A stretch of 64,000 nt of DNA from Metellina segmentata (taxonomy: Eukaryota; Arthropoda; Arachnida; Araneae; Tetragnathidae): assembly GCA_947359465.1 (NCBI GenBank), contig OX375883.1:16184088-16248087 (forward strand). Direction: 5' to 3'. A model generated the notes under the pieces. That model was not told the origin of the DNA. It was given only the letters and a program-made list of their open reading frames with translations, and did no database searches. Made by a program: the position numbers and the translations under genes. Below, piece by piece: positions 1-64,000 of the stretch; positions within the stretch are counted from its first letter, which is position 1, and every line of letters begins with the position of its first letter.

Positions 1-695
1 TCGTATGTCCGCATGCGTAGGCTCCGCCTTAACGTATATGAAGCTACTAGCGCGTCTTTATTGGAATGGCTCCGCGTTGCGTGGAAGATTCTATTTTGTA
101 CCGCAGGTAGGTCGGTAGATATTAAACTCGTGAAAAGTGAATCGATTCTTCAATTCGATGCTTTCGTAATTTTTTTTATCTACAGTGAGCTATGAATATT
201 TACTTGTTATAATATCAATTGGACTAGACAAGAGGATGTATTTATTCCACACTGATGACATTTATTTTGGTTTTTGTATTGGATCAATCAGATTCACTTA
301 TGAAGGATACGTTACAGAGATCAGAACACTTCTCTGAGAGAAACCTCGAACACTTATTCGTGATGAAAATCGAATTACATTTCGAATTCATTCATACAGT
401 AAATCTGCTTCAAAATCATTGAAGACACGAAAAGACTACCAGACAAGTAAATAATCATACCTCAGTATCGATCCAAACAAGTTACGAAAGAATCGAACTG
501 AAGAATCGATTCACTTTTCACGAGTTTAATATCTACCGACCTACCTACGGTCCTAAATAGAATCGTCCACCCAACGCGGAGCCATTCCAACATAGACGCG
601 CTAGTATATGAAGCTAGGGTCTGCGTAATCCCGCCCATCTCTCGATCATGTGGTTCTCCTCTATCATTGGTTCGACGCATACGGACATACGGAGA
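1..695. repeat. Inverted repeat, possible TIRs of a short DNA element
   Basis: Sequence at about 1-175 reappears as reverse complement at about 478-695. The best preserved block contains 'aggtaggtcggtagatatta' and the following stretch around 'gtgaaaagtgaatcgattc'; the outer ends share 'gtatgtccg.atgcg'. The arms enclose about 300 bp of AT-rich spacer with no coding signal. The left arm runs to the window edge, so its true end and any TSD cannot be seen. The right arm carries an extra ~45 bp (about 615-660) absent from the left. Small open frames in both arms are the same sequence read in the same direction relative to the arm, so they are not independent genes. Confidence 0.7.
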
Positions 696-925
696 ATCGT
701 AAACGGGCCAGTAAGCCTAACTAAAGGAGGCGTCAAGACCAACGCGTCGATGAGCGCTTAGCCGCTGGTGAGTATGCTCTTTCTTTTGTGCTTTCGCTCC
801 GCCTTATGTACTCCGTGGCGCTAGCATCGCTACGAGTGTCCCCACTGTACAGGTAGCTCGGTGGATGGGGGGGGGTCGAGTATAGGACATATATTTATAT
901 GGATCGAATTCCCTCCTCGTTGCAG
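696..925. other. Probable intron 5' of the FMO exon
   Basis: No recognisable coding or repeat family, apart from a poly-G run near 868-877. It ends in a pyrimidine-rich stretch and 'cctcgttgcag' directly before the FMO reading frame, as expected for the 3' end of an upstream intron. Earlier FMO exons (FAD- and NADPH-binding motifs) lie outside the window or were not found. Confidence 0.5.
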
Positions 926-1388
926 GTGTACCTGAGCACGCGGCGTGGGGCCTGGATCTACCCCCGCCTCTTCGACAAGGGCAAGCCGATGGACTCGTGC
1001 CTGACCCGTCGCTCGAAGGCGCTCCTCCCCACCAGCTACTTCGCCAAGCAGGTCAAGCGGACCCTGAACGAGCGCATGGACCACGAGCGGTTCGGCGTGC
1101 GGCCCTACCACTCGGTGCTGAGCCAGCATCCGACCATCAACGACGACATCCAGGCGAGGCTGCTGACGGGGCGGGTGTCGGCGCGACGGGACGTGAAGGA
1201 GTTCTCGTCAGACGGCGTGCTCTTCGACGGCGACACGGACTTCACGCCCGTGGACGTGGTCGTGTTCGCTACGGGGTTCCTCGTCAAGTTCCCCTTCCTG
1301 TCCGACGACATCCTGAGGGTGGGGAAGAACAATAAGGTGTTCCTCTACAAGAACGTGTTCCCGCCGCAGCTCAAGCACCATACGCTGG
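926..1388 (+). CDS. Flavin-containing monooxygenase, penultimate exon
   Basis: FMOs use FAD and NADPH to oxygenate soft nucleophiles (N, S) and are normally bound to the ER membrane. The frame reads VYLSTRRGAW at the start, then KLNER-like, a SQHP-T-NDD block, a VDVVVFATGF block (the conserved FATG[YF] motif of the family) and KNVFPPQ near the end. The exon begins after a 'ttgcag' acceptor at 925 and ends at 1388 before 'gtaagg', contributing 154 codons plus one base. Upstream FAD- and NADPH-binding glycine motifs are not in this window, so the gene is partial here. The ATG at 899 lies in the intron and is not the start. GC content is visibly far higher than in the flanks. No stops or frameshifts are seen, so the gene looks functional. 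The family is secure; the FMO subtype is not assigned. Confidence 0.92.
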
Positions 1389-1430
1389 GTAAGGACTTTC
1401 GGTTTAAATCAGTATTTGAGTGCTGTGACG

Positions 1431-3304
1431 TCTGCAAGGCTCAATTGTGCTGTATACATGACTCAATTGTGCCTTTTACTAGATTCAATTGTTCCGTCTA
1501 GAGGGCTCAATTGTTCCGTCTATGTTTCGTCTAGAGGGCTCAATTGTTCCCTTCTGCAAGGCTCAATTGTTCCCTTCTGCAAGGTTCAATTTTGCACTTC
1601 TACAAGGCTCAATTGTGCCTTTCTACAAGGCTCGTTCCCTTCTGCAAGGCTCAATTTTGCACTTCTACAAGGCTCAATTGTGCCTTTCTGTAAGGCTCAA
1701 TTGTTTCCTTCTGCAAGGCTCAATTGTTCCCTTCTGCGAGGCTCAATTTTGCACTTCTGCATGGCTCAATTTTGCACTTCTACAAGGCTCAATTGTTTCC
1801 TTCTGCAAGGCTCAATTGTTCCCTTCTGCAAGGCTCAATTGTTCCCTTCTGCAAGGCTCAATTGTTTCCTTCTGCAAGGCTCAATTTTGCCCTTCTACAA
1901 GGCTCAATTGTTTCCTTCTGCAAGGCTCAATTGTTCCCTTCTGCAAAGCTCAATTTTGCCCTTCTACAAGGCTCAATTGTGTCGTTCCTTTAAGGCTCAA
2001 TTTTGCCTATCTGCAAGGCTCAATTGTACCGTCTGCAAGGCTTAATTGTTTCCTTCTCCAAAGTTCAATTTTGCCTATCTGCAAGGCTCAATTGTTTCCT
2101 TCTCCAAAGTTCAATTTTTCCTATCTGCAAGGCTCAATTGTACCGTCTGCAAGGCTCAATTGTTTCCTTCTCCAAAGTTCAATTTTGCCTATCTGCAAGG
2201 CTCAATTGTTTCCTTCTCCAAAGTTCAATTTTTCCTATCTGCAAGGCTCAATTGTACCGTCTGCAAGGCTCAATTGTTTCCTTCTCCAAAGTTCAATTTT
2301 GCCTATCTGCAAGGCTCAATTGTTTCCTTCTCCAAAGTTCAATTTTTCCTATCTGCAAGGCTCAATTGTACCGTCTGCAAGGCTCAATTGTTTCCTTCTC
2401 CAAAGTTCAATTTTGCCTATCTGCAAGGCTCAATTGTTTCCTTCTCCAAAGTTCAATTTTTCCTATCTGCAAGGCTCAATTGTACCGTCTGCAAGGCTCA
2501 ATTGTTTCCTTCTCCAAAGTTCAATTTTGCCTATCTGCAAGGCTCAATTGTTTCCTTCTCCAAAGTTCAATTTTTCCTATCTGCAAGGCTCAATTGTACC
2601 GTCTGCAAGGCTCAATTGTTTCCTTCTCCAAAGTTCAATTTTGCCTATCTGCAAGGCTCAATTGTTTCCTTCTCCAAAGTTCAATTTTTCCTATCTGCAA
2701 GGCTCAATTGTACCGTCTGCAAGGCTCAATTGTTTCCTTCTCCAAAGTTCAATTTTGCCTATCTGCAAGGCTCAATTGTTTCCTTCTCCAAAGTTCAATT
2801 TTTCCTATCTGCAAGGCTCAATTGTACCGTCTGCAAGGCTCAATTGTTTCCTTCTCCAAAGTTCAATTTTGCCTATCTGCAAGGCTCAATTGTTTCCTTC
2901 TCCAAAGTTCAATTTTTCCTATCTGCAAGGCTCAATTGTACCGTCTGCAAGGCTCAATTGTTTCCTTCTCCAAAGTTCAATTTTGCCTATCTGCAAGGCT
3001 CAATTGTTTCCTTCTCCAAAGTTCAATTTTTCCTATCTGCAAGGCTCAATTGTACCGTCTGCAAGGCTCAATTGTTTCCTTCTCCAAAGTTCAATTTTGC
3101 CTATCTGCAAGGCTCAATTGTTTCCTTCTCCAAAGTTCAATTTTTCCTATCTGCAAGGCTCAATTGTACCGTCTGCAAGGCTCAATTGTTTCCTTCTCCA
3201 AAGTTCAATTTTGCCTATCTGCAAGGCTCAATTGTTTCCTTCTCCAAAGTTCAATTTTGCCTATCTGCAAGGCTCAATTGTGCCGTCTACAAGGTTCAAT
3301 TCTA
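1431..3304. repeat. Minisatellite, 22-23-bp units in a 114-bp higher-order repeat
   Basis: The base unit is about 23 bp, of the type 'aaggctcaattgttcccttc'. From 1431 to about 2020 it is irregular. From about 2020 on it is locked into a 114-bp higher-order unit of five subunits (22+23+23+23+23). The marker 'gtaccgtctgc' occurs at 2026, 2140, 2254, 2368 and then every 114 bp to 3166, eleven times. The copies are almost identical, which indicates recent homogenisation. Because 114 is divisible by three and the unit lacks stops in the forward frames, three overlapping frames of 419-623 codons stay open; these are an arithmetic by-product, not genes. Confidence 0.95.
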
Positions 3305-3646
3305 ACGTTCATATAAACGGCTCTGGATCAAAGTTCAACACCACCGACAGCCGGTCCTAATTCCCGAAACCTCTACCAGGGTAGTTTCGTATTGCATTCT
3401 CCTTACCGTCCAGATGGCCACCCTAATAATCAGCTGTCTGTCAGTAAACTGGAGGGACGAAAATTGTCGCAGACCAAGAAATGAACAGGTGTTACTTTGG
3501 TGCTCGTTCGCAACGATCGTTTAAGAGTAAATCCCATTTATCCCCTTTTGGAGAGCCACACAACTAAAGACCTAAAATTCTTGATTAAGCCATCAATTAT
3601 ACAAATAATGTAAATTCCTGTGTTTGAAATATACATTAGTTTAGTG
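3305..3646. other. Unique-looking intron sequence
   Basis: I see no coding signal, repeat family or structured motif here. Confidence 0.4.
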
Positions 3647-3757
3647 TTGTCCTCGTCATATGACTGTTCAAAATAATCCCTAATGTCCGTTGTCCCCGCA
3701 TCTTTCCACCTCGGATGGATCCCGTACCGTCTTCAATGGCATGTTGCTCTAGTGTAG
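3647..3757 (+). mobile_element. Degenerate SINE 3' fragment
   Basis: Resembles the SINE body and tail: 'cctcgtcatatgactgttc', then 'gatcccgtaccgtcttcaat' and 'gttgctctag'. It is much diverged and interrupted. It abuts 'tagtggttcttaacct', which resembles the end of a hAT-type element. Confidence 0.45.
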
Positions 3758-5616
3758 TGGTTCTTAACCTTGTCAATGATTCGCACTCCCTTCGATATCG
3801 AACCCTTTTTTCACTTTGATTCAGCACTTTGTGACGAAATGGTGTTGAATGAATCTCAAATAGAAAAAATAGGTGTTTCAACACACAAAAAATGTAAACA
3901 ATAACTGTATCTTTTGTGTGAATAGGTAGTTAAACAAACTCTTAAGTACAGAAATCTACTGCTTATTAATTCATTATTATATGTATAGGCACACTACACA
4001 CACACTGTAAATAAAAACCTTTCAAAAACATTTTCGTCTCGATCAGTGCCCTTTTCAGCAACTTTGCGGATTATCCGCGGTTGCTGCGCCACTCAACTCC
4101 GCAGATAATCGAGGGTTCAATGAAAAAAACCTTTCAAGCGAGGCTCCTTTTACAAAAGAGTCATGCGTTAGTCATCACTTGTACATTGGAGCGATTTCTG
4201 ACCTTCTTTTTTGTGTGCAAAAGTGACCAGAATACTATTTTGCACACACAAGTGAAATGGTAAGCGTGTGGTGCAACGCTGCTTTTGCCAGCTGTGAATA
4301 AGGTTCTAACTGTATACACCAGAATTGTTCCAAGTCCAGTCTTCAAATTCCATTAGAATTCGTGCATTGGCTCGTATTTAAATAAAGTTGTCTTTTCTGG
4401 ACCTTTACGCTGCGGCGGGTAAACAATTGTTACCACTGAAATTTTCTTTTACACCAGCGGTATGGTATAGGTCTGTGACCTGTGGATGTTATCCCCTTTT
4501 TATGTGACCGCTGGCATCGATCACCATTGACGAACAGTCAGCGATTGTCCCCTTCTAGAGGGTCCCTCCTTTTGTTCGGTGCCCCTTTACCCTGTCGACC
4601 GTGAGGTGTGAACGCTTTGGGTAAAGCAGGAAGTCGCTCCGGTGATATCTCTTCGCCCGCCACACAATACTATGAAAGGAAAGCGTCAGTCGTAAATGGG
4701 TCACTCACGGTCCTATCGCTCAAGTTTGGTAATTAGGTAAGGGGGCTCGGAGAGTCAGGCCAAAGGGCCGTTCTGTGAGACGATCGATGTAAAGGTTGAA
4801 TCGCTGTCGTTGAATCTGGGCCAAATAGTAATGAATCCAGTATCCATGTCTGAACTTGGCCAATATTTCCCATGGTAAAGCATCCATGAAATGATTCACT
4901 CAATTGGGTCGGAGGTGTATTGCAATTTCAGGTATAGGTATTTTCTAATTTTCCAGAACAATTCATTCAAGCAAAGAAAAAAGTTTGCAAAATTCCCATT
5001 TTCAATTCGACGTTTCCAAATTTTCTTAATGCTCCGTTGGGTTTCTCCAGTGTGAGGTTAATTAACCTTTACGCTCCAGCGCTTAGACTTTTTCAATCGT
5101 CTCACAGAACGGCTCTTTCGCCTGCATGTCCGACCCCCTCTTACCTAATTACCTAACTTGAGCAAAAGAGCCTTGAGTGGCATTCACGACTGACCCTTTC
5201 CTTTCATAGTATTGTGTGGCTTATCGTTTGGTGTGAGATAGATATCACCGGAGCAACATTCTGCCTTTCCTCCAAAGAGTTCACACCTCGCGGTCGACAG
5301 GGTAGGGTACCAAACAAAAGGAGTGCTCCTCTTGAAGGTCAGCCGCTGACAGCTCGTAAAGGGTAATCGATGCCAGCGGTCACTTAAAATAGGGATTACA
5401 TTCACCGTCCACAGATGTATACCATGCCACTGATGTAAACGGACTTTTACTGTTAACAATGGTCAATCTGCCGCAGCATACTGGTTAAAAATACCAATAC
5501 CCTATTTTTTAAGTTTTTCAATAAATGAAGATAATTTTTCACTAGCTGTTCTCACCAAATCCTTGCACCCCTGGAAATACTTTCTCGATCCACAGGTTAA
5601 GAATCCCCGCTTCAGT
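3755..5616. mobile_element. Possible non-autonomous hAT-type element holding the foldback
   Basis: The left end 'tagtggttcttaacct' and the right end, reverse complement of 'aggttaagaatccccg' near 5594-5609, look like weak hAT-type termini facing each other. No clean 8-bp TSD could be read and no transposase is present. The interior holds the long inverted repeat described separately. Treat the outer limits as approximate. Confidence 0.35.
4390..5480. repeat. Foldback element, ~400-bp inverted arms, in the FMO intron
   Basis: The arm at about 4395-4805 and the arm at about 5055-5480 are reverse complements with scattered mismatches. Paired landmarks are 'cacaatactatgaaaggaaa' (4660s) against 'tttcctttcatagtattgtg' (5197-5216), 'ccctgtcgacc' against 'ggtcgacaggg', and 'ccgttctgtgagacgat' against 'atcgtctcacagaacgg'-like sequence. 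About 250 bp of unique spacer separates them. In a nascent FMO transcript this would form a long imperfect hairpin. No coding capacity is seen. This could be a foldback transposon or the result of an inverted duplication. Confidence 0.8.
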
Positions 5617-5692
5617 GCGATTAACCACCCACCAACAGGTATACCACAGTATTGATCACCTTATCTCAATGCATATATCTTTCTTCCCACAG

Positions 5693-6102
5693 CTGTGATT
5701 GGCCTCATCCAGCCCTCCGGCTCCCTCTTCCCCGTGTTCGAGGTGCAGTCCCGATGGTTCGCCGCCCTGATGGCGGGGCGGTGCCGCCTGCCCTCCACCG
5801 ACACCATGCTGGCCGCAGTCCGCAAGACGGAGGGCGTCCGCACCCGCAGTTACGTGCAGTCCCAGCGGCACTCCGTGGAAGCGCCCTGGATGCAGTACAT
5901 GGACGACGTCTCCTCTGAGTTCGGCGCTAAGCCTAACATGGCCGCCCTCCTCGCCACGGACCCGAAACTCTTCTGGGCGTGTCTCTTCGGACCTTGTCTG
6001 CCCTACCAGTTCCGATTGGGCGGTCCCAACAAATGGGACGGGGCGAGGGACGCCATCTTGACCTATAAGAAGAGGTTGTTTGAACATCTTACGCATAAGT
6101 GA
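5693..6102 (+). CDS. Flavin-containing monooxygenase, terminal exon
   Basis: Completes the FMO begun at 926. It opens (with the split Ala codon) AVIGLIQPSG, followed by the family's PVFE-QSRW segment, an SQRH motif, a MDD/E-type segment, TDPKL, GPC-PYQFRL and KWDGAR near the end. The frame ends at a TGA at 6100-6102, giving about 136 codons here and about 290 over the two exons, the C-terminal half of a typical ~530-residue FMO. Membrane-type FMOs often end in a hydrophobic anchor; here the end is basic and short (EHLTHK), so an anchor is absent or weak. GC-rich codon use matches the preceding exon. Intact; subtype not assigned. Confidence 0.92.
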
Positions 6103-6296
6103 AGAGAGGCCTTACCAAAGACGCCGCATTAGTATGTATAGTCCGTATCAAGTTGAGTTGTCTGGAGCTAGCCTTTCTTGGCATTTAGTATTTTTTAATT
6201 AACGTCACACTGGAGCATCGTATGGTATGGTATTTTTAATTAGCATCGTCACGACGGGGGCTATTGGTGACTAGCCTTTTCTTGTAATGTAAAAAT

Positions 6297-6447
6297 TTGA
6301 GAGCGCTGTGCCAGCTCAAGTGTGACCTCGTCATCTGACCGTGGTTCAAAATTAGTGGTGTAGCCCTCGAATCTTTCGATTCGGGGCTTGATCCCAGGTC
6401 GTTACCAATAACCCGTTGTGTTGCTTCATTGCGACGTTATTTTAAAA
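6297..6447 (+). mobile_element. SINE 3' fragment
   Basis: Starts at 'gtgccagctc', continues through 'tcatctgaccgtggttcaaa' and ends at 'gttgtgttgctt..tgcgacgtta'. The tRNA-like head is missing. Several mismatches indicate an old copy. Confidence 0.7.
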
Positions 6448-6535
6448 AATTCCTTTCTTGGAATTACCTCAATCGTTTAAATTCTTTTCGCATTTATTTG
6501 CAACAAAATTACGTGGTGGTGTCTTTAATTCATTC

Positions 6536-6683
6536 CTGCGTCATCTGACCGTGGCTCAAAATTACGTTGTGTCGTCCTCGGATCTTAAGGGATCTCTTCC
6601 CATAAGGGATTGATCCCGGACCGTCGTCAATAGCCCGTCGTGTTGCTCTAGTATGACATTAACTAAAATTACCATTACCTTTC
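6536..6683 (+). mobile_element. SINE 3' fragment
   Basis: From 'cgtcatctgaccgtggctca' to the tail 'aaaattaccattacc'. It carries a ~15-bp internal insertion beside 'gatcttaagggatc'. Head missing. Confidence 0.75.
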
Positions 6684-7109
6684 TTCACAAACGCTGATAA
6701 GGATTTAACCTACGGCCTAAAGTAGATTTCGAATCACTTAGAACCGATAACTTGATTACATTCCGGCTAAGTTAAACGTCGATTGCAGAATATGATAGCA
6801 GTTACAAAAAATTACTCAGGTTAATAGAAATACATATTTTCTCGTATGGCAAGCCCTTTCTCCGGGCGAGCTTAGTACGCTTCTAGTGGACTCATCTATG
6901 GTCATCTGCATCTTTTCCAGCGCCGTACTGTTCAAGACAACTCAATCGAGAAAACTGCATTTGATACTCTGATTGCATTTGTGAATTTTTCTACTTGATT
7001 TTTTTTTTCCTTAAGCGTGAGATTATGTCCAACAAATGAAACTTTTTCATCTTTTATCGTAAATCATTCTTCATTATGAGACTGAATAAAGATATAATTT
7101 TATTATTCT

Positions 7110-7165
7110 GTGTACTTTCAATTATTATTTTTTTTTTTAATTTTTATTATTATTTTTTTTTTGAA
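7110..7165. repeat. T-rich/ATT low-complexity tract
   Basis: Long T runs and (ATT)n directly upstream of a SINE head at 7183. It may be an insertion-site preference or the tail of an older repeat. Confidence 0.6.
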
Positions 7166-7182
7166 GATTTCTCTCTAGCATT

Positions 7183-7521
7183 GTCGCCTAACCGGTATAG
7201 TGGTTAAGGTGTTAGCCTCTAGATCGGAAGGTTCCTGGTTCGAATCCGGGTTCGGGCATGGATGTTTGTAAGTGTATGGTGTAGAGGCGGCTGGTGCACC
7301 TTAAATCTGTCGTGACCGAAAGTCCTCACGTTGGGTTGGCGTGGAAGTTTGGAGAGTGGGGTGCCAGCTCAGGTGTTGCTTCGTCATCTGACCTTGGTTC
7401 AAACTCACGAAATGTTGCCCTCGGATCTTTCCCTATTGGAATGATCACGGACCGTCGTTAATAGCCCGACGTGTTGCTCTGGTTCGACGTTAATTAAAAA
7501 TTACTAATTACTACCATTACC
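7183..7521 (+). mobile_element. Near full-length tRNA-derived SINE
   Basis: Representative complete copy. The head carries pol III box A-like 'tggttaaggtg' (7201-7211) and box B 'ggttcgaatcc' (7238-7248). The conserved body includes 'ggcggctggtgcaccttaaa', 'gagagtggggtgccagctca', 'gtcatctgacc' and 'gttgtcctcggatc'-like sequence. The 3' end 'gttgctct..tacgacgttaa' is followed by an ATTACC-type tail. Such SINEs have no coding capacity and are mobilised by a partner LINE; none is identified here. Moderately diverged. Confidence 0.9.
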
Positions 7522-7554
7522 GTCGACAATAACTAGTGTACCGTAAATTAAAAT

Positions 7555-7793
7555 ACCTACCAACACCTGGTAATTTTGAACCACGGTCAGATGACGAGAT
7601 AATACGTGATCGGGCATCCCACTCTCCAAATTTCCACACCACGCCAATGTGAGAACATTTGAGGCCCAAGACAGATTGAACATGCACCAGCCCTCGTTGT
7701 ACACGTCGATATTTGGTTGGATTTGAACATGCAACCCTCCGGTTCCTAGTAAGCTACCCTTCCAACCGGACATCCTCAGCCAACAAAAATCCG
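7555..7793 (-). mobile_element. Diverged SINE, second head type
   Basis: On the minus strand the body matches the SINE. The head reads 'aaccggagggttgcatgttc' instead of the usual 'gatcggaaggttcctggttc'. Related heads are seen near 8595-8668, 24420-24500 and 42640-42690. An older subfamily is the simplest reading. Confidence 0.6.
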
Positions 7794-7798
7794 TGGGT

Positions 7799-7978
7799 AA
7801 TTGGTAATTTTAGTTAACGTCGTACTAGAACAACACAACGGGCTATTGACGACGGTCCGGGATCAGTCCCTCAAGGGAAAGAACCGAGGACAACACTTCG
7901 TAATTTTGAACCACGGTCAGATGACGAAGCAACACCTGAGCTGGCACCCCACTCTCCTAACATCCACGCCAACCCAAC
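7799..7978 (-). mobile_element. 5'-truncated SINE with TSD
   Basis: SINE tail and body up to 'cgccaacccaacg', then A-rich sequence. The 13-bp direct repeat 'aaaaatccgtggg' flanks it (7786-7798 and 7985-7997). Truncated before the tRNA-like head. It inserted beside the older copy at 7555-7793. Confidence 0.85.
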
Positions 7979-8186
7979 GAAAAAAAAAATCCGTGGGAAG
8001 CTGAGTGTACGATTCGATGGGACTACATCTACACAGTAAAATGAACTCAATGTACCCTCCAATGTGTTTCGACGAGGTATGTCGTCGATCAAGTTTTGAC
8101 CCAATTTGCCATATCTTGTCATTAAGGTATTGCAGATTTAAAAAAAAAAAAGATTAAGATCTGTTTACTTCTATAGACGAGATATA

Positions 8187-8668
8187 GCCCGTTGTATTGC
8201 TCCAGTGCGACGTTAAATAAAATACCTACCTACCGAGTACAATAACTCGTCATTTTAAACCACGTACAGATGTCGAGGTCAACACCTGAGCAGGCACTCC
8301 ACTCTTTAATCCTTCACCACACAAACGTGAAAACATTTGAGACCACGGCAGATTTAAAGTGAACAATACCCCACCCCCACCCCACGTACACGAATCTCTT
8401 TGGTTTATATCTTGGGTTGGTGTGGAAGTTGGGAGAGTGGGGTGCCAGCTGAGGTGTTGTCTTTGACCGCTGTTCAAAATTACATTGTGGTTTCCTGAGA
8501 TCTTTCCCTTAGGGACTTGATCCCAGACCGTCTTCAATAGCCCGTTGTGTTGCTCTAATACGATGTTTATTAATAATTACCGATTACCTTAGGTTTTTAT
8601 CGAGTTTCGAACTCATAATCCTCCGGAAGCTAATCTGCTACTCCGCCAACCGGTTTACCACGCCACCA
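8187..8668. mobile_element. Cluster of SINE fragments in mixed orientation
   Basis: 8187-8230 is a plus-strand 3' end ('agcccgttgtattgctccag'). 8231-8395 is a diverged minus-strand body. 8410-8592 is a plus-strand body and tail ('gagagtggggtgccagctga'). 8595-8668 is a minus-strand tRNA-like head with 'ccggagg' before 'gagttcgaaac' when read on that strand. Exact borders and TSDs are not resolvable by eye. Confidence 0.6.
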
Positions 8669-8889
8669 ATATTAAAAGAGAGCAACAATAATTAAATTCA
8701 AATACTTGATCTATAACATTAAAGGCCCTTAGATCGTCAAACTGGTATGAATTCCGGATCTTCGCCAATAACCTTACCCCCAGGTTCAGAAATACACAGT
8801 CCAGTCACATTAATGTCACCACCTGTCAAAAGCCAGAATAATCACCTTTGGCAGAACGGACCGCTGCGAGACTTGCAGGAAGAGAGTCA

Positions 8890-9728
8890 ATTAGGTTTCT
8901 GAAGGTGTTCATTGGGATGTTGAGCCATGCCGACTCCAGTGCCGTGGCCAGCTGCGCTAGATTACGAGGTTGAGCATCCATGGCGCGAACAACCCGATCG
9001 AGGTGGTCCCACAGATTCTCGATTGGGTTTAAATCCGGTGAGTTTGCTGGCCAGGGGAGTACGGTAAACTCATCCTCGTGCTCTTCGAACCACGCACATA
9101 CACTGCGAGCTGTAGGACACCTTGCATTGTCCTGCTGGTAGATGCCATCATTCTGAGGAAAAATAATTCACATTTAGGGGTGGACATGGTCCGCAAGGAC
9201 ATGCGTACTTGTGATGATCCATTGTGCCTTCCACAATGATGAGTGCACCCAGTGAATGCCAGGAAAACATTCCCAAACCATAATGCTCCCTCCTCCAGCC
9301 TGGATCCTTCCGGCAATTGTTGCAGGGTGTTAGCTTTCAGACGTTTCACGCTGTATACGCCAACGTCCATCTGTCCGATGGAGCATAAAACGTGATTTAT
9401 CGGAAAAAGCCACCTGTCGCCACTCTGAGGACGTCCAGTTACGGTGCTGGCATGCAAATTCCAGCCTTCGTCGCCGATGAACAGCAGTCAGCATAGGTGC
9501 ATTAACCAGGCGTCTGCTGCGGAGGCCCATGCGCAGCAACATTCGCTGAACCGTTGTTAAGGATACACTCTTGGTAGCCCCTTGGTTCATTTGGGCGGTC
9601 AGTTGCACGTCCATTCGCCCGAACGCACCTCCGAAGCCTTCGTTCGCCTCTGTCATCTATAGCCCGTGGTGCACCACATGTGCCACGCCGCTGATTTTGG
9701 ATAGTACCATTTTGCCATGCACGGTATA
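8890..9728 (-). pseudogene. Tc1-type transposase, C-terminal part (disrupted)
   Basis: Minus strand. From 9728 downwards the frame reads VYRAWQNGT and RRGTCGAPRAI-like sequence (helix-turn-helix region), then LEFACQHRNW and VAFSDKSRF (first catalytic D), RWRIQRETSES, and in another frame a GGGSIMVWG-like segment, a QCKVSYSSQ-like equivalent of the second catalytic block and the NRESVG-like end. Several frameshifts break it; the longest pieces are about 108 and 142 codons. The missing N-terminal part lies at 14213-14360, on the other side of the hAT insertion; its last codons there read NFVNCSRAAVVK and resume here. Confidence 0.8.
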
Positions 9729-10897
9729 CTTTTACCTAGGGCCGTAGTCGTAAAAAAAAACAGAGGGTACACCATGGGCACCCGCAGATTTTTTCCAGGG
9801 GGAGGCGAAACATGTACTTAATACTTGCACTTTCCAGGGGGGAGGGGCAAAAAACATACATACACAAACGCACATATGTGCATGTATATATATAGGAGAT
9901 CCATAAGCCAGGAGGGGCGACCGCCCCCTTGCCCCACCCCATCAGGGCGCAAATTTGAATTAATTGAAGCTAAAATTATCGAGCAAAAAAAAAGCCTATT
10001 AATTTTATATTACAGGAAAAGAATTTTGAAGAAATTTCGACTTGAGCAGAAATTTTTGTTCACAAGATTCGAGTTATTGGGAGTTTACTGTATTTATGCA
10101 AAGCAAAATATGCAGACTAGCATCGAGTGATATTCAAACTTGAAAATTTCACTACATTAATATTTAACATTTCCTGGAATTATTTTATATCAGAGTTAAG
10201 AGAAAAATATTTAAATACTAAAAGTAAGATGTAATTTTGTTTTATTTTAACAAATTTTAAGGCCTACCTCTCATTTTCACTGAAATATTTTCCAAACTAC
10301 TTCACGAGAGAAATTCGTCTGTCTCTTTTTTGTAGCGCATACTCTTGATCAGGTCAACTGAAGAGCGGTGGTATGTCAACCAAGAATTTCCAAATTTTGT
10401 CGACTGAAAGTGTTCTGTAGGTGGTTCATTTGCATTAAGAAACATTAGATTGGAGAATTTGAAATCAATAAAGATGATCTCAAATCTGTTAATTATGTTG
10501 TGCATTAAACTAAACCCGCGTTCGCATTCGGCCGTGGAACATCGTAAAATTTCAATTGTTCTTAAAAGAGGCTTTAATTTTTCTGGAGCGTTTTCATTGA
10601 AGCTCTCAAACCCTGAATAGTACACATTTCATACACAACAAAACGTTGACATAGAAACTTTTTTTTGCTTCTACAGCTATCTGCGTTTTTTCTCCTGGGG
10701 TGTCTTTAAAGTCTCGATGATCCTAATTGTTCTTTTTTTTTCGGTTATTCAGACCATAGAAGGGTTGTCTTCCTAGACTGGAGTTCAGTAGAAAGCATAG
10801 ATAATTCTTACAGAATATCAAACAAGAGGCCCAAATCCAAGACGAATTCTGGACTTCAAAGGTTTTTTTCAACCCAGTAAATCTTCGTCTGTGTCTT

Positions 10898-10949
10898 AAT
10901 AGCCCGTTGTGTTGCTCTAGTACGACGTTAACTAAAAATTACCAAATTA
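10898..10949 (+). mobile_element. Ultra-short (52-bp) SINE insertion with TSD
   Basis: Only the SINE 3' end is present, from 'aatagcccgttgtgttgctc' to the ATTACC-type tail, flanked by the 13-bp direct repeat 'tcgtctgtgtctt' (10885-10897 and 10950-10962). It interrupts the hAT transposase. Confidence 0.9.
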
Positions 10950-11529
10950 TCGTCTGTGTCTTCGAAATGGTAGTAAGGCGCTTTATATGACCAAACAAGT
11001 TTTACCGTTTCAAAACTGCTTGCAATCCAACGTATACTTAGAACTTGGCCTATTTCGACGAACTGTAAGCCCATTTCACGGGAAACGTTCTCAAATGCTT
11101 TACAATTTTTTGGCGATCGACTATATACACAATACATTTTATCCATGAACGATTTAAGATGGTTAAATCATGAACATCTTTAAAGGTATCATTTACAGAC
11201 ACTTCTAACCTATGATTACAGCAGTGCCACGTAAAGAGTTTCGAATATTTCTGCCTTAGTCGAGTTACTACTGCAGAATGCTTTCCTGCCATCACACTTG
11301 CACCATCAGTGGCAATAGCAATCCAATTTTGCTTTAAATGTTCCTCATTAAATCCGTGAATTTTTAAAATATTTAAAAGCGCGTTTTCAATGTGTTCAGA
11401 GTTTTGCGATTCTAATTCGCACAAATCGAGGAAAATATATTCTGTATTTTCGTCATCTATACTATATATGCTTTCAAATACACCACTAGAGTCGTTTTGT
11501 AGCTTAAAGTGGTCGATTCATCAATAAGC

Positions 11530-12060
11530 ACACTGTTGTTGTTGTTGTCGTGTCTATGCATACAGTACTAGTGCAAAAGTTTAGAGTCCTCCAAAAGCCT
11601 TGGTGACAAGATCTGCAAGTTCTGGAGCTCGATGGCTATGGAGGATTTCGATTGGGGGTGCTCCAAGTTGAAAGAGGGAACCAATAATGGCCTGGCAGTC
11701 GAAAACATGATCTGGAGTTAGTTGCGATTGGGGACAGTACCTGCAGATGGGATAGGATTTTATATTAGTTCGTGAAATCTTCATGCCTTTGAAATGTCCA
11801 GTACGTAGCCTAGCTATTGTAGAGGAGAGGTTTCTTGGGCAGTTTAGATCGGGGATTGTTGCCTTGCTAAAATGCTGGTTGTAGATCCTTCGCCTGGCGA
11901 CGGCATTCGCATCTGCACAGGTGACTACTCGAGGTTGATCTTTGATCGCGTGCTTCCTTTGCAAGGGCATCTGCACATTCGTTCCCCTCAATTCCAACAT
12001 GAGCTGGGATCCACTGGAGAGTGCAAGGTATATAACACTAAACTTGGAGTTTAAAGAAAT
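11530..12060 (-). mobile_element. Non-LTR retrotransposon 3' fragment with RNase H domain
   Basis: Minus strand. Near 12020 the sequence reads QWIPAHVGIEGNE-ADALAKEA, the C-terminal end of an RNase H domain as found in I/LOA/Jockey-group ORF2. After a frameshift an open frame runs to 11581 through ARLRTGH, a SYPICRYCPQ zinc-knuckle-like segment, TPDHVFDC, and ends AFGGL. The element ends in a (CAA)n-type microsatellite tail (TTG repeats at 11530-11546 on the plus strand). 5'-truncated, inserted in the hAT transposase. TSD not resolved. Confidence 0.8.
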
Positions 12061-12727
12061 AATTTGGGAAATTAGTTTCTTCCTCATGTTATTAGCTATA
12101 TGTTTAATTATATTCGTAGCTGAAGATCGCGAATGTAGAATATACCCGATTTATACCATTTAGCTCTTGCATGTTGATTAGATTATCATGATCTGAAAAA
12201 GCCCTATTCTTCTTTGGCTTAAGTAATAGGCAGTTCTGAAAACTTTCATTGTTGTTTCTTTAGCTACTGAATTTATTTTTTCAATGTAATGTTCCATCTG
12301 TTTTTCTTCCTTGGATTCAAATAGCTTCTTCAGACCATCTGTCTTATTCAGATTCAACTGTCTTATAACCGTCAAATTGCAAGTGTTTTTTTTTCTTTTT
12401 TAAAATTTTAGTTCTGAGATTGGATAGCAGCTTGCCACTGCGATCTCTTCATGGAGCTTCAATTATGGAGTTGCTCCATTCCTCAGAAATGCGTACTCTT
12501 TCTTCTTTAAAAGGCCCTAAAGTTTTGACAGTGGAACAGAAATAGCAGCCTAGTTTCCCTTTTACACTAATAAGCCATGCATGTTTTTTTTCTGAAACTC
12601 CGTATACTGACTTTTCGTCCATACTTCGGGCCATGTATGCGATTCACATGTAGAATCATCCGAGGTTTCTATTTCACAAGATACCTTTTTCCACTCATAA
12701 AATTCTTCCGTTTCTGATTTTCTTTTC

Positions 12728-13438
12728 TAAGGGGGTCCGGGACACAAAAATTGGCAAATTTTCGAATTTTTTAAAATTATTTTAAGAAATTCTCTGTGTT
12801 TTTCTGCTTAAAATGACGTTTAAATCATGTTTATATCTTAATTAGAACTAGAGATATAGTAATTTTTGTGGTGCGTTGTTTTGAAAATCTAACACTCTTG
12901 ACAGTTGTTGTCATGGCAACAAGATCTGTCTTTAAAACTTTAAATGCGTTTTTCTCCATGATACATTTTTTCAAGATTTCCTGTATTCAAATTGCTATAA
13001 GTCGAAAACCAATAAAGTTTAAGGGTTGAAATTTGGAATATATCTTTTTCAAACATTATACTTTAATTTTAATTCAGCAAATTTGAAACAAATATTTACT
13101 TTTAAAAATAATACATTTTTAAAAAAGGTACCTTAAAATTTTCAAAATTTTTTATTAAATTAATATTTTTTAAATTGCTGAATCAAAATTAAAGTTTATA
13201 AATTTGTGAATAATTTACTGCAAGAATTTTGAAAATGAATCAAGAATATTTTGAGTTAAAGCAATTTAAAATGACCCCTCTTTTTTTCAAAAAATTTTAA
13301 TTTAAAATTTTTAAAAAACTTTTTGAAAAATTTTGTGTTGTGATTTTGTTTATTAGTTAAATGGGTAATCAGTACAAAAAAATTCAAATTTCTAAATTAA
13401 TAAATAAAAAAAAATTCAATGTGTCCCGGATCCCCTTA
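12728..13438. mobile_element. AT-rich MITE inside the hAT element
   Basis: Terminal inverted repeat 'agggggtccgggacac' at 12729 against 'gtgtcccggatcccctt' ending about 13437. The interior is nearly all A/T with many internal inverted A/T tracts and no coding sequence. TSD not clear. Confidence 0.65.
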
Positions 13439-13650
13439 AATTTATTGCCTTTAACCAATGAACCATAACGACAGATAGGAGACGGGCCCTCGTAAGCACT
13501 ACGGCGACAGTACGGGGCTCAAAGGATACTAACTAATTCTATCCCTTTCCATAAATGCAACTTTGTCTATACTAGTTCGCATCACGGGACAACTCTTTGG
13601 CACAAAACATGAAATGCTGACTCTGAGGTTCTCCCACCCCCCCAACCTTA

Positions 13651-14038
13651 GGCCCTGTTCACACGAGGCATTTCTAACGCGCGTTCGGCGAGGCTTTCGA
13701 GGTCCGCTTTTCGTAAGCATTAAATTATGTTTTTTTATTCCTCTAATTCAAGTTTCTATCTTTGCAATCATTGAAGATAGTGTGAAAATTTCAACGGATT
13801 TGAAATCTGCGGAAAATTTTACAGCACATCGATACCTTAAATTTTATTTTATTTAAATTTTTAATTAATTATGTAATAAAAATAATTAAATAATCAAATG
13901 GTAAATAATTAAATAATAAATATGTTTTTGGTATCGATCTGGCGTAAAATTTTACGCTGATTTGAAATCCGTTGAAATTTTTACTTCGCCAATTTTTTCG
14001 CCGAACGCTCGATAGAAACACCTCGTGTGAACAAGGCC
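13651..14038. mobile_element. PIF/Harbinger-like MITE
   Basis: Termini 'ggccctgttcacacgagg' (13651) and the reverse complement of 'cctcgtgtgaacaaggcc' (ending 14038), followed inward by a matching 'cgttcggcga' in both arms. The left flank is TTA and the right TTT, close to the 3-bp TTA/TAA target of the superfamily. No coding sequence. Confidence 0.7.
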
Positions 14039-14212
14039 TTTGTGCCTGTATAATACGATTATATAGGCACTCTACCCCCCCCCCCCCCGATCAGGGCGTA
14101 CCGTGTAACGCCGTATTATGTTTTCTAGGAAAACCAAAGCGTGTACATAGTTTTCGCAGAGAGTATATGGTGTATACCACCGTATACCCTCCACTACAGC
14201 CCTGCTTTTACC

Positions 14213-14360
14213 ACGGCGGCACGCGAACAGTTCACAAAATTAGCCGTTTCCGAAATCCTTCCACCCTTGGCCCGAAAGCCAATAATCATGCCCTTTTTGG
14301 AGGTCGGATAAATCGCTACGTTTCTGCGTTACGCCAACGATTGAAATGCTTTCCGATGCC
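14213..14360 (-). pseudogene. Tc1 transposase N-terminal remnant
   Basis: Minus strand. Contains GQGWKDFGNG in one frame and ETANFVNCSRAAVVK in another, the helix-turn-helix start of the Tc1 transposase whose remainder is at 8890-9728. The hAT cut the gene after this lysine codon. Confidence 0.75.
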
Positions 14361-14486
14361 CTAGGACATCCTTTTTATACATCCCACTGCAATGTGCTGC
14401 CACCTGCCTTTTGTGATTGGTTAGTTCACGTTGACGTCGAAAGTAGGTGGTAATCACATTAATGTGACTGGACTGTGTATATACAG

Positions 14487-17400
14487 TAGGGTGGAGCGAA
14501 AAACACGAATTTTGAAAATTGAAAACGCCTATGGTGGGAATAGTTGGGGACTACCATGCTTATTAATAATACAAAATATGAGCTAAATCAATTAATATCT
14601 TCAGATGCCAAAATCACTTTGAAATTTCGAAATTTTGCCAATTTTTTCACAAAAATAATAATAACGCATTTAAAAAATTTTAATACATCTTATTTAAAGC
14701 CATGGGTGGGTGAAATGAACTTCCCTGCGTGTAAAAAAAACTTTTACCCCTAACATTAGCCCGGAAAATAAAAAAATTCCCCTTTTTTTAGAGCGCCATC
14801 ACGCGCGTCTCCACTCCTCTCAATAGACTCATCATTGCGACCACGCGTTTACACGGCCGCTTCCCCTCGCAGCTCTTCGCTGTTTTTTTGCATTATGAAA
14901 ACAACTCAGCACGAGGCGGTGGCTACATATATCGAGTTCCACTCCCCTCTAAAAATTTTAATTTAAGTTGTTAGCTTACCCTAAAAAATTAAGTTGAAGT
15001 TACTGGCAAGTGGTTTATCTTAAAAGTGGTAATATTGGATTTTGGTTTCAAATCTGGGTAAAGCAAGACTAGAAGCAATTCTTGACCGAATAAATCCATC
15101 TCGTGCCTCTGTACCAATTACTATACTATGTGCTTCAGTTACTAATTTAATACAACGTTCTACTGCTTGTGAATGGCATTAAAAGTTAAACATGTTACTA
15201 TTGGTTGGAACGTCTAGAATCATAGACTTGAGTTGATCATCAGAAAGAGATACTGTAAGTAGTTGATCTGTAATGGAATCTGATTGCCATTCAATTCGAT
15301 TTATGTAATCGTCTGCTTCGAAGTTTAACTTGTGAATTTTAAACTCTCGAATATTCTTTTCAACTTTTTATTTGTCGTAATTTTAAATTCTTCTAAGGCT
15401 CAATTCTCTGACGTGTTTTCGATCATCAGCTAACATTGTGAAAATAATAGTTCCTGGATGGGCATAATAAGCATTTCTTTGCAAAGTTATATCTACTACA
15501 ATTTTTAAATCCTCAGGCAAAAATCTCGATTTATTTAAAATATGGTACAAATGAAGACTCCCGTACCAACATGATGACTAACTTTTAATTTTAAACCACA
15601 CATATGAGTGTACCTTCACAACATACTCTGTTAATATTTTCAAGTTATGGGTTTTGGATCTTCTGTTGAAACAAATAACCTTAAAATTCTATTTGTCGTC
15701 GTCAACCATCTGGAATGATTCAATTTTCCTGGATCTTTTTGTGACAAGCTTAATGGAATGTATTTATTTGATATCCTTGTGCACATTTCGTAAAGGTATC
15801 GTTTATCAGTGCTAAGATCCTCTAGGACAATATCTGGCAAAGTTACTTCTATCTTTTCAAAGTTTGTTAAAGGCAATTTTTCACAAGATTCTAACATTTT
15901 TCCAATTTCACCGCTGGTGGTATCCTTTTGGTCCAGTAGTTTTCCCTTCTAAAGGTTGCAACAAATGACGTAAAGGTAGCTGGGTAGCTCATTTGTATGT
16001 AATAAACCAATGGCCAGGACGTCCTAAAAAGAGCTCGATACGTCGAATGACTACATTTCTTAAACATGTATTTACCACTGTACTATCACAACCATCCACT
16101 TGTATGTCCCATATATTTTGATCCTGGTTCTAGTATTAGAACGATATGTTTTTCTGTTACCGTCTTTCTAGAAATTATTTCTCTTTCTTTAATCATTACT
16201 AAAGTTTAATCCTTTCGCTCAGCAAAGTGTATTCCATATTCTGATAAAGAGGTTGTTTCCTCATTTTTCCTTTTCAGGTAGATGCGGGTCTTTGTCCTTT
16301 CTCTTCTAATTTTACTACGATCAACTATGTTTGAAGAATCGTCCTTGGAAATTTTTCCCATATCCTTCAAAAAAACATTTGTTAAAATATCTGCCGATCT
16401 ATAGGAAACACCAGTTCTGTCACAAGCCTGAGCTACATATGGAAGTTTAGTTCTCGTTTGTGAAGTTGAAGGAGAATTATTATTAATGATTGTGTTTATA
16501 GTGTCATTAGAATTCTTAGGCAAATTAAAACTCAAAGTAGCTCCCGTAATAAAGGGCGAGAGTATTTTGGATTGTTTTCCTTTACAATCTTTGAGTTGAA
16601 CGTTTTGGCTTTCTGCTTCTCTTTCTTTGCGCTGCAATCTTTTCTCCAATCATTCTGCTGGTTTTAATGTCAACATGCCCAATGACCATTTTTCGAAATG
16701 TCCTTTGATCTGTTAAAAAAGCTCTTTCAGCAATAGGTACTTTAATTTTGAAAGTACAACTGAGAAAGTTCTTACATTTACATATGTTAATATCAAATAG
16801 TTTTTTTTTCTGCTGATTCCCTGAAGGGCACAACCTTTCGAGAAATATAGTTTGCCAGTATTTTTTAATAGTTTCTTAATATTTTTATATGCTTTATGGT
16901 ATTTTTTCAGCATATATATTATTTGTTGGTTTATTACAGTTGGAATCGAACTTTTCCCCCATAATCCTTTGAGCTCTTTAATTAAAATTGAACATCCATC
17001 AGCCACATACTAGCATCTCTTTTACAATCTTACTGTATGTAAAGATAATACTTCATAAATCTGCATATGTTGGAAGTGTGTTAGGCTTCATTATTTCAGC
17101 CATTCCAAACACGGGACATACATCTAGTGATCGTGTCCTAAGCATTTCGACTAAATCACAGAACCGTGAATCCTTAACTAACAAAAAAAAACCAAACCCA
17201 AACAAAACTGAACTTATAGATTAAAATTCTATATAAAAAATATCTAAAATAAGTAAAAATAAACAGTAAAATACGCACCAGGAAACGAAAACGAATCTAT
17301 TAGAACAAATGACTAAGTTTTCCTCAATAGACTAGATCGGTAGGGCATTTGCAGGAGCATACACCTACTAGATATTTAAAAAAAAAAGTGGGCGGGTATT

Positions 17401-17803
17401 TAAAGAAACACAGGCACCTCCACTCCATGTGGTGGAAGCGTCCGTGCACCTAGCGAGGAACGCGATGATGAGTCTATTGAGAGGAGTGGAGACGTGCTCT
17501 AAAAAAGGGGGAAATTTTTAAATTTCCGGGATTATGTTAGGTGTAACACTTTTTTTTTACAAACAGGGAAGTTCATTTCACCCACAAATGGTTTTAAATA
17601 ACATGCATTAAAATTTTTTAATGCGTTATTATTGTTTTTGTGAAGAAATTGGCAAATTTTCGAAATTTCGAAGTGAATTTGGCACTTGAAGATATTAATT
17701 GATTTAGCTCATATTTTGTATTATTAATAAGCATGATAGTCCCCAACTATTCCCACCATAGGCGTTTTCAATTTCCGAAATTCGTGTTTTTCGCTCCACC
17801 CTA
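14487..17803 (-). mobile_element. 3.3-kb DNA transposon, ~330-bp TIRs, superfamily unresolved
   Basis: Termini 'tagggtggagcgaaaaacac' at 14487 and its reverse complement ending 17803. The TIRs are about 330 bp, sharing 'aatagttgggga', 'aaattaatatcttca'-like, 'gaaatgaacttccctg' and 'gagaggagtggagacg' in mirror order. An exact 8-bp TSD 'atatacag' lies at 14479-14486 and 17804-17811. An 8-bp TSD with a TAGGG end suggests hAT or a related superfamily, but the remnants inside do not match the hAT catalytic motifs I know. It abuts the Tc1 element; the TSD overlaps the Tc1 TA by one base. Confidence 0.88.
15000..17010 (-). pseudogene. Broken transposon-encoded protein of unknown family
   Basis: Minus strand pieces, N to C: 17006-16713 (HTH-like, lysine-rich, starts MADGCSILIKELKG, no stop for 97 codons), 16833-16582 (contains CKCKNFLSCTF), 16649-16206 (contains LPYVAQACDRTGVSYRSAD and VIDRS/KIRRERTKTR-like sequence) and 15897-15640 (contains LNHSRWLTTTNRILRLFVST). 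Consecutive pieces overlap in different frames, so frameshifts rather than introns are likely. I associate the ACDR-GVS and HSRWLTT-NRILRL blocks with a widespread arthropod transposon protein but cannot name the family; I see no DDE triad with certainty. Confidence 0.55.
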
Positions 17804-17928
17804 ATATACAGTGTTATGCAACACAACTCCAAGCAATTGCTCTACCGGCATTTTGTACGAATTTTGAATACTGCAGTAAATCAAAAACAGAAGTAGAACA
17901 CAATTATCGTCTAAATATGTATCACATA

Positions 17929-19509
17929 TCTATACAAATAAGAATGGAGTGTTTGTTTTTGTACATTCAATATTTCGACCCATTTCAAGTTTTCTATCCG
18001 TTTTGGATGCTTCTGATGCCAAATCCGCTTCTTTCGCGTTTGGTGTCTGTCCATCTGTCTGTCTGTATGTATGTGCCCTATACACGTCCACGCGGTTTAA
18101 TATATTTCCATGGAAATTTACATACAGTGAGCACTTATCTTCATTTAGTGACTGAACTTGGTTGCCTACGTCTGTCTGTGCTATGTTCGATTTTGTGTTT
18201 GTGCAGGCATCACATGAATTTTATTCCAGATATTTGATTGCAATGTGTTTTATACATTATCTATTAGTTTAGTAAATGCAATATTTCCTTTTCATATTTA
18301 ATTTATTTAAAGATAACAACATTTCCTTATATATAAATAAGTTTATTTAAATAAGTTTCATGCAAAAACAACTGAGTAAATATACTTAAATCAGTCAGAA
18401 TTTGGTAGTTTTGGAAAAATTGGAATGTATATCGAGTATTACGTTTACTTTACCAGTACTGCTAAAAAAGCAATCATTTTTTCAAAACAATTTTTTTTAT
18501 GGAATTCCAGCTCTGATACTTCATTTATTTCGAGTGTTATTATTATTATTATTATTATTTTTTGCGCAATGTAAACGATTTCCGAACATTTGGGACAGAC
18601 GATATTTTTCAACGAACGGGAATGAAATGAAAACTCGTGTTGGTTGATCACAGGCAGTAATATTTTCTGTTTCGTTTGCTTTGAATTAATTTCATATTTC
18701 TAAATTTTGTGCCATTTTGCATTAAAATTTTGTGTAAGTTGTGGCAACTGCAAGATCAAGAGATAAAAAGGAATCACACATTAATATTTTTAGAATAACG
18801 TTTTCCCGATATCTTTTATTTAGATTTATTTCTCTGTTATTTTCTGTTTTAAATATTTATTATTTTAATAAATTGTGTTTCTTTTTTCCTCACACGCAAC
18901 GCCACCACAAAGTATACGACTAAAGTGGCAGGTAAGACAGAAGAAATTTTAAGTGTAATTATACCATTATTGAAAGAATAATGCCGTTATTGAAAGAATA
19001 ATAATGATTAAAAAATCTGAGCTAGAACTTTCCAACATTAAAATATTATTTGAATGGCAAGAGAAGATTGCGTAACTCTACAATGTTGCATGCAGGAAAT
19101 GCAAGAGTGCTACAAGTAAAAAAATATTGTTTTGTTGACTATGAGTGCGAGAACACTCGCTGTAAATCATTATCTTTATTAATTGAGGTGAACATGAAAA
19201 TAACTTAAGAAGGGGAATTCCAAATCTCCCTCAAAATCGTCTTTTGTAGCAGTAACCTTAGTGTCACCTTTCTTCATTTTGTAGCTTCGTCATACAGCAA
19301 GGGTGCGATGTATGTGAAATGTATTACATGAATGGATATGCATGTGTAGGAATTGTGTCCAAAGTAACTTGTAGAAATTATAAAGATGGCGAAAGGTGTT
19401 AAAATATTATTTTATTCTACAAAAAAAGCAAGTCATTAAGTATATTTTGATCATCTCTTCAATCTAGAGGAAACCAATTCAAACCGAGTACAGTCGGGTA
19501 TTTTGCTAG
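17929..19509 (+). mobile_element. Non-autonomous Helitron
   Basis: 5' end 'tctatacaaataagaatgg' preceded by A, the usual TC start. 3' end has a small hairpin ('accga' paired with 'tcgggt') a few bases before CTAG at 19506-19509, followed by T. This fits Helitron insertion between A and T with no TSD. The interior is AT-rich with an (ATT)n run near 18539-18560 and 'ctgtctgtctgtatgtatgt' near 18055. No Rep/helicase sequence is present. Inferred from termini only. Confidence 0.6.
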
Positions 19510-19902
19510 TTTATAGTAAAACACATTTAAATTAACTTACTTTATTTAAAACCAAGGCAAACTTTCGGAATTTGCAATTCTGTCGATCACTTTTGAAGTC
19601 AAATATTTTGTGTCATTGACATAGAAGTGTTTTTATAAAGTGTTTGGGGGTAATTTAGGTGGTGTAAGGAGGTTGTTCCGTAGCTAGAAAGAAACAAAGA
19701 TGCAGCAGGAGTGCGATTTGCACTGCAGAACATCGTAACTTATAATTTAAAAAAAATCGTCCCAAACTTTGATAAAATTAAGGAAAATTTATTCTGCCAA
19801 GACTTTGTTCTTCGACGTAAGTTATAGTTTTAAGCACTTTCTGCTCCCGGCACTTTACCTACCAGACACAGCTTAGATTGTTTCTTACATCGAGTTCAGT
19901 AT
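19510..19902. other. No recognised feature
   Basis: AT-rich sequence with no coding or repeat signal that I can support. Confidence 0.4.
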
Positions 19903-19915
19903 TTGACTAAAGTGA

Positions 19916-19959
19916 TTTTTTTTTTAGTTAACGTCGTACTAGAGCAACACAGCGGGCTA
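19916..19959 (-). mobile_element. Ultra-short (~44-bp) SINE insertion with TSD
   Basis: SINE 3' end only ('agttaacgtcgtactagagc' then 'aacacagcgggctat'), with a T-rich tail in place of ATTACC. Flanked by 'ttgactaaagtga' at 19903-19915 and 19960-19972. Confidence 0.85.
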
Positions 19960-20159
19960 TTGACTAAAGTGAAGGGATATTCCAGTGTTAGCAAACAAAC
20001 CACACGAACTCGCATCATAAACATCGTGGTTACCTTGAAATGTACTTCATCGCCGTTTCGGCACAACGTTTGGCGGTCACTTCCTCCCCCCCCCAAATTG
20101 GAGTTGAGTAACTTTTGTCTACGTTGTTCAAGGCCAGCCGATTAGTTACTTTTTTCTTG

Positions 20160-20520
20160 ATCTGTCACTTTCTTTTTTCTAACTTCTTTGAACGGAACTT
20201 GTTGATGTTGTTCTGTCAAAACCACGGAACGACTGTGCATCCATCATAAGAGAGCATTATCTGAACAGAAACCAAGCAACTATCGGTAACTTGAGTGCGC
20301 GATAGTTTGGTTATTGTCTCTTAAAATCGTCCAGACGTCTCGTTTTCCTTCGCTGTTGTCAACCGGATCTTTCGAAATACCGAAGAAAACCCATCGAAGC
20401 GAATCGTAAGTACTTGTTTGTTTTCTCCTTGCCGGCTGATAGGTTTAACTTGAACCGGGCTTTACGCTGGACCTCAATAGCTATTGACTCTGGAATTAGT
20501 GCTCGGTAATTTAGCTTGAT
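20160..20520. repeat. Dispersed repeat, copy 1
   Basis: The segment around 20330-20510 ('cgaagaaaacccatcg', 'agctattgactctgga', 'agtgctc') recurs, diverged, at 21754-21850 and 22866-23010. The two later pieces look like one copy split by the mariner at 21926-22842. Family unknown; no coding sequence. Confidence 0.6.
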
Positions 20521-20644
20521 TATAATTTTTCGCAGAAGTCTCGTCAACTGACCGTGGTTCAAAATTACGTGGTGTTGACCTCGGATCTTTCACTTAGGAG
20601 ATTGATCCCACACCGTCGTCAATAACCGTTGTATTGCTCTAGAA

Positions 20645-21718
20645 CAGTGGTCCCCAATCCCCGGTCCGCGGACCGTTACCGGTCCGTGGATCAAATGGTA
20701 CCGGGCCGCCCAAGGAACATTAAATTATTTCCATTTTATTTACTGTGGTGTATTTATCTCGGGTTTGTGAGGTTCTCATCTATGAAATGTCCACACAAAT
20801 TACGAGGCGGTAAATCATAACTTGAAATTTGTTCTGTTACTAGAGCTTCAATTATGATTTCTGAATTCTGTATGTCTCTATTTTCCAATTTTGACAAATG
20901 TGACAGCTGTTTTCAAGTTGGCAGACAAAGTAGCTGCATTTAAAGCCAAACTGAAGTGGTGGGGACGGCGCATGAACAGAGTCGTTTTGGACATGTTTCA
21001 GACATTAGCGGTGATTTTAGGCGAGACTGAGCCTAAACATTCATTCTCCCTGTTGGTGCACGATCACCTGTCTGCTTTTAAAAGAGTTTTATCGCTACTT
21101 CCCAACCACAAAAGACCCACGAACTAGTAAGGAATGGATCCGCAACCCATTTGTCAACAAATCAGGCGAATCTAGCAAGCCTGTGCAAGAAGATCAACTG
21201 CTGTAGATTGCAAATGAAGGCGGCCTTAAAACTACGTTCGAGACAACAACTCTTTCGGTGTTCTGGATTAAATTGATGGCGGAATACCATGAGATTGCCA
21301 ACACAGCACTTAAATCCCTATTGCCATTTCCGACAACCTATCTGTGTGAAGCGGGGTTTTCTGCAGTGACAGCAACCAAAACAAAACAACGGAATAAACT
21401 GGACATACGCAACACACTTCGGGTGTCATTGTCTCCTATTACCCCCAGATGAAACCGTCTCGTTGCAATGAAACAAGCTCAGGGTTCTCATTGATTTAGC
21501 GTTCTAGTGAGTTAAAATGTTAAATCACTTTATATTCATTTTTTGGTGTAACTGTATTTTATTTTGAAGGCATGTTTAAATACAGTTAAATTAAAATTAT
21601 TAAAGCAAAACAATCTAAAATATAAACAATCAACGTCCCCCCCCCCTCCTTAGCGGGCCGCGTTATAATTATCAAACGATGATCCGGTCCGCGGCGATAA
21701 AAAGGTTGGGGAGCACTG
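20645..21718 (+). mobile_element. Internally deleted hAT transposon
   Basis: Termini 'cagtggtccccaatccccgg' at 20645 and the reverse complement of 'ttggggagcactg' ending 21718. Near-perfect 8-bp TSD (ctctagaa at 20637-20644; ttctagaa at 21719-21726). About 1.07 kb. Subterminal repeats 'ggtccgcgg' occur at both ends. Confidence 0.88.
20891..21480 (+). pseudogene. hAT transposase fragment (FAM200/ZBED5-like)
   Basis: 20891-21127 reads VFKLADKVAAFKAKLKWW, then RTSKEWIRNPF in the next frame. 21258-21452 contains LKSLLPFPTTYLCEAGFS and TKTKQRNKLD, the conserved hAT C-terminal dimerisation block, ending SPITPR and, after a frameshift, VAMKQAQGSH. This is the C-terminal half of the transposase type that gave rise to FAM200/ZBED5-like vertebrate proteins. 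Missing N-terminus, several breaks. Confidence 0.8.
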
Positions 21719-21859
21719 TTCTAGAAGAACTCATTAAAATTGCCTTACCATCACAGGCGTCTCGTTTTTTCTTTTGTTGCCAACCAGATCTTACGAAATT
21801 CCGAAGAAAATCCATCGCAGTACTTTCTTTGTTTTCTTCTTGCAGGTAGGTAAGTATTG

Positions 21860-21916
21860 GGTAATGGTAATGGTAATGGTAATTTTAGTTAACGTCGTAC
21901 TAGAGCAACACAACGC
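21860..21916 (-). mobile_element. Ultra-short SINE insertion with TSD
   Basis: Tail (taatgg)n, then 'ttagttaacgtcgtactaga' to 'acaacg'. Flanked by 'aggtaagtattg' at 21848-21859 and 21918-21929. The TSD spans the left junction of the neighbouring mariner (flank gta plus first mariner bases), so the SINE landed after the mariner. Confidence 0.85.
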
Positions 21917-21925
21917 AGGTAAGTA

Positions 21926-22842
21926 TTGAGTCAACCGGAAAGTTCTGCACGTTTTTTAAGATAAATTTCAACGAAGCGGTACAAAAACATAAAAAATTGT
22001 ATTGAATCATCTAAGCATAATTTTGTTCCATGACTTTTTGCCATCTTTCCTGAACCTGGAAAATTCTTAACTCATTAGGCTTATTTGTAAAGAAGTTGTT
22101 GAGGTGCTATTTGAGTCTTCAAAGAATTGGAACTCCAGGCCGTTCAGAGAATTTTGAAGTGACCTGAAGAGGTGAAAATCTGTGGGACAAGGTCTGGTGA
22201 ATATGGAAGGGTGACACAAAATTTTTCAGCCATACTCAATAAGTCTTTGTCTGACATTAAGTGAAATGTGGGGCCGTGCATTGTCATATTGGAAGAAAAC
22301 ACCTCGACGATTGGTTAGTTCTGGCCGCTTTGCTTCGATATCTGCTTTTAATATTGCCATTTGAGAACTGTTATTTTCCAAATTTATTGTCTGATTTTGG
22401 GGCAACAATTCATAATAAACAATTCCTTTGTAGTCCCACCATACAGAAAGCCGTTTACAGAGGATGGTCGTCCAGAGCGGCATCTTCTTCGAGGCTGAAA
22501 TTTCCTCGCTTAAATTTATCGAACCGCCTTCGAACTGTGGACACAGAAACAGCGCTATGTCCATATACAGGGCACATTTTACGAGCAGTCTGACTAGCAT
22601 TTTTTTTCTTCTTAAAACAGAAGAGGATAATATGACGAAAATGAACTTTCTAGTTCTCCCTTCTTAGCACTGCAGTGAAACAAAAATTATACCACAACAC
22701 ATGCTATAATTATGCAGTGTAAGCAGAAAAGGCCGAATTTAAAACATCTGCTTCAATCAAGGTCACTCCTTATCAGCGGTATCAAGATGATAACAAATCT
22801 AGCTTCAATTTGAAAACGCGCAGAACTATCCGGATGACCCAA
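21926..22842 (-). mobile_element. Mariner element with internal deletion
   Basis: TIR 'ttgagtcaaccggaaagttc' at 21926 against the reverse complement 'ttgggtcatccggatagttc' ending 22842; TA on both sides. 917 bp against the usual ~1.3 kb, so internally deleted. Confidence 0.88.
22226..22600 (-). pseudogene. Mariner transposase fragment
   Basis: Minus strand frame of 124 codons. Reads LSVWWDYKGIVYYELLPQNQ and, near the end, FFQYDNARPHISL (second catalytic Asp block), the order expected for mariner/SETMAR-type transposases. The first catalytic Asp region is garbled or deleted and the third lies beyond the frame end. Confidence 0.85.
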
Positions 22843-23021
22843 TATTTAATTAACGGAGTGGAACAACGCGATTGGTTATTTTTCTTGTAAGGTGACGGAT
22901 TTAATCTGAACCATGCTTGGCGCTGAACCTCTTAATTTAGCTATTGACTCTGGAGTTAGTGCTCTTCTTGCAGACTGATGAGTTTAACCTTAACCGAGCC
23001 ATGTGATGAATCTCTTAATTT

Positions 23022-23318
23022 AGTGAGATCAGAAGGTTCCTGGTTCGAATCCAGGTTCGGGCATGGATGTTTGTAAACGTATGGTGTAGAGTCGGCTGGT
23101 GCACTTTAAATCTGTCGTGGCCGAAAGTCCTCATGTTGGGTAGGTGTGAAAGTTTGGAGAGTGGGGTGCCAGCTCGGGTGTTGCTTCGTCATCTGACCGT
23201 GGTTCAAAATTACGAGGTGTTGTCCTCGGATCTCTCCCTTAAGGGACTGATCTCGGACCGTCGTCCATAGCCCGTTGTGTTGCTCTAGTACGACGTTAAC
23301 TTAAAATTACCTTACCTT
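23022..23318 (+). mobile_element. SINE, head partly truncated
   Basis: Begins at 'gatcagaaggttcctggttc' (box B intact, box A lost), full body, and tail 'aaattaccttacctta'. A 40-bp spacer separates its tail from the inverted tail of the next SINE (ggtaaggtaagg at 23352), making a small inverted repeat. Confidence 0.88.
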
Positions 23319-23603
23319 ACGTTTGGCCAATATGGCGCAAGGGCCATATTTGGTAAGGTAAGGCAATTTCAATTAACGTCATACAAGAGTAACACAGCGG
23401 GTTATTGACGACGGTCCGAGATCAATCCACTAAGGGAAAGATCGGAGGACAACGCCACGTAATTTTGAACCCCGGTTAGATGACGTGGGCGTCGATTCGG
23501 GATGAATGCCGGAGGGAAAGATCTGAGTACACCTCATCTTGAAAGACAGTCAAATGACGAGGTCAACACCTGAGTTGTCATCCTACACTCTTCTAATGTC
23601 CAC

Positions 23604-24353
23604 TAGGGATGCGACGTCGATGTTTTTGTAACATCGATGTTTATACTTGTCGATGTTTTTACGTTGTCGATGTTTTATTTTTAAATAAAAAAAGGACCGT
23701 TATAAAAATTTTAAAAATAACCAAGCAGCATTATTTTTATAATCAGCAAATTGAACATACTTTTAGACCCAAGTGGCCAAGGGTGATGGGTCTGAAAAGT
23801 AGGTATACGACATTGATGTCGATGGTTTCAAAACATTGATGTTTTATAAAAAACATCGATGTATTGGAGTCGATGTAGCATCACTAGTTGCTAAGCCAGT
23901 TTTAAGAAATGGGGTAAAAAGTTTAAATACACTGAATTTTAAAAACATCGATGGTTTTGGTAGTGGTAATGGTAATGGTAATTTTAGTTAACGTCGTACT
24001 AGAGCAACACAACGGGCTATTGACGACGGTCCGGGATCAGTCCATTAAGGGAAAGATCCGAGGACAACACCTCGTAATTTTGAACCACGGTCAGATGACG
24101 AAGCAACACCTGAGCTGGCACCCCACTCTCCAAACTTCCACGCCAACCCAACGTGAGGACTTTCGGCCACGACAGATTTAAGGTGCACCAGCCGCCTCTA
24201 CACCATACGTTTACAAACATCCATGCCCGAACCCGGATTCGAACCGGGAACCTTCCGATGGTTTTGGGGCGATGTATTATCAACATCGATGTTTTAATTT
24301 TGAACATCGATGTTTCAAAACTTCGATGTTTTGATGTCGATGTCGTATCTCTA
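23604..24353. mobile_element. ATCGATG-rich hAT-type MITE
   Basis: Ends 'tagggatgcgac' (23604) and the reverse complement of 'gtcgtatctcta' (ending 24353), with flanking atgtccac / acgtccac as an 8-bp TSD (7 of 8). The interior is made of 'catcgatgtttt'-type palindromic motifs. A younger SINE (23957-24262) is nested inside. Same family as 39075-39310, 40624-42341 and 57892-57962. Confidence 0.8.
23957..24262 (-). mobile_element. Young 5'-truncated SINE nested in the MITE
   Basis: Tail (taatgg)n at 23957, well conserved body, ends at 'gaaccttc' of the head. The direct repeat 'cgatggttttgg' (about 23948-23956 and 24257-24268, partly shared with SINE sequence) marks the insertion. Close to the full-length copy at 31312-31640. 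Confidence 0.85.
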
Positions 24354-24510
24354 ACGTCCACACCATGCCAGCGTTAGGAAATTTGGGACCACTACGGCAA
24401 AAACGAGGACCAACCCCACGAACAAGACGGCTGAATCTAGTTTCGAACCCGAAACCCTCCGATTGCAAATCCGCGCTCTTATAATCGGGCTACATTCAAT
24501 CCTGCAAAAA

Positions 24511-24688
24511 GTTTTGAGAGTGGGGTGCCAGCTCAGGTGTTGCCTCGTCATCTGACCAAGGTACAAAATGACGTGGTGTTGTCCTCGGATCTTTTCCTTA
24601 CGTAGGGGATTGATCCCGGACCGTCGTCAATAGCCCGTTGTGTTGCTCTAGTACGACGTTAACGACTAAAAAATTACCAATTACCAAA
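24511..24688 (+). mobile_element. SINE 3' half
   Basis: Starts at 'tttgagagtggggtgccagc' and ends 'gacgttaacgactaaaaaat' with a 'taccaattacc' tail. Head absent. Confidence 0.85.
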
Positions 24689-24713
24689 ATGATCAAATAA
24701 CCTGAGATAAGGC

Positions 24714-24755
24714 AAGGTAATTTTAGTTAACAACGTACTAGAGCAGCACAATTCA
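24714..24755 (-). mobile_element. SINE 3'-end stub
   Basis: About 40 bp: 'aaggtaattttagttaacaa' then 'cgtactagagcagcacaa'. Another very short copy of the 3' end; TSD not clear. Confidence 0.65.
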
Positions 24756-25426
24756 AATTACCTGAAAACGAAGCAAAGTTACTTAATTTCAGAGGGGGTG
24801 CGCTTACGAATCAAAAGACCCCACCAATAATATATGAACATAATTCATAATTTTTCTTTTAATCGTTTTCGCACCCCGGCAAGAAAAGTGACGCAACTCA
24901 AAATTGCAGAATTTGAGAAACATCAGTTTAAAGGATACCATAAAACTTATATTGAAATAGTAGTAATAGTTTCTCTTAAATCTTAGTTAAGTATTTATGC
25001 TGGTAACTTCTAGTATATTCTATAGAATAGTAATATAACACGCTGTGGCAACTCATACATATTTTTCAGTGACATAACTGCATAATTTTTATTTTTTGAC
25101 ACGTGTCACTTATCTTGCAGGGGTGCGAAACTTCGATTCGCGCTGCTTGAATTAACTTCGGTTGGTATTGCTGATTGTTTATGACATTTGAACTTTTTGA
25201 GACCTTGAGCCCTGTGGTCTTTTCCTGCATATACGTCCTTCGTCACGCATGTGTTGGCGTAAAAATTACTATTCTTTCCCCGTCTTGTCTTACAAATTAA
25301 AAAAAAGTATTTAAGAGAATCAAAAGATTTACTGGTTGCTTCAATGAGTGCCTTAACACTTTAATACGAGTACTCGAAGCCAACGTTTTTGTTTTTATAT
25401 ATACAGAGTGGTTAAACCATTTAATT
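24756..25426. other. No recognised feature
   Basis: AT-rich; contains two 'ggggtgcg'-like motifs (24790s, 25120s) but no coding frame or repeat family I can name. Confidence 0.35.
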
Positions 25427-25684
25427 GCCAACCAACCGGTCAGGTGGTTAAGGAATTAGGCCATAGATAGGAAGGTTCGTGGTTCGAATCCAGGTCAGTG
25501 TATGGATGTTTGAAAGCGTATGGTATCGAGGCGGATGGTGCACCTTAAATCTGCCGTGGCCTAAGGTTCTCATGTTGGGTGGGTGTGAAAGTTTGGGGAG
25601 TGGGGTGCCAGCTCAGGAGTTGACCTCGTCATCTGACTGTTTATTAAAATTACGTGGTGTTGTCCTCGGATCTTTTCATTAGGA
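25427..25684 (+). mobile_element. SINE lacking its 3' end
   Basis: Head 'ccaaccggtcaggtggttaa' through box B 'ggttcgaatcc' and body to 'ctcggatcttttcatta', where a hAT-type end 'cagtggtcggcaaactcatg' (25685) begins. Confidence 0.85.
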
Positions 25685-25996
25685 CAGTGGTCGGCAAACT
25701 CATGCGTCCAAAAGAGCCAAAGATCAGCAGTACAACGATTAAGATTTCTTTTGAGGGCCAAATTTATTTTCAAGACCCATGTTTTTAGGAGTCTGTTTAA
25801 ACTAGCTACTAATATTAAACAAAACCAGATTTGATTTTAATAATAATCTTATTTATCTACAAAAAAAATTGTGTACATTAAAATAAAAATATGTTAAAAC
25901 ACGCATTAATGTGAATAATGAACCTTGTATTTCCTTTCAAAGTTTGGATGTCAGGTTCATTGCAGTCAATAAGACCATATCTCAATTTACTTTAAG
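25685..25996 (+). mobile_element. hAT-type element, left part
   Basis: Starts 'cagtggtcggcaaact', a common hAT terminus, followed by 'gagccaaagatcagcag'. The right end was not found; sequence after the next SINE (26328 on, 'agagccaaagagtgaaaaac') may continue it. Confidence 0.55.
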
Positions 25997-26327
25997 CCGA
26001 TCAACCGGTATAGTGGTTAATGTGTTAGCCTCTAAATCGGAAGGTTCCTGGCTCGAATTCGGGTCCGTTCATGGATGTTTGTAAGCGTATGGTGTAAAGG
26101 CGGCTGGTGCACTTTAAATCTGTCGTGGCAGAAAGTCCTCACGTTGGGTTGGTGTGGAAGTTTGGAGAGTGGGGTGCCAGCTCATGTGTTGCTTCGTCAT
26201 CTGACCGTGGTTCAAAATTACGAGGTGTTGTTCTTGGATCTTTCCCTTAAGGGACTGATCCCGGACCGTCGTCAATAGCCCGTTGTGTTGCTCTAGTACG
26301 ACGTTAACTAAAATTACCATTACCATT
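25997..26327 (+). mobile_element. Full-length SINE
   Basis: Head 'gccgatcaaccggtatagtg' to tail 'attaccattaccatta'. Box B is 'gctcgaattc', degenerate. Flanked by 'actttaa' (left) and 'actttag' (right), a likely short TSD. Confidence 0.9.
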
Positions 26328-26548
26328 ACACTTTAGATAAGGTTCATGATTGAAAACGGTTGTTTGTACGAATATGTAGAGCCAAAGAGTGAAAAACAGC
26401 AAATTCTGTTTTTTTTTTTTTTTAATAATCATAAGAGTCAGGAATAGTATTCCAGGTGATGAAAATTATCATGTCTTCCTTCTAAACCCCTTTACCTGTA
26501 AACTACGATCCCATTTATCATTCTCCAATTTTTCCAAATCAGGCATTA

Positions 26549-26878
26549 GCCGACCAACTGGTCTGATGGTTAAGGTGTTAGCCTCTAGATCGGAAGGTTA
26601 AAGGTACGAATCCAGGTCAGTTCATGGATGTTTGTAAGCATATGGTGTAGAGGCGGCTGGTGCACCTTAAATCTGTCGTGGACCTAAGTCCTTACGTTAG
26701 GATAGTGTGGAAGTTTGGAGAGTGGGGTGCCAGCTCAGGTGTTGCCTGGTTATCTGACCATGTCTTCCTTCTAAAGCCTGTGGTGATGTCCTCGGATCCG
26801 TCCCTCGGGAGATTGATCCCGGACCGTTGTCAATAGCCCGTTGTGTCGCTCCAGTACGATATTTATAAAATGCCTGTC
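26549..26878 (+). mobile_element. SINE with a 17-bp patch from neighbouring DNA
   Basis: Complete from 'gccgaccaactggtctgatg' to 'cagtacgatatttataaaat'. In place of the conserved 'gtggttcaaaattac' it has 'catgtcttccttctaaa' (26759-26775), identical to 26470-26486 about 290 bp upstream. Confidence 0.85.
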
Positions 26879-26987
26879 CTCGGTAAGTAGTTTAATTAAC
26901 ATCTCCCTGAGAAATACATCAGGCTGTTAGCGAAAGTCTTTGATCCATACTCCAAGGGAAAGAAACGAGGACAACGCCTCGTTGTTT

Positions 26988-27297
26988 GGGTGGTTAAGAC
27001 GTTAGCCTCCAGATCGGAAGATTCCTGGTTCGAATCCGAGTCAGTGCATGGGTATTTTTGTAAGCGTAGGGTGAAGAGGCGGCTGCTGCATCTTAAATCT
27101 GTCCTGGCCGAAAGACCTCGCATTGAGTTGGTGTGAAAATTTGGAGAGTGGGGTGCCAGCTCATGTATTGCCTCATCATCTGACCGTTGTTGAAAATGAC
27201 GTGGTGTTGTCTTCGGATCTTTCCCTTTGGTGGATTGATCTTGGACAGTTGTCAATAGCCCGCTGTGTTGCTCTAATACGATGTTAATTAAAAATTA
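26988..27297 (+). mobile_element. SINE, nearly full length
   Basis: From 'gggtggttaagacgttagcc' with box B 'ggttcgaatcc' to 'gatgttaattaaaaattagc'. Preceded at 26935-26985 by a minus-strand SINE scrap ('agggaaagaaacgaggacaa'). Confidence 0.85.
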
Positions 27298-27530
27298 GCA
27301 ATGATCATTGCCTCGTTATTTGGAAACACAGTTTGATGACGAGGTCAACACTAAAGTTTCTATAACGAATATATGAATCTTTTCTGATGGGAACAATCCT
27401 GTGAATTCCATCAGATCTTCCCCTGAGGGGATTGATCTTCGACCGTCGTCAATAGCCCACTATGTTGCTCTAGGTTGACGTTAATTTTGAGCCATGATCA
27501 GATGACGATGCCAACACCTGTTGTTTCCAC
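27298..27530. mobile_element. SINE scraps
   Basis: 27300-27355 ('gatgacgaggtcaacac', minus-like), 27405-27485 (plus, 'gattgatcttcgaccgtcgt') and 27486-27525 (minus, 'gatcagatgacgatgccaac') are degenerate SINE pieces in both orientations. Confidence 0.55.
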
Positions 27531-27738
27531 AGTGTTTAGGAAGACACAACACTTCAATCTGAATCTATTGTATTGTGATGTATGTTTATCTTGAATCCAG
27601 TGCCAAGTTCAAACCCATTTTACCCCAAGCCCTCAAAGTGAATTTTCTTCAAATAGTAAACTAACTGTAACTTTTAAAAGCTGACAACTGACGCCAACGG
27701 ATATCAGAAGTGGAACACTAATACCTTCTCTATTACCT

Positions 27739-28413
27739 ATGCACGAACTGAAGCTCGCTGAATTAACTGCACAACCAGGTTTACCAAATTGCACAGTTGG
27801 GTATCAAGCTCCTGCTATCAATACTGCTGTTAGTAATTGTGAAAAGAAAATGGAGCAGAAACCTTCTCCTGTGTCTTGTGTTCCTCCCAATGAAAAGCAG
27901 ATTATGGAGTCAAAACTGAAAAACAATGGATCTTGTTCCAATCCTGCTCAGTCACCAGCTAATAGTCCAAGCACCAGTAATGCTGCAGCAGCTTTGAAGA
28001 GCAATGCAACTTTTGATAGCTTTCAACAACTAACGATTTATGAAGCAAGGGAAGAGTCTGTTAAACAAAAGCAACAAGTTGACCCAGAATTACGGAGGTA
28101 TCAAAAAGAGATGGAAAAGAAAGAACGTGTTAGAATGGAAAGAGAAAGGCAAGGGGAAGAGGCCCCTGAAAGAGCAAGAAAGACTCACCAACAACAAAAA
28201 GAAACAATCGTGTCAAATAAAATAGAAGAAAAACATTCACCTCCAATGATTGCTGTCAAAGCAAATTTTCCAGTTGCATCGCCTTCACCTGCAATCATCG
28301 ACAGGGTTGAACTGAGGAGGCTAGAACAAGAAAACCGGCGAATAGCTCGGGCAAACTACATTCATATGAGACGACAAAGGGATATTATGGCAGCTTTTGA
28401 AGAAAATTTGTGA
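27739..28413 (+). CDS. BET bromodomain protein C-terminus (BRD4/fs(1)h type), fragment
   Basis: BET proteins bind acetylated histones; the C-terminal tail of the long isoforms recruits P-TEFb to stimulate transcription elongation. In this 224-codon frame the order matches that tail: an SPANSPSTS stretch (71-80), FDSFQQ (92-97), a long charged coiled-coil segment (101-152) with KKERVRMERERQ and APERARK, SPSPAIIDRVELRR (181-194) and a final RDIMAAFEENL, the acidic/aromatic end typical of the family. Bromodomains and the ET domain are absent. The frame is open back to a TGA at 27682-27684, so a splice acceptor, if any, must lie between there and 27739 (an AG at 27706-27707 is weak). Cys at 65 and Pro at 69 occur where I would expect Trp and Leu, which hints at a decaying copy rather than a live terminal exon. 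Confidence 0.7.
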   Translation: MHELKLAELTAQPGLPNCTVGYQAPAINTAVSNCEKKMEQKPSPVSCVPPNEKQIMESKLKNNGSCSNPAQSPANSPSTSNAAAALKSNATFDSFQQLTIYEAREESVKQKQQVDPELRRYQKEMEKKERVRMERERQGEEAPERARKTHQQQKETIVSNKIEEKHSPPMIAVKANFPVASPSPAIIDRVELRRLEQENRRIARANYIHMRRQRDIMAAFEENL

Positions 28414-29610
28414 TGTTTCTTAATATGCTTTCAGATAGCTGGACTGTTTACTTCAGTCAAATTGTACATCGTAAATAGTGCTGTAAAAATATTCCGTTGT
28501 AGTGCTTCATACTACAGTTGACGACGCTATGTTTGTTGATAAACTTGTGACAAAAGACATTTGGAGTCTATTTGGTTTCTCGGAAAGCATATTTTGTATG
28601 CCTTTTATGCAATACTTCTTTCCTTTCATCAGGGCGAACCAGCCCGCACAGTCAAAATGCAAATACATCAAGTAATCATTCTCTGTATTAATTATTCATG
28701 GAAAGCAACATGATACGAGATTTTATCCTCACTTAGATCAATTTTAGCAAGAGTCTTACGTTGTATTAAAAACTGAAACAAAATGTATCAACTTTTGTAC
28801 TCGTACATTTCGAAACTCTAGGAGTGCATGTGGGATTTCGTTTTAGAATAAGTTTACAGTTGTTTATGCAAAATCTAAATGCATAAAATTCAAATACCAC
28901 TCACTATCTCAAGAACTACAATGTCTAGGAAGCTGAAATTTTGCAGGGTGAGTCTTCTTATACAGTAGGTGTGTACTAAGAAAGGATTTTGAAAAATTCT
29001 ACTCCTAAGAGGCCTAAAATTAACCAAAGGCATAAGACCAAACCAATTATATATCGCCATAGAAATATTAGTTAAGTATAAAACTATTGCTGTAAGCAGC
29101 TCATATTGCTTTGCCAGTGTTGAACGAAAAACAATTTTTCCAAAACAAATTAAATTATAATCATGTTTGAACTTATTTATTATTTCTTCCCATGATGTAA
29201 ATTATTTATAAATATTTGATTGATGATGAATTTAAAACATTTAATTTTAAATAACTTACTTTTTGTAATGGAACACGAAAAGCCCAAAAGAAAAATTCAT
29301 TGATCATAAAAGTGTAGCTATGCTACTTGGTATCTGGCAACGTCAGAATTAATACTTAATTTTTTAATTTGATTTAGAATCGTGTGTGTTTGGGTATTAT
29401 TTGAGTTGACAGCGAGATGTTGCAGTCATATTTGAGGATTCCAGGTATTATAAATATGTTATTTTAGTTAATAAATCATTATTGTGTCTTAATCAATACC
29501 GTTCAAAAGTCTTGTCGAATTGTTATATATTAGAATATATTCAGGAAGTTGAAATTCATCACGTTAGAACAGATTTTTTTTAGAAGTCTGTATTTTTTCA
29601 AGGATTGGAA
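28414..29610 (+). other. AT-rich flank, possible 3' UTR of the BET fragment
   Basis: No coding signal. An AATAAA occurs near 29470. I see no named repeat. Confidence 0.3.
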
Positions 29611-29618
29611 TTTTGTTT

Positions 29619-30422
29619 GGTACAGCTACACTCTACGTTTATGAGTGATGGCAACGGCTTGGCGATTTTTTTGGCGCACTTCTAGTAGCGAGTTACGATA
29701 AATTAAGGCAACCCATCTTTCGTTGCTGTTGTGGTTTTCACGGCAACCTCGGCAAACGGAAACTTTCAATTTTCTTTTTGAATATTCTAGAAAGTTCTTC
29801 TAAAATCCGTTAAAATCGTTTGATTTCATTGATTCGTTTGAAATGTTTTCTTTCCTCCCATTGGTTATTTTGTTTTTAAAATATCCTTTTATTGCATTGG
29901 TCCTTTTAAATCGTTTTCTGTGATACCATTGGTCCATTTATTTGTATTTTGACAGTTGTGGAATTTTTATTTTGTTATAATAGTTTTCACGACAGGATTA
30001 AGAGTTTTGTTTTTTTTGACCATTTTCGTTTTCATTATTATTTTACGAGAGAATTCTGACGTTATCAGGTATTATTTCTTACTTTTTTTCTTTTGTAAAT
30101 CTTTTTCTTTTTCAACATGCTCACTGTATTTAGTGTAATTGATAAGTTTCAGGGTATTCTTAACATTCGTAGCTTAGTTTCTCTGCTGGTTCACAAATGT
30201 GTTTTGATATGTGCTTAAGTTTACTACTTTTTGTGAAAGTTTGTTAAAATATTCTTTTCAAAACGTTCTGAAAATGTTCAAAAAGTGTTTTGTAAAAAGA
30301 AAAAAAGTTTTGACAGTAAAAGAGTTAAGAAATAATTCTTTCCTTGGCGACTTTAGAAGTGCGCCAAAAAAAAATCGCCAAAGCCGTTGCCACCGCTCAT
30401 AAACGTAGACTGTAGCTGTACC
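29619..30422. mobile_element. MITE with 8-bp TSD, copy 1
   Basis: About 70-bp TIRs: 'ggtacagctacactctacgt' at 29619 against the reverse complement 'ggtacagctacagtctacgt' ending 30422, both followed by 'ttatgag..gtggcaacggc' and 'ggcgcacttcta'. Exact 8-bp TSD 'ttttgttt' (29611-29618, 30423-30430). No transposase; small open frames inside are AT-rich chance frames. Confidence 0.9.
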
Positions 30423-30430
30423 TTTTGTTT

Positions 30431-31229
30431 ATGTTTATACTTATGTGTTTCGGTATATTACCTATTGCAGAAATATTATTTAGGAGTTAGATTTTAATTT
30501 ATTTCCTGCAAAATATAACTATACATGGGTAATTTCTTGGTGGTTTAAGTATATTTCGACTAACTTTCTTTAAATCTTTGGTTGAATATGTAACTGTAGA
30601 TTGTCATATCATAAAAATAAATAAATTATACAAATCAAAATATTTTGTGTGTAATTTCTTATTTTAAATTGACAAGTGAATTTAAAAAAAATAACTTCAA
30701 AATAAGATGGGTTACGTTAAATTAAAACGGGTAGTCATACGTTGTAGTTCAAATATATTTCAAAATTTTGATATAGCTTTTAATTGAAATACGATTAAAA
30801 TCAATTAAATTTCATTTGTTTTTATTGTTTCATTGGATGTTATTGAAAGATGTAATCCTTAGTCAAGTAACTACATCTATCATTCTAAATAGATACCTGG
30901 TTTCCATATAGAAACCGAATTTCTGAATTTAAATAAGTACCATAAGGGTTCCATTTAAAACTGTATGGTCTTGTGTCTGTTGGAGAAAAGAGAAATTCAA
31001 ACAATATATTCTGATCTTGGAATAATATTACAGTAACTTCAAAACATTGAAATGTTTTGTCTTATGTGACAGAAAGTCGAGGTTGACTCTACATATTGAA
31101 GCTGTTCTTACTCAACATAGATACATGAGATTCATTCGTTGAATGCAATGATTGTTAAATCTAATCGATTGTATTTGAGTTGTCTACACTGATGATATAT
31201 CCGAATGACGCGTAGATATGTTAGAATGA
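30431..31229. other. No recognised feature
   Basis: AT-rich; clusters of AATAAA-like signals near 30616-30625. No coding frame or repeat family supported. Confidence 0.35.
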
Positions 31230-31742
31230 GGACGTTAAGAGAGTGGGGTGCCAGCTCGGGTGTTGCCTCGTCATCTGACCGTTGTTCAAAATTATGTAGT
31301 GTCATCCTCAGGTAATGGTAATTTCTAGTTAACGTCGTACTAGAGCAACACAACGGGCTATTGACGACGGTCCGGGAACAGTCCCTCAAGGGAAAGATCC
31401 GAGGACAACATCTCGTAATTTTGAACCACGGTCAGATGACGAAGCAACACCTGAGCTGGCACCCCACTCTCCAAACTTCCACGCCAACCCAACGTGAGGA
31501 CTTTCGGCCACGACATATTGAAGGTGCACCAGCCGCCTCTACACCATACGCTTACAAACATCCATGCCCGGACCCGGATTCGAACCAGGAACCTTCCGAT
31601 CTAGAGGCTAACACCTTAACCACTATACCGGTTGGTCGGCAGTGTCATCCTCAGATCTTTCTCTTAGGGGATTGATACCGGACCGTCGTCAATTGCCCAT
31701 TGTGTTGCTCTAATACAACGTTAATTAAAAATTACCAATTAC
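31230..31742 (+). mobile_element. Old SINE split by a younger full-length SINE
   Basis: 31230-31311 ('gagagtggggtgccagctcg' to 'gtcatcctcag') resumes at 31641 and ends 'caacgttaattaaaaattac'. The younger copy sits between. Confidence 0.9.
31312..31640 (-). mobile_element. Full-length SINE with 14-bp TSD (reference copy)
   Basis: 329 bp. On the minus strand: head 'gccgaccaaccggtatagtg', box A-like 'tggttaaggtg', box B 'ggttcgaatcc', body, and ATTACC-type tail. The TSD 'agtgtcatcctcag' is perfect at 31298-31311 and 31641-31654. Best copy for defining family ends. Confidence 0.95.
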
Positions 31743-31764
31743 TTGTAGATTACTAAAGAGAATA

Positions 31765-33805
31765 CAGTGATCTCTCACTTATACACGCTCTCTTTTATGC
31801 GCGTTTTTCAGTTATACGCGTTTTTTTCGCGGTCCCGGCCATGAATATATGAAAACAATGATAACTCTTATTCATTTATACGCCACAATAAAAAAGCAGC
31901 TCTCACTTATGCGCGTCGCAAAAAAAATTTCAGTTCAAAAGTAGTTTCCTCAAGTCAGGTGTTGCTTATCGCAAAAACTTTTCCTTTTTTGTTCTGCTTC
32001 TAGGAATGTATTCCCTCGCCCTTCCCCTATCGTTTGGATTCCCGGAACATATTCCTCTACCATATACACGGGTGTACCGGAGGGGTCTTGTGACTGACGG
32101 CAGTAAAAGTCGCATTTATACAGCAGCCAATTAGAGTGGTTAGTACGGTACGTACCACGTGGCATTGATCGCCAACGAAAGAACCTTCTTTGGAGTTCGG
32201 GTTAGATGGTATCGTTTTAAAACGGCAAAACGAACAAAATTGTAGCTTTCGTTTAAAATGGCTGTTATATAAAAATTCGAAGAAAATCCTTGCAACTCGA
32301 TAAAAGCTTTAGCGAAGCATTTTAATGTTCCAGAGTCGACATTGAGAGGGATTTTAAAAAATCAAGAGGCGATTATAGTCGCTCATCGAGAATGTGGAAT
32401 TCAGTCGAAGAAAAGAAGCATAATTCAAGGTGGAAAGTTCGAAGAATTTGAGAAGGTTTTGTAGCTATGGTTTAAAGAATCTCGTCAATCGAACATTCCT
32501 GTTAACGTTGAGCTTCTAAGGGAGAAGGCCGTACAATTGTCAAAGAGTTTTGAAATGGAAAACTTTTCTGCATCACATGGATGGTTTAAAAAAATTCAAA
32601 AATAGGCATGGCTTGGCAACTCGTGTCCTTTCTGGGGAAAGTGCGAGTGTCAATGAAAACACTGTAGAACAATGGAAAGAAGACTTGGCTACTTTATTAA
32701 ACAGATAAGAACCGAAAAACATCTACAATTCTGACGAAACTGGACTTTTTTATAAACTGATGCCCGACAGAATCTTAACATTCAAGGGAGAACCATGCCA
32801 TAGTGGAAAAAAAAAGTAAAGAAAGACGAACTGCCTTGCTGTGTTGCAACGCTGATGGTTCAGAAAAATTCCGGCCATTGCTCATTGGCAGATAAAAAAA
32901 AACTCGCTGTTTTAAGAACGTGAAGAAGCGTCCTTGCGACTGCACTAGCAACAAAACAGCGTGGACGACATCGCATATTTTCTTGGATTTCCTTCAAAAA
33001 TTCGACAGGAAAATGCAAAAAGAAAAACGGAAATTTCTGTTATTCATGGATCAGTGTCCTGCTCACCCACAAGATCTTCCAACTTTCAATAACACGAAAG
33101 TTGTGTTTTTCCTGCAAATTGCACGTGCAAGATTCAACCTTTGGATCTGAGTATCATCCGTTGTGTGAAAGTGCACTACAGAAAAACTTTAATCCTTCGA
33201 CTTCTGGCTACATCAGAAACAAAACGTGCATTAAAAGACGAATTGAAGCAAATTACCGTCCTTGATGCAATTCATACGGTGTGTTCATCATGAAGAAACG
33301 TTACTGACAAGTGCATTAAAAGCTGCTTTAAGAAAGCAGGATTTTCGTTTCCAGCCGAAAATGAATGTGAGGAGCTAGAAAATGAAAGTGAAAACTGTGA
33401 AATTGACATAAACGAAGAAGATTGGCATATTGTATCTGGTGGACTCGCTACGTGCACTACTTTCAACGATTTCGTTGATGCAGATAAAAATTTCATCATA
33501 GCTCGATTGTGGGAAATAGGAGACATTGCAGCCGAAATAAATGGTGGTGACGAAGATGAAGAGGACGACGATGATGAAGATGTTGCAAAAGTTATCCCAA
33601 CTCACTCAGTAGCGTTTGAAGCTTTGGAAACTCTGCGTGACTATGTTCAGTTCAATTCCGGAAGTATATACATAGTATTAACAATACACTGTATTGATTT
33701 TTCACTTTTAAGCTCCCTTTTGTGGTTTTTCACTTATGCGCGTTTTTCACTTATACGCGTTTTTTTCGCTGTCCCCAACGCCCGCGCATAAGTGAGAGAT
33801 CACTG
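31765..33805 (+). mobile_element. Tigger-like (pogo) DNA transposon
   Basis: TIR 'cagtgatctctcacttatac' at 31765 against the reverse complement of 'ataagtgagagatcactg' ending 33805, TA on both sides. Subterminal 'tatacgcgtttttttcgc' is repeated near both ends. 2041 bp, a normal Tigger length. Confidence 0.92.
32258..33670 (+). pseudogene. Tigger transposase (CENP-B-like), disrupted
   Basis: Starts MAVI then, after a stop, KFEENPCNSIKALAKHFNV (N-terminal HTH) and LRGILKNQ. Next are a second HTH with FSASHGWFKK, then FYNSDETGLFYKL-type sequence as YNSDETGLFYKL (first catalytic Asp), KERRTALLCCNADGS in two frames, FLLFMDQCPAHP (second Asp block) and PLDLSIIRC-VK (third Asp). The C-terminus is acidic (EDEEDDDDEDV near 33560). 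Multiple stops and frameshifts; not functional. Confidence 0.88.
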
Positions 33806-33844
33806 TATATACAAAATTTCGACGAATCTCAACCACCTACGTTT

Positions 33845-34158
33845 TGTCGACCAGGTCTGGTAGTTAAGGTGTTAACCTCTAGATAGGAAGGTTGATGGTT
33901 CGAATCCGGGGCATTGCATGGTTATTTGTAAGCGTAAGGTGTAGAGGCGGTTGGAGCACCTTAAATCTGTCGTGGCCGAAAGTCCTCACGTTGGGTTAGT
34001 GCGGAAGTTTGGAGAGTGGGGTGCCAGCTCAGGTGTTGCCTCGTCATCTGACCGTGGTTCAAAATTATGTGGTGATGTCCTCGGATCTTTCCCTTGGGGG
34101 ATTGATCCCGGACCGTCGTCAATATCCCGTTGTGTTAATCTAATCTAATTAAAATTAC
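33845..34158 (+). mobile_element. Full-length SINE
   Basis: Head 'gtcgaccaggtctggtagtt', box B 'ggttcgaatcc', full body, tail 'taattaaaattaccttaccc'. The 3' end 'gttgtgttaatctaatctaa' departs from the usual sequence. Confidence 0.9.
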
Positions 34159-34496
34159 CTTACCCACCTACATTTCGACACGAGGATAAACAAAACGATT
34201 AGAGGATAAAACCGGTCGGTAGAAATGGAAGATCCCCCATACAGATAAGATGTAAATTACCTTGCCGATTCCTAGGTATGGGTGACAAATAGAAACTAGT
34301 AATAAGTGTTTCCGTACTATTGTTGTCTATCCGTTCAAGGTTATACTAATCTGGTATAACCGAATATTCCAGCTTGATCTTGTTTTATGTTAAGTTTGGC
34401 TAAGACATGTGATATCATACGTTATCTATTTTATATTATGTACTTTATTTATCTTAAATTGTTACCAAGAAACGTTTATAAAATCATTTAATTTGA
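34159..34496. other. No recognised feature
   Basis: AT-rich; nothing supportable. Confidence 0.35.
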
Positions 34497-34672
34497 TGGG
34501 GAGGGACTGATCCCGGACCGTCGTCAATAGCCCGTTGTGTTGCTCTAGTGCGACGTTAATTACAAATTACCAAAATTGCCTTTTACCATTAGTCGTCATT
34601 TGACCGTGGTTCAAAATTACGTGGTGTTGTTCTAATGCGACGTCAATTAAAAAAAATTACCATTAGCGTTAC
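34497..34672 (+). mobile_element. Two SINE 3' fragments in tandem
   Basis: 34497-34575 ('gggactgatcccggaccgtc' to 'aattaccaaa') and 34590-34672 ('gtcgtcatttgaccgtggtt' joined directly to 'gttgttctaatgcgacgtc', an internal deletion of about 70 bp). Confidence 0.75.
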
Positions 34673-35039
34673 AAGGTCAGGTGGCAAATTTCTCGTCACC
34701 CCCATTGAAATTAGTAATAGAAAAAAATGAGATACAATTACAAGTGTTTTTTTTTCTGGTTTATTTACTTAGCATTGGGACAAGATCTTAAAGACTTATT
34801 TTCCGAAGTTTGTTCTCTGGAAATTTCTCAATTCTTTTCGCTACTTTGTTTTCAATCGACGAGATAGCGTATGCAGAGAGCCTTGTTTGACTTAAGTGGA
34901 CCTAAGATAACTCTTGATTAATTTTAGTTTTGAAAAATTCCCTTCACGTGGTGCTACTTAAACACATAACGTTTACAAGATTCTTAATTCTACAGTTAGA
35001 TTTAGTAGAGAATCTGAAAGTTCATATTCAACAACAAAC
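34673..35039. other. No recognised feature
   Basis: AT-rich with a T-run at 34747-34757. No coding or repeat signal supported. Confidence 0.35.
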
Positions 35040-35731
35040 GGTACAGATACAGTCTACGTTTGTAGCGGTGGCAACAGCCTTGGGGATTTTGTTGTTGTTG
35101 TTGGCGCACTTCTAAAGTCGCCAAGGAAAGAATAATTTTTTTAATATTTTTCTTTTTACAACGGAAAATGAGAGCTTGAAAACACATTTGAGAACGTTTT
35201 AGAAATTATATATATTTTTTTAAACTTTCACAAAAAGTGATAAGCTAAAACACATTTGTGAACCAGCAGAAAAAAATAATCTGCGAATGTTGGATAAGAA
35301 TACCCTGAAACTTATCAGGTTGTATTATTTCTTGCTTTTTTTTTCTTTTATAAATATTTTTCTTTTTCAATATGCCCACTGTATTTAGTGTAATCGATAA
35401 GTCAGAACTGTTCCGTGAAAAAAATTATTAAAAAAGAATGTTCCACAAAAATGGCTAAAAAACAATAAATGTTATAACGCTATCGTGAAAAAAAATTCCA
35501 CAACGGTCGCAAAACCATTAGATGAACCAATCAAATCAAAGAACAAAAATTTAAAAGACCACACACACAATGCAATCAAAGGATATCTTAAAAATTAGGT
35601 TGCCATTAAAACGACAATAACCGTAAATACAGATAGGTTGCCTTAACCTACCGTAACTCGCTACTATAAGTACACAAAAAAAAATATCCAAGACCGTTGC
35701 CACCGCTATAAACGTAGAGTGTATCTGTACT
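35040..35731. mobile_element. MITE, copy 2 (inverted relative to copy 1)
   Basis: Left end 'ggtacagatacagtctacgt' and right end, reverse complement of 'cgtagagtgtatctgtac'. The left arm continues 'cttctaaagtcgccaaggaa', matching the right arm of 29619-30422, so this copy is reversed and diverged. Flanks share 'acaacaaac' on both sides, a TSD with a 1-2 base uncertainty. A TTG repeat (35088-35102) interrupts the left arm. Confidence 0.8.
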
Positions 35732-36230
35732 CACAACAAACTCTAAAAATCTTAAAGATCATTCCAGAGAATCTTCTTTTCTTCTTCTTTGGCAGCTTGT
35801 AGTCGTGGAATATCCCTAAGGATATCATCTCTCTATATTAAAAAAAAGTTACCGCCGCCGCCGCAGGATTGAAAACTGTGTTGTTTAGCTCGATTCTTAG
35901 ACGGTTTCCCGAGGAAGTACTGATCGGGGAAAAACGAAATTAACATGGTTTGTTCTTTATCGTATATCCTGGACAATTATTACGATTTTTTTTCCGATGC
36001 GGCGATTAGTTTAGGGTTTATTAAGTGTCGAAATTGAAGAAGTGAAATTTCTTCCGCGAATGAGCAAAACACATAGAAATTTTCAGTCTTGAGCTGTGAG
36101 TTTTTTTTAAAGAGTACCTCTCAACGTAAATTTTTGCAGCTCGTCGAGTTTTTTTTTTAATTTCAATTTGGTTCTTGATCATATTTTTTTGAAATTCAGG
36201 AAAAATCGGGACATTTTTGTTACTTTTTTT
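35732..36230. other. No recognised feature
   Basis: AT-rich; includes a short (ccg)n run near 35851-35862. Nothing else supported. Confidence 0.35.
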
Positions 36231-36621
36231 TTTAAACTGCCGTATCTATATCTTATGACTATTAGTTTTTAATTTTTAAAATATCGCAGTATACCTCAGA
36301 ATGTACTCTTTCTTACGGTACTATTATTTTTGAAATCGGTTAATAATTAAATTGGATGCGATCAAAAGTTGGTCATACAAAATTCGGAATCTTTGGATAT
36401 TTTCGCTACTTTTTGTTAAAACCGTTATGTCTACGGCAAATACCATTATTTTTTAAATTTGAGAACATCACTGAATACATTACATTACACTCTTTCTTAT
36501 GGTACAAATATTTTTTAAATTGGTTAATAAATAAAATCGATGCAATTAAAAGTTAGTCACACAATTTTCGGAACTTTCAAATCGTAATTTCCGATACAAA
36601 ACTAAAACTGTCATATCTATA

Positions 36622-38123
36622 CAGGGTGGTCCCGAATTCATGGTACAAACTTTAATGGTAGGTACAGGACATTGTAACAATGATTTATTGTATAGGAATG
36701 TATAGTCGCAAGTGACGCGGTGAGGCGTAAACAGGGGAAATAAAAGGAAAGAGAAATGGAGTGATCGGTTGGTATCATTGCCGGTAGAGGGCAGTAGATG
36801 TCTAGCCGCTGTTGAACATGATGCATCGCAGTAGGGAAAAGCGCCATTCACAATTGTGCTGCCGTAGACGATGGGTGACTTTACGTATGCAGAAAAAGCA
36901 GACATGCATTACATGTACGGCCGTGCAAATGGTAACGGCAGAGCTGCGTTACGAATGTATCGCGCGGAGTATCCTGATCGACGAATGCCGGATCATAGAA
37001 TTTTTCAACGGTTACATCGTCAACTTTGTGAAACAGGTGCGTTCGACGTCAACAGACATGGCGCTGGTCGAGTAAGAGCTGTACGCACTCCAAGGCTGGA
37101 AGAAAGCATCTTGAACATTGTGGCTGATAGACCCGAGTCAAGCACAAAAACTGTTGCGCGTGACGTAGTGTGAGTCATCAGACTGTATGCAGAGTGTTAA
37201 ACGAAAATCGCTTACACCCCTTCCATTTTCAGAAAGTACAAGCATTGAATCCGGCAGATTATCCTCGCCGCGTGAACTTCTGCCTGTGGGTGATGCAGCA
37301 ATGTGCGTTGCAGCCGGATTTCGTAGATTATGTGCTATTTACAGATGAAGCGACATTTTCACGCGAGGGTGTCTTTAATGCGCACAATTCCCATGTGTGG
37401 GCAACCGATAATCCACATGCAACGCGTCGACATGCGTTTCAACAACGTTTCAGTATTAATGTGTGGGCTGGTATTGTGAACGACTTTTTGATTGGCCCAT
37501 ACTTACTACCCACGCGGCTCACTGGCGGAAGCTATCTTATTTTTCTGAAAGAAGTGTTACCACAACTGCTGCATGATGTTCCGATCGCCATTCGTAACCG
37601 CATGTGGTTTCAGCACGATGGGGCGCCAGCACACTTCAGCATTGATGTACGGAATTACCTGAATGCCACGTTTGGTACTCGATGGATTGGGCGTGGTGGA
37701 CCAGTCCCTTGGCCACCCCGATCTCCCGATTTATCGAGCCTCGATTACTTTTTATGGGGACATCTAAAGCATCTTGTTTATGAGACTCCAGTTGACTCAG
37801 ATGAGGATCTCGTCGCTCGCTTATCTGTAGCTGCTGCAGGTGTGCGTGAAATACCAGGCATCTTTGAACGTGTACGCCAATCGCTCCACCGACGCTGTCA
37901 AGCATGTATCGATACTGGTGGACGCAATTTTGAACAATTACTGTAAACATGACACTTGTCAACAACGCTTTCAATAAAATCTTTGTTTTTCCTTTCGGCC
38001 GTTATTTCCCCTGTTTTCGCCTCACCGCGTCACTTGCGACTATACATTCCTATACAATAAATCATTGTTACAATGTCCTGTACCTACCATTAAAGTTTGT
38101 ACCATGAATTCGGGACCACCCTG
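36622..38123 (+). mobile_element. Young mariner of the DD41D type
   Basis: Starts 'cagggtggtcccgaattcat' at 36622, with its reverse complement ending 38123; TA duplicated at 36620-36621 and 38124-38125. The TIRs are about 122 bp and I see a single mismatch (taaaca against aaaaca near the inner end). 1502 bp, one nearly intact transposase, so the insertion is recent. Confidence 0.95.
36871..37946 (+). pseudogene. DD41D mariner transposase, one frameshift
   Basis: Cuts and pastes the element at TA. 36871-37173 encodes an N-terminal HTH region starting MGDFTYAEKADMHYMYG, with SSTKTVARDV at its end. A single-base shift at about 37165-37170 moves the frame, which continues SHQTVCRVLNEN to 37946. 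The catalytic region reads YVLFTDEATFSREG (first D), MWFQHDGAPAHFS (second D) and SSLDYFLWGHLK (third D). By my count 41 residues lie between the second and third D, hence DD41D. Total about 358 codons, a full mariner length. Apart from the shift no stop is seen; a sequencing error could not be excluded. Confidence 0.9.
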
Positions 38124-38270
38124 TATAGTATAACTATTAGTTTTTAATTTTGAAAATATCGCAGTATACCTCAGAATGTACTCTTTCTCTTACGGTACCA
38201 TTATTTTTAAAATTGGTTCATAAATAAATTCGATGCAATCAAAAGTTGGTGACACAAATTTCGTATTTTT

Positions 38271-38594
38271 TTATTTCGCGGAGCAAATTCGCGGGACACA
38301 TGAGGGTTGTATTTTTTACTATCGGGTTTGCCAGATATCAAATTTATCGCAGCAACAATTGCCATAAAAACGATTTATTTTTATATGGCGAGGAAAAAGG
38401 CTCGCTTTTTTCCCTCGGTTCTCAGACGGTTTTTCGAGAAAGTACAAAGTACAGATCGTAAAGTTTGGAGATTAACACCGTTTACTTAAAATTGTACAGG
38501 GAACAAGATGCAGAAGATTTTTTACTGATGCTGCTATTAGTTTAGGGTGCATTAAGTGTTAAAGTAAAATAACTTGAAATCACATGCTAAATAG
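38271..38594. other. No recognised feature
   Basis: Flank between the tandem repeats and the mini-hairpin cluster; nothing supported. Confidence 0.35.
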
Positions 38595-38597
38595 GTA

Positions 38598-38880
38598 TTG
38601 GTTTGCGAAGCAAAGGGGCAAGAAGCTCGCCGGGGGTCGGCGAGCGTAAGCGAGCAGGGGGCGAAGCACTCGCTATGACGTCATGTAACGGAAAGTGAAA
38701 TCAGGATAATACGAATTATTCAGATAGTTTCACTCTGCGAAAGGAATGTTGGTTTGCGAAGCAAACCAAATGGCATATGTAAAAGGAGTGTTGGTTTGCG
38801 AAGCAAACCAAATGGGATTGCGTAGCAATCTCCGGGGGTTGGCGAGCGTAAGCGAGCAGGGGGCGGAGCCCCCTAGTCTT
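38598..38880. repeat. Cluster of GCGNAGC-type mini-hairpins
   Basis: At least eight short palindromes with 3-4-base loops. Two have 9-bp stems around 'tttgcgaagcaaa' (38751-38771 and 38790-38810), with a partial third near 38600-38615. Others are 'gattgcgtagcaatc' near 38818, 'gcgagcgtaagcgagc' near 38639 and 38841, 'gggggcgaagc' near 38657 and 'gggggcggagccccc' near 38858. Loops are GAA, GTA, GGA and GTAA closed by GC pairs. Two similar blocks (38598-38670 and 38746-38876) suggest a duplicated unit. Confidence 0.8.
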
Positions 38881-39074
38881 GAAAAAAAAATTCATCATAC
38901 TATACGACTAAGTTTTGTATTAACTGCGGCAGTTCGTCTTGTGAAGTTGTAATCAGATACTTGGGCTGGAAAACTGCAAACCGAGCTGATATATTTTCCC
39001 TGTCCTTCAAGAGAGTGTCAATTTCTGTGTGATGACCTTTCTCCATGTATTCGGTAGCTGCTTCAACCCGCGCT

Positions 39075-39310
39075 ACTGGTAATGATGCGACATCGACAAC
39101 AACACATCGATGTTCAATATAAAAATATCGTGTTGATAATACATCGCCCCTAAACAATCAATGTTTATAAAATTCAGTGTATTTAAACTTTTTCCCCATT
39201 TCTTAAAACTGGTTCAGCAACTAGTGATGCTACATCGGCCCCAATACATCGATGTTTTTTATAAAACATCAATGTTTTGAAAACATCGACATCGATGTCG
39301 CATCTCTAGC
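39075..39310 (-). mobile_element. ATCGATG-type MITE copy, rearranged
   Basis: Contains 'gatgcgacatcgac' at the left, 'ctagtgatgctacatcg' in the middle and 'acatcgatgtcgcatctcta' at the right. Two elements or a partly deleted one. Its 'cccatttcttaaaactggtt' is the reverse complement of the 184-bp repeat core seen at 41-42 kb. Confidence 0.7.
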
Positions 39311-39663
39311 TCCTAGAAGTTCTGAGGTTTCTGAGCCGTTTACAACTCGTGAAAGTAGCCAATAAGATTCGTACAGTTTCGCATCACTTTATTTTATGAG
39401 AGAATTTTTCAACCGATTTGAAAGAACCAGATAATATTTAACCTGAAAAGAGTTTTGTTTCGTCCATTGGCTTAACTTGGACAGTTTCATGTTTATGATA
39501 CATTAAATCACAAATTGATTCATGTTGGATTAATTGAATAAGTTATTTTAATGCAAAATTACTTGCGCTTTATGTATTAACTTTTACAGTGTATATTTCC
39601 TGAATTGGTTATTAAATGCTAAATTATTTCTTGGATTTTCGTTTTCAAAATATCTTGAATTGC
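39311..39663. other. No recognised feature
   Basis: AT-rich; nothing supported. Confidence 0.35.
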
Positions 39664-39667
39664 TTAA

Positions 39668-40171
39668 CACATTCGCTGCCGGTAGCGTAAGGGATGTATC
39701 GATAGTTATTGACCCGCCGTAGAAATGTTTTTTTTTTCACAGAAGCCGACTTACTTTTTTATAACAAATGGGATTGAAAAATGTACCAATGCCAGAATAG
39801 ATTGTCGAAAGCTCAACCAACAAATTTGCAATTTCATCATCTGTTAGAGGCTTATTAGATTGCATTTTTCTTTTTTTGAGGCGTGAAGGCCTTGCAGAAC
39901 TATATCGTCTCTGCAACTCATATTACAATATTTTTTTAATAACTAATAAAACTATGAATTCGAAACCACATACCTTTACAACAAGTGTCTAACCTTTACT
40001 CCACGCCAACACCTAACATATAATGCCAATTGAAACGGATAATAAATGTTGAGGCGCAGCGTTTCCCGCGCTAACGCGTGACCGGCTATTGAGACACCAC
40101 GTCACGCGATGACGCGTGATTCGCTCTTTGTAGACATATCACGCGTTGGCGCGGGATTGGCAGAGAATGTG
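39668..40171 (-). mobile_element. piggyBac-like short element
   Basis: Left TTAA (39664-39667) followed by 'cacattcgctgccgg'. Right end is the reverse complement 'cacattctctgcc' followed by TTAT (40172-40175), a mutated TTAA. Right subterminal region holds three 'acgcg'-rich motifs ('gctaacgcgtga', 'gatgacgcgtga', 'cacgcgttggcgcg') that look like repeated protein-binding sites. On the minus strand, about 39880-39770, it reads MQSNKPLTDDEIANLLVEL, a piggyBac-transposase-like N-terminus. The rest of the gene is deleted. Confidence 0.75.
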
Positions 40172-40175
40172 TTAT

Positions 40176-40570
40176 GACCTGGAATTTTGCAAAACTTTGT
40201 CTGGAAAACTGAGGAAATTTTGTTTCTGAAATAGTATGGGACATTGCTCACTGAGCCCCTCAAAAACCCAATCGAATATTAAACGATCTTGTTAATCCGT
40301 AAAACTTTTCCAGAGTTGCTATGCGTCCTCTTTTATTTGTTAGAGATATCTCTCGAAATGGGAATCCAACCGTTGGCCCCAATTTAGATTCTTGCACTTG
40401 TAAGAGCAGGACATTTTGCTCAGATACTATTTGAAGAGCGGACCGAAAGAGAGATAATAAGGAGAATGAACCGAGCGCGATATGCTATCTCCCGCACTCC
40501 AGAATTCCTCAGGTGTAGATATACGTTATCGGAGAGTACTTACACGAGAATGCTTCAGATCCTTCTCCAT
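40176..40570. other. No recognised feature
   Basis: Nothing supported between the piggyBac-like element and the SINE head. Confidence 0.35.
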
Positions 40571-40623
40571 CTTGATGGTGATTAAGGTGTTAGCCTTTAG
40601 ATCGGTAGGTTCCTGGTTCGAAT

Positions 40624-42341
40624 TAGGGATGCGACATCGATGTCGATGTTTTCAGAACATCGATGTTTTAAAAAAAAACATCTATGTTTTTAACATAGAT
40701 TATTGGAGTCGATGTTTTTGTAACATCGAGGTTTATTTTTGCCGATGTTTTTACGTTGTCGATGTGTTTTATTTTTAAATAAAAAAAAGTATCGTTATAA
40801 AAATTTTAAATCAGCAAATAAATTAATTTTTATAATCAGCAAATTGAACATACTTATAGACCATTGTGGCCAAGAGTGAAGGGCCTGAAAAGTAGGGATG
40901 CGACATCGATGTCGATGTTTTCCAAACATTGATGTTTTATAAAAACATCGATGTATTGGAGTCGATGTCGCATCACTAGTTAAACTATCTAAACCAGTTT
41001 TAAGAAATGGGGAAAAAAGCTTAAATACACTGAATTTTAAAAACATCGATGGTTTTGGTGCGATGTATGTATTATCAACATCGATGTTTTAATTTTGAAC
41101 ATAGAAGTTTTAATATGGAATATCGAAGTTTCAAAGCATCGTTGTTTTGCTGTCGATGTTGCATGACTCGTTGCTAAACCAGTTTTAAGAAATGGGGGGA
41201 AAGTTTAAATACACTGAATTTTAAAAACATCGATGGTTTTGGTGCGATGTATGTATTATCAACATCGATGTTTTAATTTTGAACATAGAAGTTTTAATAT
41301 GGAATATCGAAGTTTCAAAGCATCGTTGTTTTGCTGTCGATGTTGCATGACTCGTTGCTAAACCAGTTTTAAGAAATGGGGGGAAAGTTTAAATACACTG
41401 AATTTTAAAAACATCGATGGTTTTGGTGCGATGTATGTATTATCAACATCGATGTTTTAATTTTGAACATTGAAGTTTTAATTTTGAATATCGAAATTTC
41501 AAAACATCGTTGTTTTGCTGTCGATGTTGCATGACTCGTTGCTAAACCAGTTTTAAGAAATGGGGGGAAAGTTTAAATACACTGAATTTTAAAAACATCG
41601 ATGGTTTTGGTGCGATGTATGTATTATCAACATCGATGTTTTAATTTTGAACATTGAAGTTTTAATTTTGAATATCGAAGTTTCAAAACATCGTTGTTTT
41701 GCTGTCGATGTTGCATGACTCGTTGCTAAACCAGTTTTAAGAAATGGGGGGAAAGTTTAAATACACTGAATTTTAAAAACATCGATGGTTTTGGTGCGAT
41801 GTATGTATTATCAACATCGATGTTTTAATTTTGAACATAGAAATTTTAATTTTGAATATCGAAGTTTCAAAGCATCGTTGTTTTGCTGTCGATGTTGCAT
41901 GACTCGTTGCTAAACCAGTTTTAAGAAATGGGGGGAAAGTTTAAATACACTGAATTTTAAAAACATCGATGGTTTTGGTGCGATGTATGTATTATCAACA
42001 TCGATGTTTTAATTTTGAACATTGAAGTTTTAATTTTGAATATCGAAGTTTCAAAACATCGTTGTTTTGCTGTCGATGTTGCATGACTCGTTGCTAAACC
42101 AGTTTTAAGAAATGGGGGGAAAGTTTAAATACACTGAATTTTAAAAATAAAGATATTTTGCTGTTGATGTAGCATCACTAGTTGCTAAACCAGTTTTAAG
42201 AAATAGGTGGAAAAAGTTTAAATACACTGAATTTTAAAAACATCGATGTTTTTGGGTCGATGTATTATCAACATCGATGTTTTAATTTTGAACATCGATG
42301 TTTCAAAACATCGATGTTTTGCTGTCGATGTCGCATCCCTA
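40624..42341. mobile_element. ATCGATG hAT-type MITE with internal 184-bp expansion
   Basis: Ends 'tagggatgcgacatcgatg' (40624) and its reverse complement 'catcgatgtcgcatcccta' (ending 42341). Perfect 8-bp TSD 'gttcgaat' (40616-40623 and 42342-42349). The left part resembles the 23604 copy; the right part is a tandem array. No coding sequence; chance open frames are palindromic repeats. Confidence 0.92.
41044..42147. repeat. 184-bp tandem repeat inside the MITE, six copies
   Basis: 'catcgatggttttgg' occurs at 41044, 41228, 41412, 41596, 41780 and 41964, exactly 184 bp apart; a degenerate seventh unit starts about 42148. Units are nearly identical and alternate in small variants ('gaacatagaag' or 'gaacattgaag'). 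Confidence 0.95.
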
Positions 42342-45300
42342 GTTCGAATCCGGGTCCGGACATGGATGTTTGTAAGCGTAGGGTGTAGAGGCGGATGGTG
42401 CACCTTAAATATGTCGTGGCCGAAAGTCCTCACGTTGGGTTGGTGTGGAAGTTTGGAGAGTGGGGTGCCAGCTCAGGTGTTGCTTCGTCATCTGACCGTG
42501 GTTCAAAATGACGAGGTGTTGTCCTCGGATCTTACCCTTAAGGGACTGATCCCGGACCGTCGTCAATAGCCCGTTGTGTTTTTCTAGTACGACGTTAATT
42601 AAAATTACCTAATTACCATTTTCATGGCTTGCCGCGGTTGCTCGGTTGAAAGTGTATTGTATTAGCAACCGGAGGTTTGCGAGTTCGAATTCAACGAAAG
42701 ACCATCATGTAAAAGGGGGGCTGGTACACGTTAAATGTGTTGTGGTCTCAAATGGAGAGTGTGTGCCAAGCTCAGGGGTTGCCTCGTCATCTGAAAGAAT
42801 TTCAATTTACGTGGTGTTGTCCCACGGTAAGGTAAGGTAGAATAATTTTTAATTAATGCCGCACTATACCAACACAACGGGCTATTGACGACGGTCCGGG
42901 ATCAATCTCCTGATGGAAAGATCCGAGGACAATACGTAATTTTGAACACAACGGGCTATTGACGACGGTCCGGGATCAATCTCCTAATGGAAAGATCCGA
43001 GGACAATACGTAATTTTGAACACAACGGGCTATTCACGACGGTCCGGGATCAATCTCCTGATGGAAAGATCCGAGGACAATACGTAATTTTGAACACAAC
43101 GGGCTATTGACGACGGTCCGGGATCAATCTCCTAATGGAAAGATCCGAGGACAATACGTAATTTTGAACACAACGGGCTATTGACGACGGTCCGGGATCA
43201 ATCTCCTGATGGAAAGAACCGAGGACAATACGTAATTTTGAACACAACGGGCTATTGACGACGGTCCTGGATCAATCTCCTGATGGAAAGATCCGAGGAC
43301 AATACGTAATTTTGAACACAACGGGCTATTGACGACGGTCCGGGATCAATCTCCTGATGGAAAGATCCGAGGACAATACGTAATTTTGAACACAACGGGC
43401 TATTGACAACGGTCCGGGATCAATCTCCTGATGGAAAGATCCGAGGACAATACGTAATTTTGAACACAACGGGCTATTGACGACGGTCCGGGATCAATCT
43501 CCTGATGGAAAGATCCGAGGACAATACGTAATTTTGAACACAACGGGCTAGTGACGACGGTCCGGGATCAATATCCTGATGGAAAGATCCGAGGACAATA
43601 CGTAATTTTGAACACAACGGGCTATTGACGACGGTCCGGGATCAATATCCTGATGGAAAGATCCGAGGACAATACGTAATTTTGAACACAACGGGCTATT
43701 GACGACGGTCCGGGATCAATCTCCTGATGGAAAGATCCGAGGACAATACGTAATTTTGAACACAACGGGCTATTGACGACGGTCCGGGATCAATCTCCTG
43801 ATGGAAAGATCCGAGGACAATACGTAATTTTGAACACAACGGGCTATTGACGACGGTCCGGGATCAATCTCCTGATGGAAAGATCCGAGGACAATACGTA
43901 ATTTTGAACACAACGGGCTATTGACGACGGTCCGGGATCAATCTCCTGATGGAAAGATCCGAGGACAGTACGTAATTTTGAACACAACGGGCTATTGACG
44001 ACGGTCCGGGATCAATCTCCTGATGGAAAGATTCGAGGACAATACGTAATTTTGAACACAACGGGCTATTGACGACGGTCCGGGATCAATCTCCTGATGG
44101 AAAGATCCGAGGACAATACGTAATTTTGAACACAACGGGCTATTGCCGACGGTCCGGGATCAATCTCCTAATGGAAAGATCCGAGGACAATACGTAATTT
44201 TGAACACAACGGGCTATTGACGACGGTCCGGGATCAATCTCCTGATGGAAAGATCCGAGGACAATACGTAATTTTGAACACAACGGGCTATTGACGACGG
44301 TCCGGGATCAGTCTCCTAATGGAAAGATCCGAGGACAATACTTAATTTTGAACACAACGGGCTATTGACGACAGTCCGGGATCAATCTCCTCATGGAAAG
44401 ATCCGAGGACAATACGTAATTTTGAACACAACGGGCTATTGACGACGGTCCGGGATCAATCTCCTGATGGAAAGATCCGAGGACAATACGTAATTTTGAA
44501 CACAACGGGCTATTGACGACGGTCCGGGATCAATCTCCTGATGGAAAGATCCGAGGACAATACGTAATTTTGAACACAACGGGCTATTGACGACGGTCCG
44601 GGATCAATCTCCTGATGGAAAGATCCGAGGACAATACGTAATTTTGAACACAACGGGCTATTGACGACGGACCGGGATCAATCTCCTGATGGAAAGATCC
44701 GAGGACAATACGTAATTTTGAACACAACGGGCTATTGACGACGGTCCGGGATCAATATCCTGATGGAAAGATCCGAGGACAATACGTAATTTTGAACACA
44801 ACGGGCTATTGACGACGGTCCGGGATCAATCTCCTGATGGAAAGATCCGAGGACAATACGTAATTTTGAACACAACGGGCTATTGACGACGGTCCGGGAT
44901 CAATCTCCTGATGGAAAGATCCGAGGACAATACGTAATTTTGAACACAACGGGCTATTGACGACGGTCCGGGATCAATCTCCTGATGGAAAGATCCGAGG
45001 ACAATACGTAATTTTGAACACAACGGGCTATTGACGACGGTCCGGGATCAATCTCCTGATGGAAAGATCCGAGGACAATACGTAATTTTGAACACAACGG
45101 GCTATTGACGACGGTCCGGGATCAATCTCCTGATGGAAAGATCCGAGGACAATACGTAATTTTGAACACAACGGGCTAGTGACGACGGTCCGGGATCAAT
45201 CTCCTGATGGAAAGATCCGAGGACAATACGTAATTTTGAACACAACGGGCTATTGACGACGGTCCGGGATCAATATCCTGATGGAAAGATCCGAGGACAA

Positions 45301-45770
45301 TACGTAATTTTGAACACAACGGGCTATTGACGACGGTCCGGGATCAATCTCCTGATGGAAAGATCCGAGGACAATACGTAATTTTGAACACAACGGGCTA
45401 TTGACGACGGTCCGGGATCAATCTCCTGATGGAAAGATCCGAGGACAATACTTAATTTTGAACACAACGGGCTTATGACGACGGTCCGGGATCAATCTCC
45501 TGATGGAAAGATCCGAGGACAATACGTAATTTTGAACACAACGGGCTATTGACGACGGTCCGGGATCAATCTCCTGATGGAAAGATCCGAGGACAGTACG
45601 TAATTTTGAACACAACGGGCTATTGACGACGGTCCGGGATCAATCTCCTGATGGAAAGATCCGAGGACAATACGTAATTTTGAACACAACGGGCTATTGA
45701 CGACGGTCCGGGATCAATCTCCTGATGGAAAGATCCGAGGACAATACGTAATTTTGAACACAACGGGCTA

Positions 45771-47100
45771 TTGCCGACGGTCCGGGATCAATCTCCTAAT
45801 GGAAAGATCCGAGGCCAATACGTAATTTTGAACACAGCGGGCTATTGACGACGGTCCGGGATCAATCTCCTGATGGAAAGATCCGAGGACTATACGTAAT
45901 TTTAAACACAACGGGCTATTGACGACGGTCCGGGATCAATCTCCTAATGGAAAGATCCGAGGACAATACGTAATTTTGAACACAACGGGCTATTGACGAC
46001 GGTCCGGGATCAATCTCCTGATGGAAAGATCCGAGGACAATACGTAATTTTGAACACAGCGGGCTATTGACGACGGTCCGGGATCAATCTCCTAATGGAA
46101 AGATCCGAGACAATACGTAATTTTGAACACAACGGGCTATTGACGACGGTCCGGGATCAATCTCCTAATGGAAAGATCCGAGACAATACGTAATTTTGAA
46201 CACAACGGGCTAGTGACGACGGTCCGGGATCAATCTCCTGATGGAAAGATCCGAGGACAATACGTAATTTTGAACACAACGGGCTATTGACGACGGTCCG
46301 GGATCAATCTCCTGATGGAAAGATCCGAGGACAATACGTAATTTTGAACACAACGGGCTATTGACGACGGTCCGGGATCAATCTCCTGATGGAAAGATCC
46401 GAGGACAATACGTAATTTTGAACACAACGGGCTATTGCCGACGGTCCGGGATCAATCTCCTAATGGAAAGATCCGAGGCCAATACGTAATTTTGAACACA
46501 GCGGGCTATTGACGACGGTCCGGGATCAATCTCCTGATGGAAAGATCCGAGGACTATACGTAATTTTAAACACAACGGGCTATTGACGACGGTCCGGGAT
46601 CAATCTCCTAATGGAAAGATCCGAGGACAATACGTAATTTTGAACACAACGGGCTATTGACGACGGTCCGGGATCAATCTCCTGATGGAAAGATCCGAGG
46701 ACAATACGTAATTTTGAACACAGCGGGCTATTGACGACGGTCCGGGATCAATCTCCTAATGGAAAGATCCGAGACAATACGTAATTTTGAACACAACGGG
46801 CTATTGACGACGGTCCGGGATCAATCTCCTAATGGAAAGATCCGAGACAATACGTAATTTTGAACACAACGGGCTAGTGACGACGGTCCGGGATCAATCT
46901 CCTGATGGAAAGATCCGAGGACAATACGTAATTTTGAACACAACGGGCTATTGACGACGGTCCGGGATCAATCTCCTGATGGAAAGATCCGAGGACTATA
47001 CGTAATTTTGAACACAACGGGCTATTGACGACGGTCCGGGATCAATCTCCTAATGGAAAGATCCGAGGACAATACGTAATTTTGAACACAACGGGCTATT
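45771..47100. repeat. 664-bp higher-order repeat within array 1
   Basis: The block 'ttgccgacgg', then 'gaggccaata', 'cacagcggg', 'gactatacg' and 'aattttaaac' occurs at 45771 and again at 46435, 664 bp later (about nine units including 73-bp variants), followed by the same order of downstream variants. Confidence 0.8.
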
Positions 47101-50100
47101 GACGACGGTCCGGGATCAATATCCTAATGGAAAGATCCGAGACAATACGTAATTTTGAACACAACGGGCTAGTGACGACGGTCCGGGATCAATCTCCTAA
47201 TGGAAAGATCCGAGGACAATACGTAATTTTGAACACAACGGGCTATTGACGACGGTCCGGGATCAATCTCCTAATGGAAAGATCCGAGGACAATACGTAA
47301 TTTTGAACACAACGGGATATTGACGACGGTCCGGGATCAATCTCCTAATGGAAAGATCCGAGGACAATACGTAATTTTGAACACAACGGGCTATTGACGA
47401 CGGTCCGGGATCAATCTCCTAATGGAAAGATCCGAGGACAATACGTAATTTTGAACACAACGGGCTATTGACGACGGTCCGGGATCAATCTCCTAATGGA
47501 AAGATCCGAGACAATACGTAATTTTGAACACAACGGGCTAGTGACGACGGTCCGGGATCAATCTCCTGATGGAAAGATCCGAGGACAATACGTAATTTTG
47601 AACACAGCGGGCTATTGACGACGGTCCGGGATCAATCTCCTAATGGAAAGATCCGAGACAATACGTAATTTTGAACACAACGGGCTATTGACGACGGTCC
47701 GGGATCAATCTCCTAATGGAAAGATCCGAGGACAATACGTAATTTTGAACACAACGGGCTATTGACGACGGTCCGGGATCAATCTCCTGATGGAAAGATC
47801 CGAGGACAATACGTAATTTTGAACACAGCGGGCTATTGACGACGGTCCGGGATCAATCTCCTAATGGAAAGATCCGAGACAATACGTAATTTTGAACACA
47901 ACGGGCTATTGACGACGGTCCGGGATCAATCTCCTAATGGAAAGATCCGAGACAATACGTAATTTTGAACACAACGGGCTAGTGACGACGGTCCGGGATC
48001 AATCTCCTGACGGAAAGATCCGAGGACAATACGTAATTTTGAACACAACGGGCTATTGACGACGGTCCGGGATCAATCTCCTGATGGAAAGATTCGAGGA
48101 CAATACGTAATTTTGAACACAACGGGCTATTGACGACGGTCCGGGATCAATCTCCTAATGGAAAGATCCGAGGACAATACGTAATTTTGAACACAACGGG
48201 CTATTGACGACGGTCCGGGATCAATATCCTAATGGAAAGATCCGAGACAATACGTAATTTTGAACACAACGGGCTAGTGACGACGGTCCGGGATCAATCT
48301 CCTAATGGAAAGATCCGAGGACAATACGTAATTTTGAACACAACGGGATATTGACGACGGTCCGGGATCAATCTCCTAATAGAAAGATCCGAGGACAATA
48401 CGTAATTTTGAACACAACGGGCTATTGACGACGGTCCGGGATCAATCTCCTAATGGAAAGATCCGAGGACAATACGTAATTTTGAACACAACGGGCTATT
48501 GACGACGGTCCGGGATCAATCTCCTAATGGAAAGATCCGAGACAATACGTAATTTTGAACACAACGGGCTAGTGACGACGGTCCGGGATCAATCTCCTGA
48601 TGGAAAGATCCGAGGACAATACGTAATTTTGAACACAACGGGCTATTGACGACGGTCCGGGATCAATCTCCTGATGGAAAGATCCGAGGACAATACGTAA
48701 TTTTGAACACAACGGGCTATTGACGACGGTCCGGGATCAATCTCCTGATGGAAAGATCCGAGGACAATACGTAATTTTGAACACAACGGGCTATTGACGA
48801 CGGTCCGGGATCAATCTCCTAATGGAAAGATCCGAGACAATACGTAATTTTGAACACAACGGGCTAGTGACGACGGTCCGGGATCAATCTCCTAATGGAA
48901 AGATCCGAGGACAATACGTAATTTTGAACACAACGGGCTATTAACGACGGTCCGGGATCAGTCTCCTAATGGAAAGATCCGAGACAATACGTAATTTTGA
49001 ACACAACGGGCTATTGACGACGGTCCGGGATCAATCTCCTAATGGAAAGATCCGAGACAATACGTAATTTTGAACACAACGGGCTAGTGACGACTGTCCG
49101 GGATCAATCTCCTGATGGAAAGATCCGAGGACAATACGTAATTTTGAACACAACGGGCTATTGACGACGGTCCGGGATCAATCTCCTGATGGAAAGATCC
49201 GAGGACAATACGTAATTTTGAACACAACGGGCTATTGACGACGGTCCGGGATCAATCTCCTGATGGAAAGATCCGAGGACAATACGTAATTTTGAACACA
49301 ACGGGCTAGTGACGACGGTCCGGGATCAATCTCCTGATGGAAAGATCCGAGGACAATACGTAATTTTGAACACATCGGGCTATTGACGACGGTCCGGGAT
49401 CAATCTCCGAATGGAAAGATCCGAGGACAATACGTAATTTTGAACACAACGGGCTATTGACGACGGTCCGGGATCAATCTCCTAATGGAAAGATCCGAGG
49501 ACAATACGTAATTTTGAACACAGCGGGCTATTGACGACGGTCCGGGATCAATCTCCTGATGGAAAGATCCGAGGACTATACGTAATTTTAAACACAACGG
49601 GCTATTGACGACGGTCCGGGATCAATCTCCTAATGGAAAGATCCGAGGACAATACGTAATTTTGAACACAACGGGCTATTGACGACGGTCCGGGATCAAT
49701 CTCCTAATGGAAAGATCCGAGGACAATACGTAATTTTGAACACAACGGGCTATTGACGACGGTCCGGGATCAATCTCCTGATGGAAAGATCCGAGGACAA
49801 TACGTAATTTTGAACACAACGGGCTATTGACGACGGTCCGGGATCAATCTCCTGATGGAAAGATCCGAGGACAATACGTAATTTTGAACACAACGGGCTA
49901 GAGACGAAGGTCCGGGATCAATCTCCTAATGGAAAGATCCGAGGACAATACGTAATTTTGAACACAACGGGCTAGTGACGACGGTCCGGGATCAATCTCC
50001 TAATAGAAAGATCCGAGACAATACGTAATTTTGAACACAACGGGCTATTGTAGACGGTCCGGGATCAATCTCCTAATGGAATGATCCGAGGACAATACGT

Positions 50101-53100
50101 AATTTTGAACACAACGGGCTATTGACGACGGTCCGGGATCAATCTCCTAATGGAAAGATCCGAGGACAATACGTAATTTTGAACACATCGGGCTATTGAC
50201 GACGGTCCGGGATCAATCTCCTAATGGAAAGATCCGAGGACAATACGTAATTTTGAACACAGCGGGCTATTGACGACGGTCCGGGATCAATCTCCTGATG
50301 GAAAGATCCGAGGACTATACGTAATTTTAAACACAACGGGCTATTGACGACGGTCCGGGATCAATCTCCTAATGGAATGATCCGAGGACAATACGTAATT
50401 TTGAACACAACGGGCTATTGACGACGGTCCGGGATCAATCTCCTGATGGAAAGATCCGAGGACAATACGTAATTTTGAACACAACGGGCTATTGTGGACG
50501 GTCCGGGATCAATCTCCTGATGGAAAGATCCGAGGACAATACGTAATTTTGAACACAACGGGCTATTGACGACGGTCCGGGATCAATCTCCTGATGGAAA
50601 GATCCGAGGACAATACGTAATTTTGAACACAACGGGCTAGTGACGACGGTCCGGGATCAATATCCTGATGGAAAGATCCGAGGACAATACGTAATTTTGA
50701 ACACAACGGGCTATTGACGACGGTCCGGGATCAATATCCTGATGGAAAGATCCGAGGACAATACGTAATTTTGAACACAACGGGCTATTGACGACGGTCC
50801 GGGATCAATCTCCTGATGGAAAGATCCGAGGACAATATGTAATTTTGAACACAACGGGCTATTGACGACGGTCCGGGATCAATCTCCTGATGGAAAGATC
50901 CGAGGACAATACGTAATTTTGAACACAACGGGCTATTGACGACGGTCCGGGATCAATCTCCTGATGGAAAGATCCGAGGACAATACGTAATTTTGAACAC
51001 AACGGGCTAGAGACGAAGGTCCGGGATCAATCTCCTAATAGAAAGATCCGAGGACAATACGTAATTTTGAACACAACGGGCTAGTGACGACGGTCCGGGA
51101 TCAATCTCCTAATAGAAAGATCCGAGACAATACGTAATTTTGAACACAACGGGTTATTGTAGACGGTCCGGGATCAATCTCCTAATGGAATGATCCGAGG
51201 ACAATACGTAATTTTGAACACAACGGGCTATTGACGACGGTCCGGGATCAATCTCCTAATGGAAAGATCCGAGGACAATACGTAATTTTGAACACATCGG
51301 GCTATTGACGACGGTCCGGGATCAATCTCCTAATGGAAAGATCCGAGGACAATACGTAATTTTGAACACAACGGGCTATTGACGACGGTCCGGGATCAAT
51401 CTCCTAATGGAAAGATCCGAGGACAATACGTAATTTTGAACACAGCGGGCTATTGACGACGGTCCGGGATCAATCTCCTGATGGAAAGATCCGAGGACTA
51501 TACGTAATTTTAAACACAACGGGCTATTGACAACGGTCCGGGATCAATCTCCTAATGGAATGATCCGAGGACAATACGTAATTTTGAACACAACGGGCTA
51601 TTGACGACGGTCCGGGATCAATCTCCTAATGGAAAGATCCGAGGACAATACGTAATTTTTAACACATCGGGCTATTGACGACGGTCCGGGATCAATCTCC
51701 TAATGGAAAGATCCGAGGACAATACGTAATTTTGAACACAACGGGCTATTGACGACTGTCCGGGATCAATCTCCTGATGGAAAGATCCGAGGACAATACG
51801 TAATTTTGAACACAACGGGCTATTGACGACGGTCCGGGATCAATCTCCTAATGGAAAGATTCGAGGACAATACGTAATTTTGAAAACAACGGGCTATTGA
51901 CGACGGTCCGGGATCAATCTCCTGATGGAAAGATCCGAGGACAATACGTAATTTTGAACACAACGGGCTATTGACGACGGTCCGGGATCAATCTCCTGAT
52001 GGAAAGATCCGAGGACAATACGTAATTTTGAACACAACGGGCTATTGACCGCGGTCCGGGATCAATCTCCTGATGGAAAGATCCGAGGACAATACGTAAT
52101 TTTGAACACAACGGGCTATTGACGACGGTCCGGGATCAATCTCCTGATGGAAAGATCCGAGGACAATACGTAATTTTGAACACAACGGGCTATTGACGAC
52201 GGTCCGGGATCAATCTCCTGATGGAAAGATCCGAGGACAATACGTAATTTTGAACACAACGGGCTAGTGACGACGGTCCGGGATCAATATCCTGATGGAA
52301 AGATCCGAGGACAATACGTAATTTTGAACACAACGGGCTATTGACGACGGTCCGGGATCAATATCCTGATGGAAAGATCCGAGGACAATACGTAATTTTG
52401 AACACAACGGGCTATTGACGACGGTCCGGGATCAATCTCCTGATGGAAAGATCCGAGGACAATACGTAATTTTGAACACAACGGGCTATTGACGACGGTC
52501 CGGGATCAATCTCCTGATGGAAAGATCCGAGGACAATACGTAATTTTGAACACAACGGGCTATTGACGACGGTCCGGGATCAATCTCCTGATGGAAAGAT
52601 CCGAGGACAATACGTAATTTTGAACACAACGGGCTAGAGACGAAGGTCCGGGATCAATCTCCTAATGGAAAGATCCGAGGACAATACGTAATTTTGAACA
52701 CAACGGGCTAGTGACGACGGTCCGGGATCAATCTCCTAATAGAAAGATCCGAGACAATACGTAATTTTGAACACAACGGGCTATTGCGACGGTCCGGGAT
52801 CAATCTCCTAATGGAATGATCCGAGGACAATACGTAATTTTGAACACAACGGGCTATTGACGACGGTCCGGGATCAATCTCCTAATGGAAAGATCCGAGG
52901 ACAATACGTAATTTTGAACACATCGGGCTATTGACGACGGTCCGGGATCAATCTAATAATGGAAAGATCCGAGGACAATACGTAATTTTGAACACAGCGG
53001 GCTATTGACGACGGTCCGGGATCAATCTCCTAATGGAAAGATCCGAGGACAATACGTAATTTTGAACACAGCGGGCTATTGACGACGGTCCGGGATCAAT

Positions 53101-54239
53101 CTCCTGATGGAAAGATCCGAGGACTATACGTAATTTTAAACACAACGGGCTATTGACGACGGTCCGGGATCAATCTCCTAATGGAAAGATCCGAGGACAA
53201 TACGTAATTTTGAACACAACGGGCTATTGACGACGGTCCGGGATCAATCTCCTGATGGAAAGATCCGAGGACAATACGTAATTTTGAACACAACGGGCTA
53301 TTGACGACGGTCCGGGATCAATCTCTAATGGAAAGATCCGAGACAATACGTAATTTTGAACACAACGGGCTAGTGACGACGGTCCGGGATCAATCTCCTA
53401 ATGGAAAGATCCGAGGACAATACGTAATTTTGAACACAACGGGCTATTGACGACGGTCCGGGATCAATCTCCTAATGGAAAGATCCCAGGACAATACGTA
53501 ATTTTGAACACAACGGGATATTGACGACGGTCCGGGATCAATCTCCTAATGGAAAGATCCGAGGACAATACGTAATTTTGAACACAACGGGCTATTGACG
53601 ACGGTCCGGGATCAATCTCCTAATGGAAAGATCCGAGGACAATACGTAATTTTGAACACAACGGGCTAATGACGACGGTCCGGGATCAATCTCCTAATGG
53701 AAAGATCCGAGACAATACGTAATTTTGAACACAACGGGCTAGTGACGACGGTCCGGGATCAATCTCCTGATGGAAAGATCCGAGGACAATACGTAATTTT
53801 GAACACAACGGGCTATTGACGACGGTCCGGGATCAATCTCCTGATGGAAAGATCCGAGGACAATACGTAATTTTGAACACAACGGGCTATTGACGACGGT
53901 CCGGGATCAATCTCCTGATGGAAAGATCCGAGGACAATACGTAATTTTGAACACAGCGGGCTATTGACGACGGTCCGGGATCAATCTCCTAATGGAAAGA
54001 TCCGAGACAATACGTAATTTTGAACACAACGGGCTATTGACGACGGTCCGGGATCAGTCTCCTAATGGAAAGATCCGAGACAATACGTAATTTTGAACAC
54101 AACGGGCTAGTGACGACGGTCCGGGATCAGTCTCCTAATGGAAAGATCCGAGACAATACGTAATTTTGAACACAACGGGCTATTGACGACGGTCCGGGAT
54201 CAATCTCCTAATGGAAAGATCCGAGACAATACGTAATTT

Positions 54240-57200
54240 TGAACACAACGGGCTAGTGACGACGGTCCGGGATCAATCTCCTGATGGAAAGATCCGAGGA
54301 CAATACGTAATTTTGTACACAACGGGCTATTGACGACGGTCCGGGATCAATCTCCTAATGGAAAGATCCGAGGACAATACGTAATTTTGAACACAACGGG
54401 CTATTGACGACGGTCCGGGATCAGTCTCCTAATGGAAAGATCCGAGACAATACGTAATTTTGAACACAACGGGCTATTGACGACGGTCCGGGATCAATCT
54501 CCTGATGGAAAGATCCGAGGACAATACGTAATTTTGAACACAACGGGCTAGTGACGACGGTCCGGGATCAATCTCCTGATGGAAAGATCCGAGGACAATA
54601 CGTAATTTTGAACACAACGGGCTATTGACGACGGTCCGGGATCAATCTCCTGATGGAAAGATCCGAGGACAATACGTAATTTTGAACACAACGGGCTTAT
54701 TGACGACGGTCCGGGATCAATCTCCTGATGGAAAGATCCGAGGACAATACGTAATTTTGAACACAGCGGGCTATTGACGACGGTCCGGGATCAATCTCCT
54801 GATGGAAAGATCCGAGGACAATACGTAATTTTGAACACAACGGGCTATTGACGACGGTCCGGGATCAATCTCCTAATGGAAAGATCCGAGACAATACGTA
54901 ATTTTGAACACAACGGGCTATTGACGACGGTCCGGGATCAATCTCCTAATGGAAAGATCCGAGGACAATACGTAATTTTGAACACAACGGGATATTGACG
55001 ACGGTCCGGGATCAATCTCCTAATGGAAAGATCCGAGGACAATACGTAATTTTGAACACAACGGGCTATTGACGACGGTCCGGGATCAGTCTCCTAATGG
55101 AAAGATCCGAGGACAATACGTAATTTTGAACACAACGGGCTATTGACGACGGTCCGGGATCAATCTCCTGATGGAAAGATCCGAGGACAATACGTAATTT
55201 TGAACACAACGGGCTATTGACGACGGTCCGGGATCAATCTCCTAATGGAAAGATCCGAGACAATACGTAATTTTGAACACAACGGGCTAGGGACGACGGT
55301 CCGGGATAAATCTCCTAATGGAAAGATCCGAGGACAATACGTAATTTTGAACACAACGGGCTATTGACGACGGTCCGGGATCAATCTCCTAATGGAAAGA
55401 TCCGAGGACAATACGTAATTTTGAACACAACGGGCTATTGACGACGGTCCGGGATCAATCTCCTAATGGAAAGATCCGAGGACAATACGTAATTTTGAAC
55501 ACAACGGGCTATTGACGACGGTCCGGGATCAGTCTCCTAATGGAAAGATCCGAGGACAGTACGTAATTTTGAACACAACGGGATATTGACGACGGTCCGG
55601 GATCAATCTCCTAATGGAAAGATCCGAGGACAATACGTAATTTTGAACACAACGGGCTATTGACGACGGTCCAGGATTAATCTCCTAATGGAAAGATCCG
55701 AGGACAATACGTAATTTTGAACACAACGGGCTATTGACGACGGTCCGGGATCAATCTCCTAATGGAATGATCCGAGACAATACGTAATTTTGAACACAAC
55801 GGGCTAGTGACGACGGTCCGGGATCAATCTCCTGATGGAAAGATCCGAGGACAATACGTAATTTTGTACACAACGGGCTATTGACGACGGTCCGGGATCA
55901 ATCTCCTAATGGAAAGATCCGAGGACAATACGTAATTTTGAACACAACGGGCTATTGACGACGGTCCGGGATCAGTCTCCTAATGGAAAGATCCGAGACA
56001 ATACGTAATTTTGAACACAACGGGCTATTGACGACGGTCCGGGATCAATCTCCTGATGGAAAGATCCGAGGACAATACGTAATTTTGAACACAACGGGCT
56101 AGTGACGACGGTCCGGGATCAATCTCCTGATGGAAAGATCCGAGGACAATACGTAATTTTGAACACAACGGGCTATTGACGACGGTCCGGGATCAATCTC
56201 CTGATGGAAAGATCCGAGGACAATACGTAATTTTGAACACAACGGGCTTATTGACGACGGTCCGGGATCAATCTCCTGATGGAAAGATCCGAGGACAATA
56301 CGTAATTTTGAACACAGCGGGCTATTGACGACGGTCCGGGATCAATCTCCTGATGGAAAGATCCGAGGACAATACGTAATTTTGAACACAACGGGCTATT
56401 GACGACGGTCCGGGATCAATCTCCTAATGGAAAGATCCGAGACAATACGTAATTTTGAACACAACGGGCTATTGACGACGGTCCGGGATCAATCTCCTAA
56501 TGGAAAGATCCGAGGACAATACGTAATTTTGAACACAACGGGATATTGACGACGGTCCGGGATCAATCTCCTAATGGAAAGATCCGAGGACAATACGTAA
56601 TTTTGAACACAACGGGCTATTGACGACGGTCCGGGATCAGTCTCCTAATGGAAAGATCCGAGGACAATACGTAATTTTGAACACAACGGGCTATTGACGA
56701 CGGTCCGGGATCAATCTCCTGATGGAAAGATCCGAGGACAATACGTAATTTTGAACACAACGGGCTATTGACGACGGTCCGGGATCAATCTCCTAATGGA
56801 AAGATCCGAGACAATACGTAATTTTGAACACAACGGGCTAGTGACGACGGTCCGGGATAAATCTCCTAATGGAAAGATCCGAGGACAATACGTAATTTTG
56901 AACACAACGGGCTATTGACGACGGTCCGGGATCAATCTCCTAATGGAAAGATCCGAGGACAATACGTAATTTTGAACACAACGGGCTATTGACGACGGTC
57001 CGGGATCAATCTCCTAATGGAAAGATCCGAGGACAATACGTAATTTTGAACACAACGGGCTATTGACGACGGTCCGGGATCAGTCTCCTAATGGAAAGAT
57101 CCGAGGACAGTACGTAATTTTGAACACAACGGGATATTGACGACGGTCCGGGATCAATCTCCTAATGGAAAGATCCGAGGACAATACGTAATTTTGAACA

Positions 57201-57340
57201 CAACGGGCTATTGACGACGGTCCAGGATTAATCTCCTAATGGAAAGATCCGAGGACAATACGTAATTTTGAACACAACGGGATATTGACGACGGTCCGGG
57301 ATCAATCTCCTAATGGAAAGATCCGAGGACAATACGTAAT
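54240..57340. repeat. 1551-bp higher-order repeat, two tandem copies
   Basis: Private variants recur at a constant 1551-bp distance: 'ttttgtacac' 54311/55862, 'acgggcttat' 54691/56242, 'ccgggataaa' 55301/56852, 'ccaggattaa' 55671/57222. That is about 21 units. Copy borders are approximate (about 54240-55790 and 55791-57340). Confidence 0.9.
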
Positions 57341-57790
57341 TTTGAACACAACGGGGTATTGACGACGGTCCGGGATCAGTCTCCTAATGGAAAGATCCGA
57401 GGACAATACGTAATTTTGAACACAACGGGCTATTGACGACGGTCCGGGATCAATCTCCTAATGGAAAGATCCGAGGATAACTACATGTAATTTTGAACCA
57501 CGGTCAGATGACGTGGCAACACCTGAGCTGGCACCCCACTCTCCAAGCTTGAGCACCAACCCAACGTGAGGACTCTCGGCCACAACAGATTTAAGCTGCA
57601 CCAGCCGCCTTTATACCTTATGCTTACAAACATCCATGCCTTGACGCTTTATCGAAACAGGCACCTTCCGATCTAAAGGCTAACACCATAACGTTTAGAC
57701 AGGTTGGTAGGCGGTGTTGTCCACGGCTCCTTTTGGACTGATTTGGGCCTTCTTCAATAGACTGTTGTGTTGCTCCAGTAAGACGTTAAT

Positions 57791-58018
57791 TAAAATATAT
57801 ACATACCACCTTTTATCAAAGTTAGAAGGTTTGGTTGATTTTCATGAAGCAATGTCCTCAACGGGACCTTGTGCAAGATATATAGCTATAAAGGATGCGA
57901 CATCGACAGCAAAACATCTTTTTTTTTAAACATCAATTTTCAAAATTAAACCATCGATGTTTTTATAACAATAATTATTGTTAGTTATTATTAATTATTT
58001 ATCAATATATTATGGGGA
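57791..58018. other. Spacer between arrays, with an ATCGATG-MITE fragment
   Basis: 57892-57962 carries 'ggatgcgacatcgacagcaa' and 'ccatcgatgtttt', a truncated copy of the hAT-type MITE. The remainder is AT-rich (ATT/TTA repeats) and looks unique. Confidence 0.6.
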
Positions 58019-61000
58019 GGTAATGGTAATGGTAATTGTAGTTAACGTCGTACTAGAGCAACACAACGGGCTATTGACGACGGTCCGGGATCAATATCCT
58101 AATGGAAAGATCCGAGACAATACGTAATTTTGAACACAACGGGCTATTGACGACGGTCCGGGATCAATCTCCTAATGGAAAGATCCGAGGACAATACGTA
58201 ATTTTGAACACAACGGGATATTGACGACGGTCCGGGATCAATCTCCTAATGGAAAGATCCGAGGACAATACGTAATTTTGAACACAACGGGCTATTGACG
58301 ACGGTCCGGGATCAGTCTCCTAATGGAAAGATCCGAGGACAATACGTAATTTTGAACACAACGGGCTATTGACGACGGTCCGGGATCAATCTCCTGATGG
58401 AAAGATCCGAGGACAATACGTAATTTTGAACACAACGGGCTATTGACGACGGTCCGGGATCAATCTCCTGATGGAAAGATCCGAGGACAATACGTAATTT
58501 TGAACACAACGGGCTATTGACCGCGGTCCGGGATCAATCTCCTGATGGAAAGATCCGAGGACAATACGTAATTTTGAACACAACGGGCTATTGACGACGG
58601 TCCGGGATCAATCTCCTGATGGAAAGATCCGAGGACAATACGTAATTTTGAACACAACGGGCTATTGACGACGGTCCGGGATCAATCTCCTGATGGAAAG
58701 ATCCGAGGACAATACGTAATTTTGAACACAACGGGCTAGTGACGACGGTCCGGGATCAATATCCTGATGGAAAGATCCGAGGACAATACGTAATTTTGAA
58801 CACAACGGGCTATTGACGACGGTCCGGGATCAATATCCTGATGGAAAGATCCGAGGACAATACGTAATTTTGAACACAACGGGCTATTGACGACGGTCCG
58901 GGATCAATCTCCTGATGGAAAGATCCGAGGACAATACGTAATTTTGAACACAACGGGCTATTGACGACGGTCCGGGATCAATCTCCTGATGGAAAGATCC
59001 GAGGACAATACGTAATTTTGAACACAACGGGCTATTGACGACGGTCCGGGATCAATCTCCTGATGGAAAGATCCGAGGACAATACGTAATTTTGAACACA
59101 ACGGGCTAGAGACGAAGGTCCGGGATCAATCTCCTAATGGAAAGATCCGAGGACAATACGTAATTTTGAACACAACGGGCTAGTGACGACGGTCCGGGAT
59201 CAATCTCCTAATAGAAAGATCCGAGACAATACGTAATTTTGAACACAACGGGCTATTGCGACGGTCCGGGATCAATCTCCTAATGGAATGATCCGAGGAC
59301 AATACGTAATTTTGAACACAACGGGCTATTGACGACGGTCCGGGATCAATCTCCTAATGGAAAGATCCGAGGACAATACGTAATTTTGAACACATCGGGC
59401 TATTGACGACGGTCCGGGATCAATCTAATAATGGAAAGATCCGAGGACAATACGTAATTTTGAACACAGCGGGCTATTGACGACGGTCCGGGATCAATCT
59501 CCTAATGGAAAGATCCGAGGACAATACGTAATTTTGAACACAGCGGGCTATTGACGACGGTCCGGGATCAATCTCCTGATGGAAAGATCCGAGGACTATA
59601 CGTAATTTTAAACACAACGGGCTATTGACGACGGTCCGGGATCAATCTCCTAATGGAAAGATCCGAGGACAATACGTAATTTTGAACACAACGGGCTATT
59701 GACGACGGTCCGGGATCAATCTCCTGATGGAAAGATCCGAGGACAATACGTAATTTTGAACACAACGGGCTATTGACGACGGTCCGGGATCAATCTCTAA
59801 TGGAAAGATCCGAGACAATACGTAATTTTGAACACAACGGGCTAGTGACGACGGTCCGGGATCAATCTCCTAATGGAAAGATCCGAGGACAATACGTAAT
59901 TTTGAACACAACGGGCTATTGACGACGGTCCGGGATCAATCTCCTAATGGAAAGATCCCAGGACAATACGTAATTTTGAACACAACGGGATATTGACGAC
60001 GGTCCGGGATCAATCTCCTAATGGAAAGATCCGAGGACAATACGTAATTTTGAACACAACGGGCTATTGACGACGGTCCGGGATCAATCTCCTAATGGAA
60101 AGATCCGAGGACAATACGTAATTTTGAACACAACGGGCTAATGACGACGGTCCGGGATCAATCTCCTAATGGAAAGATCCGAGACAATACGTAATTTTGA
60201 ACACAACGGGCTAGTGACGACGGTCCGGGATCAATCTCCTGATGGAAAGATCCGAGGACAATACGTAATTTTGAACACAACGGGCTATTGACGACGGTCC
60301 GGGATCAATCTCCTGATGGAAAGATCCGAGGACAATACGTAATTTTGAACACAACGGGCTATTGACGACGGTCCGGGATCAATCTCCTGATGGAAAGATC
60401 CGAGGACAATACGTAATTTTGAACACAGCGGGCTATTGACGACGGTCCGGGATCAATCTCCTAATGGAAAGATCCGAGACAATACGTAATTTTGAACACA
60501 ACGGGCTATTGACGACGGTCCGGGATCAGTCTCCTAATGGAAAGATCCGAGACAATACGTAATTTTGAACACAACGGGCTAGTGACGACGGTCCGGGATC
60601 AGTCTCCTAATGGAAAGATCCGAGACAATACGTAATTTTGAACACAACGGGCTATTGACGACGGTCCGGGATCAATCTCCTAATGGAATGATCCGAGACA
60701 ATACGTAATTTTGAACACAACGGGCTAGTGACGACGGTCCGGGATCAATCTCCTGATGGAAAGATCCGAGGACAATACGTAATTTTGTACACAACGGGCT
60801 ATTGACGACGGTCCGGGATCAATCTCCTAATGGAAAGATCCGAGGACAATACGTAATTTTGAACACAACGGGCTATTGACGACGGTCCGGGATCAGTCTC
60901 CTAATGGAAAGATCCGAGACAATACGTAATTTTGAACACAACGGGCTATTGACGACGGTCCGGGATCAATCTCCTAATGGAAAGATCCGAGACAATACGT

Positions 61001-64000
61001 AATTTTGAACACAACGGGCTAGTGACGACGGTCCGGGATCAATCTCCTGATGGAAAGATCCGAGGACAATACGTAATTTTGAACACAACGGGCTATTGAC
61101 GACGGTCCGGGATCAATCTCCTGATGGAAAGATCCGAGGACAATACGTAATTTTGAACACAACGGGCTATTGACGACGGTCCGGGATCAATCTCCTGATG
61201 GAAAGATCCGAGGACAATACGTAATTTTGAACACAACGGGCTAGTGACGACGGTCCGGGATCAATCTCCTGATGGAAAGATCCGAGGACAATACGTAATT
61301 TTGAACACAACGGGCTAGTGACGACGGTCCGGGATCAATCTCCTGATGGAAAGATCCGAGGACAATACGTAATTTTGAACACAACGGGCTATTGACGACG
61401 GTCCGGGATCAATCTCCTGATGGAAAGATCCGAGGACAATACGTAATTTTGAACACAACGGGCTAGTGACGACGGTCCGGGATCAATCTCCTGATGGAAA
61501 GATCCGAGGACAATACGTAATTTTGAACACAACGGGCTATTGACGACGGTCCGGGATCAATCTCCTGATGGAAAGATCCGAGGACAATACGTAATTTTGA
61601 ACACAACGGGCTTATTGACGACGGTCCGGGATCAATCTCCTGATGGAAAGATCCGAGGACAATACGTAATTTTGAACACAGCGGGCTATTGACGACGGTC
61701 CGGGATCAATCTCCTGATGGAAAGATCCGAGGACAATACGTAATTTTGAACACAACGGGCTATTGACGACGGTCCGGGATCAATCTCCTAATGGAAAGAT
61801 CCGAGACAATACGTAATTTTGAACACAACGGGCTATTGACGACGGTCCGGGATCAATCTCCTAATGGAAAGATCCGAGGACAATACGTAATTTTGAACAC
61901 AACGGGATATTGACGACGGTCCGGGATCAATCTCCTAATGGAAAGATCCGAGGACAATACGTAATTTTGAACACAACGGGCTATTGACGACGGTCCGGGA
62001 TCAGTCTCCTAATGGAAAGATCCGAGGACAATACGTAATTTTGAACACAACGGGCTATTGACGACGGTCCGGGATCAATCTCCTGATGGAAAGATCCGAG
62101 GACAATACGTAATTTTGAACACAACGGGCTATTGACGACGGTCCGGGATCAATCTCCTAATGGAAAGATCCGAGACAATACGTAATTTTGAACACAACGG
62201 GCTAGTGACGACGGTCCGGGATAAATCTCCTAATGGAAAGATCCGAGGACAATACGTAATTTTGAACACAACGGGCTATTGACGACGGTCCGGGATCAAT
62301 CTCCTAATGGAAAGATCCGAGGACAATACGTAATTTTGAACACAACGGGATATTGACGACGGTCCGGGATCAATCTCCTAATGGAAAGATCCGAGGACAA
62401 TACGTAATTTTGAACACAACGGGCTATTGACGACGGTCCGGGATCAATCTCCTAATGGAAAGATCCGAGGACAATACGTAATTTTGAACACAACGGGCTA
62501 TTGACGACGGTCCGGGATCAGTCTCCTAATGGAAAGATCCGAGGACAGTACGTAATTTTGAACACAACGGGATATTGACGACGGTCCGGGATCAATCTCC
62601 TAATGGAAAGATCCGAGGACAATACGTAATTTTGAACACAACGGGCTATTGACGACGGTCCAGGATTAATCTCCTAATGGAAAGATCCGAGGACAATACG
62701 TAATTTTGAACACAACGGGATATTGACGACGGTCCGGGATCAATCTCCTAATGGAAAGATCCGAGGACAATACGTAATTTTGAACACAACGGGCTATTGA
62801 CGACGGTCCGGGATCAATCTCCTGATGGAAAGATCCGAGGACAATACGTAATTTTGAACACAACGGGCTATTGACGACGGTCCGGGATCAATCTCCTGAT
62901 GGAAAGATCCGAGGACAATACGTAATTTTGAACACAACGGGCTAGAGACGAAGGTCCGGGATCAATCTCCTAATGGAAAGATCCGAGGACAATACGTAAT
63001 TTTGAACACAACGGGCTAGTGACGACGGTCCGGGATCAATCTCCTAATAGAAAGATCCGAGACAATACGTAATTTTGAACACAACGGGCTATTGCGACGG
63101 TCCGGGATCAATCTCCTAATGGAATGATCCGAGGACAATACGTAATTTTGAACACAACGGGCTATTGACGACGGTCCGGGATCAATCTCCTAATGGAAAG
63201 ATCCGAGGACAATACGTAATTTTGAACACATCGGGCTATTGACGACGGTCCGGGATCAATCTAATAATGGAAAGATCCGAGGACAATACGTAATTTTGAA
63301 CACAGCGGGCTATTGACGACGGTCCGGGATCAATCTCCTAATGGAAAGATCCGAGGACAATACGTAATTTTGAACACAGCGGGCTATTGACGACGGTCCG
63401 GGATCAATCTCCTGATGGAAAGATCCGAGGACTATACGTAATTTTAAACACAACGGGCTATTGACGACGGTCCGGGATCAATCTCCTAATGGAAAGATCC
63501 GAGGACAATACGTAATTTTGAACACAACGGGCTATTGACGACGGTCCGGGATCAATCTCCTGATGGAAAGATCCGAGGACAATACGTAATTTTGAACACA
63601 ACGGGCTATTGACGACGGTCCGGGATCAATCTCTAATGGAAAGATCCGAGACAATACGTAATTTTGAACACAACGGGCTAGTGACGACGGTCCGGGATCA
63701 ATCTCCTAATGGAAAGATCCGAGGACAATACGTAATTTTGAACACAACGGGCTATTGACGACGGTCCGGGATCAATCTCCTAATGGAAAGATCCCAGGAC
63801 AATACGTAATTTTGAACACAACGGGATATTGACGACGGTCCGGGATCAATCTCCTAATGGAAAGATCCGAGGACAATACGTAATTTTGAACACAACGGGC
63901 TATTGACGACGGTCCGGGATCAATCTCCTAATGGAAAGATCCGAGGACAATACGTAATTTTGAACACAACGGGCTAATGACGACGGTCCGGGATCAATCT
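58019..64000 (-). mobile_element. Second array-bearing SINE, runs off the window
   Basis: Opens with a textbook SINE 3' end on the minus strand: (taatgg) tail, 'gttaacgtcgtactagagca', then 'acacaacggg'. The 74-bp array starts at 58062 and fills the rest. Its head and outer TSD are beyond 64000. The tail sequence differs from that of array 1, so this is a separate insertion site. Confidence 0.88.
58062..64000 (-). repeat. 74-bp satellite array 2 (>=80 units)
   Basis: Same unit and variants as array 1. Markers align with array 1 at +6472 bp ('gaccgcgg' 52047/58519, 'ctagagacgaagg' 52634/59106, 'ctaatgacg' 53666/60138). They repeat inside array 2 at +3836 bp ('ctagagacgaagg' 59106/62942, 'attgcgacgg' 59255/63091, 'ctaatgacg' 60138/63974). 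Near 61.6-62.7 kb it instead follows the 55.7-57.3 kb block of array 1, with one extra 74-bp unit ('acgggcttat' 61606, 'ccaggattaa' 62660). Confidence 0.95.

What the first reader, a model, noticed from the sequence alone, without database searches (positions are those of the whole stretch)
42813..57726. A 14.6-kb satellite born inside one SINE copy, still inside its own target-site duplication
The 74-bp satellite is an internal segment of the resident SINE. On the minus strand the order is SINE head (57712-57498), about 198 tandem copies of one segment, SINE 3' end and tail (42872-42828). Outside this lie matching 14-15-bp direct repeats in an older SINE (42813-42827 and 57713-57726). The simplest history is: a normal ~330-bp SINE inserted, a 74-bp segment was duplicated, and the array grew in place to 45 times the element's length. 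Satellites derived from transposons are known, but a mature array with both parental element ends and the original TSD intact is a clear view of the birth event.
Basis: partly seen in the sequence, partly recalled or inferred. Interest (0 to 1): 0.9.

Follow-up and report, generated by a model that had tools for sequence, protein, structure and literature searches.

The report
Newborn satellite inside one SINE
A 74-base piece of one short transposable element appears to have multiplied in place into hundreds of tandem copies at a single spot in the genome and then recombined with a neighbouring element, so the early life of a satellite DNA can be read from its scars.

Summary
On the minus strand a SINE (SINE1) is split by 198 copies of a 74-bp piece of its own body (42871-57495); both SINE ends and a 15/14-bp target-site duplication inside an older SINE are present. 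But the window cuts the locus. An array of the same unit starts at 58060, behind the 3' end of a second SINE. In the held genome five arrays follow one another (198, 170, 16, 33, 37 units = 454). A 564-bp spacer (SINE1 head, right TSD, old-SINE 3' part, SINE2 tail) follows each; the last and most diverged copy leads into SINE2 itself, which has one unexpanded 77-bp unit and its own TSD. The four later arrays open with one identical unit; all five close with one identical SINE1 edge unit. This is the expected product of an unequal crossover between the SINE1 array and SINE2, probably at array unit 58. The unit-unit junction is almost confined to this locus: 442 of 455 genome-wide pattern matches. 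Birth in SINE1 is favoured, not proven. SINE-derived satellites are known; this is an unusually complete member.

The parts
42630..42827 (+). left part of the older SINE (start approximate) that SINE1 entered; ends with the left TSD copy
   Evidence: alignment of joined flanks to the SINE family
42813..42827 (+). left TSD copy GGTGTTGTCCCACGG, the only copy of this exact form in the 94 kb
42828..42870 (-). SINE1 3' end and tail; occurs once in the 94 kb (no other place within 8 of 43 mismatches)
42871..57495 (-). array A1, 198 units of the 74-bp SINE-derived repeat
47085..47157 (-). A1 unit 58 (type N), the likely array partner in the founding crossover with SINE2
   Evidence: matches the start of A5 for 387 bp exactly; the other type-N unit (48190) matches for 158 bp
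57419..57495 (-). SINE1 edge unit (77 bp, four private differences at its head-side end); identical copy closes all five arrays
57496..57712 (-). SINE1 head and body, first of five copies
57713..57726 (+). right TSD copy GGTGTTGTCCACGG, first of five identical copies (others at continued coordinates 70823, 72572, 75575, 78874)
57713..57795 (+). right part of the older SINE
57496..58059 (.). spacer sp1 (SINE1 head, right TSD, old-SINE 3' part, about 220 bp, SINE2 tail), first of five copies
58020..58059 (-). copy of the SINE2 3' end and tail joined to satellite by recombination
   Evidence: five copies, the last in front of SINE2's own unit at 79220
58060..64000 (-). array A2, in-window part; continues to 70605 (170 units in all)

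Best explanation
One tRNA-type SINE (SINE1) inserted on the minus strand into an older SINE and made a TSD. A segment of about 77 bp in its body was duplicated, a 3-bp-deleted 74-bp form took over, and the array grew in place by unequal exchange. A second, 5'-truncated SINE (SINE2) sits in the same orientation beyond the old-SINE remnant. Its single unit paired with a unit of the array (probably A1 unit 58) on a sister or homologous chromatid, and a crossover within 19 identical bases (AACACAACGGGCTATTGAC) duplicated everything from that unit through the SINE1 head, right TSD and spacer to the SINE2 tail. Further unequal exchanges made five arrays with five spacers, and inside A2 a 52-unit block (3,836 bp) in tandem. 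SHOWN by sequence: element ends, TSDs, five arrays, spacer copies, uniform junctions, unexpanded SINE2. INFERRED: that the exchange was a crossover, the order of events, and that the first duplication happened in SINE1.
For: Both SINE1 ends and TSD. Spacer copies 99.5-100% alike after each array, SINE1 tail only at the far left, SINE2 with one ordinary unit and its own TSD ATATTATGGGGAGG only at the far right. First units of A2-A5 identical, last units of A1-A5 identical. SINE2 unit and first array unit share exactly 19 bases before the first difference. Start of A5 matches A1 from unit 58 for 387 bp. Spacers sp4 and sp5 carry the family base at column 151, sp1-sp3 a derived one; sp5 differs further, so the copies next to SINE2 are the older ones. 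Having only the window, I had expected SINE1 head and spacer copies farther right as the product of such a crossover; the sequence fetched later shows them. The junction pattern is almost confined to the locus: 442 of 455 matches.
Against: The unit is nearer to the family consensus (3 of 74 substitutions plus a 3-bp deletion) than SINE1's flanks (41 of 267, summed by hand; Fisher p 0.0098, binomial p 0.0022); neighbouring changes are counted as independent there. Two of the unit's three differences occur in other window copies, which softens this. The edge unit's four private changes occur in no other unit type. Exact repeats of up to 7,715 bp are also what an assembly error would give. By run length alone the A1-A5 match (5 units) is reached by shuffles (maximum 5 of 200). 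No dimer or oligomer SINE was found as an intermediate.
Confidence: 0.78

Rival explanations
1. The satellite arose in another, less decayed SINE copy and was copied into SINE1 by homologous replacement (gene conversion, or integration of a circle carrying the array). SINE1's ends and TSD then mark only the host, and the crossover with SINE2 came later.
For: Unit 3 of 74 versus SINE1 flanks 41 of 267 from consensus; private changes of SINE1 begin right at both array borders.
Against: No donor array: 442 of 455 junction matches lie here; of the 13 others 2 were inspected and are not tandem junctions, 11 were not seen. A majority consensus of many copies stays near the ancestor, so part of the difference is expected in place too.
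Confidence: 0.12
2. Assembly artefact: the number of arrays, spacers or units is wrong, for instance one array and one spacer unrolled several times.
For: 7,715 bp exact at offset 3,836; spacers sp1 and sp2 identical over 564 bp. No reads were available.
Against: Spacers carry consistent differences (columns 22, 151, 232, 433), the arrays between them differ in length and unit order, and the SINE2 tail-satellite junction is a new sequence, not a repeat of an existing one. No N in the 94 kb.
Confidence: 0.07
3. A SINE that carries the tandem array transposes as such (like the VNTR-bearing SVA elements), and SINE1 is one such copy.
For: Array inside one TSD.
Against: The junction pattern is almost absent elsewhere; 0 of 35 fetched genome copies have the exact 14-base junction core.
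Confidence: 0.02
4. The array was born in SINE2 and spread to SINE1.
For: Four arrays start behind a SINE2 tail.
Against: SINE2 itself has one ordinary 77-bp unit, 12 positions off the satellite unit, and all arrays end in the SINE1 edge unit.
Confidence: 0.01

Closest known systems
SINE-derived satellites (sSat1-3) of squamate reptiles, Vassetzky et al. 2023, PMC10702118 (text parts 1-3 of 5 and the Discussion read)
   Same: Repeat unit of about 70-290 nt cut from a tRNA-type SINE, always shorter than it; few to more than 1,000 units; terminal units that run on into the SINE terminus.
   Different: There usually one SINE end, both ends being a minor variant, up to thousands of loci, and a subtelomeric tendency. 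Here both ends and a TSD, apparently one locus, about 14% along a 114-Mb contig, and a spacer captured by recombination with a neighbouring SINE.
[quoted passage not shown] seen only as table rows and references in PMC9659126
   Same: A tandem repeat grown inside a single retroelement copy.
   Different: By the table row the B1 case has a hexanucleotide unit; the papers themselves were not seen.
Satellites from tandem repeats inside LTR retrotransposons of Lathyrus, PMC7004042 (passages)
   Same: Arrays inside retroelements that occasionally expand to satellites.
   Different: There the elements carry short arrays in many dispersed copies; here no other tandem copy was confirmed.

Membership tests
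SINE-derived satellite (sSat type) | repeat unit is an internal part of a SINE family of the same genome | tested here: met
   alignment with 18 window copies and 35 genome copies
SINE-derived satellite (sSat type) | at least four tandem units | tested here: met
   454 units in five arrays
SINE-derived satellite (sSat type) | terminal units extend to a SINE terminus | tested here: met
   both SINE1 termini, with TSD
SINE-derived satellite (sSat type) | several loci, subtelomeric tendency (reported tendency, not a strict criterion) | tested here: not met
   442 of 455 junction matches at this locus, 11 of 13 others unseen; position 16.2 of 114.2 Mb
tRNA-derived SINE (host family) | TSD and short-repeat tail | tested here: met
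   TSDs of SINE1, SINE2 and the copy at 31 kb (14 bp); TTACC-type tails
tRNA-derived SINE (host family) | tRNA-like head with Pol III boxes | tested here: inconclusive
   B-box-like GGTTCGAATCC in the family alignment by eye; ARAGORN and Rfam found nothing in the window
SVA-like composite SINE carrying a VNTR | array present in many transposed copies | tested here: not met

The most novel reading that the evidence does not exclude
The locus records the first steps of a satellite in one place: duplication inside a single SINE, growth, then capture of flanking DNA by crossover with a neighbouring SINE. The founding recombination is mapped to one array unit and 19 bases, and the spacer copies act as an internal clock. 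Neighbouring SINE copies would be the handles by which a newborn array turns into a compound macrosatellite.
Probability: 0.6. Interest if true: 0.68.

Novelty: new member of a known kind. Interest (0 to 1): 0.55.

Why it matters
How a satellite begins is usually inferred from mature families with many loci. Here the parental element ends, the insertion scar, the unexpanded neighbour and the recombination junctions survive at what looks like the only locus. Steps that models propose (first duplication, unequal exchange, capture of a spacer, higher-order repeats) can be ordered from one sequence and tested with a few long reads or haplotypes.

Tried and rejected
Array born in SINE2: rejected, SINE2 has one ordinary unit. 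An interim idea, held while only the window could be read, that the array had invaded both SINEs from outside: weakened once SINE2 proved unexpanded and the junction pattern nearly confined to the locus; kept as a rival. Hairpin-driven amplification: the unit folds no better than shuffles as DNA (z -0.50 and -0.71). Edge decay of A1: none (differences per unit: first ten 1.4, last ten without the edge unit 1.2, middle 1.5). Organism: not determined. Among the 120 listed relatives of the mariner-like ORF, 7 carry a species name, 6 Trichonephila clavipes (spider) and 1 Acanthoscelides obtectus (beetle). The Argiope bruennichi assembly of PMC7788392 (passages) differs in length and scaffold number, so no species is named. 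A protein search with the BRD4-like ORF gave nothing. Sixteen exact 18-mer matches in prokaryote genomes are taken as chance and were not followed; a 24-mer had none in viral contigs. Not answered despite retries: relatives of the SINE1 head and a count of ordinary SINE copies in the genome.

Full report
WHAT IS THERE. A 74-bp tandem array of 198 units fills 42871-57495. Read on the minus strand it is bordered by the 3' end and tail of a SINE (42828-42870) and by the head and body of a SINE (57496-57712). An alignment with eighteen other SINE copies of the window, some of them partial, shows that the unit is an internal stretch of this family, 77 bp long in ordinary copies. The ends of SINE1 are abutted by a 15/14-bp direct repeat with one base of difference. 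An older plus-strand SINE becomes continuous if the insert and one repeat copy are skipped, and other members show the uninterrupted site. So SINE1 is a real nested insertion with its TSD.

WHAT WAS MISSED. TRF reports a second array of the same unit from 58060 to the window end, behind the 3' end of a different SINE. The two arrays share a run of 30 identical units in the same order (maximum 6 in 1000 shuffles of the 80 complete A2 units in the window) and 2,331 bp letter for letter.

THE WHOLE LOCUS. The window is C11:16184088-16248087 of a 1.665-Gb assembly in 173 contigs. I fetched 30 kb to the right and continue the window coordinates. Five arrays stand at 42871-57495 (198 units), 58060-70605 (170), 71170-72354 (16), 72919-75357 (33) and 75922-78656 (37), 454 units or 33.5 kb, over a span of 35.8 kb. 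After each stands a 564-bp spacer (563 in the last): SINE1 head and body, right TSD, 3' part of the older SINE, about 220 bp of other sequence, and the SINE2 tail. sp1 and sp2 are identical; sp3 and sp4 differ from sp1 at one site each, sp5 at two sites and one indel. After sp5 comes SINE2's own unit at 79220-79296, 77 bp, ordinary form, then its truncated 5' end. SINE2 spans about 79180-79313 and has the TSD ATATTATGGGGAGG on both sides (79167 and 79314). The SINE1 tail occurs once in the 94 kb, at the far left.

MECHANISM. The first units of A2-A5 are identical to each other, and so are the last units of A1-A5. One unequal crossover between an array unit and the single unit of SINE2, followed by duplication of the product, gives just this. 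SINE2's unit and the first unit of A2 agree for 19 bases before they part. A5, which adjoins the oldest spacer, matches A1 from unit 58 for 387 bp exactly, A4 for 232, A2 and A3 for 87; the only other type-N unit in A1 (unit 73, 48190) matches A4 and A5 for 158. So the array partner was probably unit 58. Given a type-N unit, the chance that the next four agree is about 2.4e-5 for each of the two. By run length alone the match is not outstanding: shuffles of A5 also reach 5 units. At spacer column 151, sp4 and sp5 carry the base of the SINE family (27 of the 32 copies that have a base there), sp1-sp3 another. The spacers next to SINE2 are therefore the older ones. Later growth came in blocks: A2 holds 3,836-bp (52-unit) repeats with 7,715 bp exact, and A1 a 1,073-bp exact duplication at an offset of 1,551. 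The unit ends lie in short imperfect repeats of the SINE (CCGTGGTT and CCGTTGTGTT, by eye), which could have seeded the first duplication; this is inference.

WAS IT BORN IN SINE1? For: both SINE1 ends; unexpanded SINE2; the unit-unit junction pattern, with up to 2 mismatches, has 455 matches in the genome (449 forward, 6 reverse, 0 for the reversed control), of which 442 lie in this 94 kb. Of the 13 others, 2 were inspected and neither is a tandem junction; 11 were not seen because the list is cut. A second pattern, for a junction in SINEs without the 3-bp deletion, has 4 matches with up to 1 mismatch: 2 were inspected and are nested SINEs, 2 were not fetched but have the same letters as one inspected. 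None of 35 genome copies chosen for likeness to the unit has the exact 14-base junction core, and no head-to-tail unit pair was seen among 31 unit-like matches in the window outside the arrays. Against: the unit is nearer to the family consensus (3 of 74 plus the deletion) than SINE1's flanks (41 of 267, summed by hand; p 0.002-0.01). Two of the unit's three differences occur in other window copies, and the third resembles L059 and L060 by eye, which points to a subfamily and softens this. I keep transfer from a donor as a rival (0.12).

WHAT IS KNOWN. Satellites made from parts of SINEs were described in squamate reptiles, usually with one SINE end and as a minor variant with both (PMC10702118; parts 1-3 of 5 and the Discussion read). 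Mouse VNTRs from SINE B1 and minisatellites from LTRs appear as table rows in PMC9659126 (passages). Expansion of tandem repeats inside LTR elements is the subject of PMC7004042 (passages). Passages of PMC12628747 and PMC12692304 were also seen. In what I read I did not meet a case with both ends, the TSD and capture of a spacer by crossover with a neighbouring SINE. The searches were made, of an open-access library only, so this is no claim that none is in print.

LIMITS. 

Noticed in passing
8233-8364, 31227-31742, 42813-42827; SINE consensus about 222-245: SINEs seem to insert into other SINEs in opposite orientation at one place: 5 of 7 opposite-orientation breaks scored lie there, but these 5 rows are only 3 independent insertions. 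The satellite's 3-bp deletion lies in the same stretch, and no SINE was seen inside the arrays. Small sample.
   Followed up: partly
58915-70465 (continued coordinates; window part 58915-64000): A 3,836-bp (52-unit) higher-order repeat in tandem in A2, exact over 7,715 bp: very recent growth, or an assembly loop.
   Followed up: partly
40989-42147: A separate 184-bp tandem repeat, 6.3 copies, 98% matches, just left of the locus.
   Followed up: no
1537-3301: A 114-bp tandem repeat, 15.4 copies, that stays open in several frames and gives long spurious-looking ORFs.
   Followed up: no
37170-37946 (+): A mariner-like transposase ORF of 258 aa; its best listed relative is 93% identical and 358 aa long.
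   Followed up: partly
27739-28413 (+) and 899-1501 (+): Frames with Pfam matches to the BRD4 C-terminal domain (just above its cut-off) and to flavin monooxygenases, possibly exons of host genes.
   Followed up: no
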